A stretch of DNA of 64,000 bases from Pseudovirgaria hyperparasitica (lineage: Eukaryota > Ascomycota > Dothideomycetes > Acrospermales > Acrospermaceae), in assembly GCF_010093815.1 (NCBI RefSeq), contig NW_022985555.1, positions 1,581,552 through 1,645,551 on the forward strand, written 5' to 3'. Both the position numbers and the translations under genes were made by a program. Below the pieces are notes generated by a model. It saw nothing but the letters and a program-made list of their open reading frames with translations, made no database searches and was not told where the DNA came from. Shown one piece after another: positions 1 to 64,000 of the stretch. The stretch's first letter is position 1. Every line of letters begins with the position of its first letter.

Positions 1-127
1 AGAGTATATATATAAAGGGACGCCGATCTATCTAGCACGTGACTATTTACCGCCCTTCACGTTACCTCCTAACCCTGTTAGCTAAGGTACGTGTAGGTCG
101 GGTTCTACCTAAGGCTAAGTCCTAACA
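1..127 (-). mobile_element. LTR of chromovirus family A (edge-truncated)
   Basis: The reverse complement matches the first 127 bases of the 228-bp LTRs at 7730, 14886 and 63661. The LTR start (TGTTAGGACTTAG on the minus strand) lies at 127. The sequence to the right does not resemble the family's internal end, so this is the 5' edge of a minus-strand element, or a solo LTR, that continues beyond the window's left side. It is non-coding; in an active element it would hold promoter and polyadenylation signals. Confidence 0.9.
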
Positions 128-579
128 ACTTTACTTATAACCTAATAGAATATAAACTAATTTACTACCGTTTCTAGCTTAACTACTAGTAATAGAGTAA
201 GTAGTAGAAATAATAGTAGACTCCTAGATAAGCGGACGTTTAGTAGTAGATTATAAATAGATAGATAGACTAGCTATACTACTCTATTACTACTATAGTT
301 AGTAAGGTTTATCTTATCTAAAGATAAAATAATAGGGACGATGATAGTACTATCTAGGATAGTAGCGTGTATATCCTACTAACCATCTACTATATAGGCT
401 TTACTATATACCCGGTTACCTAAACTAGTAAATTATTATACTAGCTTAAATATAAGCTTACTAGTAAACGGTCGGTATCTAAGAAGGAATTCTACTAACG
501 TAAGCGGATCCCTATACTAGTATTTAACTATAGTAGTACTAAATATATCGTAGCTACGCTACTAACTTTTATATAGTAT
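128..579. other. unidentified RIP-degraded repeat, left part
   Basis: AT-rich, CpA/TpG-depleted sequence with no family recognised. It is the left half of the site into which the LINE at 599-4552 inserted: the last ~20 bases (CCCTTTAGAGTAGTATAATA, 580-599) recur at 4553. Removing the LINE joins this stretch to 4573 onward, where one frame is interrupted almost only by TAA/TAG, suggesting a decayed coding region. No function can be given. Confidence 0.5.
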
Positions 580-599
580 CCCTTTAGAGTAGTATAATA
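580..599. repeat. LINE target-site duplication, left copy
   Basis: CCCTTTAGAGTAGTATAATA is repeated exactly at 4553-4572 on the other side of the LINE. The last few bases overlap the (AAT)n tail, so the true duplication may be 17-20 bp. Confidence 0.8.
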
Positions 600-3500
600 A
601 TAATAATATTAGTAAACTAGGTAGAGTACCACTCTATAGGCGCATGCCTCCTCTAGTCTAAGCTACTATATAAGAAGAAACCTACGAATAGGAAAAACTC
701 CCTTATATCCATGACTACGCTCTATCTATCCTCTTATTCTTTATATATATATAGCCCTAGGGGCTACCTATAGGCCTATAGCCTATATTATAATAGTTTA
801 CCCTTAGGTAGTACGTATAGGTACGGAGATTATTAGTTAAGGGCTACTCTTAACTAATAATCGCGGTTCTCCTAGAGTTCTTCCGACGTATACCGGGGTT
901 CTTCTAGTATATATTAGGCTTCTTCTAGTATATATACGCGGGTCTACTAGAACTAGGGGAGAGGAAGGTGTACGAGTATCTATCGGGCGACGTCCTTAGA
1001 GTACTTATTAAGCTATCGCGTGATGTCGGAGGTCCTCGTTATACGGACGAGGGCTTATCTTAGGGTATAGAGGCTAGAGCACGTCGCGAGGTAGTGGCGT
1101 ATTATACCTCTCCGGCCGTAGTCCTCGCACTAGGGAGATATATCTAGGACTCCTCTCTAGTAGAGGTAATATAGGAGATCTATGGCGCCTATTCGGGCTT
1201 AGAGGAGTATGGATGCTTAGGCCTTCGTTAGCCCTTTATACATCTATTTACTCGGTTCCTTCTAAGGCCCTCGGATCTATTCTAGATATCTATCCTATTA
1301 GGAGGCCCACTAGGCTTTAAGTACCTCCCTCTATTTATTCTAGATCCACGACCGTATAACGCGGCTAAGCTCCTTAGGGCTCTATTAGCTTAGAACGGTA
1401 TCCGGGTTATTTCGAACCTCCTATATAGTCTAGCTCGAGTCCACCTCTATATAGTATTTATATTATACTCGAGTTTATTCTATAGTAGGGAGGGCCTAGT
1501 AATACGCGCGGATATATATACGTAGTACGGCGAAGGTATATACCCTATCTCCTCTACGTTCTTATACTTATTATTTAGTAAAGTATATAAGTCTCTATAT
1601 CTAGTAGAAGTCCTATATACTCGTTATGTTTATCTCGCGTTAGAGGAGCGTCGTGTTAGTAGCTTTATATACACTAGAGATAAGGCGGAGTATACGGTTT
1701 TATATAGACTTAAGCTTTACCTACCGAGCTTATATAAGGGCCGTATACTAGTACTCGTGTCTATATATAAAGGCTAGGCGTACTAGAGAGACGTATAGCT
1801 ATCTCGCCTTATCCCAGGCTATTCCCTACGTAGATACCGTAATCCGGTATATGGTAGTTTCTATCTAGAGGGCTCTAGAGACGGCGTGTGCCACCTATGG
1901 TCCCTATTTTAGCTTATTATTAATCATGACGCCGAGTACTTATATACTCTATACTAGTAGTTCTATAAAGGCGTCGATTTAGAGACGACGTACTCTCTCC
2001 CTAGTAGCCTATCCTCCATAGCGGTTAATAAAGTATATAAGCTAGTATTTTTTAGGTGCGAATTTTACTCTATGGCGCTTTACCTACTAGACGCATTTCT
2101 CGTGGTCTTATTCGAGTCGTGTATATATTCTACTAGTACTACTATCAACCGCGAGGAGGTATATATTATCCGCGTATCCGACTACCTCTATATATTCTAT
2201 TCTCTAAAGGAGGTCTACTATAAAGAAGAGGAAGATGATTAGAGAGATGGTACTCCCTTACGGGATGCCGTATACCGTCTCCTTATATTCGCTTCGGTAT
2301 CCGGGGATATATATTTAAGTAGTTCTTTACGCGAGGAAGGACTATATAAATCATATAATCTACTTAGGTATTCGCCTTATCCGGAGGTTATAGATAAGTC
2401 TTATATAGTTTACCCTATTAAACGCCCCTACTATGTCTAGGGAGAGTAGCGTAACGACTCGTCCTTATTTCTATATAGTCTAGATAACCTTAAGGATGTG
2501 TTAAATGGCTATGATTAGGGAGCTTTCTACCTTCGCCTTCTGGTTTACTAGGAGAAGGCCGTGTACCTATACTACTTCTTAGTAATCGTGGCTTCTAGTA
2601 CCTTACTAAGGTAGGAGAGGAGGGCGATCGGCCTCCATCCCTTCGGCGTATTTAGGCTCTTCCCTAGTTTTAGGAGTATAACCGTATATATAGTTCGGAA
2701 GCTCTATGGGTGGTATTCTATACGGGCGCACGCTCGGAATATATGGCCTATAATTAGTAAGGTTGCCTATATAGTCCTCTTAAGGCATTAATTCGGAATT
2801 CTATCTAGCCTAAGCGCTTTGTCGTTCGGGAGTGTCTTAATAGCGCTAAGTATATTATCGTCCGTGATTTCCCTAGAGATACTTATAGCTTCCGGGTATT
2901 CCGTACCGTTAATATCTAATAGGTCTACAGGTTCTAGAAGAGGGAATATAATCTCTTATAGAATCTCTATTTTCTCGAGACTCGTAGAGTACGTCTTTTC
3001 TTAATATATAAGGGGGGGTATAAGTGGTATAGGTGTCGGGGAGGCGGTACTTTTGGCCCATTTTACCATATACCATAGTCTAGTAGTATTACGTGTATAT
3101 CTATCCGTGACTATATACTACTATTTACGTCGCTCGTTACGGAGAACCTTATCTCGTTATCTTCTCGCCTCTCTCTATTTATTCTATACTTTAGGTGTGC
3201 GGTTATAGTATACGCGTGTGTATAATCTCCGGACTTCTCGCCTATGCTCTTGCACTTAAGGTATGCTTTTCGGGTCTAGGGGTCTATACATTCGGTACGG
3301 CACGTGTTTATCTCTTGCTCCCTAGTACGCCTATAGGAGTGTATTCACGGCCTGGTCGATGGCCGGGCCTCTAGTTCGGAGTTAGATAACTCCTATAGGT
3401 TCGACGTGCCCTATACTATTAGGCCCTGCTCCTGTTTTCGCCTTATCTTATCCCCTCTAGGCTTATACCTCCGGCTCTACTAGGAGAGGTGACCGAAGCC

Positions 3501-4552
3501 TCTCCTAGCTAGGTAACTACGAGGTTTACTCCTTAAACTTATAATACTAGCGTACGTGCCTTATGGGCGACACGTTCTATCTCTTTATAAATCGATACAC
3601 GCATCCGTTCTCTCGGGCTATATAGTAGTCTCTCCGGCCAGGACGTAATCCTATCTACTTCTAGATATACTAAGAGTTAGAGCCTATTAAAGGGGTAAGG
3701 TCCTTAGAGCCAGTAGTTACTACTATATACCACGCCCCGCCTTTAAGTATTACTACTTTTCGGTTTCGCGTTACCTATAAGAATCTCTCTATAATAGGCC
3801 GACCGTATCTTATAGGAGAGTATCCTCTAAATCCCTTACGTATATACGCCTAGGCGACTTAGGCATTCTCTTTCTACTAACCCGACTTATTTCTACTACT
3901 CTTAAAGGGTCCCTATAGCTGCCTCCTACCTATGTCTATATACTATTATCTATGTACTCTAGTATCCCACCTCCTACGGTAGACTATAACATCTCTCGTG
4001 CGTGGGAGCCACTCTATCTATTAGTAGTAAAGTAGTATCTTATATCGAGCGAAAGGTCTTAATAGAGTCGTGCTACTAGTAGTTGTACTAGGCGGCTTAA
4101 TAAACGTAGTTTAATACTATAGGAGAGTTAGCTTTAATAAGTTCTTCTAGTAGTAGTTTCTTAGTTGCCCTCGACGTGTTCCTTACGTTCCTAGAGCCGT
4201 TTAAGCCTTAAGGTGTCCTATCGCGCTACTAGGACCTCCGCTTCCTCTACCTAGTTAGTAAGATAGATTTAGGCCTGCTTTCGACATAGTAGTAGCGCGT
4301 TAGATGGTTTTCTTATCCCTTTATCCTCGTGAACTTCTCTTAACGCGTTAATTAGGGATAGAATAGAAGTATATACTTCCCTAGCTAGATTATATTAGCG
4401 TGGTTTAGTAAGGTAGACGCTCCGCAAAAACTCTTTAACTATCTATCTAGCGACGACTAGGTCGCCATTAACGCCGCTCCGAACCTCTTGCTACCTCTAT
4501 AGAGGCATTGTCTAGCTACGACGACGTGGACGCGGTTCGTAAGACTTCGTAG
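599..4552 (-). mobile_element. Tad-like LINE (non-LTR retrotransposon), 5'-truncated, RIP-degraded
   Basis: A LINE relic read on the minus strand. The 3' end at about 599 is an (AAT)n tail, preceded by the same 3' UTR as the copies at 58356 and 59178. At about 2500-2850 the minus strand encodes the start of a LINE reverse transcriptase: DKALRLDRIPN, then LGKSLNTPKGWRPIALLSYL, a non-LTR RT signature. About 3.95 kb remain, flanked by a ~20-bp target duplication at 580 and 4553, as expected for target-primed reverse transcription. The 5' end probably falls inside ORF1 or early ORF2. Gln and Trp codons are now stops throughout, so it is inactive. Confidence 0.85.
828..862. repeat. 16-bp-arm palindrome in LINE 3' region
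   Basis: GATTATTAGTTAAGGG, loop CTA, then the inverse arm with one C-to-T change. The same hairpin lies at the equivalent site of the LINE copies at 58087 and 59416, and perfect versions lie in element C at 37603 and 44902. In the LINE it sits roughly 230-270 bases before the (AAT)n tail, near the end of ORF2. Confidence 0.85.
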
Positions 4553-4572
4553 CCCTTTAGAGTAGTATAATA
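4553..4572. repeat. LINE target-site duplication, right copy
   Basis: Exact copy of 580-599. It marks the 5' junction of the minus-strand LINE. Confidence 0.8.
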
Positions 4573-6900
4573 ACTACTTATATATAATATTAGATTTTAG
4601 TATAAAAAGGTTAGAGGGTATAGTAGAAGTCTATTTAAGGATAGTAGTTAATTTATTATATACTATATTCGAAATACTAAACTAATTCGTCTATATTATA
4701 AGGCGCTCTATAAACTTACTATCGAATTAACTAAATCGGGCCTACTAAATTAGTTACTACTATAAATCTAGACTACATATACTTACGTTAGACGGATTAT
4801 CACGTCTACTCTAGTCTACTATAATATATATACCGCTCTCTTCTTTGAACGTTTTCGTTAAATATATAGTATTAGACGCCCTTATCGCCATAGACATAGC
4901 ATTTCTACTATATATATTAGACTAATTTACTAAATCGGTACTATAGCTACTAGTAACGCCGTCTATAGATTCTAGGTCTAAAATAGGATTAGAGAATATA
5001 GTAGTATCTTTATATAGGGCCGTATTAGTAGTAGAAGTACCTAATTCTATAGACTAGAACTTCTAATTAACGCTTAATAGCTAAATACTAATAGAGTAAA
5101 CTAAAGAGTTCTATTAACTAATATAACTACGAGTACTAAAGCCGCGCTATAACCCGGTCGATAGTAGTAGCCACGGGCCTAATAGTTATAATAATAATAG
5201 TAATACGGTAAGCCGTGCTTATCTATATAGTTCCGAGTTATAGTACCTACGGATTATATAGTATATACTACTAATCTTTCTACTATAGTATTAGTAGGAG
5301 ACTACGGCCTATAGTATCTCGAGGTATAGTTACTATAAAGGAAAAATACTATAGTATAATTATTAGTAGATAGTAATAATATAGTATACGGTAGATATTC
5401 TAGGCGTATACTAGAAGAAGTTAGGTGTAAGCCTATTAAAAGCCTAATATATACCTACTAACCCCCGACTTCTACCCGGCTCTTAGCCCCTTAATTTCTA
5501 TATACGCTTGCTTAAAATTATTAATAATAATACGTAAGTATTACGCGTCTATAAAAACACTATATTAGTCTATATCTAAACCTTTATCGTGTCTACTAGC
5601 TAGTTATTATCCCGCTACCTAATATTATCGCCTAGTAGGTTACTAACCTATAGCTAATAAAAATATCTACTAATCTCTTATATATCTTCTCTATAGGACC
5701 TCTAACACGGAAGACGATTAAGGAACTATCTAGCTACCGTAGCGGTAATACTAATAGAAGATAATCTAGTAACTATAGTAAACTAAACGAGATAGATAAA
5801 TAAAGATATAATATAACGTAGACACGTATTAGTATTAATAATAGGGACTTATATAATAGCCATTAATATAAAAAACGTATATATATACACCTAGCTCATC
5901 TCGACGCGTTTGTTTATCTACTAATAACCTAGTAGTCTAGGTATACCGGTAGCAAATATAGTAGTAACGCCCTATATAGCTTAGACGTTACGGTAATATC
6001 CTACTATAATAGTAACTAGGGATATAACGGCCTTACGTCCTCTTCTCTATTATATTAGCTATCTAGCTTAATAGAAAAAGATAGAGAAATAGTAGTAGAG
6101 AGGGAACTAACTATCCGTAAAAAGAGGCGGTTCTATAGAGATAGTCTCTAGTCTTATAAACGAGACCGGTACCTTATAATAACTAAGATTTTAATTACTA
6201 TAACGTTTTTAGGCCGGTTACTACCGGTATTTAATTATCTTAATATATGGCTAGATAGTAGTCTAGATAGTTTTAGGATACTAGTATAATTAGCCTAGAT
6301 AGCCGCTAGAGATATTAATCTTAGTAGCTACTACCTTAATTATAATTTATAAAATATATCTCCTATCTATGTTATTACGCTAGTAAAGGAAGATATAATA
6401 GACTTCCGTTACTAACTCCTCTCTAGAGTTAGATAGATAGTATCTAAATACTAGGACTAGAAGATAGTCAAGAAGAGAAAAGCTAGTATAAGTAACCTAA
6501 TATATAATAACGCGTATATAGAAGTAAAGGTATATTACTTATATTATATTAGATATATTACTAATTATTAGTATAATACTAGCGTAACTTAGAAAATGTT
6601 CGTAGGGCTAGTAGTAATTAAGGCTCTAAAGTTAGTTCTACTATAGTCCCTAAGATTCCTTAGATTAAAGGAGTACTATAGTAGTATATTCCGACTAATT
6701 CTACTATCTATAATTACCATTATATATATTATAATAAGGCATGCCCTTAATAAATATAGTAGCGGGTAGGCGCTAAACTCGTCCTTTAGTCGCTATAGAT
6801 TTACACGCTCTCTACTAATACTAGGTATATATATATATCTTTATCTAATTGCCTACTAAATTATATAGAGGAATAGCAAGTACTAAGCCTAATATAGTCG
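4573..6900 (+). other. unidentified coding-like RIP-degraded region
   Basis: In at least two successive plus-strand frames, long runs are broken almost only by TAA/TAG (former Gln/Trp), for example around 4600-5100 and 5700-6900. A decayed protein-coding region is therefore likely. The conceptual products are basic and rich in Leu, Ile, Tyr and Ser. I recognise no catalytic motif or family. It lies directly upstream of the Plavaka-like frame and may be the 5' part of that element or a separate repeat. Confidence 0.4.
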
Positions 6901-6929
6901 AACTAGGCGCCCTACTATATTAACTATAT

Positions 6930-7729
6930 TTAAAAATCGCTAATAGTATTAGTATTCGTAGTACTAATACTAATTAACCTAGATACTATATATATAAACC
7001 TATATAAAGATAACCTAGATAACTTCTCTAAAGTAGATATAGATAACTTAGATAAGAGTAAGGAGTCTAAGCTATCGGGTAATATAAGTATATACTAAAG
7101 TTATAGAAGCTATATAGATACTAACTACTATAAAAAGGATAAGTCGGATACTCTAAACTAGTTAGATAAGTACCTCAAATCATCTTATACGCCATTAGAT
7201 ATAGGTAAGAGTTCTACACTACTAGTAGTAGCTATAGATAAGATTATACTATCTTAGGTATTAAGTATAGACCCGCTCTAAGTAACTACAAGAACGGTAA
7301 ATAATAGTATATATACGTATAGTATAAATAAGTCTATTACTAACTTATTATCCCTAGTTATAGCTACCTTAACTAGTAGTCTATCTACCCTAACTAATAC
7401 TTAAATTAAAATAAAGTTAGATAGTAGCGGACGTTTAAGTTAGGTCTTTAACCTATATATAAAGAGTATATACTTTTAAGAGAAGTCGGATATTAGTATA
7501 TAACTAGGGAACTATATAGACTACCATAAGACTAAATAGATAATATAAGAGAGAATAAAAATAGTAACTAGAAATATAGAGGGAAGTGTCTAGTAGGAGA
7601 AAAGGTTATTAAAGGTAGTTCTAGATAAGAACACCTTTTAATAGATAAAGGACACCGCCTAAAGATAGAAGAAAGGAAGGTCTACTATATTTTATTATAG
7701 CTATATAGTCGGAGAGAGCTTAGAATAGT
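6930..7729 (+). pseudogene. Plavaka-like transposase relic, N-terminal part
   Basis: One plus-strand frame runs through about 266 codons with only TAA/TAG interruptions and reaches the left edge of chromovirus A. It contains an acidic segment (DNLDNFSKVDIDNLDKSKES) typical of the variable N-terminal region of fungal transposases. Removing chromovirus A and one copy of its target duplication continues the frame at 15119 without a shift, then across the TRIM pair at 15395-16603, and into residues resembling Plavaka transposases. The assignment rests on that downstream match; this part alone is not diagnostic. Confidence 0.5.
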
Positions 7730-7957
7730 TATTAGGACTTAGCCTTAGGTAGAACCCGACCTACACGTACCTTAGCTAACAGGGTTAGGAGGTAACGTAA
7801 AGGGCGGTAAACAGTTACGTACTAGATAGATCGGCGTCCCTTTATATATATACTCTTAGATTTCTACTAAAAGGGTTCGGTAGTAATTCGTTCTATAATA
7901 GAATACACCCTATTATTCTATCTAACTATACTACTATCTAATAACCCTATTCTTATA
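7730..7957 (+). repeat. 5' LTR of chromovirus A
   Basis: 228 bp, colinear with 14886-15113 and 63661-63888. Copies differ mostly by C/T or G/A at former CpA/TpG sites. The terminal TG and CA are both mutated to TA here; the intact TG is seen at 63661 and the intact CA at 15113. Confidence 0.95.
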
Positions 7958-8201
7958 TTCGAATTACTCCCTATATAGTACTATAGTTAAGATAGTCTAA
8001 CTAGAACCAAGAAGGTCAACACGATCTACTATAGAAATAAGTAATACTACATTAAATAATAGGGATCCTCTATAATTAGTATTAATCCTAGCCGTTTCTA
8101 ACCAAGAAGTAGAAATATTAGACTAAATCACGGAGCTTTTAGATAAAGAAATAGTAGATATACTAAGTAACTTCTAATAATATAAAGCCGGATAACGAGT
8201 T

Positions 8202-9350
8202 ATGGCGGAGCCACATGAGGTATTATAATAAACTATTACCGAACTTTAGAAATACGTCGCGAATTAGGCTTAAGAGATTTAAACTATTAAAGAATAGATA
8301 GAACGCGCGAAACTCCTCGTAAAGAGACGAGAACTTAAGAAGTCTCTTAAAGAACTACGCCGAACGATAGTAGATAGATAACTCCCTATACTAATTTAGG
8401 CGGAATTAGTTCACCTACCATTAGAGTTATAATAATCTACCGTATACCCGGCCGCTTCGTTACCGATTTACCCTACTCCTTCCTTAGATATACTAAAATC
8501 TAAAGACCCGACTATATTTATAGAGAAGAACTAAAAGGAGTAGAAAGACTAGAAGAGAGACTACGAAAAGTACTTCCTTAATAACCCTCTACTCTTTTTT
8601 ACTAAAGTATAATATATTTCGTTCGGAGAACGATACCTAGGCTTATAATCCTATGATTAATAGAATAGATAGAAGGAAGTATAGCTACTATCTACGATAA
8701 CCTAGGAATATTTAGCTATATTTATACTAAACACCCTCGGAACGGATAGAGAACGTGAAAGAAAGGCACTATCTAAGTTAAGAAGCGTGGTATAACGATC
8801 GAACTAGACACCTACTTAACTACTATAATACCTCTAAAACCTATAGGATAATATCCCTACGCTATAGAAAAATATTTATATATTCTAGTTTCGCGAAGTA
8901 CTACTTCCGTTAATCCACGAAAGACTAGGAATAGTATTATTAAGTTTTAACTATCTATATAAATTAGAGGAGAAAGCTAATGAATACTACCGCATCCTTA
9001 AGGAACGCGGCTCTCTAGGTAAAACCGACGAACCCTATACGGGTTAGAAATAAGGTCGATCGAATACGTTCGATCAAGAGTAACCTTACCGCGATTAGCG
9101 CTAGAAGAGCGTAAATTAGGGTAGAAACGCGTTAAGAGGACACCGAAATAATTAAGGCGGTACTTCTTAACGCGGAAAAGTATAAGGCATAGGCTTAAAT
9201 ATAACGCCTATCGTAAAATAGTAGGATTATAGCGCACTTCGTTACTATAAGTATAGAGAAATAGAATATATTTCGCCTAACTATAAGAATCCGAAAAAAG
9301 AATAGGCTAGTACACAAGACCTAACCGCGTTCTTAGCTAAATTATATATA
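8202..9350 (+). pseudogene. gag: gag relic of chromovirus A
   Basis: The frame begins with an ATG at about 8202 (MAEPHEV...) and reads through TAA/TAG codons. The middle (about 8680-9000) resembles the Gag capsid-like region, with an LLQYLQNLQDNIPTLQ-like stretch after reading stops as Gln. Near 9215-9295 it ends in a decayed CCHC zinc knuckle: YYKYREIEYISPNYKNPK, in which the expected Cys and His are Tyr, as CpA-to-TpA change would give (TGC to TAC, CAT to TAT). Gag would form the cytoplasmic particle that packages element RNA. No intact product remains. Confidence 0.8.
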
Positions 9351-9399
9351 CTTAGAAGGAGCCATAGCGCCTTCCGGCGAGTAAAGACCTAATATTACT

Positions 9400-12300
9400 A
9401 AAAGTATCGTTATCTATAGTAAATGGTAATAAAACTATATAGGCCCTCGTGGACACTAGTATAGAAGATAACTATATTTTATTAATTCTCGTAAAGGAGT
9501 ATAGATTATCGTATAATCTCGGTAAAGTTAGCCGAACCATTATAGTTAATAGACATAAAGTTAGAACTTTAGGCAAAGCTATAACGAATTACGAAGTTCA
9601 TGACTCGAAGATAATAAAATAGTAGATGTCTAATAAATTCATTATGGCTAATATTAGCTAATAGAATATGATTCTAGGGATGCCTTAGCTTAGACGCCTA
9701 AACTCTATCCTTGATTTTTAGAAGGAGACATTAACGTTCTAATAATACTATAGTAAATTATACTAGTAAGTTATAACTATTAGTAAGGAGGCATAGAACC
9801 TCGCCGTGCGGACCCGATTATCGCTAATCTATCTTGCGTTCTTATCGATTATCGATAAAGACAAGGACGATAGTAATAATTAGGGCGAAGACACGCTACC
9901 TAACGTATATTCGTAGTATACAGATATATTTTCGGTAGAAGATACGTTACTTCTCCCTAATTACAGGCCGTATAAGCTAAAGATTAAGCTCGAAGAGGGA
10001 GTAGATATCCCTTATAGTCTACTTTACCTACTTTCGAGACTAGAACTCGAAGTTCTTTATAAATATATTAAAGAATACCTCGAAAGAGGCTAGATATATT
10101 ATAGTACGTTATTAGCCGGCGTACCTATTCTCTTCGTGAAGAAGAAAGACGGAAGTTTACGCCTATACATTAACTATCAGGTACTAAATACGGTAACTAA
10201 GAAGAATCGTTATCTATTACCGCTAGTTAGTAAATCTTTATACTAATTAACGAAGGCAAAGTACTTTACGAAGCTAGATTTACGAGATATATATTACCGG
10301 CTTTAAATTTGTTACGGAGATAAGTAGAAAACCGCATTTCGGACTAGATATAGTTATTTTAAGTATACTATTATACCATTTAGGCTAATAAATGCGCTAG
10401 AAGCGTTTTAAGGATATATTAATACTATACTCGTAGGATTACTTAACGTGATTTACGTAGTTTATCTTAATAATATACTAATTTACTCCGATAGCATGTA
10501 GAATCATAAAGAACACGTGAAATCGGTACTAAATCGTCTAAGGTAGTATAAACTCTACGTAAAATTATCTAAATGCGAGTTTCACTAATAAGAAGTTAGG
10601 TTTCTCGGCTTTATTATGATATATAGCGGCCTAAAAATGGAGCCGGAGCGTGTAAAGACTATCATGGAATGGCTAGAACCTACTACTATATATTAAATTA
10701 GAACATTTATAGGTTTCGTGAACTATTATTATAAATTTATTATAGGCTTCTTATGAATTACGGCGCCGCTTAATAAACTCATAGAGAATAGCGGTAAAAT
10801 CTCTATAGGTAGGCGAGCATAGCGTAAAGCTAAGTCGGTCGAGATATAGTTAACGCCGGAAGCGCGAGATACGTTCCGATCGTTAAAGAATTACTTTATA
10901 ACTACGCCGATTCTTAGGTATTTTAATTCTAAGAAGTATATTTAGGTTAAAACTAATACGTTAGAATTTATAATTACTAGAATTATTAGTTAACTATATA
11001 AAGATATAAAAGATAAGGTATAATAGCACCTGGTCGCTTTCTTTTCCCGTAAAATAGCGGATATAGAGACGCGTTATAATACGCATGACTAGGAACTACT
11101 CGTAATCGTTAAGAGTTTTAAGTAATAGTAATATTATTTAGAAGGCTCCGTATATTAGATCGAATTATTATTAGATTATATAAATCTACGTTACTTTATA
11201 TTAACTAAGGTTCTTAATTACTAATAAGTACGTTAGGCTAAGTAGATGTTAATATTTAACTTTAAAATCTTATATAAAGCTAGAAGAGAGAATAAAGCTA
11301 ATCCTCTATCGCGGCGTGAAGATTATAAGAAATCGTTATAGAATAACATAGATAGTTAGTATAAGTTAGACTATACTATACTTTAGATACTATAAGACTA
11401 GTTATCTAATAGAATACTAGAAGCTAGGACACTTTCGGCGATTCTCTACGGGAATTAGAGCGGGTATTAAGTAATCTAAATAAACGTCTAAGAAACTAAG
11501 AAAACCCTCGAAGACTTAATTAAATCTACCTAGAATTCCGATATATTAGTAAAGAAAGTCATAAGCATGAAAGGAAGCGCTATAGATCCGCCGTAGTTAT
11601 TAAGGTAGGAACGATAATCGGACGCGATCTACTTCCAAGGCCGACTCTATATACCGGAAGGCGGCTTACGAATTAATGTTTTAAGGGAATAGCACGATTA
11701 CGTGTTAGTAGGGCACTTTAGCGTTATAAGGACGGTCGATTTAATCCGAAGGACGTATGACTAGCTAGGTCTTTATAAATATATAAAAGACTACGTAAAA
11801 ACGTATAACGTTTACCAGTATACGAAAGTATATAGACACTTACTATATAGCGAATTAAGGCCATTACCTATGCTAAAGGAGGCATGGAAGGAATTATCGA
11901 TGGATTTTATTATAGATCTACCCCTAAGTAAGTATTCTAGGTACATTTATAATAGTTTACTCGTAGTTCTAGATAGATTTATAAAGATGTTATACTATAT
12001 CCCTATGAGGAAGACGATCTAAGTACTAGATCTTATAGATATACTACTCCGTAACGTAGTTCGGCTCTATAGTATACTAAACGGTATAGTTTCGGATAGA
12101 GGTCCGTAGATAACATCTAAATTTTAGAAGGATTTCTACTATACGCTAGAAATTAAGCGGAAACTTAGTACTATATTCTATCTATAAATAGATAGGTAGA
12201 CGGAGTAGTAGAATTAGATAGTCGAGGTGTATTTACGCGTATATTATAACTATAAGTAGGATAACTAGGTAAGGTTAGTCTATGTTGCGGAATTCGCGTA

Positions 12301-12910
12301 TAATAATAGCCGATATACGTTAACCTACGTGAGTCCGTTCGAAGTAAACTTCGGTTAGAACTATAATACGTAGTTCTTAGGGACTTAGTTCAAAGTAGAA
12401 CGACCTAACGTTAAAGTAATAGAAATTACTATAGAACTATTCTAAACGTAAAGAAGCGTTATAAAGTTACTATAAGATGCTATAAATTATAGTAAATCGC
12501 ACTATAATAAGGGTAGAAAACCTATAATCTATAATATTAGGGATAAAGTTTTACTAAATAGTAAGAATATTCATAGTATTAGGCTAAAGAAGAAGCTTAA
12601 CTATATAATAATAGGTCTATATAAGATTACTCGTATAATCAATGACTAGGTATACGAGTTATAACTCCCTCCTACGTTAAAGATATATAATATATTCTAT
12701 ATTACGCTTCTTAAGCTATTTCATGCCTTATTATTACCGGATCGTTCCGAATAGATACTATATAAAGTAGTTACGTAAGAAGGTATAGATATCTACGAAG
12801 TTAAGTAGATACTTAGCTAGTAACGCGCCGAAGATGGCACGTGGCTATATAAGATTCGTTAGAAAGAATATAATCCTAATAAAGATACTTAGGAACCTGT
12901 AATAAACATT
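9400..12910 (+). pseudogene. pol: pol relic of chromovirus A (PR-RT-RH-IN-chromodomain)
   Basis: Domains in order: protease near 9450 (VDTSIEDNYIL, decayed active-site DT); reverse transcriptase 10090-10760, with [11 protein letters not shown], then KYFTKLDLRDIYYR, then YLNN at 10461-10474, a RIP product of YLDD; RNase H 10900-11200; integrase with an HHCC-like region at 11690-11850 and a DDE core starting near SMDFIIDLPLSKY at 11895; chromodomain at 12785-12905, ending in a WEP-like box (TQEPV with TAG read as Trp). In chromoviruses the chromodomain steers integration to H3K9-methylated chromatin, which fits this location. Stop codons occur throughout. Confidence 0.92.
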
Positions 12911-13644
12911 AGTAAAGTAGCGATATTAGTATATAAGTAGCGATTAGCAAAGGAAGCCGCGGAATCGTAGAGAATTATACTAAAGCACGGTGATTTAACA
13001 GTTTTTAGTATAGTTTAGCGCTAAGGACGGCCGCCTAAAAGGAAGAAGGTGAAAGAGATATAGATCTTTAAAACATTCTAAGGAATTAAGGAACTTCCTT
13101 AGAAAGTTCGAACTTAGAACTTTAAAAAATTTAACTAAAAAAAAGACTTAGAAAAATAATTTACTAAGAGAAATAGACATCAAAAATCAGTGCCAATCAG
13201 TATAGATCAGTATAGATTACTAAAGAGATTAAAGAAGTTATTATTAAAGAAAGATGAAATTAAGAAAGCTAAAAGAAAATATAAAGATCTATATAGATCT
13301 ATATAAACTCGTACTAATCTATCTAGAAGAAGTAAGATCGCTTTAAAATTAAAACCAAAAAACTAAAAACGCTAGATAAAAGAGATATATTATTACCGAT
13401 CGGTATAGATCCAAACCGATTAAGTCGGAGTAGGAGTAGAAGTACTAATTACCGTGATGGTTATATCCAATTCCTTTCGCTGGTTCTTATTTAGCATAGT
13501 ATAGAGCTTTATAATATAAGTCTCTAGCCTTTCGTTCCGACGCTATAAATTCTATATAGCGCGCCTTATAGCTATAAACTTCTCTATAGAAACCTACGGA
13601 GCGGTAGAACCCGGGACGGAGAGGGATAGACCGGCGCGGGCACG

Positions 13645-13699
13645 CTAAGAATTATATAAATTAGCGAAAAGATTTAACGATCGGTATAGAACCACATAC
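13645..13699 (-). other. predicted spliceosomal intron 2 of antisense gene A
   Basis: 55 bp; donor GTATGT, branch-like GCTAAT, acceptor TTCTTAG, all close to ascomycete consensus. The upstream exon ends and the downstream exon starts in phase 0, and the frames on the two sides differ, so the intron is needed to join them. Confidence 0.75.
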
Positions 13700-13859
13700 C
13701 TTTAGTATAGAAACTTCTAGATTAGAGCTATCTTCTCTAAATTTACGGCTCTTTAGCACGCGCGAGAAAGGAACCTTAGCCTTTTTACTAGAACCTTTTC
13801 TAGGAATTCTAATATCGCCGGTATATAGAAAGAAGTCCGAAGTGGTAGAGATTTTAGCA

Positions 13860-13921
13860 CTATTATAGAGATTAATATATATTAGTAAGAATCTATAACG
13901 ATTTAAGAAAAACGATATTAC
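13860..13921 (-). other. predicted spliceosomal intron 1 of antisense gene A
   Basis: 62 bp; donor GTAATA, acceptor AATAG, with CTAAT upstream of the acceptor. It splits a Ser codon (AG|T) and joins two frames that are otherwise out of phase. The donor is weaker than that of intron 2. Confidence 0.65.
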
Positions 13922-14869
13922 CTAGTAATCGCGGTAATAATAGCTATAGTAGATTCCGATAAATCCTTACGGATCTTATTAGAATCGTACTCCTAGGCGT
14001 AACCCTTGCCTTAGGTATATAGCTCGTAGAAAGCCTTCTCTAAGGTGTTACGATCGGTAGTACCACGCTCCTTATTAGTAAGGGTTACTAGAGGCCTAGT
14101 AGTAATCTATATTAATATAAGTAAATCTACGTAAAGTTCTTCGAACTTACTTAAATACCTATAAGTAATGACGCTTCTTAGTCATGTAAGTGCCGTATAT
14201 TATAGATTTAGTACTACCGTGAGTAATATACGACGGAAAGCGACAACTATAATAATATATAGCTAGATTATTAGAGCCCGGCCTAGGTCGGGGTAGATTA
14301 ATAGCTTTCGATATGTCGGTAACGTATACGAGATAGGGATTATTCGAAGGCGCCTATTTCCGCGCTAATTACTTTAGAGTATCGAGATTTCGGGAAACTA
14401 TATTAAGATTATTATTAATTTATGCAGATTATTACGAATTATGTTATTACTAGCTAAGGACGGCACGAAAATTAGTAAATTACGTAAATCGCACTAAATT
14501 ATAGTAAATCTACATAAATCTATATCTATAAGGATCGGGTAATATACCTAATGATCTAAAAAACTCTATAAAGAGTTAAGAAGTTTTTTAAAGAAAGGAA
14601 TATTTCTAAGAAAAGATTTTAATATAGGTAGCACCCGGGCTTACCTAATTACATTACGTGATACGCTAGGCCTAATTAGATAATCTCACCTATATAAGAA
14701 GTTAAGATAGATAAAATCTAGTTTATTAGGAAAACGCTTATGTAAATCTTAGATCAGCGAATATTAGTAAGTATCTAAGACGAAGCGTAGAGAACGACTA
14801 AGGTCTTGCGAGACTTAGGATGGGGATATAGAGATAGATAATGATCTAGGTTACTAAGGGCAGCTTCCT

Positions 14870-14885
14870 AGAGGGAAGGGATAAT
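14870..14885 (+). promoter_or_regulatory. polypurine tract of chromovirus A
   Basis: AGAGGGAAGGGATAAT abuts the 3' LTR. In LTR retrotransposons this tract primes plus-strand DNA synthesis. Confidence 0.8.
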
Positions 14886-15113
14886 TATTAGGACTTAGCC
14901 TTAGGTAGGACCCGACCTATATATACCTTAGCTAATAGGGTTAGGAGGTGACGTGAAGGGCGGTAAATAGTTACGTGCTAGATAGATCGGCGTCCCTTTA
15001 TATATATACTCTCGGATTCCTACTAAAAGGGTTCGGTAGTAATTCGTTCTATAATAGAATACACCCCATTGTTCTATCTAACTACACTACTATCCAATAA
15101 CCCTATTCTTACA
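14886..15113 (+). repeat. 3' LTR of chromovirus A
   Basis: 228 bp, same length as the 5' LTR, ending in an intact CA. It retains more C and G at former CpA/TpG sites than the 5' LTR (for example CACCCCATTG, ACTACACTAC). Confidence 0.95.
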
Positions 15114-15118
15114 AAAGT

Positions 15119-15394
15119 TCTAGCCTATATATCTATCTATAATAGAGTCGTTAACTATACTAATTATTATATAGTATTATAGGCTATATAGAGTACTAGA
15201 GTATTAGTATTATATACTAATAGTAGCTTACGTAAGTACTATCCGCGTTTAGCTTTATATATTATAGATTTTCTAGAGTAGGTACTTATTATAGGTATAT
15301 TCTATTAGTATATATATCTAATATATATAGTCTCTAGTAATAGACGATAGTATCTACGAGAAGCTATTACTAGTATATAGAAGTTCTATATATA
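15119..15394 (+). pseudogene. Plavaka-like transposase relic, middle segment
   Basis: Continues in frame from 7729 across chromovirus A and runs to the outer TRIM at 15395, with only TAA/TAG interruptions (for example SLVIDDSIYEKLLLVYRSSI just before the TRIM). The frame resumes at 16609 once the TRIM pair and one ATATA duplication are removed. Confidence 0.6.
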
Positions 15395-16603
15395 TGTTAG
15401 GCACGTGCCTACTAGTTAATTATACATGTATATAGTAGTTATATATAAGTAGTATACTCCACCCTTAAAGTAGTAGCTTTAAGATTCGATCCTTTTAGTA
15501 TAGTTAGTTAGTACGTAGAGCCCGCCTTCTTATATAATCTTAAAGCTACTATGGGGTTACGGGTTTAACTCTCGGTCTAGTTAACTATTATTTAATTTTT
15601 ATACGATTCCGTTTAGCTTACTACGTTATATATACTTTATATATATAACGGATAACATAGTAGTAATGTTACTACGGTAAGTTAGCGTGTCTAGTACTAG
15701 AGGCGGTATTACGAATATTAATTATATGTATATGTATAAGGAGGCGGGCTCCACGCACCAACCAACTATACTAAAAGGACCGAATCTTAAAGCTACTGCT
15801 TTAAGGGTGGAGCACACTACTTATATATAACTACTACATATATATAGAATTAACTAGTAGGCCACGTACTCCTCACGTGCCTAATATTATCCCCCTTTTC
15901 AAAGGCACGTGTCCTTACACGTCATGGGTATACTACCTTACGAAAGATAAACTAAACTAGCCGCAACGGGCCTAGTATAAACCATATATATACATAACTA
16001 ATACTCGTAATGCCGCCTCTAGCACTAGACACGCTAACTTACCATAGTAACGTTACTACCATGTTATCCGTTATATATATAAAGTATATATAACGTGGCA
16101 AGCTAAACGGAATCGTGCGAAATTTAATAACGGTTAACTAGACCGAGAGTTAAACCCGTGACCCCGTAGTAGCTTTAAGATTATATAAGGAGGCGGGCTC
16201 CACGCACTAACTAACTATACTAAAAGGACCGAATCTTAAAGCTACTACTTTAAGGGTGGAGCACACTGCTTATATACGACTACTATACACATATAGAATT
16301 AACTGGCAGGCCACGTGCTCCTCACGTGCCTAACAATATGGTTTATACTAGGCCTAGTGTAGCTAGCGCGTATACTAGGCCTATTATAGCTAGTTTAGTT
16401 TATCTTTCGTAAGGTAGATGTCTATAACGCGTAAACGCACGCGCCTTCGAAAAGAGGAGATATTATTAGGCACGTGCCTACTAGTTAATTATACATGTAT
16501 ATAGTAGTCGTATATAAGTAGTATGCTCTACCCTTAAAGCAGTAGCTTTAAGATTCGGTTCTTTTGGTATAGTTAGTTAGTACGTGGAGCCCGCCTCCTT
16601 ATA
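15395..16603 (+). mobile_element. TRIM (miniature LTR retrotransposon), outer copy
   Basis: A non-autonomous LTR element. The 140-bp LTRs lie at 15395-15534 and 16464-16603 (TGTTAGGCACGTG start, CCTCCTTACA-type end, RIP-altered) and are flanked by perfect ATATA duplications (15390-15394, 16604-16608). The internal part is about 320 bp, non-coding, and ends in a purine-rich tract (AAAGAGGAGATAT). A second TRIM of the same family lies inside in opposite orientation (15735-16335). Without it the element is about 603 bp. It has no gag or pol and must have been mobilised in trans. Confidence 0.9.
15735..16335 (-). mobile_element. TRIM, inner copy nested in the outer TRIM
   Basis: Two 152-bp LTRs (15735-15886 and 16184-16335) in minus orientation, flanked by perfect ATATG duplications (15730-15734, 16336-16340). 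A minus-strand polypurine tract (TTTGAAAAGGGGGATAAT, read from 15904 back to 15887) adjoins the 3' LTR. The internal region is the same as in the other copies. The LTRs contain two CACGTG-type motifs separated by a few bases in place of one in the outer copy, which explains 152 versus 140 bp. It is visibly less RIP-mutated than its surroundings. Confidence 0.9.
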
Positions 16604-16608
16604 ATATA

Positions 16609-18740
16609 CTCATTATTATAGAAATAGGTTTACTATATATATTGCAAGTTAATAACTAATAGCTACGGTAGTAAGTATACTAGTAGTAAGATAGATAATA
16701 GAACGAGTATACCCGGTATCTTATCGTTTTTATCGACGTCTTTCGCGCTAGTAGTATAGGGCTATTATATTTACTAATTAGTTAAGAGTTGGTATTCTAG
16801 TAGATGGATAGAGCTATTAGATAATTTTACCTAGTTACTTACTAGAGTTAATATATACCGCGCGGTCGCTCCGGATATTCTATATTAACTATATAAGGGT
16901 ATATTAGAATATACTTTTAATTAGATAGTCTTATATATTATTAATTAAGAGCGTATAGGATATAGATTAAAGGGTATATTTACTAGTATACCCTCTATAG
17001 AAGGAGTAAAGAAGGTAATCGATAAGTAATTTACGTCTATTAGAGTATTCGGTTGTTATAACCTACTTACGTATATAACTTTAGTAATATAATAGATAGG
17101 GGTAATATTTAAGCGTATACTAGTAGTATTTATAGTTACGTTTAAACCACTCCTATATTATAATTAATACTTTCTAAGCGTAGTGCGGGCAGTTATTAAT
17201 ATATATATATTAGCGGCGTACTATACGTATAATACATAGATACTAGTATACTTAGAAGAGGCTATATTACGCTTAGATAACCTAAAATACTAGTTTATAC
17301 TATATCGTAGAGATAAATTAGAGGATAATTATTTTAACTTTCTAAAGTTCTATATATTGTCGTACCTAGTTAATACCATTAAATACTATAGTTCGTTATA
17401 TCTAATATTAGTAGAGCTACTAGAGTAATCTTATATTATAGTAAAGGAATTATATTAAGGTTTAAATAAGAGGGAGACGTTTCTATAGTAGATGCTAGTA
17501 GTAGATATATACACGATAAATACTAAAATCTCTAGTAGTATAGAGGTGGCGGCTAGTACTAGTATATTAGTGGCCCCTAGCCTAGAGTAGCTCGATAATA
17601 CACGTAAGCTAGTTGGCTAGCGGCGTATTCTAAAGGAGCCACGCTAGAGTAAATATATACTCTATGTCTTATAGAGTTATAGACTATCTACGTCCTACTA
17701 GACTACTATTAGTAACCTCTATAATATATATAGTAGTAGTTTTATATTACTTAATGCGGTTACACCCTTTATATATAACTATTATAATCGGCTTATTAGG
17801 GATAATATATTAAAAGAAGTAAATATTAAATATATTAAAAAGGACCCTTCGTAGGCACGGGTCCTTCCTATCTATATATATAAGACTATATATATACTAA
17901 TATAACTAGATAGAGATATATCTATAGAGGCCTTCGACCTAATTCGGGTAAGGTATACCCGTAACTAGTAAAAGAGTAGTAAGGCTAGGGAGGATTATAT
18001 AATAGTATAGGAGTTTAATAAGGGTAGTAACCACCTTAACGGAAAGCGGGTTAGTAAAGTCTATATATTTCTAGAGGTATATAATATAGAGAGCATTAAT
18101 ATAACTAGTAGTATAGTAGCGCGATTTCTAGATACGTTAGTTAAACTACTTAATAACTTAGATAGAGGTAATATTAATACTATTAGTGGCCTTATACTAT
18201 TACGTATAGCGGGTTAAAGGTCTAGTAATAAGACTTATATAATAGATAGGTTCCGTGTCTACGAGCTAGAGTATATCCTACGCCCTATATAGATTATATT
18301 ATATTAGTTAGTTACGGATAGTTTATTCTAGTTAAACACGTATAGTAATTAGGGGATCTATAATAAGAGATATAACCTAGACTTCTAGGCTATAAATAGA
18401 TGAAACGTGACCGTAGCGTTAAAACACGGGTGCGTGTTATAAGTCTATCGCTATCTACTACTACCTACCGTAGTATACCGGTATATACTAGTATATAGCG
18501 GAAGTTATAGTTTATATATAGTAGTACTCGATAGTCGTATCCTATACTAGGATATCTCTAAGAAATAATCGTGGTTTATTACGATCGGTTCTATAAAAGG
18601 CTTATATTTAATAGCTATCTATAATTTTAGCCAAGGAGTATCTAGGGATGCACCTCCTTATTACCTAATAATTACTAGCTAGTATAAAAACTCTACGCCT
18701 CTAAAAGGGGTATATAGAACTTAAAGAATCCTTATTCATA
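16609..18740 (+). pseudogene. Plavaka-like transposase relic, C-terminal part
   Basis: One frame continues from the middle segment. Around 16860 it reads VAPDILY, TAA (former Gln), LYKGILEYTFN, resembling the PDLLHQL-KG block of Plavaka transposases. Around 17000-17180 come a SIPSIEGVKKVIDK segment and FKPLLYYN. Around 17225-17480 comes the C-terminal block AYLEE-type, LDNLK, FNFLKFYILSYLVNTIKYYS, ending near NKRETFL: the Asn-Phe-Pro-Lys...His...Gly-Ser...Thr-Asn-Arg pattern of that family's conserved tail. Such enzymes are cut-and-paste DDE transposases found in fungi. The terminal inverted repeats were not located. Confidence 0.65.
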
Positions 18741-19749
18741 GATAGAACTAGATATAGATAGTATTAACCTAATATAGATAGATTATATATATTAATACCC
18801 TAAAATCCAAACTATGTCTCTAGGCCTACTAGACCTAGCTTGCACCTAATTCTAATATTTTTATTATTTACGTTTACGCCTTATTAGATACCGGGTATAT
18901 AACGAGTCTATAGTTAAGTAAGTGTTAGGTACGTAACGAGTCTATTAATAAATAAGTGCCGGGTATATAACGAGTCTATGTAAATAAGTATAAATAAGTA
19001 TATACCGGGTATGTAACGCTCTTACTAGGGAAACGTCTTCCTTAAGTATCTTCCCCTTCTAATATTTCTCCTTCTCTTTCTTTATTCTTTCTCTAGTCTT
19101 ATAAGTATAGTTAGACTTATATTACTATATTATTAATATATATATTCTTATATAGACTATTAGAAACTACGGTAACTAGATATACGTTCTTATAATAGAT
19201 AAATATACTATACTAATATATTACATTATTCGTGTTTAATATAAGGGTTTACTACTATAATTATTTATTATTACGCTTGTCTATCTCTTCTTAACGATAG
19301 TACTAATTAATAGCGACCTATTATAGAGATAATAGTTAGTATTATATACTTCTCTTAAATATTCGTATATTAATATTATATAAGTATATACTTTGTAGAG
19401 GTCCTCTATTCTTCCCTTAAGCTACCTAGACTATTCTCTAATTGCTAAAAACTCTTATATCTAACTATTTCTACTATTTATTTCTTAGTTCTACTTATTA
19501 GGCTTTAAATAATAGTAAACTATAATAGATTAGTAGTTATCTATATTTTACGTACGCTAAGTTAGTATACCTAAATATAATAGATAATAGTATATTTATA
19601 ATAGTATATACTAGATCTTATAGTATTCCTCTTTAGTAGTAGATCTATATAGTTATAAAGACGGCCTACTATCCTATTATATCTATATACTATACTACTC
19701 TTTTATTATATATAGACGTTATTACTAGAGTAGGGCTATTGTCTATTAT
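18741..19749. other. non-coding or unidentified stretch with degenerate tandem repeat
   Basis: No recognised gene. At 18886-19015 the motif CCGGGTATATAACGAGTCTAT followed by an AATAAGT-like tail repeats about four times with 30-45 bp spacing; a related series lies in element C at 40750-40915. The rest is AT-rich and RIP-degraded and runs up to the TRIM at 19750. Confidence 0.5.
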
Positions 19750-20329
19750 TGTAAGGAGGCGGGCTCCACGCACCAACCAACTATACTAAAAGGACCGAAT
19801 CTTGAAGCTACTGCTTCAAGGGTGGAGCACACTACTTATATACGACTACTACACACATGTAGAATTAACTAGCAGGCCACGTGCCTAATAATATCTCCCC
19901 TTTTTGAAGGCGCGTGTCCTCACGCGTCGTAGGCATGCTACCTTACAAAAGATAAACTAAACTAGCCGTAACGGGCCTAGTATAAACGATGTGCATACAT
20001 AACTAATACTCGCAATGCCGCCTCTAGTACTAGATACGCTAACTTACCATAGTAATATTACTACCATGTTATCCGTCACGTGTATAAAGTATATATAACG
20101 TGGTAAGCTAAACGGAATCGTGCGAAATTCAATAATGGTTAACTAGACCGAGAGTTAAACCCGTGACCCCATAGTAGCTTTAAGATTATATAAGGAGGCG
20201 GGCTCTATATACCAACCAACTATACTAAAAGGACCGAATCTTAAAGCTACTACTTTAAGGGTGGAGTACACTACTTATATACGACTACTATATACATGTA
20301 GAATCAACTAGTAGGCCACGTGCCTGACA
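19750..20329 (-). mobile_element. TRIM, third copy
   Basis: Complete 580-bp miniature LTR element with 141-bp LTRs (19750-19890 and 20189-20329), here with intact TGTAAGG and CCTGACA termini. Perfect ATTAT duplications flank it (19745-19749, 20330-20334). The internal region matches the inner TRIM at 15887-16183 and has no ORF. CpA and TpG survive better here than in neighbouring DNA (for example CTTGAAGC, GTGCATACA), consistent with an element shorter than the length RIP normally detects. Confidence 0.92.
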
Positions 20330-20499
20330 ATTATACTTAACGTTATATATAGAGTATTATATATTTAACGTCGTTATTTCACGTGCTCTATGTTAGTACG
20401 GGATTGGATACTAGTTATATATTTCCCCGCCTCTATTAAATTAACGAGTTATTACTAATAACTATACGGACTACTTACGTTAATATAGCCGTAACGTAC

Positions 20500-22008
20500 G
20501 TATTATACCTACGTCTATTATATAGAGTATATATATTATCTCTCTATTACTCTAGTAATATACTCTATTCTCTATTCTATCTATCTATAGCCACGTCTAG
20601 CTAGCCGTAAATAAATAGCTAAGTAGAAGCAAGTCTCGATATACTTTATATATTTAGGGCGTCCGATAGGTAGAAACTTTAGGTATATATAGAAGAGTTA
20701 ATTTAAGAGGAATTTACTAGCCTATTACTAAACCTACGTAGTAAGAAAGTAAAGGACTACTATATAAAACAAGAGTATTACCTCTAGACGGTTGCGGATA
20801 AATATATATTTATTAATAGTAGTTATACTATTTCATGGGTAGATGCCATGTATTAACTTAATACTATATTCTTAGTATTTACGCGTAACTGGCGGCGGTT
20901 AGCTAAATACTATTATATATATTAAAACGATGCCCCGGGCTAGACAAGCCGTTATAATATTATATATACCCTATAAAACCGCCTAATATATCTAGCTAAC
21001 CTAGTTATTCAACCGTCGGACTACTAGTATCTATATCTTCTAAAGTAGCTATGCCGCCGTATTATATACGTATGCCTATAGTCCTTATCTACGATTATAC
21101 TTAGGTTACCCTAGTACTAATAATGGCTATATAGAATAGTATAACGCCGTTAAATATTAAGGGTATAAAAATATACGATATAGTAGGTCTTAGTATAAAT
21201 AAACTATTAGAATTTATTAGCTTATCTATAGATATACTAGGAGACGTAGACGGTTATAGATATGGTCGCGTCTACCTAGAATACCCGATTCTACTAAGTA
21301 AGTCGAGTGATATAATCCTTTATAAGGATAGTTTAGACTAGGTATTATAGTAGACTATTAAATAGGTACTAGGCTTAGGACTAGATCGGGTGGTTTTCCA
21401 CGTAGGCAATATAAACGGTATATTTAGAAGCCTACTATAATATATTAACTATAATCTAACTATATAGGAACGTTACGCTATAAGTATAGTAGCGGAATTC
21501 CTCTATCTAGCGCGCGTAGATAAGCTCGAGATATATATACGCCGATAGATATTAGTATATATTAATATATTATAACTACTAAGCGGCGTATACTAATATA
21601 TACCGGTATATCTAGTATATACTAGTATAATACCGTCGCTCTTCCGTAGACCTAATACTATTTATATATCTTAGGTTTTTAGTTATTAGTTACGTATAGA
21701 GTTATATATACGGCGGATACCTTACTAGATTTAGGTCTTTTATTAATAGTATATAGGTACGCCCTAGTCCACTTAATATAGGCGTAGTTAACGCTTTATC
21801 TACTTAAACGATAGACGTTAATAACAACGTAACTAGTATATTTATCTATTATATTATTAGCTAGCTAACGTTATATTAGAAGAGTTAAGCGCTACTATCC
21901 CGCCTACTCTACCCGTTAATATTAATATACTAGTAATTATAACCTAATCGCCTTATAAATTAATATATAATGCCGGTACGCTCGAGAGTTTAAGCGAACG
22001 TATAAAAG
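20500..22008 (+). pseudogene. unidentified long frame, left part (split by chromovirus B)
   Basis: A plus-strand frame with almost only TAA/TAG stops. Short recognisable runs are AVADKYIFINSSYTISWVDA-like near 20800 and VVFHVGNINGIFRSLL near 21390. It reaches the chromovirus B insertion at 22008 (SERIK) and continues in the same phase at 30057 after one AAAAG duplication is removed. I do not recognise the family. Length and continuity suggest a protein of more than 600 residues belonging to the repeat into which B inserted. Confidence 0.5.
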
Positions 22009-22246
22009 TATAAAGAGTAAAGACGTAGGATAGTAGTCTAACAGTTCATAGAGAGACATAGGAATGTATTTATAGAGTAATCTTACTCTTATACAAGGTT
22101 AATTCCTAACGAGTAGGAATCGGTTTATACGGTCTACTTATATAGTAACCTCGCTTAACTTAGCTAACTTAACCCAGCTCTAGCCACTACGTGGCTATAT
22201 AGATTAGAATAGTCTATATAGGTCTATTATAGTTCCCGTCCTAATA
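22009..22246 (-). repeat. 3' LTR of chromovirus B
   Basis: 238 bp, colinear with 29814-30051. The minus-strand polypurine tract (AAAAAGAAGAAGGATAT, from about 22263 back to 22247) lies just inside it. Confidence 0.93.
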
Positions 22247-22719
22247 ATATCCTTCTTCTTTTTATACTTCGCCCCGAAGTACTTAAGTATATATAATTCT
22301 AAGTCTCTATAATCTATCGTGTATCTATATATCCGTAACTAAGTTCCTATAACGTTATAACTATCCTTAATATAGGTAAACTCGAGATTCTAGTTTACTT
22401 TTACTAGTTTATGCACGCGCTTATCCCTTACTTCGTGGCTACTACCTAGGATATATAATTACTACTTTAGTCGAGTATATATTTAGCTTTACTCACCTTT
22501 AATTTTATTCTCTAGTATATCCACCTCGCTCTTAAGGTAAGTCGTTAATTCATATACTATCTTCTCTAGTCTAGGTTTAGAAGGGTCTATAGTAGTCTAT
22601 TCTTATTAGAACCGGTCTAATATAACCTATCCGCGTTATTATAGTCACTAATTTAGCTTCGTTAATCGCCGTTAAGGGTAGACGAATATTCCTTTCTTAG
22701 ATCTCTAGCTAACGTGTAT

Positions 22720-24060
22720 ATATAGATATCTAATACTAGTTCTATCTCTAAGCCTACCTCCTCCTCTCGTAAGACTCGCTCTAAAGATATCGCCTCCTCC
22801 CCGGCTACGCCGGCTAAGAAGCCTACCTATCGCGGTAGTATAAAGGCGCGCTCTAAGTCGGAGAAGAGAGTAGCTAGAGCTACTACTACTACTACCTCTA
22901 CTACTAATATAGCTACTAGTCGCTCTAATCTAGGTGATTCTAGTACTAAACTTATAGATAAAGTGGTTATAGGTTCTCCTCTTACTCTAAAGCACACGCC
23001 GTCTACTCTACCTCCTCTAGAGGATAAAGAAGATCTTATTATAGACGATAATTGCGAGCCCTCGCGCTTACCTATACCACCGTCTCGCCGCTCTTCCTTC
23101 CGGTCTAATATAGACTAATTTAGTCGCTCTAGGTTCTTTTAGGACCTTAATATTCGCTCTAAACCCTAGTCTACTAATAATAAGGCCTAGGTCGCCGAGG
23201 ATACTAAACGTAGTCGCGGTTTACGCCATAGGAAAACGGCGAACTACGGTTCGATATACTATAAGTATATTAAGGGCTATACGGCCGGCTCTAAATATCT
23301 CTTTCGCTCTAACTCTAGTATTAGCTACTACTCTACTAACCGCGACGGGCCTATATACTCTACCTTTACTCTACCTACCTACTACCGCTACTATACTATA
23401 ACTAGTAAGACTTATCTATAGGTAAGTATAATAGGCTATCTTAATCTAGTATAATCTAAAGTAGTCCGCGCTAATATATTCTTAGGTTCCTATGCGTATA
23501 TAAGATATATATAACGATCTTCGCGTCCGCGAGACCCTCGGGGGTTCTTATAGCCGCCTATCTACTATATAGAGGGAGTTTAGAGAGTACTATAAGCTCT
23601 TCCTAGAGGTTATTAAAGTATAAGTTACGAGCACGTTAATTATTTTTAACACCTATTAATTTTTCTAGCCGCCGCGAGATCCCTAGCGCCTAGACTACCT
23701 ATTCTAGGGAGTCTATTCTAGCTATAGAGGCCGTAGAGAGGATTCGCTCTATCCCCCCCCGTCCGTCTCGCGCTACTAATAGATCTTATAAGAGGTCTAC
23801 TATTTCTCCCTCTAAGTCGCCTTATAAGAGGGTATATATTCCCTTCTAGATTATTCTAGATTATATTAGCTAACTTTAGACCTAGTCGCTACGCTCCGGC
23901 GCTTAAGGCTCTTCCCTCTAGGCTCTAATAGATCGGGTTATTACTCTAGAGGCTAAGGTCGTCGTTCTCCGCCGCTATATCGTGTAGTTAGAGAGGACTA
24001 TACTAGAGATTAGGACGGATAATAAGATAGAGAAGTAGCTCTATGGTTCTGGCTCTATGT
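22720..24060 (+). pseudogene. antisense intron-containing accessory gene of chromovirus B
   Basis: A gene antisense to the retrotransposon, between pol and the 3' LTR. Exon 1 (22720-23421, 234 codons) starts at ATA TAG ATA (former ATG) and is Ser/Thr/Lys/Arg rich (ISNTSSISKPTSSS, ARATTTTTSTTN); its first 130 or so codons after the second contain no stop. A 64-bp intron (23422-23485: GTAAGT, GCTAAT, TTCTTAG) changes the phase exactly as required for exon 2 (DIYNDLRVRETLGGSYS, REFREYYKLFLEVIKV). A further frame change near 23640-23690 (second intron or indel, not resolved) leads to a C-terminal segment (RSIPPRPSRATNRSYK) and a coiled coil at 23922-24050 (ALIDRVITLEAKVVVLRR). About 425 residues. 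No family recognised. Confidence 0.7.
23422..23485 (+). other. predicted spliceosomal intron in antisense gene B
   Basis: 64 bp with consensus fungal donor GTAAGT, branch-like GCTAAT and acceptor TTCTTAG. The open frame upstream and the open frame downstream differ by exactly the phase this intron corrects (phase 0 on both sides). Confidence 0.8.
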
Positions 24061-24649
24061 ATTAGCTCTATGCCTAGCTCTATATATTCTAGATCTACTA
24101 TAGGTGGTGCGCGCCGGCTCTATTTACCTGGCTTTTATCTATTTTAGTTCTTTTTAGACCGTTTAGATACCCGTTAGCTAGTTTCTAGTAATTTAATTCT
24201 TAACTTAATAATATTATATGTGCGCTCGCTTAGCTTATAACTATCGGTTTCTATATTCTAATTTTCCTTAAGTTATCTAAGTGTGGGCACCGTATATAAA
24301 TTAGTTTATCTCTATAAATTCTATTAGAGTACCTAAACTAGTGGCCTAGTAGTTATTAGTTCGGGTACTCTAACCTTTTATATTTCGTGTTAAGAGTTTA
24401 ATTCTATAGTGGGGTACCTTTTTTTAGGTTCTTAGTCCTATATTTTTCTCGTATATAATGGTCTATATTAGTCCATTCTAGACTCTTCTATATTATTCTA
24501 TTATAGTATATCGCGTCGCGTTCCTAAAATGGTTATTTATACTTTCTTCGCGTCTAGTAACTATACGACGCTTAAATTATAGAGCTACTATATAGAGTTT
24601 TCCTAGTGCGCGTCTAGATTTCCTAGTTTAGCACTTTATTCTCTACGGT

Positions 24650-27600
24650 ATTCTTCTTCTTTTTACGACGACCGCGACGTCGCTATACTTACATTAATAA
24701 TATGCTATTCTATATCTTTTACTTATACGCAGCTATTATAGAACTTAAGATATATACCGCTAGTTCCTAGGTGTCCTCGTCCTTAGTATAGTCCTTCTAA
24801 CGGATTCTATATTTCTAAATACCGTCTTTATTAATTCTATGTTTAATAATATAGTCTACTTCGAACACGTCTAGTCTATCTTAGGGTATAATAGAGTATA
24901 ACTATACGTTCGTGCGGCCATACACGTTAGGTCGAAATCTTTCGAGTAGTAAGACGTGGAACACGTTATAGATTCTTATATCACTTCCTAAGTCGAGCTC
25001 GTAGGCTCTTATACTAATACAACGTTTGATTCGGAAGGGACTAGCCATTTTATAATCGAGCTTCTTATTTACTTATAATATTCGTATATTATAGATGTTA
25101 AGAAGGACCTCGTCGCCCTCCTCGTACGTCTAATCCTTAGCTAACCTATTATAGTACTTCGTATACGAGTTATTTACTTATTAGATTATAGCGCGATAGT
25201 TATGTACGGTTTCGAAGATTTTAATCGCTAATTCCTAAGCGTGGACGTTTACGTCTATTATTTGATTAAATTAGACCGTCTAAGGCTTAAAACCTATCCT
25301 TAGACTACGTCCGAGGTTCGCCTAGAAAGGTATAATACCTATTATACTATAACGACTATTATTATATACGAACTCTACTATACTTAGTAGGGAGGCCTAG
25401 TCGTCCTACTTAAAATTATAGAATACGCGTAGGTAGGCCTCGAGCGTCTAGTTCTATCGCTCTATCTAGCTATCCGTCTAAGGATGAAATGCTATAGATA
25501 TATTTCTATTTATACTTACCATTTCATAGAATAACGTCTAGAATTTAGATGTGAAGGTACTTCCTCGGTCCGTAACGATCCTTTTTAGTATACCATAGAC
25601 CTTAATAATCTCGTTCTAGAACACCTACGCTAGTTCTTTAGATATAATCGTCTTCTACACTAGGATATACCTAGATATCTTTATAAGTCTATCCACGATA
25701 ATAAGAATAGAATTATAACTTATTCTAAGTATCTTACTTAGAGATAAGTTAACTATAAAGTCTATAGTAACGTCTTTCTACATAAAGAGGGGGGCTAAAA
25801 GAGGCTATAAATTCCTATATAGCTTGTGCCTAGGGGCCTTCGTTCTTTAATAAATTAGATAAGTAGCTATCTATTCTTCGACGTACTTAGGTATATCTTT
25901 CTAAAAATAGTACTAACGAATTAAGCTTAGGGTATATATATACCTAAAGTGTCCTACTAGGTTAGCGTTATAGTATTAGCTAACTATATTAAATCACGTG
26001 TTATCTATCGGTATATAGTACTTTCTATTATAGTAAAGTAAGCCGTCCACGAAGGTCTACTTATAGTCTACTTTAGTCCGTAATAACCTATCTTACTATA
26101 TTTTACGTAACTTTAAAACTATCGGGTCTATCTTCTATAGATCCACAATTAACTAGGCAAGGTTAATTAGATATTTACGCCGGGTATTATCGCCCTTCCC
26201 GATAGCGCTAATAAACGGCCTACTAGGGACTTCGGTACCGCGTCTTTAGTTACCGGCTTCAGTCTTAGAGATTCAATTACTAGCATCAACGTTAGCATCT
26301 CGCTAATCGCCTAATAACTTAAAATCCAACCTCGTCCTTAAGAGTTAGGCCTATAGCTACTCTAGAACCCTATAGCTACTATAATCCTAGACGCCTTCTT
26401 TATAGTTAGGTCTTCTTAATATTCTATTAGCTAGGTTTATACTTCTAGGTTAATAGTAGATTATAAAGTAAAAGTTCGTAAGCTACTTAGTCTATTAGAC
26501 CTATCGACGGTTTAAAACCGTTATACTTATAAACCCCTTTAAGTTATAGTAATTAGTTAGTAACTCGACGTTATATATAGTACCTTTAAGATAATATCGC
26601 CACTATTTAAACGACTCTACTATTACTAGTAGCTCTTAGTTATAGATAGTATATCTAGTCTTAACATCGACTATTTTACGTGAGAAGAACGTAACTAGAT
26701 ACTATTAGATCTTTTTAGACTTAGTTAGTCTAGGCTAGGAGAGAATATCTAAGATTATAAATTCTAACGCGTCGGTTTCGACGCGGATAGGTTTAGTTAG
26801 ATTAAAGTGTACTAGTAATAGAGTAGTTATAAATGCCTCTTTGATTTTCTCGAAGGAGGCCCTTTTACCTTCTAATAATTCTATAGGCTACGATTTAATA
26901 TTACGCTATTTCTATCTACCGCGGACCGTAATAGACGAATCTATGGTAGTAGTACACGCGTTAAGCGGTGCTACTAGCCGGGAGAAATGCTTAACGAATT
27001 TTCGGTAGTAATTAGCGAATCTAATAAAGACACGTATATCTCGAACCGATTTTAGTTTAGGCTAGTCTATGATAGTAGCGACTCTATCCCTTTCTATAGT
27101 TATACCTTAATTAGTAATAACGAAGCTAAGGAAGTTAACGTGGTCCTAGTGGAACTCGTATTTAGATAGCTTAATATATAGCTTATGTTTTTCTAGCCTA
27201 TCTAGGACTACGTATACGTGCTAGATATGTTCTTCTTTATTATTAGAGAAGATAAGAATATCATCAAGGTATATAATGCACGTCGTGTCGAGTAGGCCTA
27301 CTAGCGCGTTATTAATATACGCTTAGAAGGTTTCTAGCGCGTTAGCTAGTCTAAAAGGGACTACTATATACTTAAAGTATCTATAACAGGTCCTAAACGC
27401 CGTTTTCCACTCATCGCCCTTCTTAATATATAGGCGGTAGTAGACGTCGTATAGATCGAGCTTAGTAAAGATCTTCGCGCGCCCTAGTCTATTAATAGAC
27501 TTAGAGATAAGAGGTAGTAGGTAATAATTCTTTCGCGTAATATTATTTAGGCTATAGTAGTCGACACATAGACGGAGACTTCTATCCTTCTTCTTTATAA

Positions 27601-28270
27601 AGAGGATTAGAGCTCCGGCTAGAGATATACTAGGCCTAATCCATCCTCGCGTAAGGTTCTTTTCGATATATTCTCGGAGGACCTATAGCTCAGGTTCTAA
27701 TAGAGGGTATATAGGTCCGTATAGGGGTTATTAACCGTCTTCGAGGTTAATAGTAAGGTCGGTAGGTTAGTATTAAGGTAATTCGGACGAGTCGATCGCT
27801 AACACGATATATTAGTATATTTTATACTAATATAGTAGGTTTTCGTCCACTTTAATACTAAGCTCTCTATTTTAAGTAAGTAAGAGGACGTAGATAGCGG
27901 AGATTACCTTTTCGTAGTCCTTCTAGAATTATTCGTCGTCGACTAGCTATACTAGGTTCTATTATAGTAGGTATATACGCTAGCCAGCTATTTTCTAGAT
28001 AAAGTCTAGTTTCGGGTTATATTTTTCGAGCTATAGTATACCGAGGATTATATTAAAGGGACTATCTACTACGATAAAGATTAAGTAGTAGGGTTTCCAC
28101 TTCCCCCCGCTATCCTAGATACCGTATTTAATAGTATAGATACCCTACGATTTAATAGAACTATCGATACTATAGAAGGTAGTACCTATTAGTACTTAAA
28201 TGTTAACGTTAAGTTCTCGTACTCGTTAAGTTAATATAACGTTAGTAGCTAAACTACTATTAAGTATTAC
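24650..28270 (-). pseudogene. pol: pol relic of chromovirus B (PR-RT-RH-IN-chromodomain)
   Basis: Read on the minus strand. The reverse transcriptase includes KGDEWKTAFRT near 27420 and an intact YLDDILIF at 27250-27275. RNase H follows at about 26750-26300. The integrase C-terminal half is well preserved (AFHPQTDSQIERQNQTLEAY near 25490, then EGDEVLL). The chromodomain lies at about 24850-24720 (FEVDYIIKHRINK ... RIRQKDYTKDKDTQEP, with TAG read as Trp). Function in an active element: reverse transcription and integration guided to heterochromatin. Some active-site residues survive, but nonsense codons break every domain. Confidence 0.92.
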
Positions 28271-28299
28271 GGTCTAATATTATCCACGAGGGACCTTAA

Positions 28300-29750
28300 T
28301 GGGCCTAGCCTATAGTTTAATATACTAGTTAGCTAGTTATCCCTCTATTTTAGTTACGTCTACGAGTCGCGAGGGTTCCTTATAGGTAGTTAGTTTTTTA
28401 TATCGTGTACTAGGTAGTTAGGCGCGATATATCCTAGCTACTAGCACTTATAGTATATAACTAACTTAGTATCTATATTAGTATTCGGTGGTTTCCCTAA
28501 GCGGTACTCGGGTACTATATAGCCTATTCTACTATAGGTGTAGTAGGTGACTTTAGGTCGTTTATATAAGTCGTTTCTCGCGTCTTAATATATCGACTAG
28601 TAGAAAGATCCGCGGTACGGGCCTCGTCTTCTCGAGTTCATAGAGTAGTAGCGCCTATAAGGTGTTCCGCGCGATCTATTACTAAACCGGTCCTCTTTAG
28701 ACGATTTTATATTAGATTAGATTAATAGGGATAGTCATGCGCCTATACGACGTTAGTTATTCATTATATGCTAATATCGTTCTATGAGATTCGCGAGTGC
28801 CTAAAGGTTGGTAGAGATAGATATTATAAGGTCGATACGTTCCTTTACGCTTAGGTTAAGGGACCTTTTAAAGTCGTCGTATTATCGAACCATACGATCT
28901 TCCTTAGCTTCTCTCTAAAGAGGTTAGAGGTATTCGAGGAGTTATAACGGGGATTATCTCTCTCGCTATTAAGTCTTAAAGATATGGCTCTAAGCCTATT
29001 CGCGTCGCTCGGCTCTATCGCCGAAGTATTAAAGAAGGAATTCGGTAAACATGTCCTAGTTATACGCATCCTTAGGGTGTTTAATTTAATATACTATCTA
29101 ACGTTTAGATGGCGTTAGGTCTAGGTAGTTCTATACGAACCTAATCTTATTACTATCGTTCGTGAATAGATGGAAGAATTAGCTATACTAGTAAGCCTAT
29201 TTATAAAAGCTCCTTCTGGTTTTACCGTCGAAGTAAGGTAGTTTCTTAGGCTAAGGTAACTAGGATAGTAATAGACTTAGTTAGACTATTTCGGCTTAAG
29301 TTAGTCTATATTAGTATAGGTTAGTTACTACTAGTACTAAAGCGCGTAGTGCGGCTTTAAGTCTAGCGGTTTATCCTTACGCTTCGTTAAGTTTATAAAG
29401 TTACTACTCGAGCTAAGCCTAACGCTACCTCTCCGTGTATAGCTTAGTATATACGTTATTATAAGGCATGGTTAACGTTAGTCGGTTCTAACGAATTAAT
29501 TCGTTAACGTTAATAGGGTCTAGTCTTATAGTAAGGATAGGTCTAGTATAGTATAAACTAGACCGCGATAGAGTATAATAGACTCCTTCCTTATTATCTA
29601 GGTAATCTTCTATAGTTATACGGAATGCTATACTAGTTATTAGTGCGATAGCCTATAGGGTATACTTATTAGTAGAGGTGGTCGTAGAGAGACTATTCTC
29701 TTCGTTTAGATTTAGAGAGAGTCTCTCGTATAAGGTAGTACCACGGGTAT
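28300..29750 (-). pseudogene. gag: gag relic of chromovirus B
   Basis: The minus-strand frame around 29070-28740 reads DMFTEFLL, FGDRAERRE, a Gln-rich segment and SLNLSVKERIDLIISIS, a Gag capsid-like profile. Two decayed CCHC knuckles follow: YTYSRIGYIVPEYR near 28555-28500 and YYKC, two stops, LGYIAPNY near 28460-28420, with most Cys and His turned into Tyr by RIP. The start is likely just inside the 5' LTR (29814), but no ATG can be assigned safely. Confidence 0.75.
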
Positions 29751-29813
29751 TATAGCGTGTAGTAGAAGCTATCTCTATAAGCTACCGTCGTACTATATAG
29801 AGAGAAATTAAAA

Positions 29814-30051
29814 TATAAAGAGTAAAGACGTGGGATAGTAGTCTAATAGTTTATAGAGAGACATAGGAATGTATTTATAGAGTAATCTTACTCTTATATA
29901 AGGTTGATTCCTAACGAGTAGGAATCGGTTTATGCGGTCCACTTATATAGTAACCTCGCTTAACTTAGCTAACTCAACCCAGCTCTGGCCACTACGTGGC
30001 TGCATGGATTAGAATGGTCTATATAGGTCTATTATAGTTCCCGTCCTAACA
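29814..30051 (-). repeat. 5' LTR of chromovirus B
   Basis: 238 bp; its outer end at 30051 reads CCTAACA on the plus strand (TGTTAGG on the element's strand). It retains more CpA/TpG than the 3' LTR copy (for example GGCTGCATGG against GGCTATATAG). Confidence 0.93.
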
Positions 30052-30056
30052 AAAAG

Positions 30057-30480
30057 TCTAATATTATATACTATTTAGGGCCGGGAAGGAAGCGCCTACT
30101 AGCGTAGTAGTTATTAAGGCGATAGTAGAAGTCTATATATAACTAGATATACTAAGTCCGCCTTCTTCTTATATAGTTCTATTACTAGATAATATTACTA
30201 GTTTCGATATTGCGGGAGAGGAGTTTATAGATATAAACCTATGAATATTAGTATAATATCGGCTCGATAGTACGTATTATAGTATAAGGCAAGTTATATT
30301 TAAGTGGTAGTTAGATATATACGCTAGTATACTAACGAATATATAGTATCTCTACTATAAATAGAATAGGTAAGGTATAGCTAGTAATATCTTACTACCT
30401 AGAAGAGATAGTTACCGTAGAATTTAGGAGATAGGCTCGGCGTCTATGGCGTTAGTATATTAGACGGTTGAATTTTTATA
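30057..30480 (+). pseudogene. unidentified long frame, right part
   Basis: In-frame continuation of 20500-22008 after chromovirus B. It reads FRAGKEAPTSVVVIKAIVEV, then LDILSPPSSYIVLLLDNITS, and fades near 30480. Apart from one TGA near 30240, which is not a former Gln codon, stops are TAA/TAG. No family recognised. Confidence 0.5.
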
Positions 30481-30902
30481 TAATACTATTTACTTATATC
30501 TATATTTACCTAAGCCCTAATTTAATAGCCTTCTATAACGTACTATATACTTAGTTAGTAAGCTACTAGACTCATATAATAGTAGTATACTACCCTACTT
30601 TATATACTACTTAAGCTACTATTACTTTAGCCTACGTTAATCTTAGCTTCCTTTAGTTATCCTTATATTATAAAAGAAAACTTCTATAAACCTTTCCTCT
30701 ACTTATCTTAGTTTTTAAACCTAAATCTTACCTTCTATACTTTATTCCGTGTTAATTATAACTATATATAAACGCTATATCGAACTCGACTCTATTAACC
30801 CTTAAGGTCTATTCTATATAATAGTTAACGAGGTTATATTTATAGTTTATAATATGGATTAAGAACTCGTTATATTCGGTAATATTTAGGACTAGTCTAC
30901 GC

Positions 30903-31190
30903 TTAATATAATTAAGCCTTATATTTAAGCCGAGTCTTATATTTAAGTCGAGCCTTACGTTTAAGTCGAGCCTTATACTTAAGTTAAGCCTTACGTTTAA
31001 GTTAAGCCTTACGTTTAAGTCGAGTCTTACGCTTAAGCCGATTCTTACGTTTAAGCCAAGCCTTACGCTTAAGCCAAGCCTTACGTTTAAGTCGAGCCTT
31101 ACGCTTAAGCTAATTCTTATGTTTAAGCCGAGCCTTATGTTTAAGCCAATCCTTACGTTTAAGCCGAGCCTTACGCTTAAGTTAAAGCTT
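30903..31190 (+). repeat. 18-bp tandem repeat encoding a hexapeptide array
   Basis: About 16 units of a CCTTACGTTTAAGYCGAG-like 18-mer. In the helicase frame each unit reads Ala/Val-Glu/Lys-Pro-Tyr-Val/Ala-stop, the stop being TAA from CAA, so the original unit was about AEPYVQ. Spacing is strictly 18 bp, so the array kept the frame. Confidence 0.9.
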
Positions 31191-34100
31191 ATAATATAAC
31201 TACTATCTTAACTAATAATAAACCACTCGTCTTTAGTATACTTACCGGTAACTACCGTTCTAATAATAAGTATAAACTTAAGAAGGTCTAAAGTAGTAAG
31301 ACTCCCGTTTCTACTAACGCTATCTATTAGATCTCTCTTATATAGGGTAATCTATAGTTAATCTTTAGAAATGTCTATAGTATTAGTAGAGAAATAGATA
31401 GACTTAAGTAGGAATAAGCGAAAACTTAAGCCGAGCTTAAGCTAGTAGTATTTAAGGCTTATAGTAAAGGTTACGGCTTCGAAGAGTTAATTAGTTATAT
31501 ATATAGATTTCTTAAATTCCCTAAGTACCGCTCTTAGATTAAGTTACGTACTCGCTTCTAATAGATTAATAAAGGGAAATTAGTATCCTTAATAAGCTTA
31601 CTCTACTTTAATTATACTAATATCCTTCTATTATCCGACTACTCTATAGTATAGATCTTTAAGGTTAAGTAAGTAGATAACTTTATTAAGTATTTTTCTA
31701 AACTTTCTAATCTTATTATAAGCGAAGTAGATAAAGCTAATATACTATATACTAATACTAGTCTCTACGAAGACCCTCGCGACTTTTAGATTATTAAACT
31801 TATAGCTAGCGAGCTTCTTAGTATAGGTTTTACTATCTCGTTATATATTAGACCTAATATAATATATAAATAAGTAAAGTAATTCTTTAAAGATCTAGGT
31901 ACTTATACTATAGTTTATATCTTACTACCGCTACGTAACTCTATAGATCTTACCGGCTTTAATAATAAGCTTAAACTAGAGAGTAATCTAATTAATTCAT
32001 AGTATATAGAAGTTATTACTCCCTATATATAATATAGTATAATAAGTAGGCCGGACACTTAGCCCTAGATCTCTATTCCCTACCGCGAGTCATTTAATAA
32101 GAAATTTAACTACCTAATATATATTACTATAAGTACCTTATAAGATAAATAGATAGATCTTCTATTATCCTAATTCCAAGATATTACTATTAGATATATC
32201 TAGCTCTTAGATATTACTCGGGCGCTCTTAGCTATTATCTATTCTATTAATACGAAAGGATTCTATTATATAGAACCAGGTAGTCGTGGGTACCTTAAAG
32301 TAGATTTAAAGAATTATAATAATAACGTATACCGCTTTAAAGTCCTTCAATTTTATTTAGGCGTCCTTCTATTTAAATACCTTACTCTAAAAGTCTTTAA
32401 TAAGGTTAGACGTCCTTCTAAAGCATCTAAGGTACCGATTATATTAATAGATATAGTTACTAATATAACTTAAGCTTATTCTAAACATTTTATTCGGACT
32501 AGCGATACTAGTTTAAGTATAATTAGGTTATCTCTTACTACGCTTATAGGGTTCACGGACGTTCCGGCTTTAGTTAGCGTATAAACCTATAATAAGCTTA
32601 CTAAGTAACGCATTAATACATGCTAGAAACTAACCTACTACGCCGTGTAAGCTCCTAGAGACGGTGGCATAGATAACCATGCCGCTTAGGATACGTTTAA
32701 TACGATAGTCCTTAATATTATTATAGACTTGGTATCTATATCTCTAATATATAGGTCCCCTAACCCTAATAATAAGATTCTAGATTATAGTATAGAGCCT
32801 TAGAATACCCTTATTACTCTTTCTAAATTATCTATATCCCTAGATAATAATAAGGACATAAATATAGAATATAGTCACGATGTTATTAGCGATAAAGGTT
32901 CTATTACTAGCCCTATTACCGATATATATATACTCCTAATATTATCTAAAGTCCGCTCTAGTATTCTATCCTCTTTACTACCCTCTATATAGAATCTAAT
33001 ACTTAGTAATAACTATCTAAATCTTTAACCCGTTAACTATAACCACTACGTTAAAGATTATAAAAGATTCTACGATCTCTAGAATATTATATGTTTAGAA
33101 CTATCTCTCTAATAATAGTATATCTATATATAGGTAACGGACGTACTTAGGGCTTAGTTTCTACTTCACGGCTATGGAGGAGCTAGGAAGAGCTATTTAT
33201 GGCTTTATCTACTACTAGCTATACTTCTAATTAACGAAATGAACGGTACTCCTATTATCGCTTATACTACTAAGGTAGTTATCCTATCTAGTAATATAAT
33301 AGCGCACCTCTCTATACTAGGTTCCACCTAAATATATAGAATATATATATATATTATTATCGGCCTAACTAACGAAACCTATAACGATGCTATAAGAAAA
33401 GTATATAAATATATAAGTAATATATTTACTTACTATAAGTCTCTAAAGATACCGGTTATTCTTTAAAGATGCCCCGAAGCCGTTAATTAAGAGGTTTTCT
33501 TTACTATAGCTAGACTATCTTATTATGGTAACCCTCTTATTAGGCTAACCTAGAATAATATAATAGGCGGTACCATCCTTATATAAGCCTAGGCTAACTA
33601 TAGTAAATAACTATTAGAATATAGCACGGATCCCCGTGCTTATCTATAGGAACTATATACTAGTTACGTTACGCTTAAGGTTATTAGACTTATTAAATCT
33701 TAATACTAATATAAATAGATCTCTAAGAATTTCGAGAAAGAAACGGCTTAGCTATTATATACTATCTATGAACGTTACGCTTATAATAAGGATATACCTA
33801 AGGAGAAGTATAATAGAATGAACGAGCTATACCTTGCTACCTAGGACCTAGTTACTATCTACGCCTAGATTTATATAGGGACCCTATATATTATAAATAT
33901 TACTAAGGTAGCCCGTAATATATATCCGATTTTAGTTATAATAGAAGAGGCTATATATATCCTTAAAAGTAATATACTCGGGATTATTATTAATTCTACT
34001 ACTATGGAATAGTAACTAATATTTATTTACGTTAGCGACCTATGCTAGCTTAACATCTACTAGCGTAATAGTACTAATATATAGGCCGTAAACTAGAGGA

Positions 34101-35172
34101 TCTCCTTTATAAAGCGCTAGATATAATATAGTTTCCTAACTACTTACCTTACCGAGTTAGAACGCTTAGTTCCTAGAATAATAAATGTTATATTACTAAT
34201 TACTTACTTGGGTAAGCTAACGACCTTGCCCTATATAACGAATAATGTTAATATACTACTTATAGAGACCGTTTAATAAACATTTAGAATCCGCGGCTAT
34301 TAATACGTTATATATACTAACGTTAACGGGGATCACGCGTATATAGTAAATAACTTAATATATAATATAGACTTATTACGTTTCACTTAGTAGATTATTA
34401 CTAAGCTCTTCCGTTATAGCGTTATACTCGATTACGTGCTCTATATTTCTAAATACGCTACCTAACGTAATCTATTTAAAGGAATAGTTAGGAACTCGCT
34501 TCTAACTATACTTACCGTAGCGGATAAAGCTTAATTTAATACCCTACCTAAGCCGGTATAGAAGCTTATCTAATGGCGTTTATAGGACGGTTCTTAGGGT
34601 TATAATAATAATATAGTCCTTATTAACCTAGTCTAAACCAATTACTTTAGCTTTCTCTTAGAAGTAAACCGTAACGTCGTTACTATTACGCGCGCTAAAT
34701 AGATAATAGTTATTATCCCTAACTTTATATCTCTTAAGAGATAGAAAGTCCTAGACGGCGTACTTAGTAAGATATAGAATAAGTCCTCTAAGATTCATGT
34801 AATATACACGTGCACGACCTCCGATCTAGATAGTCTCCCTCTACTCTCTAATATACCTAATCCCTAATATAGTTACTCTATACTTAGTATTAGAGAGAGG
34901 GGAGAACGAAGCGATTAATAAACTACCGATGGTACTAAGCCCTATAAGCCGCTAGTCTACTATAAATATAATGTTAAAGGATATAAGTCTATTAAGTGTC
35001 TAAGAGGGTTAACGGTTATATATAATAACTATTAGAATATCGGCTATAAAGCTAATGTTTACCCTAAACCCAAGACGCTTATAGGTATGTTTTATTATAA
35101 TTATAAGACTACTAGTTATACTTGGCGTTATTATCCTAGCCGTACTAAATTACTAGCACGTATAAATAGTAA

Positions 35173-35275
35173 TAATCTAGTTAATACTACTAGAGCTAAT
35201 ACTACTAGAGCTAATACTACTAGAACTAATACTACTAGAACTAATACTACTAGAGCTAATACTACTAATAAAGTA
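35173..35275 (+). repeat. 15-bp tandem repeat encoding NTTRA/NTTRT
   Basis: Six to seven units of AATACTACTAGAGCT near the end of the helicase frame, giving NTTRA or NTTRT pentapeptides. No stop is present because the unit lacks CpA and TpG, so RIP could not act on it. Confidence 0.9.
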
Positions 35276-35340
35276 ACTACTAGCGGCTAGGACGATAGAG
35301 ACTACGAGGATACCGACCGAGACGGCGGTGTTACGATATA

Positions 35341-36130
35341 TAAAGATATAGAAGTTAATTAGTAATAGTATATAATTAGACTTATATATTAGAGCTACTT
35401 AGTTATGGCTTCTTAGTAAGTATACCTCTATATCTATTTTAGATATAGTTATAATATTCTACTAGGTAGATAGTTTAGCTCTATTAAAGACCTATTAAGG
35501 GTATTTCTATTATATCTACTCTAGTATAGACGCGCTATTAGATAATACGGCGCCACTAGGCACGTTAACTAGTACCTACTAATTAAGAAATAAACACGAT
35601 TCTATATCTACTATAAGCCCCGGCCTAATAACGTAGGCTTCCTTTAGTTATCCCCTTTATACTTTTAAAACTACTTCTAGCCTTTATATTAGAAGATATT
35701 ACTACCTAAAGAGAAAATATAAAAAACATACGCCCTAATTAAAGCCTCTACCTTTAGACTTTAACTATAGAATATACGAGATATAGTAAACCCAAATATC
35801 ACGTACTTTAAAAGCATGGAAGAATATAATACTTAAATATAATAAAATATAGGCGTACGATACTTGGAGAGTACCTAGAGATAAGTACATGAATATAAAA
35901 TAGGATAAGACTAACGCAGCACCTAGTACATGCGTAGCCATGTACCGTCCTAGACGTAGTTACCTACGATATAATATTATAAGATAAGAGCTATAGCTAT
36001 CTAATTCTATTAAGGGTATTAGATAATATAAAGTAAATAACCACACGCCTAACCACGCCATACTAAGTCACGTGCATATTATGAGCGCGTGTTTAAGGAA
36101 TAATAAGAACATAAATAAGTTTCACCTAGT
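35341..36130 (+). other. spacer between helicase relics, partly RIP-spared
   Basis: No gene recognised. From about 35860 to 36170 CpA and TpG are much commoner than elsewhere (for example GCAGCACCTAGTACATGCG, CACACGCCTAACCACGCCA), so this part was little affected by RIP. A coding-like frame runs through 35800-36180 (VPRDKYMNIK, TNAAPSTCVAMYRPR), but it is not assigned. Confidence 0.4.
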
Positions 36131-36329
36131 AGGTATCTCATTATTCCGGCTTCTACCTCTATCGTCCAATCTATACCTCCGTCTTCCTTATACCTATAAT
36201 ATACTATATATATACTATATAATTAGTCCGTAAATTATAAATACTATATTAACTATACACGTTAACTATATACAATTAATATATTAAATCCGATTCTATA
36301 ATAAAGTAACCGTCCAAATATAGTAATTA

Positions 36330-37084
36330 CTATAGTACTACTTTATATCTTAAGTCTAGATATATAAGTAAAGCGTGAAGCTATAGAGGCGCGTATAAGG
36401 TAGCTATATATAGAAGTATATACGGCTACTCTACTTATAGACTATAGGTATTAAACTAAGAACGAGCTTAGCGTAAAAAGAGCATATAAGATTATTAATA
36501 AGATAGTAGGTAAATTTCTAGTAGTATAGAAAAGAGTAGTAGAGTACGTAGAGATAAAGGCGCTATACTATATCTATAACTAGGTACGCACTATAGTATA
36601 GAAAACCATATATTATAGAAAAACTATCTCCGAGTATAAGAAGAGGCGTATAATTATAGCCCTATATTCTATAACCTTATAATCCCCGCCTATTACGACC
36701 TTATAACCTTCGCCTATTACGACCTTATAACCCCTATCTATCACGACCTTATAGCTCTCGTATACCACGACCTTATAGTCTATACTTATAGTAGTTCTAC
36801 AGTCTACTAACGTATATACTACGAGAAAAATCAAATTTATAATTAGGTTTAACGATAACACATTCCTTAAAATACTAGTACCTACGTCTAACTAGTAGAA
36901 AGATTATAGTAACGCTTCGTGTATTAATTTAGTAGTATTTATATAGTAAATTAGGGTCTAATACATAATAAAGACTAGGAGGGTACTTAACTAGAGCCGT
37001 ACTACCATACATTCTATTATACTACTAGTTAAGTATATAATAAGTAAAACGGAACTAGAGGTAGATATTAGATAGCTTCTATAG
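36330..37084 (+). pseudogene. SNF2-like helicase relic, N-terminal part (split by element C)
   Basis: A plus-strand frame with TAA/TAG stops contains a basic helical region (VKREAIEARI-like, then KNELSVKRAYKIINKIVG), an ITTL-PSP octapeptide array (36650-36790), and runs into element C at 37084 (EVDIR-LL). Removing element C and one ATAG duplication continues it in phase at 48526 (LVIKRVLEHSNS), which leads to SNF2 motifs near 51080. This region is the variable N-terminal extension and has no diagnostic domain. Confidence 0.6.
36650..36790 (+). repeat. 24-bp tandem repeat (octapeptide, plus-strand frame)
   Basis: About five to six units of a CCTATTACGACCTTATAACCCT-like sequence of 24 bp. In the SNF2 frame each encodes roughly ITTL-stop-PSP (former ITTLQPSP). 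The opposite strand is also open through the array, but that frame does not continue on either side. Confidence 0.85.
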
Positions 37085-37457
37085 TGTGGTGAGCCATCGC
37101 TACGTGTGTCCCTTTTGTAAATGGCTGTGTTTCTAGTATAGTAGTCGACGACGAACTCATAAGTATCTCTCCTAGGTATTATAAGTTCTCTTTAAACGCA
37201 CGACTTCTTATTAGTTCTCTTTTACGATAGGACGGGTCTATATAATACTCTTAATCAATTCTTTAATAGCTAAGCCTAATAATTAATACCCATAGAGGCC
37301 TATAAATGTAAGGAAAGATCGAATAGTCGAATATTAGTAATGGGGGAAGCGCGCCAAGCAGAATGACCAAGGAAAACGCCCTCCTTAAATATATAATAAA
37401 GCCATATAATCGAGCTAGGGATACATATATATGGGGCTATAGGAGCGGCCTTCCATA
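37085..37457 (-). repeat. 3' LTR of element C
   Basis: 373 bp, matching 48153-48525 with differences almost entirely C/T and G/A. The outer (left) end keeps unmutated TpG/CpA (TGTGGTGAGCCATCGC), while the inner half is RIP-altered. Confidence 0.95.
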
Positions 37458-37602
37458 TATACCTCCCCGGCCTATAGAACTACTACCCTTAGTAGTATAG
37501 TAACCGTATAAGAAACCATGTAAAGAACGCCTAAAAGAAAGACCTTAATACGAATAAAATGCGCCCCTAGTAAACCTCTCGGCGCGGGTAAACCTTAGCC
37601 CG

Positions 37603-37637
37603 GATTATTAGTTAAGGGCAGCCCTTAACTAATAATC
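37603..37637. repeat. perfect palindrome between ORF3 and 3' LTR of element C
   Basis: GATTATTAGTTAAGGG, loop CAG, perfect inverse arm. It lies where ORF3 ends. Confidence 0.95.
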
Positions 37638-37639
37638 AG

Positions 37640-40600
37640 GCAGGTTTTCAGGCGCCTAATCTTAGTACTTAAGGTCGCGAGCCAGCTCCTAAAGAATCGT
37701 GTCGCTTATCTTAGAGAGGTTAGATTCCTCCTTATCGGATAGTTCGTTAGGCCTCTCCTATCTATAGAAGTTCTCTTAAATATTATCTAGGCCCGCGTCG
37801 GACTCGAATTTCTTAAAATTAATTAGCCACTTAGCGGCGCGCGCCTTATTAAATTCCTTCTAGAACGACCTATCCCTATAGACTAGCCTTTTCTACCTTA
37901 CTATTTTCTTAAAGGTCTCTACGAATACCCTTAAGCCCTCCTTAAACCAGGCGTCTATCTTAGCTTTAAGTTATTAAGGACTTGCGTTAAGCCACGTAGC
38001 TACCTCTTCTTTTACCTTCTAGCTATTCTATCTTTTATAGCCGACTAATATATTACTAACGGCGTTAAAACTCGGGAGTTAAACTACGGCTAGAAAGGTA
38101 AAAGGAATCGCGCTATATTTATTAGAAAATCCCGACGGAGACGTGGGTCCTAGAGTTAAATTCCTATGAGCTACTGCGAGTTGTTCCTATATACCCATTT
38201 TAGGCACTTCCATTATCATGTAATTAGGGCTAATCGCGATATACCATAGAAGCATTATACGTCTTCCACCCTTTACGGGACCCTAGGCGCCGTGTATTAT
38301 TAGTAGGCTAGAGATACGTACTTTAAGGGACTAGTAGGGGACCGGGACGAAGGGACTAAATCGTTTCTTATCGTCCGTATTATAGATCTTATCATTAATA
38401 GCCGTGATTATACCGTTTCGATTAACCCCCTCGCGGAGCTTAGCCTTCGACTACTATTCGTTTAAGAACTTATAGAAGCGGGGAACGATTATAGTATAGT
38501 CGTCACTTCATTCGTCGTCAAGACTAATACTCCCCTAGATTATATTAAACCCGTGTCTATCGCTAGGATCGAGGATTCGATTAATGGCGTTGTCGAGATG
38601 CTTAAAACCCGTCTTATCGCCCCTATCCTAGGACTTCGCATAGTACGGGTACGAGATTAGATAGTAGTTAAGATCAGGCCAAAGAGCGACATAGATAAGC
38701 TAGTAAAGTAGATATTACCTAATAAACTATTAGATATAGGAGTGGTATATAGTTCGTAGCCAGCCGTAGTTCGATTTCTTATTAAACATGCGCTAGTAGT
38801 ACTTATATATATTAAATTCATCCCTCGCGAGTTCTAGAATACTCTTATTAAGTATAGAGGTCGTCTTTTTAAGTAGCTCGAAGAGCCCTTTAATGTTAAT
38901 ACTTCCGGTACGTTCCCACTCGTCGAAGAGTTACCTACCTATCCTACTATCCTCCTTCTAAATTACAAATGCGATACTAGTAAGGATAGTTTTAATATTA
39001 ATAACTTACTTCGGGGTCTCTAGAGCCTAGTAACGATAGATACCTAATGCCTCTATCGGATAAGGTGGCCGCGCGTACTTCGCGAACTAGGTATAGCGGT
39101 CCTTATAAACTTTAAGGGCCCCCACGTTATCTCTAAACTTATATACTATTTTAAGTCTCGCTACTAGGTTTAAGTAGGACACGCTAATAAGTATATTATT
39201 CTTTCTAGCCACGTCTTAGTAATGCTTATAGTAGACTTTATATGGAATAGCTATATTACCTATCTACGCTTTCTAGCGTACTAGTAGGGCTATTCCCTTA
39301 ATACTCGTGAAATTCTTCTTTAATAATATAGCTGCCTTAAAAGTCTTCGTCACTAAAGGCGCGTATTAACACTTCTTAGGCTCGTCCTCTTTCTTGACCG
39401 ATACTATTATCTTAGGGTATAAACTAAGAATAACCGGGGATTATCGTATAGGCGCCCCTAGTAATTACTAAGGGCCGGTAGATAAGGCACGTCCGCGAGT
39501 AGGTTTTGTCGGTATGGCCGTAACGGGCACTAAAGAGATTCTTGCATAGCCCGGTAAGGAATATATACTAGTAGTAGTAGAAGAAATGCTTACTTCGAAC
39601 GGACGACTAGCTTTAAAGAGATAATATACTACTAAACTAGGAGGCGTGCTTCGTGGAGGGGACTTTACCATAGGCGTTATCTACGCTAGTTTTAGCGACG
39701 GTAAGGTCTAAGGCGGAGGCGATGCACTTATCTCTTTGATTTATAGGTAGTATTTAACGGGCCTATGAACCATTCTACTTATCCGTAACTATTAACTAGC
39801 GGGGATAATAAGTCCCGTCTTATTATAGAACGTTAGTTTATTTTATCGGCTAGGGTAGTTTAAGAGTTACTAGAGAGATGGACCGTCCTTGTTACTATCG
39901 CTAGCTAGGGCGGTATTAATATTAGAGCTCTAAAGATATACCTTAATTCCTCTTCCCTTCTATCTCTAGCCGATTCGGGACTATAGGGATGCGTTTAACT
40001 AGTTCCTCGCTCTTGCCCATGTCCGCATTTATAAGAGCGCTACTAGCTTTTCTATGAAGTTCTATGTTTACTAGAGCTGTCCGAGGGCGGATTAGAGTAA
40101 CTAGCCGTTATTATTAGGGAGGTCTTTTTACTAGTTTTATAGGATTATATTTTTGGCTTTTAGGATGCGGGAGTTAGTATCTCTTCTACGACGAATTATC
40201 TCGTAGACTTCTTTCGAAATAGAGGAGTTAATCTTTACCTTACTATACTCTATTATAGCTTCTACTTCCTAGAAGAGGTTAACTATACTACTTAAGAGCT
40301 ATTCTACGAGGCTAGTAATATAAAGGAGATTATTAAACGTGTCTAGAATATAGTCCTATCGCTCTTACGGGTCCTAGATAGCGATAATTTAGTTAATAGT
40401 AGACTTATTTACTTCCGTAGCTTCTATAGCCTATCCGTACGGAGTAGTAGATGGCCTTAATACCACGATAGCCGTCGATAGCCCTACTTTAGCACTTACG
40501 ACTCTTAACTAGGACCGCGTCTATCTTATTAGTGCTTAACGATCTTATAACTCTTTATAGGTAGGCGTTTTCTTTTTCGGCGGGGCTATTATTATTATTA

Positions 40601-40720
40601 ATTCTATCAGCGAGTTATATTCTAAGGAGAGGTAGTTAAGCGAGGCGGAAGTAGAGGAGGAGGTTTTATTAATTAAGGAGGTATGGAGAGGTGTAAGAGG
40701 GAAGAGTTATATACTATCTT
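37640..40720 (-). pseudogene. third ORF of element C, possible 2OG-oxygenase-like domain
   Basis: One minus-strand frame of about 1,000 codons runs with almost only TAA/TAG stops, without intron-like breaks. The N-terminal part (40600-40100) is helical and possibly coiled coil (ITSLVE, LLSSIVNLF, EVEAIIEYSKVKI). The middle (39900-39470) is Pro/Ser/Thr rich. The C-terminal 450 codons are the conserved-looking part: DPSDRHGFNII near 38570-38540, SLDDE with a DDYTIIVPRFYKFLNE stretch, VRISSLLIIHGA-GPVKGGRR near 38320-38255, and TSPSGFSNKYSAIPFTF near 38140-38095. The HG...RR spacing recalls the distal His and Arg of 2-oxoglutarate/Fe(II) double-stranded beta-helix enzymes, but no HxD motif was confirmed, so that is tentative. 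Confidence 0.6.
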
Positions 40721-40729
40721 AAGTTCTCT

Positions 40730-41240
40730 TTTTATGCCTCCTTGAATGCCGGGTATATAGTAATTTTTATAAATGATCCTTACTAACGGCCGTAGGCCCG
40801 TATACGTGTCGAATCTATGAATAAATATATACTAGGTATATAGGAAATCTATGAATAAATGTGTCTACCGGGTATATAGCGGAATCTATAAATAAATAGA
40901 TACCGGGTATATTCTTATCCTTATGAGACTTTCTATAAGTATCTTTTTCTCCTATATCTCCTCCTTCTTTTCTTCCTTATTAGTTTCTAACGGGGCCCGT
41001 TCTATAGTAACGAAATAGGCCTTCGATAGGTAGGCTTCGATTACACGACCGGCTTTAATATGTAGTGGGTAGAATTCGCGTAAACGCCATTATGTCTTCT
41101 TTCGAGCATTACTTACTTTAATAATAAGTTTTATTATTTTATAGTAATAATAGAGTTTATTATCCTCTTTCGATAATAGAGTTTATCGTCCTTTTTCGAT
41201 GATAGAGTTCATCGTCATAAGACTACTTTTATAAGTATCC
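40730..41240. other. spacer of element C between integrase and ORF3, with tandem repeat
   Basis: Non-coding. At 40750-40915 an ACCGGGTATATAGCGGAATCT-like unit followed by ATGAATAAATG repeats about three times at 35-37 bp. Related units occur at 18886-19015, outside any LTR element. At 41140-41215 a 28-bp GATAGAGTTTATCGTCCTTT-like unit occurs about three times. Confidence 0.6.
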
Positions 41241-44200
41241 CTTCCCTCCTTAAAAAAACTTCTATCCCCTAGAAGGAGATGTCGATTCTAGGGAAACGCA
41301 AATATTCTTCTCTATTAAAGTCTTGCGGAGTAGGAATTACCACTTCCACCCGGGTTTATATGGCGTCGTCGAGGTATTCCGTAAGTTATTTATAATAGTT
41401 TTCCTTATCACTACTCTCCTTATTTTCCTTGGTAATTCTTCTAATTAGTGGTCGCAAGGGCTCGTCGTAACTCTCGTTACTTATATTTCTTATAAAATAT
41501 TTCTTTAACCTATGGCTAGGAAACGTCCCTCTAAGTATAGCTCTATTAAGCTCCGCGAGCTTATAAGTATAATTAAACACGGACTAGATTCTATATAGCC
41601 CCCTCTAATGCTACCTTAGCTTCCGCCCTATATCCTTCTATCGCTATAAGTTATATAGAAGGATAATTATATTAACTAGTAACGAATCTTAACGAAGGTA
41701 ATGGTCGTTATTCTATACCTCTCTCGATTCCTCACGCGTTCGTGTCGTGTAGGTATAGGCCTCCTTAAGATCCTTAGATCTTCTCTTAAGTTATCTAGCT
41801 TAAAGAGCGAGTAAGTCGGACGTCGATTGCACCTCGTCCTAAGGGAGTATTTAGAGCGACTCGAATTCGACTTCGATAGGCATGATTAGTTTATAGCCGA
41901 GCACGAGGTATACGGTACTATACCCTATGCTAGCACGTATTATTATTCTATCTACCTAGATAACCGCATGGAGGTGGCCGGGCTAGTTCTTGAATCCGCT
42001 ATTAGTTATCTTCGCGAGAGTATTAGTAAGTAGTATAAAACTTCTCTTAATAATCCTATTTACTCAGGGATTATATATAGACGTAACCTTCTAATAAATT
42101 CTATAGAGTCGGAGGAGCTCCTCTATAGCACCCACATTTTCTCTACTACCGTTATAGGTGATTTTAGGAATAATTCTATATCTATAGATTACGTTCTTAA
42201 AGAGGAACTTTATAACGACTATGGACGTAGCCGCCGTATATACCTCTGCCTTAGTCCATCCGCTTAGCTATTCTTATATAGATACTACTTTACTATACCC
42301 TATAGAAGGTAGTAGCGTCGTTACGTCTAAGTATATTCTTTACTAAAGAATAGGCGTTATAACGTAGTAGAGCCCTTTATTAAGACCTCTAAGGAGTTTA
42401 CTTTATCGTTAATATTTATTATAGGTTTTCACGTGCTATCGCACGTCTCTACGTATACCTATCTACTAATACTTATCCTTAATTCTTCTAAGGGTCCCTT
42501 CGCTACCTCTATGATTTATCTTATTATAAGTAGCGGTAATTATACGCGCCCTAGTATTCGGATCCTTAATTACTCGTGTATATTAGCGATGTCTATCTCC
42601 TCTCCGCTAGAGTATTCGGTTATATATAAGGAACTTTAGGTAGTCGGTTATAAAGGCCTTATACGCTCGGTTAGTTAGGTTAGTTAGCCTCTCGAGTATA
42701 GTAAGGTACTTCGTAATCCTCTACTATTTATTACTATATTTATCTATTAAGGGAGACTTAATAGCGGTATAGTTAAGTATCTCTATTATATAATCTCTCC
42801 CGCTAACGGGCTTAATTAACGACGTCTCTAGTACGTCTATATATAGAGCTATATCCACGAACTCGTCTAGGTTAAAGGTAGAGATATCTAGTAGTTCTTC
42901 TCCTTCGTACATCCGTAAGATACCGTCGGCGACTATATTACGCTTCCTAGGTACGTACCTAACTATAAAGTTCCATAGCTAAATCCACGCGAGCCACCTA
43001 GTAACGAGCGCCCCTAGTAAGTTAGTTACGGTACGGTTAATTTAAGCGACTAGAGTATTCGCGTCTATTTCTATAATAAAGTATATACTATAGAGGTATT
43101 ACCGGAACTTCTATAATGCGTAGAGGAGGGCTCGGTACTCTAGCTTCACGGTATCGTAGTTTCTCTTAGCTTTTAACTATATTCCTCTATTATACCGCGA
43201 TAGCTAACGTTTATAATTCTTATTCTTCTATATTAACGTAGCTCCCCACCTAACGTTACTAGAGTCTACTACTAGAATTATATCTCCCGTATCTATCCCG
43301 TACTATAACGTTATTAGTGCGGGAGTAGTAGTTAGAGCTATCTTTAGCGCGTCCATCGAGGTCTACTCCTTAGCTATCTACTACTAGGCCGATTCATTCT
43401 TTAATAGTATAAATAGCGGCGATGTGATAATAGCGTACCCGGGGATCTATATCCGGAAATATATATAAACGCTAAGAAAGGCTCGCATATTTATCGTGTT
43501 TTTATAGGGTTTCCAGTCCCTAATAGTAGTAACCTTTTTATTACTCGGTCGCCTCCCTTTAATATCGTAGACGTATTCTATAATATTAGCGGCTTTAACA
43601 TACTACTAAGTCTTCTTACTACTTAGGGCGTATCTAGCGCGCTCTATATCCGCGAGAACCTTATCCACGTTAATTAAATGTTCTAGAATATATCTATAAA
43701 TTCTAGGTAGGGCCTCCTTAGAGTTATATTTCGTCGTAGGTCCTTTAATACCTAAGTTATCTAGGAATAGTAGAGCCCTCTCCGGGATGTATTCTTATAT
43801 AATAGTTAACATAATTCTAATGAACTAAGCTACTAAATTAGTGGCCCCTTAAGGTAATGTTATCCCGCGTAGTAATCCTAGGGGCGTTATAAACCCCGTT
43901 AAGTCTCGGTAATACTCTACTAATAGAATCTAATCGTATTCTAAGAAGAAGTCGATAAACGTTAAGACGGCTATCCCCGTGAAGTACTCCGAGAACTCTT
44001 TATATAAGGGCGGCGTGGCCGTATTATAAATAGTAACTCGGTTGATTTCTATCGCTAAATTAATTAACCTATAATCTCGTTCCTTATTAGCTACCTTCTT
44101 CTTTTCCACGAGAAAATAGGCGTTTTAATAAGGACTACTATAGGGCTCGAGCCTTCTACTATTAAGACGCTCTTTTAGAATCATAAGTACCTTCCTATAA

Positions 44201-44847
44201 AGGGCTCTAGAAATATTAAAGTTCTTAGTCTACCATGCCTTATGTTCTACCGTTCGGATCTCCTACGGAGGTACCACCTCTTTATTAAATTTACTAAGGT
44301 ATAAGAATTCCTATACTAGTACTTCCTCGCGATATAATAAGATCATATATAGTAACTTAAGTTCCGCGGGACGTAGCTCTATTCTAATCTTTAGCTAACT
44401 TATACGTAGAGGCGTTAGACGTGTTCCTAGCGGGATAGTTACCCGTTAAGACTCTATTAGCCTATTAAACGCGTTAAGGCCTAGGTAGACGGCTAGAAGA
44501 AGTACCTACCGTGCGATTACTCGTTTACACTAGTCTAGATACCCTAATAGATTCCTAGGAACCTTTCGGTGGGCTTCGGAGTCATCCACGGGGTGTACTT
44601 TAACTCCCTTTCTTTTATATATAGTAGCTATACTAAATCCCTTTAATACCCCGGATAAATACCGTCTTTAGAGGCCGGTAGAGCCTACTATAAGCCATTC
44701 TATTATCATACCTTATTTATATACAAAGGCAGCATACCTTACCGCCATAACTAGAGCGGCTAAGTCATCTTTTCTCAATAACCAAGTAACATTTTCAGGC
44801 CGGATTTTCTCGGAAAGCAACTCTATATAACTCATTTCTATATCCAT
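41240..44847 (-). pseudogene. pol: RT-RNase H-integrase ORF of element C
   Basis: Starts at an ATG at 44847 (MDIEMSYIELL), 55 bases after a perfect hairpin. RT: KKVANKERDYRLINLAI near 44090, TFIDFFLEYD near 43950, TLPQGATN near 43860, and FLDNLGIKGP near 43765 (former FLDD). RNase H: LVVDSSNVRWGA near 43255 and EIDANTLA near 43065. Integrase zinc-binding region around 42550 (NKINHRGSEGTLRRI), core with NVGAIEELLRLYR near 42130, and C-terminal region ending in LRGTFPSHRLKKYF near 41500. The segment 42912-42724 is stop-free. Gag-Pro and Pol are separate ORFs here, unlike the fused order usual in chromoviruses. Confidence 0.9.
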
Positions 44848-44901
44848 ATAAAAATATAGCCTATCCCCTTCGTTAGTAGGTTTACCGGACTCTATTTAGT
44901 G

Positions 44902-44940
44902 CGGATTATTAGTTAAGGGTAGCCCTTAACTAATAATCCG
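44902..44940. repeat. perfect palindrome between gag-pro and pol of element C
   Basis: Arms CGGATTATTAGTTAAGGG with loop TAG; 18-bp perfect arms, the longest of the set. It lies between the protease region and the pol ATG at 44847, so the transcript would fold a stable hairpin just before ORF2. Confidence 0.95.
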
Positions 44941-44949
44941 GCTTAACTC

Positions 44950-47500
44950 CGGCTTCCGGCGATATACTCCGCTATATAGTTAGTCTCTAGCTACGGAGTT
45001 ACCCTCCTTCTCTAAGACTAGAATATACTCGTCTAGACTAGTTTCGAAGGTTATACGTTCTTATCTATATACGGAGTAGACTATTAAGAGTACTTACCTA
45101 GAGGCTAACCTCTATACCGTAAGTAAGGCCTATCTAGTATATGGCTCCCCTAGAATAAGGTTATAATTAAGTTCGCTATATACGAATATCAAAGTAGCTA
45201 TAACGATCCGACCTATACGGATAGGGTATTACTATACTATTCCTACGAATAGAGTACTATACTAAGTAGCGCTAACTAAACTCGAGTTCTTTATATATAA
45301 TAGAAGCGAAGATATTACTAGCCCGAGACGCCTCGTAGTATCTAGTCGAATACTATTTACCTATGCGCCACTATCGAATAGTACTATACTAGTCGCCCTT
45401 TTAGGACTAACTTCTACGGGGTACCTCAGACACTCAGCCACTAGCCTTACTATCCCTTCCTTAAGCTAATTAATATCTCGTTACGTGATAGCCGTCCCTA
45501 TAGTATAGAGGGGTACTAATATATTAAGTTTATTTATCTCGGGAGCCATAGTATAGTTATTTCTTCCTTTCTTCTTAGCTCTCTCTTCTTAAGTCTTATA
45601 GACCTCTCTAGCTATAAAGTCGGGGGCGCCCTTCTCGAATACCGCACGATATAAGTTACTATTAAGGCTTAATAGTTCGCTAATAGTAATATTCATGGTT
45701 ATCCCTAGAACGCGCACTAGCTATACTTCGCTAGCTTCTATACTTAGTCACTATCCTTCGCGTAGATAGTCATTAAGCTTAACGTCTCGGATACGTGCCT
45801 TTTAACTAGGATTTAGGCTATCCCCTTTATCTATCTTATCCTCCAGCGCCATTAGCTCTTATTTAGACGTTCCCTAGTCGCTACTCTTCTCGCTATCCTT
45901 CTATTCCTTAATAATCCTTATATACTACCCTTTACGTATTCCGCGGAGACGGGCGATCTTTCTTTTCTTAGTATAATTAGGTGTACTCTTCGTAATCCCC
46001 CTTCTAGATATTACGAGCATAGCGGGCTCTTCTAGAGCTATCTTCTTATAGATATATCTATTACTAGCCACGTTAAAGCGTTCATGGAATTCTATATATC
46101 TATCTTTCTTACTCTCGGGCGACGTGACTTCTTCTTCTAAATCGCTATCCGCCGAGGCCTGGTAGGGACCCTTCATAGGTTTTATACTAATACTATATAC
46201 CGGTACTCTCTATAAAGCGTTAATGTTTACTATAGACGTAGAAACCTTTACTCCTCCTCCGTACTAGCTTAGGCCGTTTTAAACCGTTACTACGTAGTTC
46301 CGGATAGCTTATAGAGTAGCTTATGGCCCTACTAAGGAGGGTAGTAATAGAATTTCTTCTCTATTTACCCCGAAACGCCCTCGGAACACTTATACCCCGT
46401 TAATATTTAGTAATCCGTCTCTAATATATCCTACTATCTCTAGACATCTATATATTAGGTAATCTCCTCTATACGTAATGTATATAATTAGTCTTTAAGG
46501 CCTATCCTAGGCTATAACGCCTCCTTAGGAGTCTCGGGTAGAGACGTATTCTCTATTCTATATATAATTCTATAGATAAACTTACGTTAGTTCTATAGGC
46601 ATGCCTTATACTTAGGGATATACTAAAAGATTTAGCCTTCGCGCCTACTAGTTAATAATAGCCGAAAGTAGCTTAGGTTCGTACTTCTTAAGGGATAGGA
46701 ATAAGAGATTAGAGGTAAAGTAGGACTTTATCTTAATTAACGTAAGGTCTAGTTTACTAAATCTCTCTACTATCTCGTTAAACTTATCCGATTCTAGCGC
46801 GACGTATACTACGACTAGAGAGGGGTGGTTAAATTCATTAGTTCTTCTTTCTTCATGTAACTACTCTTCTAAGCCGGTCTTCTTACTCCCTATCTTTGAT
46901 TTATAGTATATAGCTATGGCTAGCTCTTATGCGGCTAAGTGCTTATTAATACGAGCTAGTTCCTTAAGTGCTCTAGCCTTTCGTAATACGAAGCCATAGA
47001 TAATTACCCAATTATAACTATATGCTTCCATCGTGAGTTAACATTTCTCTATAGCCCGAGCCTTAAGACTATTAGGCAGCCCTTCTAGGAAGAGCTCTAT
47101 TCGCGAATACGAGCTTAGGCTTCCTTTAGCCGTAAGTTTCTCCGTAATAACACGATACTAGGAGTAGTACATAGAGAGAGAGTAGGATGGGTCTACTTTA
47201 ACCATTTCCACGTATTTTCGGACAAAGTAGATAGTGCCTTCCTCGAGGGTAGAGTTAAATAGAGAGAATTCCTTTAATAATTCTTCACGTAGCGTGGCCT
47301 ACTACTATTTCTAAAACCTACTTATTCCTTTAATAGTAGGACGGAGATAGTCCTTATAGTATAACGGTAGGGAGGTTATCTTCTTATTAGACGGAACTTC
47401 GTAGTTTATATATATGTTCTCGTACTTCCGAAGGAAGGCCGTAATGTTTATTCCTTTAAAGCGCTTAGGGGCTAGGGTAGGTAGAGGTACCATGCTTCCT
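44950..47500 (-). pseudogene. gag: gag-protease ORF of element C
   Basis: Near 47493 the minus strand reads MVPLPTLAPKRFKG, NITAFLRKYENI and NYEVPSNKKITSLPLY, the fungal Gypsy Gag pattern (F-G-N-FL-YE); 47493-47311 is free of stops. A charged segment (46176-45925: SADSDLEEEVTSPESKKDR) follows. The protease lies at about 45400-45200 with an intact LFDSGA catalytic box (plus positions 45363-45380). Gag forms the particle; the protease would release mature proteins. Confidence 0.8.
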
Positions 47501-47620
47501 TATCGCGCAAATGCTACAAAGAAGTTAAGCATCTCTCTACGAGTTACTAGGTCGTTATTTTAAGCTTCTATCGCACTATTACTAGTAGTAGGTATACTAG
47601 TAGAGACGCTAGGGGTAAGG

Positions 47621-47650
47621 TTATTAGTTAAGGGATTACCTTAACTAAAG
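47621..47650. repeat. degenerate copy of the ORF-junction palindrome
   Basis: GGTTATTAGTTAAGG, short loop, CCTTAACTAAAG. It lies between the 5' LTR and the gag frame of element C; 10-bp arms remain paired. Confidence 0.7.
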
Positions 47651-48152
47651 GTTGGCCCAATGCGTCTACCTATAACATCTATCATCCCTTCTCTATATTA
47701 ACTAATCCCTTTATAAGGTGAACTATTACTATCGTCTTCATCGATATAAGGTTTACGGTATTCTACTTATATTATTATCTTCGTGTGAGGCGTTCCTAAA
47801 GTAGTATACTTATATGGCCGTATTTATAAATGATAGCTATAGTAGCACTAAATAGGTTATATTTGTCGTTTTTAAACTCTTCTTTGCTGCTTTATCTAGC
47901 CCTATTTTATATCCTATTCCCCTAAGACATTTTCGAGTCGCACTATCACCCGTGTTAGCATGCGTATACTTTTTATAGCTACTTTTAAGAGGCTAGCCCC
48001 TAGCGACTCCGGACTCCCTGTTTTCCGGACTCGTGGCTTCGATCTAGTAAGTCTAGACTACCTTATTAGGCACGCTATATACTTCCCCTAAGCTAGTTTC
48101 GGAGTCCTAATCTCCCTCTATAAGTTTATAGTCCGGGTACGACCTCTAAAAT

Positions 48153-48525
48153 TATAGTAAGCTATTGCTACGTGTATCCCTTTTATAAATAGCTATGTTC
48201 CTAGTATAGTAGTCGACGACGAACTCACAAGTATCTCTCCCAGGTATTATGAGTTCTCTTTGAACGCACGACTTCTTATTAGTTCTCTTTTACGATAGGA
48301 CGGGTCTATATAATACTCTTAATCAATTCTTCAATAGCTAAGCCTAATAATCAATACCCATAGAGGCCCATGAACGTAAGGAAAGGTTAAATAGTCGAAT
48401 ATTAGTGATGGGGGAAGCGCGCCGAGCAGAATGACCAAGGAAAACGCCCTCCTTAAATATACAATGAAGCCATGTAATCGAGCTAGGGACACATACATGT
48501 GGGGCTGTAGGAGCGGCCTTCCATA
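48153..48525 (-). repeat. 5' LTR of element C
   Basis: 373 bp. The inner (left) end is RIP-altered (TATAGTAAGCTATTGC) while the outer half keeps CpA/TpG (ACACATACATGTGGGGCTG), the mirror image of the gradient in the 3' LTR. Confidence 0.95.
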
Positions 48526-51500
48526 ATAGTTAGTAATTAAACGTGTCCTAGAACATAGTAATAGTATAATACTCCTTAGCCTTAGATAGAATATAGATGG
48601 TATACCCAAAGTAAAACGAAATATAAAACAGCGACTAACATATAATAGTATAGACGGCTATATATAGGTTACGCTTAAATAAATCCGTCTCTCTATCTCT
48701 AATACTATACTTACTATAACTAGTATAATAATAGTAATAGAAAGCTACCGCCTATAACGGTAGAGATACCCACGAAGATAGTATTATAGGTAGTAGATAG
48801 TATTACCTAAACGACTCGACCCTTCCTCTAGTAATACTATATATACTACTATCGGCACTTAGAAAGCCGTAAGACTAATCTATAAACTCTAAAGATAGTA
48901 ACTTTAAAAGTCTTAGAAGCACCTTAGATATAGAGGATATAGATCTCGATTATAAAGAGTAATAGAATAATAAAAAGAGTGCTAGGGGTAGTAAGAGTAG
49001 CGCGTGTATTTAGCTAAGGTAATATAATACTAATATAAGACGGGTTCTATCTATAGTATATTAGTATATGCCCGATTCTACTAGCTATATAACCGTGGCG
49101 CGCATGTTTAATCAAGATATTAACATACCGGCATAAGCCGGCGTCTACCTGTTTTATATTAGTATACGCCCGGTTCTACTAGCTATATTATTACTATGAT
49201 TATATTCGTATAAGATCTATACTAATAATTAAATATTTACTTATATACTTTACTTTCTCTATACTTTATAAAATTATATTATAATTAGTAAACGTGGTAA
49301 CTTAACCTCTACTACCTAAATATAGCTTTTAACTCTTATTACTACTAACTCCGTCTTATTACTCATGACCTAAGTCGTATATAGAAATATATAAGTATAG
49401 CGACAGTCACGACCGTCCTAGCTTAACTACTAGCTATAGAATAGCTAACTATAATATATACGTACGACGTACGGAGGCCTTAAGCGTTAGCGCCTTTCTA
49501 CCATATATCTAGTATCTCTAAGGCCTACACTAACTACCTAAAATAAGTTATAGTATATATAGGGATACTATTATTAAGATAGCACGCGGAAAAGTATTAT
49601 AAGAGCTTAAAAATAGTAGTATAGATACTACTATACTTATTAGAATAGTTAAGGAAACCATTACTAAAGAATTTAATTAGTATATTACGGCTATAGATAG
49701 TAAGTTAGTACCGATAGTTATAGCTATAGATATAACGGAGGCTAAACTAGATATAGATATACTAGCTATAGATACCTAGTTATAGTCGCTATTAGAATAT
49801 AAAGAGAAAGAGAATATAGAAGATACTAAAATAGAAGACGACGTAATAAGTATACTTAGACATATATATATACTTAGTACTAGATACTAATATTAGAGTA
49901 GTATCGAAGATAGGTACGGCCATGCTCGCCGACTTAGATAATCTCTCTATAAGTACTATCGTGCCTAGTAAAGCTTATATACGCGTAAACATACTAGCTA
50001 TAGATATATAGTTATAGTTACTATCGGAACATAAAGAGAAAGTAGTTATAGAAGATACTAAAATGGAAGATAACGTAATAAGTATACTTAAATATATATA
50101 TATACTTAGTACTAGATACTAACATTAGAGTAGTATCGAAGATAGATGCGGCTATACTCGCCGACTTAGATAATCCCTCTACGAGTACCGTTATACCTAG
50201 TAAAGCTTATACACGCGTAAATATACTAGCTATAGATATATAGTTATAGTTACCGTCAGAATATAAAGAGAAAGAGAATAGAGAAGATACTAAAATAGAA
50301 GACGATATAATAAGTATACTTAGACATATATATATACTCGGTACTAGATACTAATATTAGAGTAGTATTAAAGATAGATATAGCTATAATTACTAACTTA
50401 GATAATTATATAACGGATGCCGTTATGCCTCTAGATACTAGCGAAGCTTACCTATAGTTACTAGTAGTAAAGAGGATACTCTTAAATAATATAGTAAACC
50501 CCATAGATTCTTCTAAACGCTTAAAACTAGAATATAGTATACTACTAGATATCGACTGGCGGATACTTAAGTACTAGAATCTAATCGAGTTAATAGACGA
50601 TTTATATAGTAGAAATATATTAGATATATTAGATAATACATTAGTAGACGATATTATCTTTATTATCTATTCTCTAGGTAACGAGCCTAACAAAGACGAA
50701 GTAAAACCAGATATAGATAACGATCTTCTAGTAGATAATAACCTTAGTATAAAACTTTAGGAAGTATAAGTTATACTAAGTAGCGAGTAGGAATATATAC
50801 TACTATACTAATATATCTATAGAGTATTTACCGTTAATAACTCTAATAAAGTAATCTAAGCTATCTCTTATTATACGGAAGAGATATAGTTACTTACTAT
50901 AAGTATATTTAGGCTCGCGCTAGATAATCTAACGAAGGACTTTGGCTATACACCTATTCTATATCTAGCCTTTAGTATAAGTAGGTTATATAGACTATAG
51001 GCCGGCCAATTACTCGCGGTAGTTACTATGTTTAAGTAGCGGGCGGGTCTATAAAACTACTAGATCTTAGTAGATAGTCTAGGGCTAGAGAAGACTATTA
51101 TACTTATAACGTTTATCTACCTCGCATTCTATTAGGACTTTCTACGCGATAATATAGAACTATACCTAGAAAAGTATCTACTATCGACTTAAGACCTAGG
51201 TATAGATAGAAAGTACCTAATATAATCTCTATATCTAATTAAATATCCGTGTAGCTAGACTAATAAATTTAGCAAGGTGCCCCGTCTTCAAGGACCATTT
51301 ATACTATACTATCTAAGGAACCTCCTAGTATTATATTAGCCATAGCACTTTAACTAGATATACTATAATACGGATAGTATGTTCACTAATAAAATTAATA
51401 AACGGAACCTAATAAAGATAGTAGTATGGTTAGTATACTTAAAAACCCTTCTTAACGCCCCTAATATCTAATAACTCTTGTCTATAGACGTATACTATCT

Positions 51501-53330
51501 AGCTAAGAGGTGCCCTAACCCCGAATAGGAACACCGTAACGATATTAGTAATCCTATAAAATATAAGACCGGCAAGAAGTATATTACTAAGGAGTAGTTG
51601 ATTTACGTTAATAAGACTACTACTATTAAATTCCCGTTATAATACGTAAAGAATAATATAGTCTATACTACCGTCTAAAGTATAGAGACCTAATATATTA
51701 TAAACTTTACTAGACGCGTGGTTCTAAAAGAGAAGAAGGCAAAAAAATTTAGCGCTAATATTATTTAAACTTATAACATGGTATTCATTAGTATATTTAT
51801 AGTAGATAAGTTCTATACCTTAAAAAAACCTATAATAAAATAGTATAGGTATACGTAACTTAATCCCTTTATATTTAGTATATAGATTAGTATAACGCCC
51901 CTCTTAAATAGTCTATTAGATATTCTATTAGCTATTGAAACGGGTATCCCGGATTGGTTATCTAACTACGTTAATAATAATACTACTAAATTGGTATTTA
52001 AGAGTATATAGAAGGGATCTATAAGAAAGATAGTTATAACATGGTCGAATAAACTCCTCTCTTAAATAAAAAACAAGCCGGCGGAGACGATAGCTAGTAT
52101 AGTTAGTATAGTATTAGAAACTATAGACGGTAAGCGTACACTATATATAGTAGTTAATTAGTATTTACTATTCGTCCTATAAAGGGGATAACTAAGTAAG
52201 TAGTTTAATAGAAAGAACTATCTATCTATAATAGTAACCCTAGTAGTAGATATTATATATATTACCGCTATAGATATAGAGAAGCGGGTCGTATAGTTAT
52301 ATAAGGATAAAGGCCAAAGGCTCCTTAAATAAGCTATTACCTAGGGTAAATTAAATAGGCTCGGGTATAACACGTACTACTATAAGGCTAGGCTAGCTAC
52401 TACGTATATACTACTTATATACCTTACCGATAAAAGGATAAGTAAGGAATATATTAAAATTAGGCTTATACGTCCGTTAATAGATAATAATAGTATACTA
52501 GATAGAGTAATTATTAATCCCATGCGCGAATTGCTTCCCTAGCTAGATAATAGTATATAAAAGGATATAATCTTACTAGCTTTAAAAGGAGTCGCTTCGA
52601 AGGCAAACTAGCTCCGTAAGCTTATTAATGAAAAGGTTTATAATAAAAATACTAAACGCGCGCGTTAAACGTTTACTAACTAACTAGAGAAAATTATAAT
52701 TGCATCTACTATACTAGTAACCGTAATATTCCTATATATGGTAAGTATTTACATTAGTACTTACTAGTAACATGATTTACTAATATATATATAGGCACTA
52801 CGTTTATACGTAAAATCGAAAATATTAGTATATTTACCGGCTGGCCTAAGTACGTCTAGTATAAATAAGGTATACTAAGATTTTAGGTTAAATAAGTTAG
52901 ATTCTCCGTGTATTTTACTAGCCTTAGCTTCGTAAGTCTATAAGGGATAAGATCTAATAGTTACCGGTTATATTATATTAGTAGACTAATGCCTACGTAA
53001 GGAGACGTGGCCGTAGATAAGTATAAGATATTATTACCATAGATAATATTAGCCTATAGTATATGTATATACTTTAGTTTTAGACTATTTAGAGGTTAAG
53101 AGTAGACTTACCGCGTTAGGCTAGGTAATTAAAAGCATAAGGAAATAAGCCTTAGACCTAGGAAAAGAAGATATAGCTATGGTAGCAACGACTATACCTA
53201 ATATACTAGTATTAGGCGTATACTTTAGTAATCCCATAGAGATATAGAAGTAAGTAAGGTAGTAGGTTAAGTAGCTTCTAAGAGACTAGATAGTATAGTA
53301 GTATAAATATAAACCGCTATTTACTTATAA
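48526..53330 (+). pseudogene. SNF2-like helicase relic, main part
   Basis: Continues in frame from 37084. The catalytic part starts near 50960: TPILYLAFSISRLYRL, then VDSLGLEKT at 51070-51096 (former ADSLGLGKT-type motif I), then LQGPFILYYLRNLL. The C-terminal helicase lobe lies at about 52680-53130: KILVYLPAGLST (motif IV-like), DLIVTGYIILVD (motif V) and TWPQISIRYYYHR-Y-PIVYVYTL, which fits the SNF2 motif VI pattern W-P-Q-R-HR-Q-V-VY. SNF2 proteins are ATP-dependent DNA translocases. A 232-bp tandem repeat interrupts the N-terminal half. Either a repeated gene or a passenger of a large mobile element. Confidence 0.7.
49761..50455. repeat. 232-bp tandem repeat, three copies
   Basis: AAAGAGAAAG-type anchors at 49801, 50033 and 50265 show an exact 232-bp period. 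Copies differ mainly by RIP-type transitions; the third diverges after about 50400. The period is not a multiple of three, unlike the coding arrays nearby. Confidence 0.9.
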
Positions 53331-53810
53331 ATATATATCTATATATATCTATATGTAAAGAGAAATAAGATATTTATTCTATGCTAGTATATAGTAGAAC
53401 GTTACTATATATGCCAGTATATAACGGGATATTCTAACATACGCCGGTATATTATAGGATATTCCTAGATACTTAAAATATAGTTATAATATAAAGTAGT
53501 ATCACTATTATATACCGGCATATAGTAGAACGTTACTATATATACCGGTATATAACGGGATGTTCTAACATGCGCTAGTATATAACGGGATTAAACGTTT
53601 TCTTAACGTTTAATAGAATGATTCTAGAAGAATAGGGACGGCTCTAGGAGAACTAGGATAACTCCGGGAGGACTAAGATAACTTAAGAAGTACCGGGACA
53701 ACTCCGGGAGGAATGGGACAACTCTAGAAGTACCGGGACCTATTTAGGATAACTTTAGGAGTACCGGAAGACCTAGAAGTACTAGGAGCGCCGTATCTTT
53801 TCTAATGAAG
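53331..53810. repeat. duplicated segment and G-rich minisatellite after the SNF2 relic
   Basis: A ~75-bp block (TATAGTAGAACGTTACTATA ... GGGAT) occurs at 53374 and again at 53517. From 53626 to 53805 a degenerate GGGACAACTCCGGGAGGA / GAAGTACC unit of about 22-25 bp recurs six to eight times. No gene. Confidence 0.7.
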
Positions 53811-54300
53811 GTAGAATTAGTATTCCTAAAGTATATCTATATAACTAAGGTATATGAGTAGAGGATTAATATACTATATATCCTTAGTTATAGTATAGAG
53901 AATTAAATAGCCCTATTACTCTCTAGAGGTAGGGTATTAATATATAAATACTACTATTATATAGATAGAAACTTAGAAGAAACGGGAAAATACTTATAGA
54001 TAGGTATGAATAGCGATTTTATTAAAGGTTCTCTACTATCTACTAATAAATTCTTTGGTATATTTAAGAAGATACTTATTTCGTATTATAAAGTTTATAT
54101 CCTAATTAGATTATATTCGATTCTATTAGCTTAATAACTCTTCTCTAGATATATTATAATTAAGGGCTTATTTCTTTTATTTCGGCTGGCTAGATATAGT
54201 ATATTTCCTAGAAATATTAATAAAGATAGTAAGGTATCTATAAGCAACGTATACAGAGATAAACTAGTTAAATACTTAGAAAAATTAAGCTTAAGCTATA
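53811..54300. other. unassigned RIP-degraded sequence
   Basis: AT-rich, no recognised gene, repeat or hairpin. Confidence 0.5.
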
Positions 54301-56230
54301 ATAGACTATAGACTTATAACTAACTCTTAAGAGTTACTATTAATCTAATATATTAATCTACCTATATAGTATATCCCATTTACTCTAAGATTATATCTCT
54401 ACTTAGTTAGTCTAGATATAATATACTATACTCTACTTACCCTACTTAGTAAGGAGTAGTAGTAGATCTAGAGTTATAGTATAAAAGCTAAGACTCCGCC
54501 TTACCTTTATTAGAAAATATAGTTACTCTTATAGAGGACCTAGTAGCTAAGAGAGAGACTATTTCTAGAGAATTAAAAATTCTATTCTTAAGATATTACC
54601 TTAAACCTTTTAATACCTCTTTTCTTAGTATATTACCTCTAGTCTATACGGCTAGGTATATTAGTTCTACTAATAATTCTTCTAGATCTTAACGGAATAT
54701 CTAGGGAAGATCTATATCTATCCTATAGTATTATATCTAATCTTTAGAATATAGTCCTTAATATAGAGCTTAAGGAATAGCTATAGAATATAGATAAGCT
54801 TATTTAATCTTTAAATTATAATTATATATAAAATCCCAAGTAAAACGGTCTAGATCCCTATTATTCTAATAAATTTAGATATCTCTATAAGGCCGCTAAG
54901 GGTATACTTACCCTAAGTATACTAAAAGAATACTAAGGGTAGTTTAATTAATTTACTAATATATAATTCTACGTCTAACGGTTATCTAGATAATATATAA
55001 AGTTTATTTACTTCGTTAAGAAGAAGTATCTATACTATAGAGACTCTATATAGACGCCTATAATATATATACCTTAGCTTATTTCCTCTTAGATTAACTA
55101 CTAATATAGAAAATCTAAAAAGGATAGTAACTTCTAGCTTTTATAAGAAAGAAAGGATAGTTTCTAGTTATATATAATAAAAATACGTGCTACTATATCT
55201 TACTACTACTTATATATTATCTACTAAGGAGAGGGTTTGTTTATTTAGAAGACTAATAGTACTTTCTTAGGAAATCTAATTTATAGTAACCTTATAGCCT
55301 ATACTATAAAGGTACTATACTAGATAAAGGTACGTGGTAGAGAGGTATAGAAGAGTATATAGTCTATAATATCGTTTTATCTAAAGAGTCTCTATAAGTA
55401 TAATATAAATATTAAGACCTTAGACTATTCTATCTAAAACCTAGATAGTAAGGAAGGAAGAGTTTAGGCTAGTACGTAATAACGTATAATAATATACCTT
55501 TTATATATAATTACCTTTTAATATCTTCTTAGAATTAACGAAGCTTTACGTATTAAAGTTTAATATATCCGAATTTATAATATAAAGTCTAGAAAGGTTA
55601 AGATCTTACTTAACTTTCGGAAGTCGGCCTAGATAGATAGTATATTTCCTATAATATCTAATATCCATACTCTAAAAGAACATATATATAAATATTAAAC
55701 TATTCTTCCTCTACTTTAATCGAATAGAGCTATAGCTTAATATTCTAACTCTACTCCTTAAGTAGCTATACTAATTAAAGATCCGTAATAGATTCCTTTT
55801 TTACGGTTTTACTATATATAATTAACTAAAGCTTAATAAAGCTAAATACCTTATACGTATATCTATAGACGTATATTCGGTGCCTAGTTACTAACCTATT
55901 ATTATTACCTAGTCTACGTCTTTATTTCTTTAGAACTTCCGATAGAACCTTATAGATATCTAGCTTAAAAGTAGTCTCTATAGTAGCTACTTGTTTTAAT
56001 AAGACGGGGTTTAATTTCTTTCTAGTAAAAAGTACTAGAATCTTTAAAAAATATACGACTAGGGAGGATAGAGTATAGATAGTAAGTATTTTATAGTACT
56101 TTGGTATCTCTTTAGCGTAAATAACAACTCTATTTACCTACGGGAGGTATTTATAAATCCCTATATTACTATAGCTATTTGATATGGTTATTATAGTCGA
56201 AGTTATTAATACTTATAGTTATATTAGAAT
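54300..56230 (+). pseudogene. possible tyrosine recombinase (Crypton-like) relic
   Basis: From about 54800 one frame runs to about 56200 with TAA/TAG stops. Near 55500-55640 it reads YLLRINEALRIKV, then KVKILLNFRKSA, which resembles the first catalytic-Arg block and following beta region of fungal Crypton-type tyrosine recombinases. Near 55845 PYTYIYRR could be a decayed HxxR box (PYTHIYRR before RIP). A catalytic Tyr was not identified and the tail does not match well. The unrelated alternative is another repeat-encoded protein. Confidence 0.3.
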
Positions 56231-56248
56231 ACTTATTATTATTTAAGA

Positions 56249-58356
56249 TCCATACTATCATGCTCCCGAAACTAGGAAAGAGCTCTAACTCCCTAAAGGG
56301 ATAGAGACCAATCGCCCTTCTCTCCTACCTAGATAAGATACTAGAGGCCATGATAGCGAAGAAGATAAGTACCGCGGTATAGGAATACAATCTCCTCCCT
56401 CCGAACCAGAAGGCAAAGGTAGATAGCTCCCTAATAATAGCTATCTAATATATTATCGAAGTCGTCTAGGCCGCATAGAAATAGGGACGGGTAGTATCGC
56501 TCCTCTCCCTCGATATAGCCGGAGCGTTTAATAAGGTAAACCATATAAGACTTATTTATAACCTCTAGATAAGACGAATACTAGAATAGATTATATACTT
56601 TATATAGTCATTCCTTACAGGAAGAATAACTTAGATATATATCCCTAGGTACTAGAGTAAATATAAAGAGACGGTATACGGCATCCTATAAGGGAGTACC
56701 ATCTCTCTAATCCTATTCCTCTTCTTTACGGTAGACCTTCTTTAAGGAATAAAGTATATAGAGATAGTCGGATACGCTAATAATATATACCTTCTAGCTA
56801 TTAATAATAATACTAACCGAACATATAGATAACTAGAATAGAATAATAAGAGGTACCTCTAGTAGGTAAAACGCCACGGAGTAAAGTTCGCCCTAGAGAA
56901 ATACTAGCTCATACACTTCATTAATTATTAAGGGAAATAGGTAACTAGGGAAGGCGAACGACGCCCCCGAATCGACGTATTTAATAAACTACTAGTATAA
57001 AGTATACGCGCGCTCGGAGTCATACTAGATAGTAAGCTTAAATAGGGACTATAAGTAGTATACGCCGTCTCTAGGGCCCTCTAGGTAGAAGCTACTATAT
57101 AATGGATTATAGTCTCCACGTAGGGAACCGCCCGGGATAAGGCACGCTAGCTATATATATCTATAGTACGACCCGCCTTTACGTACGGACACGAGTGCTA
57201 GTACACGGCCCTTATATAGACTAGGCGAATAAAGCTCGAATCCATATAGAACCGCATACTCCGTCTTATATTAGGCGTATATAAAGCTACTAATACGGTG
57301 CTACTACGACGCGAGATAGACGTTATAAGTATATATAACTTCTACTAGACATAGAGGGTAGTATACTTCACTAAATAATAAGTATAGGAACGTATAGGAA
57401 ACGTAGAATATACTTTCGCCGCACTACGTGCACGAATTAGTATATATTACCGCGCACTCCTATATATAGGCTAGAATTAAATATGGTATAGATACTTAAT
57501 AGAAGCCGACTCTAGCTAAGTAGTATAAGAAGTCCAAGATAACCCGGACGCTCTTCTAGACTAGTAGAGCCTTTAAGAACTCGTGAAAAATATACGGTCG
57601 TAGACTTAAGATAAGTAGAAAGAGATACTCTATGCCCACTAGACCTTCTAGTAGAATAGGTACCTAGAGTAGATTCAAGGGCCATAGAAGAAACTAAGTA
57701 AATAGATATATAAAGGGCTAACGAAAGCCTAAGTATCTATACTTATCTAAGCCCGAACGGGCGCCATAGAACTTCTATACTATATCTATAAGAGAGACGT
57801 TCCCGATACCTCTCTATAGTATAAGGCGTGCGGCCGGAGAGGTATAATACGCTACTATCTAGCTATATACCCTAACCTCTATATATAATGGTAATGGCTT
57901 ATCTACGTTACGAAGACTTTAGATATTATATAATAGCTTAATAAGTACCCTAAGGACGTCTCCCGATAGATACTTATATATCTACTACTTCTCTAGTACT
58001 AGTGGACCTAGAAATATATGCCGGAAGAGACCCGGTATACGCTAGTAGTAACCCGATATATACCGGAAGAACCCTAGGAGAACCCCGATTATTAGTCGAG
58101 GGCAGCCCTTAACTAATAACCTCCGCACCTATACGTGCTACCTAAGGGTAAAATAACGGTAATATAGGCTATAGGCTAATAGGCGTACCCTATAGCTATA
58201 TACTTAAGATAAAATAGAGGTTTAACGAGATATAGTTATAGATATAAGGAAGTTTTTTCCCTATAGGGTTTCTTCTTATATAGTGGCTTAGACTAGAGGA
58301 GGCATAGGCCTATAGAGTACTACTCTACCTAGTTATATAATATTATTATTATTATT
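56249..58356 (+). mobile_element. LINE copy, 5'-truncated, plus strand
   Basis: Starts abruptly just before MLPKLGKSSNSLKG and ends in a (TTA)n tract at 58340-58366. The RT is well preserved: RPIALLSYLDKILEAMIAKK at about 56310, SLDIAGAFNKVNH near 56510, GSTISLILFLFF near 56690, and YANN at 56773-56784 (former YADD). The C-terminal domain follows, to about 58080, then the hairpin at 58087 and the 3' UTR. A 16-bp duplication (TTATTATTATTTAAGA) is seen at 56233-56248 and 58357-58372, although the simple-repeat composition blurs its edges. Confidence 0.85.
58087..58121. repeat. palindrome in LINE 3' region, plus copy
   Basis: GATTATTAGTCGAGGG, loop CAG, CCCTTAACTAATAACC. Three positions no longer pair. 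Confidence 0.85.
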
Positions 58357-58372
58357 ATTATTATTATTTAAG

Positions 58373-59177
58373 ACTTTACTTAAGCTTTCCGTTTTATATA
58401 TACTCTAGTATATATTTCTCTAATAATAAAACGAGTGTACTTTTTTAGTATTTATAGGAAACCATTAATATTATACTAGGATATAGAAAATACCTCTTTA
58501 TATATAGCTATATTTAGATAGATGTTTCTAAATATATAACTTAAATAAATTAATATAGAATAAGAATATATTAAAATATAGTTATAAATAATAGAATATT
58601 CTAAGTATAAATTAATATATAGAAAGAAAAAGCTAATATATAGCTATATATAATAGAATATATTAAAGTAGACATTATTATATTAGAAAGAATATATTAC
58701 TAGATAGATATATGTAATAGTATATATCTAAGTAGAAGTTACTATATAATAAGAATAGATTAATATATAGCTATATATAGTAGTATATATCTAAGTATAA
58801 GTTAATATATAATAAGATTAGATTAATATATAGAAAGAATATATTAATATATAGCTATATATAATAGTATATATCTAAGTATAAGTTACTATATAAATAA
58901 GAATAAGTTAATATATAACTATATATACTAGTATTATACTAAGTATAAGTTACTATATAGCTATATATACTAGTATAAATTAGGGTTAAGGTTTACTATA
59001 GCTTATTATGTTTTTATCGGAATATTAGAGATCCAAATATATTTAGCTTAGAAAAAACGATAAACTATACTAAGTTTAGTAGCTACTATATACTACTAGG
59101 TATCTTAGGAATCTAGATAAATAGTTCTTAGAAACTTACTAATATTAAGAAAAAACCGCCCCGAATCTAACTAGGTA
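58373..59177. repeat. AT-rich spacer between tail-to-tail LINEs, with minisatellite
   Basis: Between about 58560 and 58985 a TATATATCTAAGTATAAGTT-type unit followed by AATATATAATAAG and a TATAGCTATATATA stretch recurs five to six times at roughly 60-85 bp. No ORF. Confidence 0.7.
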
Positions 59178-59415
59178 TAATAATAATAATATTATATAAC
59201 TAGGTAGAGTAGTTTACTCTATAGGTATATACCTCCTCTAGTCTAAGCTATTATATAAGAAGAAACCTTTATAAAAGGAAAAACTTCCTTCTCTCTATAA
59301 CTATATCTCGTTAAGCCTTCGCGTTATTTTAAGTATATAGCTATTAGGGATACCTATAGGCCTATAGCCTATAGTACTATTATTTTACCCTTAGGTAGTA
59401 CGTGTAGAGTACGTG

Positions 59416-59450
59416 GGTTATTAGTTAAGGGCTACCCTTAACTAATAATT
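59416..59450. repeat. palindrome in LINE 3' region, minus copy
   Basis: GGTTATTAGTTAAGGG, loop CTA, CCCTTAACTAATAATT; 14 of 16 arm pairs remain (outermost positions differ). Confidence 0.85.
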
Positions 59451-60039
59451 AGGGTTCTCCTAGGGTTCTTCCGGTATATACTAGGGCTTATCTAGTATAT
59501 ACCTAGCTTCTTCCGGTATATATATCTAGGTCTACTAGTACTAAGGAAGTAGGAAGTATATAAGTATCTACTAGGCGGTCTTCTTAGGGTACTCGTTAAG
59601 CTAGCGTGTAATATTAGAGGTCTTTATTACGTAGATAAGTATTTATCTTAGTGTATAGAGGTCCGTATATATCGTAAGGTAGTATTATATTATACCTCTT
59701 TGGCCGTATACTTTATACTATAGAGACGTGTTAGGGACGCCCCTCTAGTATAGATAGTATAGAAGTTCTATAGCTCCCGTTTAGGCCTAGAGGAGGATAG
59801 ATATCTAGGCTTTCGTAAGCCCCTTATATATCTATTTACTTAGTTCCTTCTATGGTCCTTAAATCTACTCTAGGTATCTATTCTATTAAGATATCTAGTA
59901 GGTCCGGAGAGCCTCTCTCTATTTATCCTAGGTCTATATCTTTATAGCCCGTATAAGCTCTTAAGGGTCCTACTAGTCTAGTATAATAAACCTTCTCTAA
60001 TAAGGATGCGGCTTATCCCTAGAGTAGTCCGTTCCATAG

Positions 60040-60610
60040 AGTGTCCCGGCTTTCCTAAAGGTAAAGGTACTTAGAAGGCTTAGAGGAGTATAAGTAGGTT
60101 TATAGTAAGTATTAATAGGGTATAAATGGTAACTAGCTAGTAGGCGAGTGAAGTAGTAATTATATCGGTATAAGTTTAAATTAATTACTATAGAACTATC
60201 TCTAGAGATCGGGTCTAAAGGGTCTATATAGTTCTACTAAGGTCCTCTAATTAGAATGCTTATTCTAAGCGTTTAGTACGTTACTTAGAATACCGATATT
60301 CTATTCCTAATTACCTAGTAGACTACTTAGAATACCTATTCTAAGTATCTATGATTGGCTCTCCCCATAGGTGTCTATCTTGGCCTTGGGTTACTACCTA
60401 AGGCTACCTATTATATCATAGGCACCTCTTCTACATGCTATGCTATTTCTTACGCTACTTATGCTAGAGTCTACGTATCCCTCTATGGCTCTAGCTAGTA
60501 ATTTATTACATCTAGAAAGGCGTCTAGATTATCCTCTATCTCCTACATAACCTAATTTAAGTCTATCTCTATTGGGCACCTATATTGTATCTAGGTTTAG
60601 TCTATATATA
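60040..60610. other. insertion inside the LINE reverse transcriptase, RIP-spared
   Basis: About 570 bp with no counterpart in the otherwise colinear LINE at 599-4552. It carries many intact CpA/TpG (GATTGGCTCTCC, CATGCTATGC, TTGGGCACC). A GCTTATTCTAAGCG ... CTTAGAATA series at 60250-60345 forms imperfect inverted repeats. Termini and class (solo LTR, MITE or SINE) were not res. Confidence 0.5.
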
Positions 60611-63600
60611 GTAGCGCTTAATAGTAGGTACTAACTCATGCGCGTAGTACGGTAAAGGTATATTCTACATGTCCCCCGCGTTCCTATACTTATTATTTAG
60701 TAAAGTATATTACCCTCTATATCTAGTAGAAGTCTTATATACTTATTACGTTAGTCTCGCGTTATAGTAGCCCTATATTAGTAGCTTTATATATACTAGA
60801 TATAAGGCGGAGTATACGGTTCTATATAGACTTAACCTTTATTTATCTAGTCTATATAAGGGCCGTATACTAGTACTTGTATCCGTACGTAAAGGCGGGT
60901 CGTACTATAGAGATATATAGCTAGCGCGCCTTATCCTAGGCGGTTCTCTACGTAGAGGCCGTAATCTAGTATATAGTAGCTTCTACCTTAAGGGCCCTAG
61001 ATATAGTATATATAATCTATAGGCCCTATTTAAGTTTCTTATCGATTATAACGCTAAGTATATATATACTCTATATTAGCGGTTCGGCGAAAGCGTCTAT
61101 TCTAGAATATCGCTCTCCTTCCTTAGTAGCCTATCTTCTATAGCGGTTAATAAAGTATATAAGTTAGTATTTCTTAGAGGTAAACTTTACTCCGTAGCGC
61201 TTTACCCACTAGATATATCTCTTATAGTCTTATTTAAGGCGTTTATATATTAAACTAGTATTATTATTAATGGCTAGAAGGTATATATTATCGGCGTATC
61301 CTACTACCTCTATATATTATATTCTCTATAGAAGGTCTACGGTAAAGAAGAGGAAGAGAATTAGAGAGATAGTACTTTCTTATAGGATACTATATATTAT
61401 TCTCTTATATTTACTTTAGTATCTAGGGATATATATCTAGGTAATTCTTTTAATAAGAAAGAACTATATAAACTTCGTAATCTATTTAGGTATACGTCTC
61501 CTCTATAAGTTATAGATAAGTCTTATATAGTTTACCTTATTAAATACGCCGGCTATATTAAGAGAGAGTAATATTACTACGCGTCCCTACTTCTATATAG
61601 TCTAGATAACTTTAAGAATATATTAGATAGTAGTAATTAGGGAGCTCCCGGTCTTCGTCTTCTAGTTTACTAGAAGGAGATTATATTCTCGTGCTACGGT
61701 ACTTATTTTCTTTGCGACCGTGGCCTTAAGTATCTTACTAAGATAGAAGAGAAGGGCGATTAGTCTCTATCCTTTTAGTAAGTTAGAGCTCTTCCCTAGC
61801 TTCGGGAGTATAATATTATAGGCTATCTAGAAGCTTTAGGGGTGGTATCTATTCTTAGTATATATCTAGAAGATAAGACTAATAAGTAGTAAGGTTACCT
61901 ATATAGTATGTTTAAGGCATCTATTTAGTATTCTATCTAGTCTAGGCGCTTTATCGTTTAGGAGTACTTTAATAGCGTTAAGTATATTCTCTTCCGTAAT
62001 CTCTATAGAGATATTAACCACGTCTAGATATATAGTACCGTTAATATTAGATAGGTCTACTAGCTCTAGGGGGGGAAATATAACTTCTTAGAGGATCTCT
62101 ATCTTTTCGGGGCTCATAGTATATATTCTCCCCTAGTATATTAGGGGAGGCATTAGTAGTAGTAGCGTTGGCGCGTCCACGCTCTTAGCCTACTTTACTA
62201 TATACTATAGCTCTACGGCTTATCGTGTGTATTTATTGGTAATTATATACTAGTATTTATATCATTTATTATGGAGGGCCCTATTATAAGATCGGATTAT
62301 CTCTTTCTATTTCTTCTATACCTTAGCTATCCGGATATAGTATATACGTATATATAGTCTCTAGACTTCCCGTCTACTTTTATATATTTAAGATATACCC
62401 CTTACGTCTAGGGGCTTATACGTTTAGTATAGTATATATTTATCTCTTAAGTCTTAGAAGGCTTAAAGAAGGACTTATACGGCTCTATCTATGGCCGGGC
62501 CGTTAGATACGTCGACTATAGAGAGGTCTAGGATTACCGATCCTAGGTTCTCCCTATACTTCTCCTAGTTAGTATCTTTCTAGAGCTATCTCCCCTATTA
62601 TTTATTAGACGTAGATACGTCTATCGCGGTCTCTATATACTTATAGTTAGAGTCTATCTATGTCTTACTAGGGTAGTAGTATTATACTCTATAGCTTATA
62701 TATTCCGTGGCAAGGATAAGGTTAAGTATAGATCTCTCCTCGTTCTATTTATATTTCCTCTACGTAATCTATCCGACTAGTATAAGGAGGTATAGAAGGT
62801 CTTAGTATCTTATATATAGTTCTCTTACCCTAAGCTCTTCTCTAATAACTATCGGACCTCTCTACTATCTATAGTAGAGGTTAAAGTCGCCTAGAAGGAT
62901 ATATTATTCTAGTACCGTAATGCCCTCTAGCATAGCGTCCGGTATAAGTAATTCTCTTTAGTTATAGATATTATAGATATAGAGGGGCCCTATATTTATC
63001 TAGAGATATAGTATTATCTAGAGGTTATCTTAGTCTATATAGGACTATTCTAAGAGCGGGATTAATTTATATATATAGAATAGGACTCTCCTACCTAGGC
63101 CTAGGGAGTAGATAGTATAGTATTCTAGGTGTATCGTGGGTTTATTGGTTTAGTAGTATTTATATAGCTCCTAGATAGCTATTATTACGGTATCTATCTC
63201 TTCTAGAAGCGTGGCCTAGTTTTCTTATTTATATTATACGTTTGCCTATATAATAATAAGTATATCTTAGCTCCTTATTAGGTACTAGGGAATGCTCGAG
63301 CCTATATACTAGTGGCGTTAAGGCGTAACTATCCCTACGCGGTAGCTGCCTTAAGAATACCCTAGGGTCGCTCTATCTTTCTCTATATGGTATACTATTA
63401 CGTGTTAGTCCCGCCTCCTTATAGATTAGTTAGTATAGTTACGGGTAAGGTTAGAGTAGGTAGTAGAGGCCTCGTAGCTTAGTATATCTACCTCGCCTCT
63501 CTTACCTTTATAGTATTAATATACTTAGTAACTTATCTATATTTTATACACGTCGCTAACTATAATAGATAGTTTCTATTATAGTTAGAGTACTTAGTAG

Positions 63601-63660
63601 TGTCTTTATTACGTGTATAGTCTTCCTATCCTTTATATAGGTATTTCTAGATACGGTAGT

Positions 63661-64000
63661 TGTTAGGACTTAGCCTTAGGTAGAACCTAACCTATACGTA
63701 CCTTAGCTAACAGGGTTAGAAGGTGACGTGAAGGGCGGTAAATAGTTACGTGCTAGATAGATTAGCGTCTCTTTATATATATACTCTCGGATTTCTACCG
63801 AAAGGGTTTAGTAGTAATTCGTTCTATAATAGAATATACTCTATTATTCTATCTAACTATACTACTATCTAATAACCCTATTCTTATATTCGAATTACTC
63901 TCTATATAGTACTATAGTTAAGATAGTCTAACTAGAACCGAGAAGGTCGATACGATCTACTATAGGGATAAGTAATACTATATTAAATAATAGGGATTCT
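63661..64000 (+). mobile_element. chromovirus A copy, 5' LTR and start of internal region
   Basis: The LTR (63661-63888) begins with an intact TGTTAGGACTTAG. The following 112 bases match 7958-8070, with differences mostly at CpA/TpG sites. The element continues past the window. Confidence 0.93.

What the first reader, a model, noticed from the sequence alone, without database searches (positions are those of the whole stretch)
22720..24060. Second antisense intron-containing gene, in unrelated chromovirus B
Seen: 234 codons in exon 1 (no stop in most of the first half, despite heavy RIP around it), a 64-bp intron GTAAGT...GCTAAT...TTCTTAG that corrects the phase, and a coiled-coil C terminus. 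Position (pol to 3' LTR), antisense orientation, an ATA-TAG-AT start and coiled-coil end are shared with gene A, although the LTRs and proteins are not evidently alike. Inference: an accessory gene class carried by this chromovirus lineage, possibly inherited from a common ancestor.
Basis: partly seen in the sequence, partly recalled or inferred. Interest (0 to 1): 0.87.

Follow-up and report, generated by a model that had tools for sequence, protein, structure and literature searches.

The report
Spliced antisense gene in fungal retrotransposon
A decayed jumping element in a fungal genome carries, on the strand opposite to its own genes, an extra gene with introns that was probably once a working protein gene; a similar arrangement has been reported in grey-mould retrotransposons, so it is a new member of a known but poorly understood kind.

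Summary
The observation largely holds and can be sharpened. Element B (window 22003-30052) is a Ty3/gypsy chromovirus with pol on the minus strand. Between pol and the 3' LTR lies a plus-strand (antisense) gene, 22726-24038. It has the strongest 3-base periodicity in the window (0 of 1260 windows reach it), few stops in one antisense frame over 40 RIP-mutated copies, and, between diverged subfamilies, fewest amino-acid-changing transversions in the antisense frames (49 of 75 against 59.8 expected, P about 0.0003). Exon 1 matches lie within 3.5 kb of 104 of 119 pol ends of this lineage. No similarity to the spacers of elements A or C was found, although pol of A and B is plainly homologous by the same method, so common ancestry with gene A is not supported. 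The arrangement is known: antisense brtn in Boty elements of Botrytis, and antisense ORFs of plant elements. No RNA evidence; function is inferred only: a nuclear, nucleic-acid-binding coiled-coil regulator.

The parts
22003..22247 (-). 3' LTR of element B (pol is on the minus strand)
   Evidence: 94% identical direct repeat with 29809-30052
29809..30052 (-). 5' LTR of element B
26477..27598 (-). pol: reverse transcriptase and RNase H, broken by stops
   Evidence: RVT_1 E 3e-22, RT_RNaseH_2 E 3e-16, RT_RNaseH E 1e-12, on a 400-aa piece with X at stops
25526..25990 (-). pol: integrase (H2C2 zinc binding, core), weak matches
   Evidence: Integrase_H2C2 E 0.0016, rve E 0.044, both below Pfam's cut-off
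24722..25117 (-). pol end: SH3 (Tf2-1-like) and chromodomain
   Evidence: SH3_Tf2-1 E 2e-11; Chromo E 6e-5, slightly below Pfam's cut-off
22726..23421 (+). antisense gene, exon 1 (232 codons with a stop as the last; Ser/Thr/Lys/Arg-rich, basic N terminus)
   Evidence: periodicity, stop counts over 40 copies, transversion test P 0.026; 696 bp in 38 and 693 bp in 2 of 40 copies
23422..23485 (+). intron 1 (64 bp)
   Evidence: same length in 40 of 40; GT donor in 31 of 40; CTAAT at the branch place in 39 of 40; acceptor TTAG in 40 of 40; no RNA evidence
23486..23617 (+). exon 2 (44 codons), weakly supported
   Evidence: 132 bp in 40 of 40 copies; two stop sites, both in all 40 copies, while plus frame 0 has one; 6 transversions do not decide the frame
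23618..23693 (+). intron 2; donor 23618, acceptor uncertain (23678 or 23693)
   Evidence: needed to join the frames of exons 2 and 3; a 1-bp length difference between subfamilies at 23660 falls inside it; 76 bp in 40 of 40 B copies if it ends at 23693
23694..23831 (+). exon 3 (basic, NLS-like)
   Evidence: 0 stop sites in 46 codons over 40 copies in the expected frame against 4 and 6 in the other two plus frames; 138 bp in 36, 137 in 2 and 139 in 2 of 40 copies
23832..23885 (+). intron 3 (54 bp)
   Evidence: GT donor 38 of 40, branch GCTAAC 40 of 40, 54 bp in 40 of 40; four stop sites of the exon frame lie in it (23847-23883); 55 bp with GTATGT, GCTGAC, CCTAG in L076
23886..24038 (+). exon 4: coiled coil and terminal stop
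   Evidence: 153 bp and the terminal stop in 40 of 40 copies; transversion test P 0.015; 4 stop sites in 50 codons, against 7 and 5 in the other plus frames; eight core positions spaced 4,3,4,3,4,3,4 in L076
24036..24088 (+). short tandem array starting at the terminal stop, variable in length between copies

Best explanation
Element B is a chromovirus of a fungus that mutates repeats (RIP). It carries one accessory protein gene between pol and the 3' LTR, read from the opposite strand, with four exons and three short introns of fungal type. The gene would be transcribed from a promoter in or next to the 3' LTR and spliced by the host (inferred). Because the introns lie antisense to the genomic RNA, reverse transcription does not remove them, which would explain how an RNA-copied element keeps introns (inferred). 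The protein has a basic, Ser/Thr-rich first part, a second basic NLS-like stretch and a C-terminal coiled coil. The likeliest role is a nuclear, self-associating, nucleic-acid-binding regulator of the element's own expression or integration, in line with roles proposed in print for antisense ORFs of plant elements (inferred, perhaps 0.4 likely). All 40 B copies and the 12 diverged copies aligned carry stops, at least the one that ends exon 1.
For: Place and orientation: pol domains on minus, ORF on plus. Coding: periodicity strongest in the window, 0 of 1260; 6 stop sites of 232 codons in the + frame against 15-57 in the others over 40 copies; constraint in the antisense frames, 49 of 75 transversions nonsynonymous against 59.8 expected, P 0.0003 (1 of 3000 shuffles), other five frame-strand choices P 0.03 to 0.99. 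Splicing: in fragment L076 (GC 0.50, no RIP bias) about 12 homologous codons of exon 3 run into 55 bp with GTATGT...GCTGAC...CCTAG, followed by an open exon 4; the two are in register only if the 55 bp are removed. In B the stretch is 54 bp, a multiple of three, so the frame is the same with or without it; removing it takes out four stop sites. Intron 2: one base longer in 11 of 12 diverged copies, a difference that would break a continuous frame. Ubiquity: beside 104 of 119 lineage-B pol ends. Conservation similar to pol's: in the C12 copy, against B queries, pol end 72%, exon 1 70%, exons 3-4 67%. Unplanned control: exon 3-4 searched in a wrong frame by mistake scored lower on diverged copies, for example C12 77 against 123 bits, C30:152426 57 against 81 (not tabulated for all). 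Coil: eight core residues in 4-3 spacing.
Against: No transcript data. A codon model trained on the pols of A and B gave minus frames the best score in the exon 1 windows, with small or negative values. Exon 2 rests on little: two stops in all 40 copies, and plus frame 0 has only one. Exon 1 ends in a stop in all 40 B copies and 12 of 12 diverged copies, so a single-exon gene is not excluded. Intron patterns are common by chance here. The acceptor of intron 2 is unclear. Exon 3 is out of length by one base in 4 of 40 copies. The transversion test has few independent lineages (L064-L071 share nearly the same differences); for L075 P is only 0.03, for exon 1 alone with L072 0.22, and one minus frame runs at P 0.03-0.07 throughout. 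No homologue found in three protein searches, so function is guesswork.
Confidence: 0.75

Rival explanations
1. Sense gene: the minus strand of the same stretch codes, as an env-like or pol-extension reading frame, and the antisense ORF is a shadow of low-complexity sequence.
For: Minus frame 0 has no fixed stop over 22662-23139, a longer gap than the antisense frame's (477 against 417); the pol-trained codon model preferred minus frames there, weakly; one minus frame has P 0.03 in the transversion test.
Against: Minus frame 0 has 32 stop sites and the best minus frame 15, against 6 in the plus frame, in exon 1; the constraint is strongest on the plus strand; splice signals and the coil lie on the plus strand. 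Pfam on the minus piece gives only DUF2105 at E 0.019, below its cut-off.
Confidence: 0.08
2. A single-exon antisense gene of about 231 codons ending at the stop before 'intron 1'; everything downstream is noncoding spacer.
For: The stop at 23419-23421 is present in 40 of 40 copies and in 12 of 12 diverged copies, including L064, whose exon 1 has no other stop.
Against: Exon 4 shows constraint of its own in the antisense frame (P 0.015), exon 3 is free of stops in its frame in 40 of 40 copies, and L076 shows an intron with full signals between them. A TAG directly before a GTRAGT donor is also what RIP can make of a usual exon end (RIP specificity recalled, not from a call).
Confidence: 0.11
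3. The antisense RNA, not a protein, is the product: it forms double-stranded or decoy RNA that regulates the element.
For: Such a role is discussed for antisense transcripts of other elements (PMC7264820, passages).
Against: Codon-level constraint, periodicity and coil point to a protein.
Confidence: 0.05

Closest known systems
brtn, antisense gene of Boty-like retrotransposons (Botrytis cinerea; also Sclerotinia sclerotiorum)
   Same: Fungal element with gag-pol bearing a CHROMO domain (PMC4227169, passage) and one additional gene antisense to gag-pol, between pol and 3' LTR (PMC7264820 section 5; the original, Zhao et al. 2011, seen only in reference lists).
Antisense aORF-3R of plant Ty3/gypsy elements (Grande gene23, RIRE2, Retand)
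   Same: Same place and orientation, present in most copies, nuclear protein in Grande (PMC7264820 sections 5 and 7); long pol-3'LTR region, with tandem repeats in about half of Retand elements (PMC11963269, passages).
   Different: Plant hosts and, for Retand, a non-chromovirus lineage; no TRP28 domain (PF04195) or any other Pfam domain above cut-off here.
HBZ and APH-2, antisense proteins of HTLV
   Same: Antisense accessory proteins, nuclear (PMC11963269, passages).
   Different: Analogy of arrangement only; no sequence relation tested or claimed.

Membership tests
Antisense additional ORF class of LTR retrotransposons (aORF-3R) | Lies between pol and 3' LTR | tested here: met
   chromodomain ends near 24722, LTR 22003-22247, gene 22726-24038
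Antisense additional ORF class of LTR retrotransposons (aORF-3R) | Antisense to gag-pol and protein-coding | tested here: met
   the pol-trained codon model did not agree
Antisense additional ORF class of LTR retrotransposons (aORF-3R) | Present in all or most copies of the family | tested here: met
   104 of 119 lineage-B pol-end places (150 of 256 candidates scored)
Antisense additional ORF class of LTR retrotransposons (aORF-3R) | Transcribed, in Grande from an own promoter | not testable with these tools
   no RNA data
brtn of Boty-like elements | Fungal element with a chromodomain pol and one antisense gene at this place | tested here: met
brtn of Boty-like elements | Protein homologous to BRTN | not testable with these tools
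   BRTN sequence not held; three protein searches found nothing, but whether that database holds BRTN is unknown
Retand antisense ORF | TRP28 domain (PF04195) | tested here: not met
   Pfam scans of X-marked pieces and of L064 exon 1 show no such match (63 proteins 1 and 3, 68); RIP damage limits power
   best probability 1.7% over 36 comparisons with A and C spacers, against 98.9 and 99.9% for two pol controls; RIP damage and fast divergence limit power

The most novel reading that the evidence does not exclude
A four-exon antisense gene kept under selection through the divergence of several chromovirus subfamilies, in which antisense placement is what lets an RNA-replicating element keep spliceosomal introns; its protein is a nuclear coiled-coil regulator unrelated to any described family, and comparable genes arose independently in other element families of the same genome.
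Probability: 0.35. Interest if true: 0.62.

Novelty: new member of a known kind. Interest (0 to 1): 0.45.

Why it matters
In the papers seen here, antisense accessory genes of LTR retrotransposons are described mostly in plants and, among fungi, in Boty elements, and their function is open. Here some hundred copies in one genome, in subfamilies of graded divergence, give internal evidence that such a gene codes for protein, is probably spliced, and is conserved to a similar degree as pol. That makes two questions testable: whether antisense placement shelters introns from reverse transcription, and whether these genes share descent or arose repeatedly.

Tried and rejected
Codon statistics trained on the RIP-damaged pols of A and B did not support the antisense frame: in the exon 1 windows the best frame was a minus frame, with small or negative scores; I judge the model unfit because the base composition of the spacer differs from pol's, but it is a result against my reading. 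Selection could not be measured within family B because 40 copies differ almost only by RIP-type transitions. Homology searches found nothing: exon 1 of L009 (2458 candidates, none at E 0.1 or better), a 40-copy profile (the 8000 candidates sharing most words scored, none at E 1 or better), exon 1 of L064 (1293 candidates, none at E 1), PDB sequences (4 matches, E 0.43 to 1.9), Pfam (weak matches only: DUF2105 E 0.019 on the minus piece, LDB19 E 0.053, Lzipper-MIP1 E 0.18, DUF7310 E 0.16). How many fungal proteins that protein database holds is unknown to me. A cysteine motif suspected in exon 1 was dropped: 6 and 5 of 50 sequences have cysteine at the two columns of interest. Literature: searches (open-access papers held; listings seen) showed no description of this element; that is no proof that none is in print. 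Genes A and C were not resolved: with 8 copies each the stop test was not decisive. Errors of mine, redone: (four A and two C loci not turned; redone in 30), protein 2 and (frame off by one; redone in 68 and 67). The minus-frame base composition at the end is mislabelled and not used. The places compared were typed by hand. There 2 of 31 A-lineage places lie within 3.5 kb of a B exon 1 match; I take this as chance neighbourhood and did not follow it up. In one search, L069 and L073 (disrupted) were dropped, and the exon 3-4 profile included intron 3.

Full report
What was checked. The window is G000:C7:1581552-1645551 of an unnamed 35.0 Mb genome in 59 contigs. The TA-rich, CA/TG-poor copies mark it as a fungus with repeat-induced point mutation (RIP; recalled knowledge, as is the rule that RIP makes only transitions). 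Element B is bounded by LTRs 22003-22247 and 29809-30052, 94% identical. Pfam on 400-aa pieces with X at stops places reverse transcriptase, RNase H, integrase (weak), the Tf2-1-like SH3 domain and a chromodomain on the minus strand, in one frame, ending near 24722. The spacer from there to the LTR at 22003-22247 is the 3' end of the element.

Is it more than chance? Exon 1 (22726-23422) has a base-by-phase chi2 of 71.3, p 2e-13; none of 1260 windows of 697 bp at 50-bp steps across the window reaches it. Those at 60 or more are two that overlap exon 1 and groups starting at 30651-30851, by an 18-bp tandem array, and at 34601-34801. In 40 copies (40 of 124 candidates were scored; all 40 used) the + frame has 6 stop sites in 232 codons; the other five frames have 47, 19, 32, 15 and 57. 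Two results spoke for the other strand: minus frame 0 has a longer stretch without a stop fixed in all copies (477 against 417 bases), and a codon model trained on pol gave its best, though small or negative, scores in the exon 1 windows to minus frames. Inside family B selection cannot be measured: only 14 of 1335 columns vary other than by C/T or G/A.

Diverged copies. A protein search of the genome with exon 1 scored 124 of 124 candidates and gave 122 matches, whole or partial, from 100% down to 47% identity, roughly in groups at 80-91%, 64-73% and 47-62%. Twelve diverged copies (of the 122 places) were fetched (L064-L075). Transversions are free of RIP and so informative. Against L064, exon 1 has 27 nonsynonymous of 41 where 32.4 are expected (P 0.026), exon 4 has 15 of 24 against 19.4 (P 0.015), and the four exons together 49 of 75 against 59.8 (P 0.0003, 1 of 3000 shuffles). 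The five other frame and strand choices give P 0.94, 0.53, 0.68, 0.99 and 0.03. Four further copies tested (L066, L068, L071, L075) give P 0.0017, 0.0027, 0.0067 and 0.032 for the gene model, and 0.04 to 0.07 for the one minus frame. These copies share most of the differences, so they are not independent tests. With L072, exon 1 alone gives P 0.22 and the exon 3-4 region 0.03. Exon 2 (6 transversions) and exon 3 (4) are too short to test.

Exon structure. Intron 1 (23422-23485) is 64 bp in 40 of 40 copies, with a GT donor in 31, CTAAT at the branch place in 39 and TTAG at the end in 40; in the 12 diverged copies branch and acceptor are kept in 12 of 12 and a GT donor in 4 of 12. As a bare pattern this is not rare here: 3 in the window, 4.5 expected. 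It leads into a frame of 44 codons with two stop sites, both in all 40 copies; plus frame 0 has one there, so exon 2's frame is not the least broken. The frame of exon 2 is not that of the coil. A one-base length difference at 23660, in 11 of 12 diverged copies, lies in it. Its acceptor could be at 23678 or 23693; a stop fixed in 40 of 40 copies at 23691 speaks for 23693. The third intron is the best supported. A fragment at C1:779000-783000 (L076; GC 0.50 over the stretch, no RIP bias) has about 12 codons homologous to exon 3 running into a 55-bp stretch with GTATGT, GCTGAC and CCTAG, followed by an open frame of 48 codons with a heptad coil and the stop. In L076 the two frames join only if the 55 bp are removed. 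In B the stretch is 54 bp, a multiple of three, so there the frame is the same either way; what its removal takes out are four stop sites of that frame (23847, 23871, 23877, 23883; three in 40 of 40 and one in 39 of 40 copies). B keeps a GT donor in 38, GCTAAC in 40 and a final AG in 40 of 40 copies, and the terminal stop at 24036-24038 in 40 of 40. Over the four exons the expected frames have 6, 2, 0 and 4 stop sites. Exon 3 is one base short or long in 4 of 40 copies.

How widespread. Of 150 scored pol-end matches (of 256 candidates), 119 are at 60% identity or more (lineage B) and 31 at 33-37% (lineage A). 104 of the 119 have an exon 1 match within 3.5 kb, 89 of them at about 1.8-2.0 kb; 2 of the 31 do. 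Of the 15 without, 5 are partial pol matches and 11 have an exon 1 match 5-15 kb away, as nested insertions could leave them; they were not inspected one by one. So the gene is a regular part of lineage B and not of lineage A.

Relation to gene A. Profiles of exon 1, exon 2 and exons 3-4 (40 B copies and 10 diverged copies; L069 and L073 dropped as disrupted) were compared with all six frames of the A spacer (8 copies) and of the C spacer (8 copies): the best of 36 comparisons has 1.7% probability. The same program on single RIP-damaged pol pieces of A and B gives 98.9 and 99.9%, and 0.2% for a mismatched pair. Common descent is therefore not supported, though fast divergence cannot be excluded.

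How it may work. Shown: place, orientation, coding signal, conserved exon lengths, coil. Exon 1 of L064 has 46 Lys/Arg against 17 Asp/Glu in 230 counted positions, and 56 Ser/Thr. Inferred: an antisense transcript starting in or near the 3' LTR, host splicing, and a nuclear protein that self-associates through the coil and binds nucleic acid through basic stretches, regulating the element. The antisense placement would explain why introns survive retrotransposition: in the genomic RNA they are present as reverse complements and are not spliced. It also suggests that the gene entered the element as DNA or that its introns arose there (inference).

Known relatives. The arrangement is in print. 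Boty-like elements of Botrytis cinerea carry the antisense gene brtn (Zhao et al. 2011, seen only as a reference; passages in PMC8365987, PMC4227169 and PMC5987419; section 5 of PMC7264820); the PMC4227169 passage gives their gag-pol a CHROMO domain. Plant elements carry antisense ORFs at the same place (passages and sections 5 and 7 of PMC7264820; passages of PMC11963269), with nuclear location in Grande and a regulatory role proposed. Homology to BRTN could not be tested. I file this as a new member of a known kind.

Noticed in passing
37480-41000 (element C, LTRs 37089-37461 and 48157-48528): Another 3.5-kb spacer beside an LTR, with lowered stop density in plus frames 0 and 1 and moderate periodicity at 38300-38600, opposite to the strand of reading frames that look RT-like by eye; a possible third antisense gene, no Pfam match.
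   Followed up: partly
12950-14870 (element A): Spacer of element A: minus-strand frames are the least broken in parts, but 8 copies do not settle a gene; no profile similarity to gene B.
   Followed up: partly
L076 (G000:C1:779000-783000), 2117-2716: RIP-free fragment of the end of the lineage-B antisense gene sits directly beside a reading frame that looks copia-RT-like by eye, in 50% GC DNA: a relic in ordinary genome sequence.
   Followed up: partly
24036-24088 and L076 from about 2713: Short tandem array (CTCTRTRG-like) starts at the terminal stop of the antisense gene and varies in length between copies.
   Followed up: partly
30878-31235: 18-bp tandem array (about 15 copies) just outside the 5' LTR of element B, open on both strands for 95-132 codons.
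   Followed up: no
34601-35500: Windows starting at 34601-34801 also have high 3-base periodicity, next to a short repeated peptide-coding stretch at 35036-35287.
   Followed up: no
15397-20344: A family of short repeats in direct and inverted order around 15.4-16.6 and 19.7-20.3 kb.
   Followed up: no
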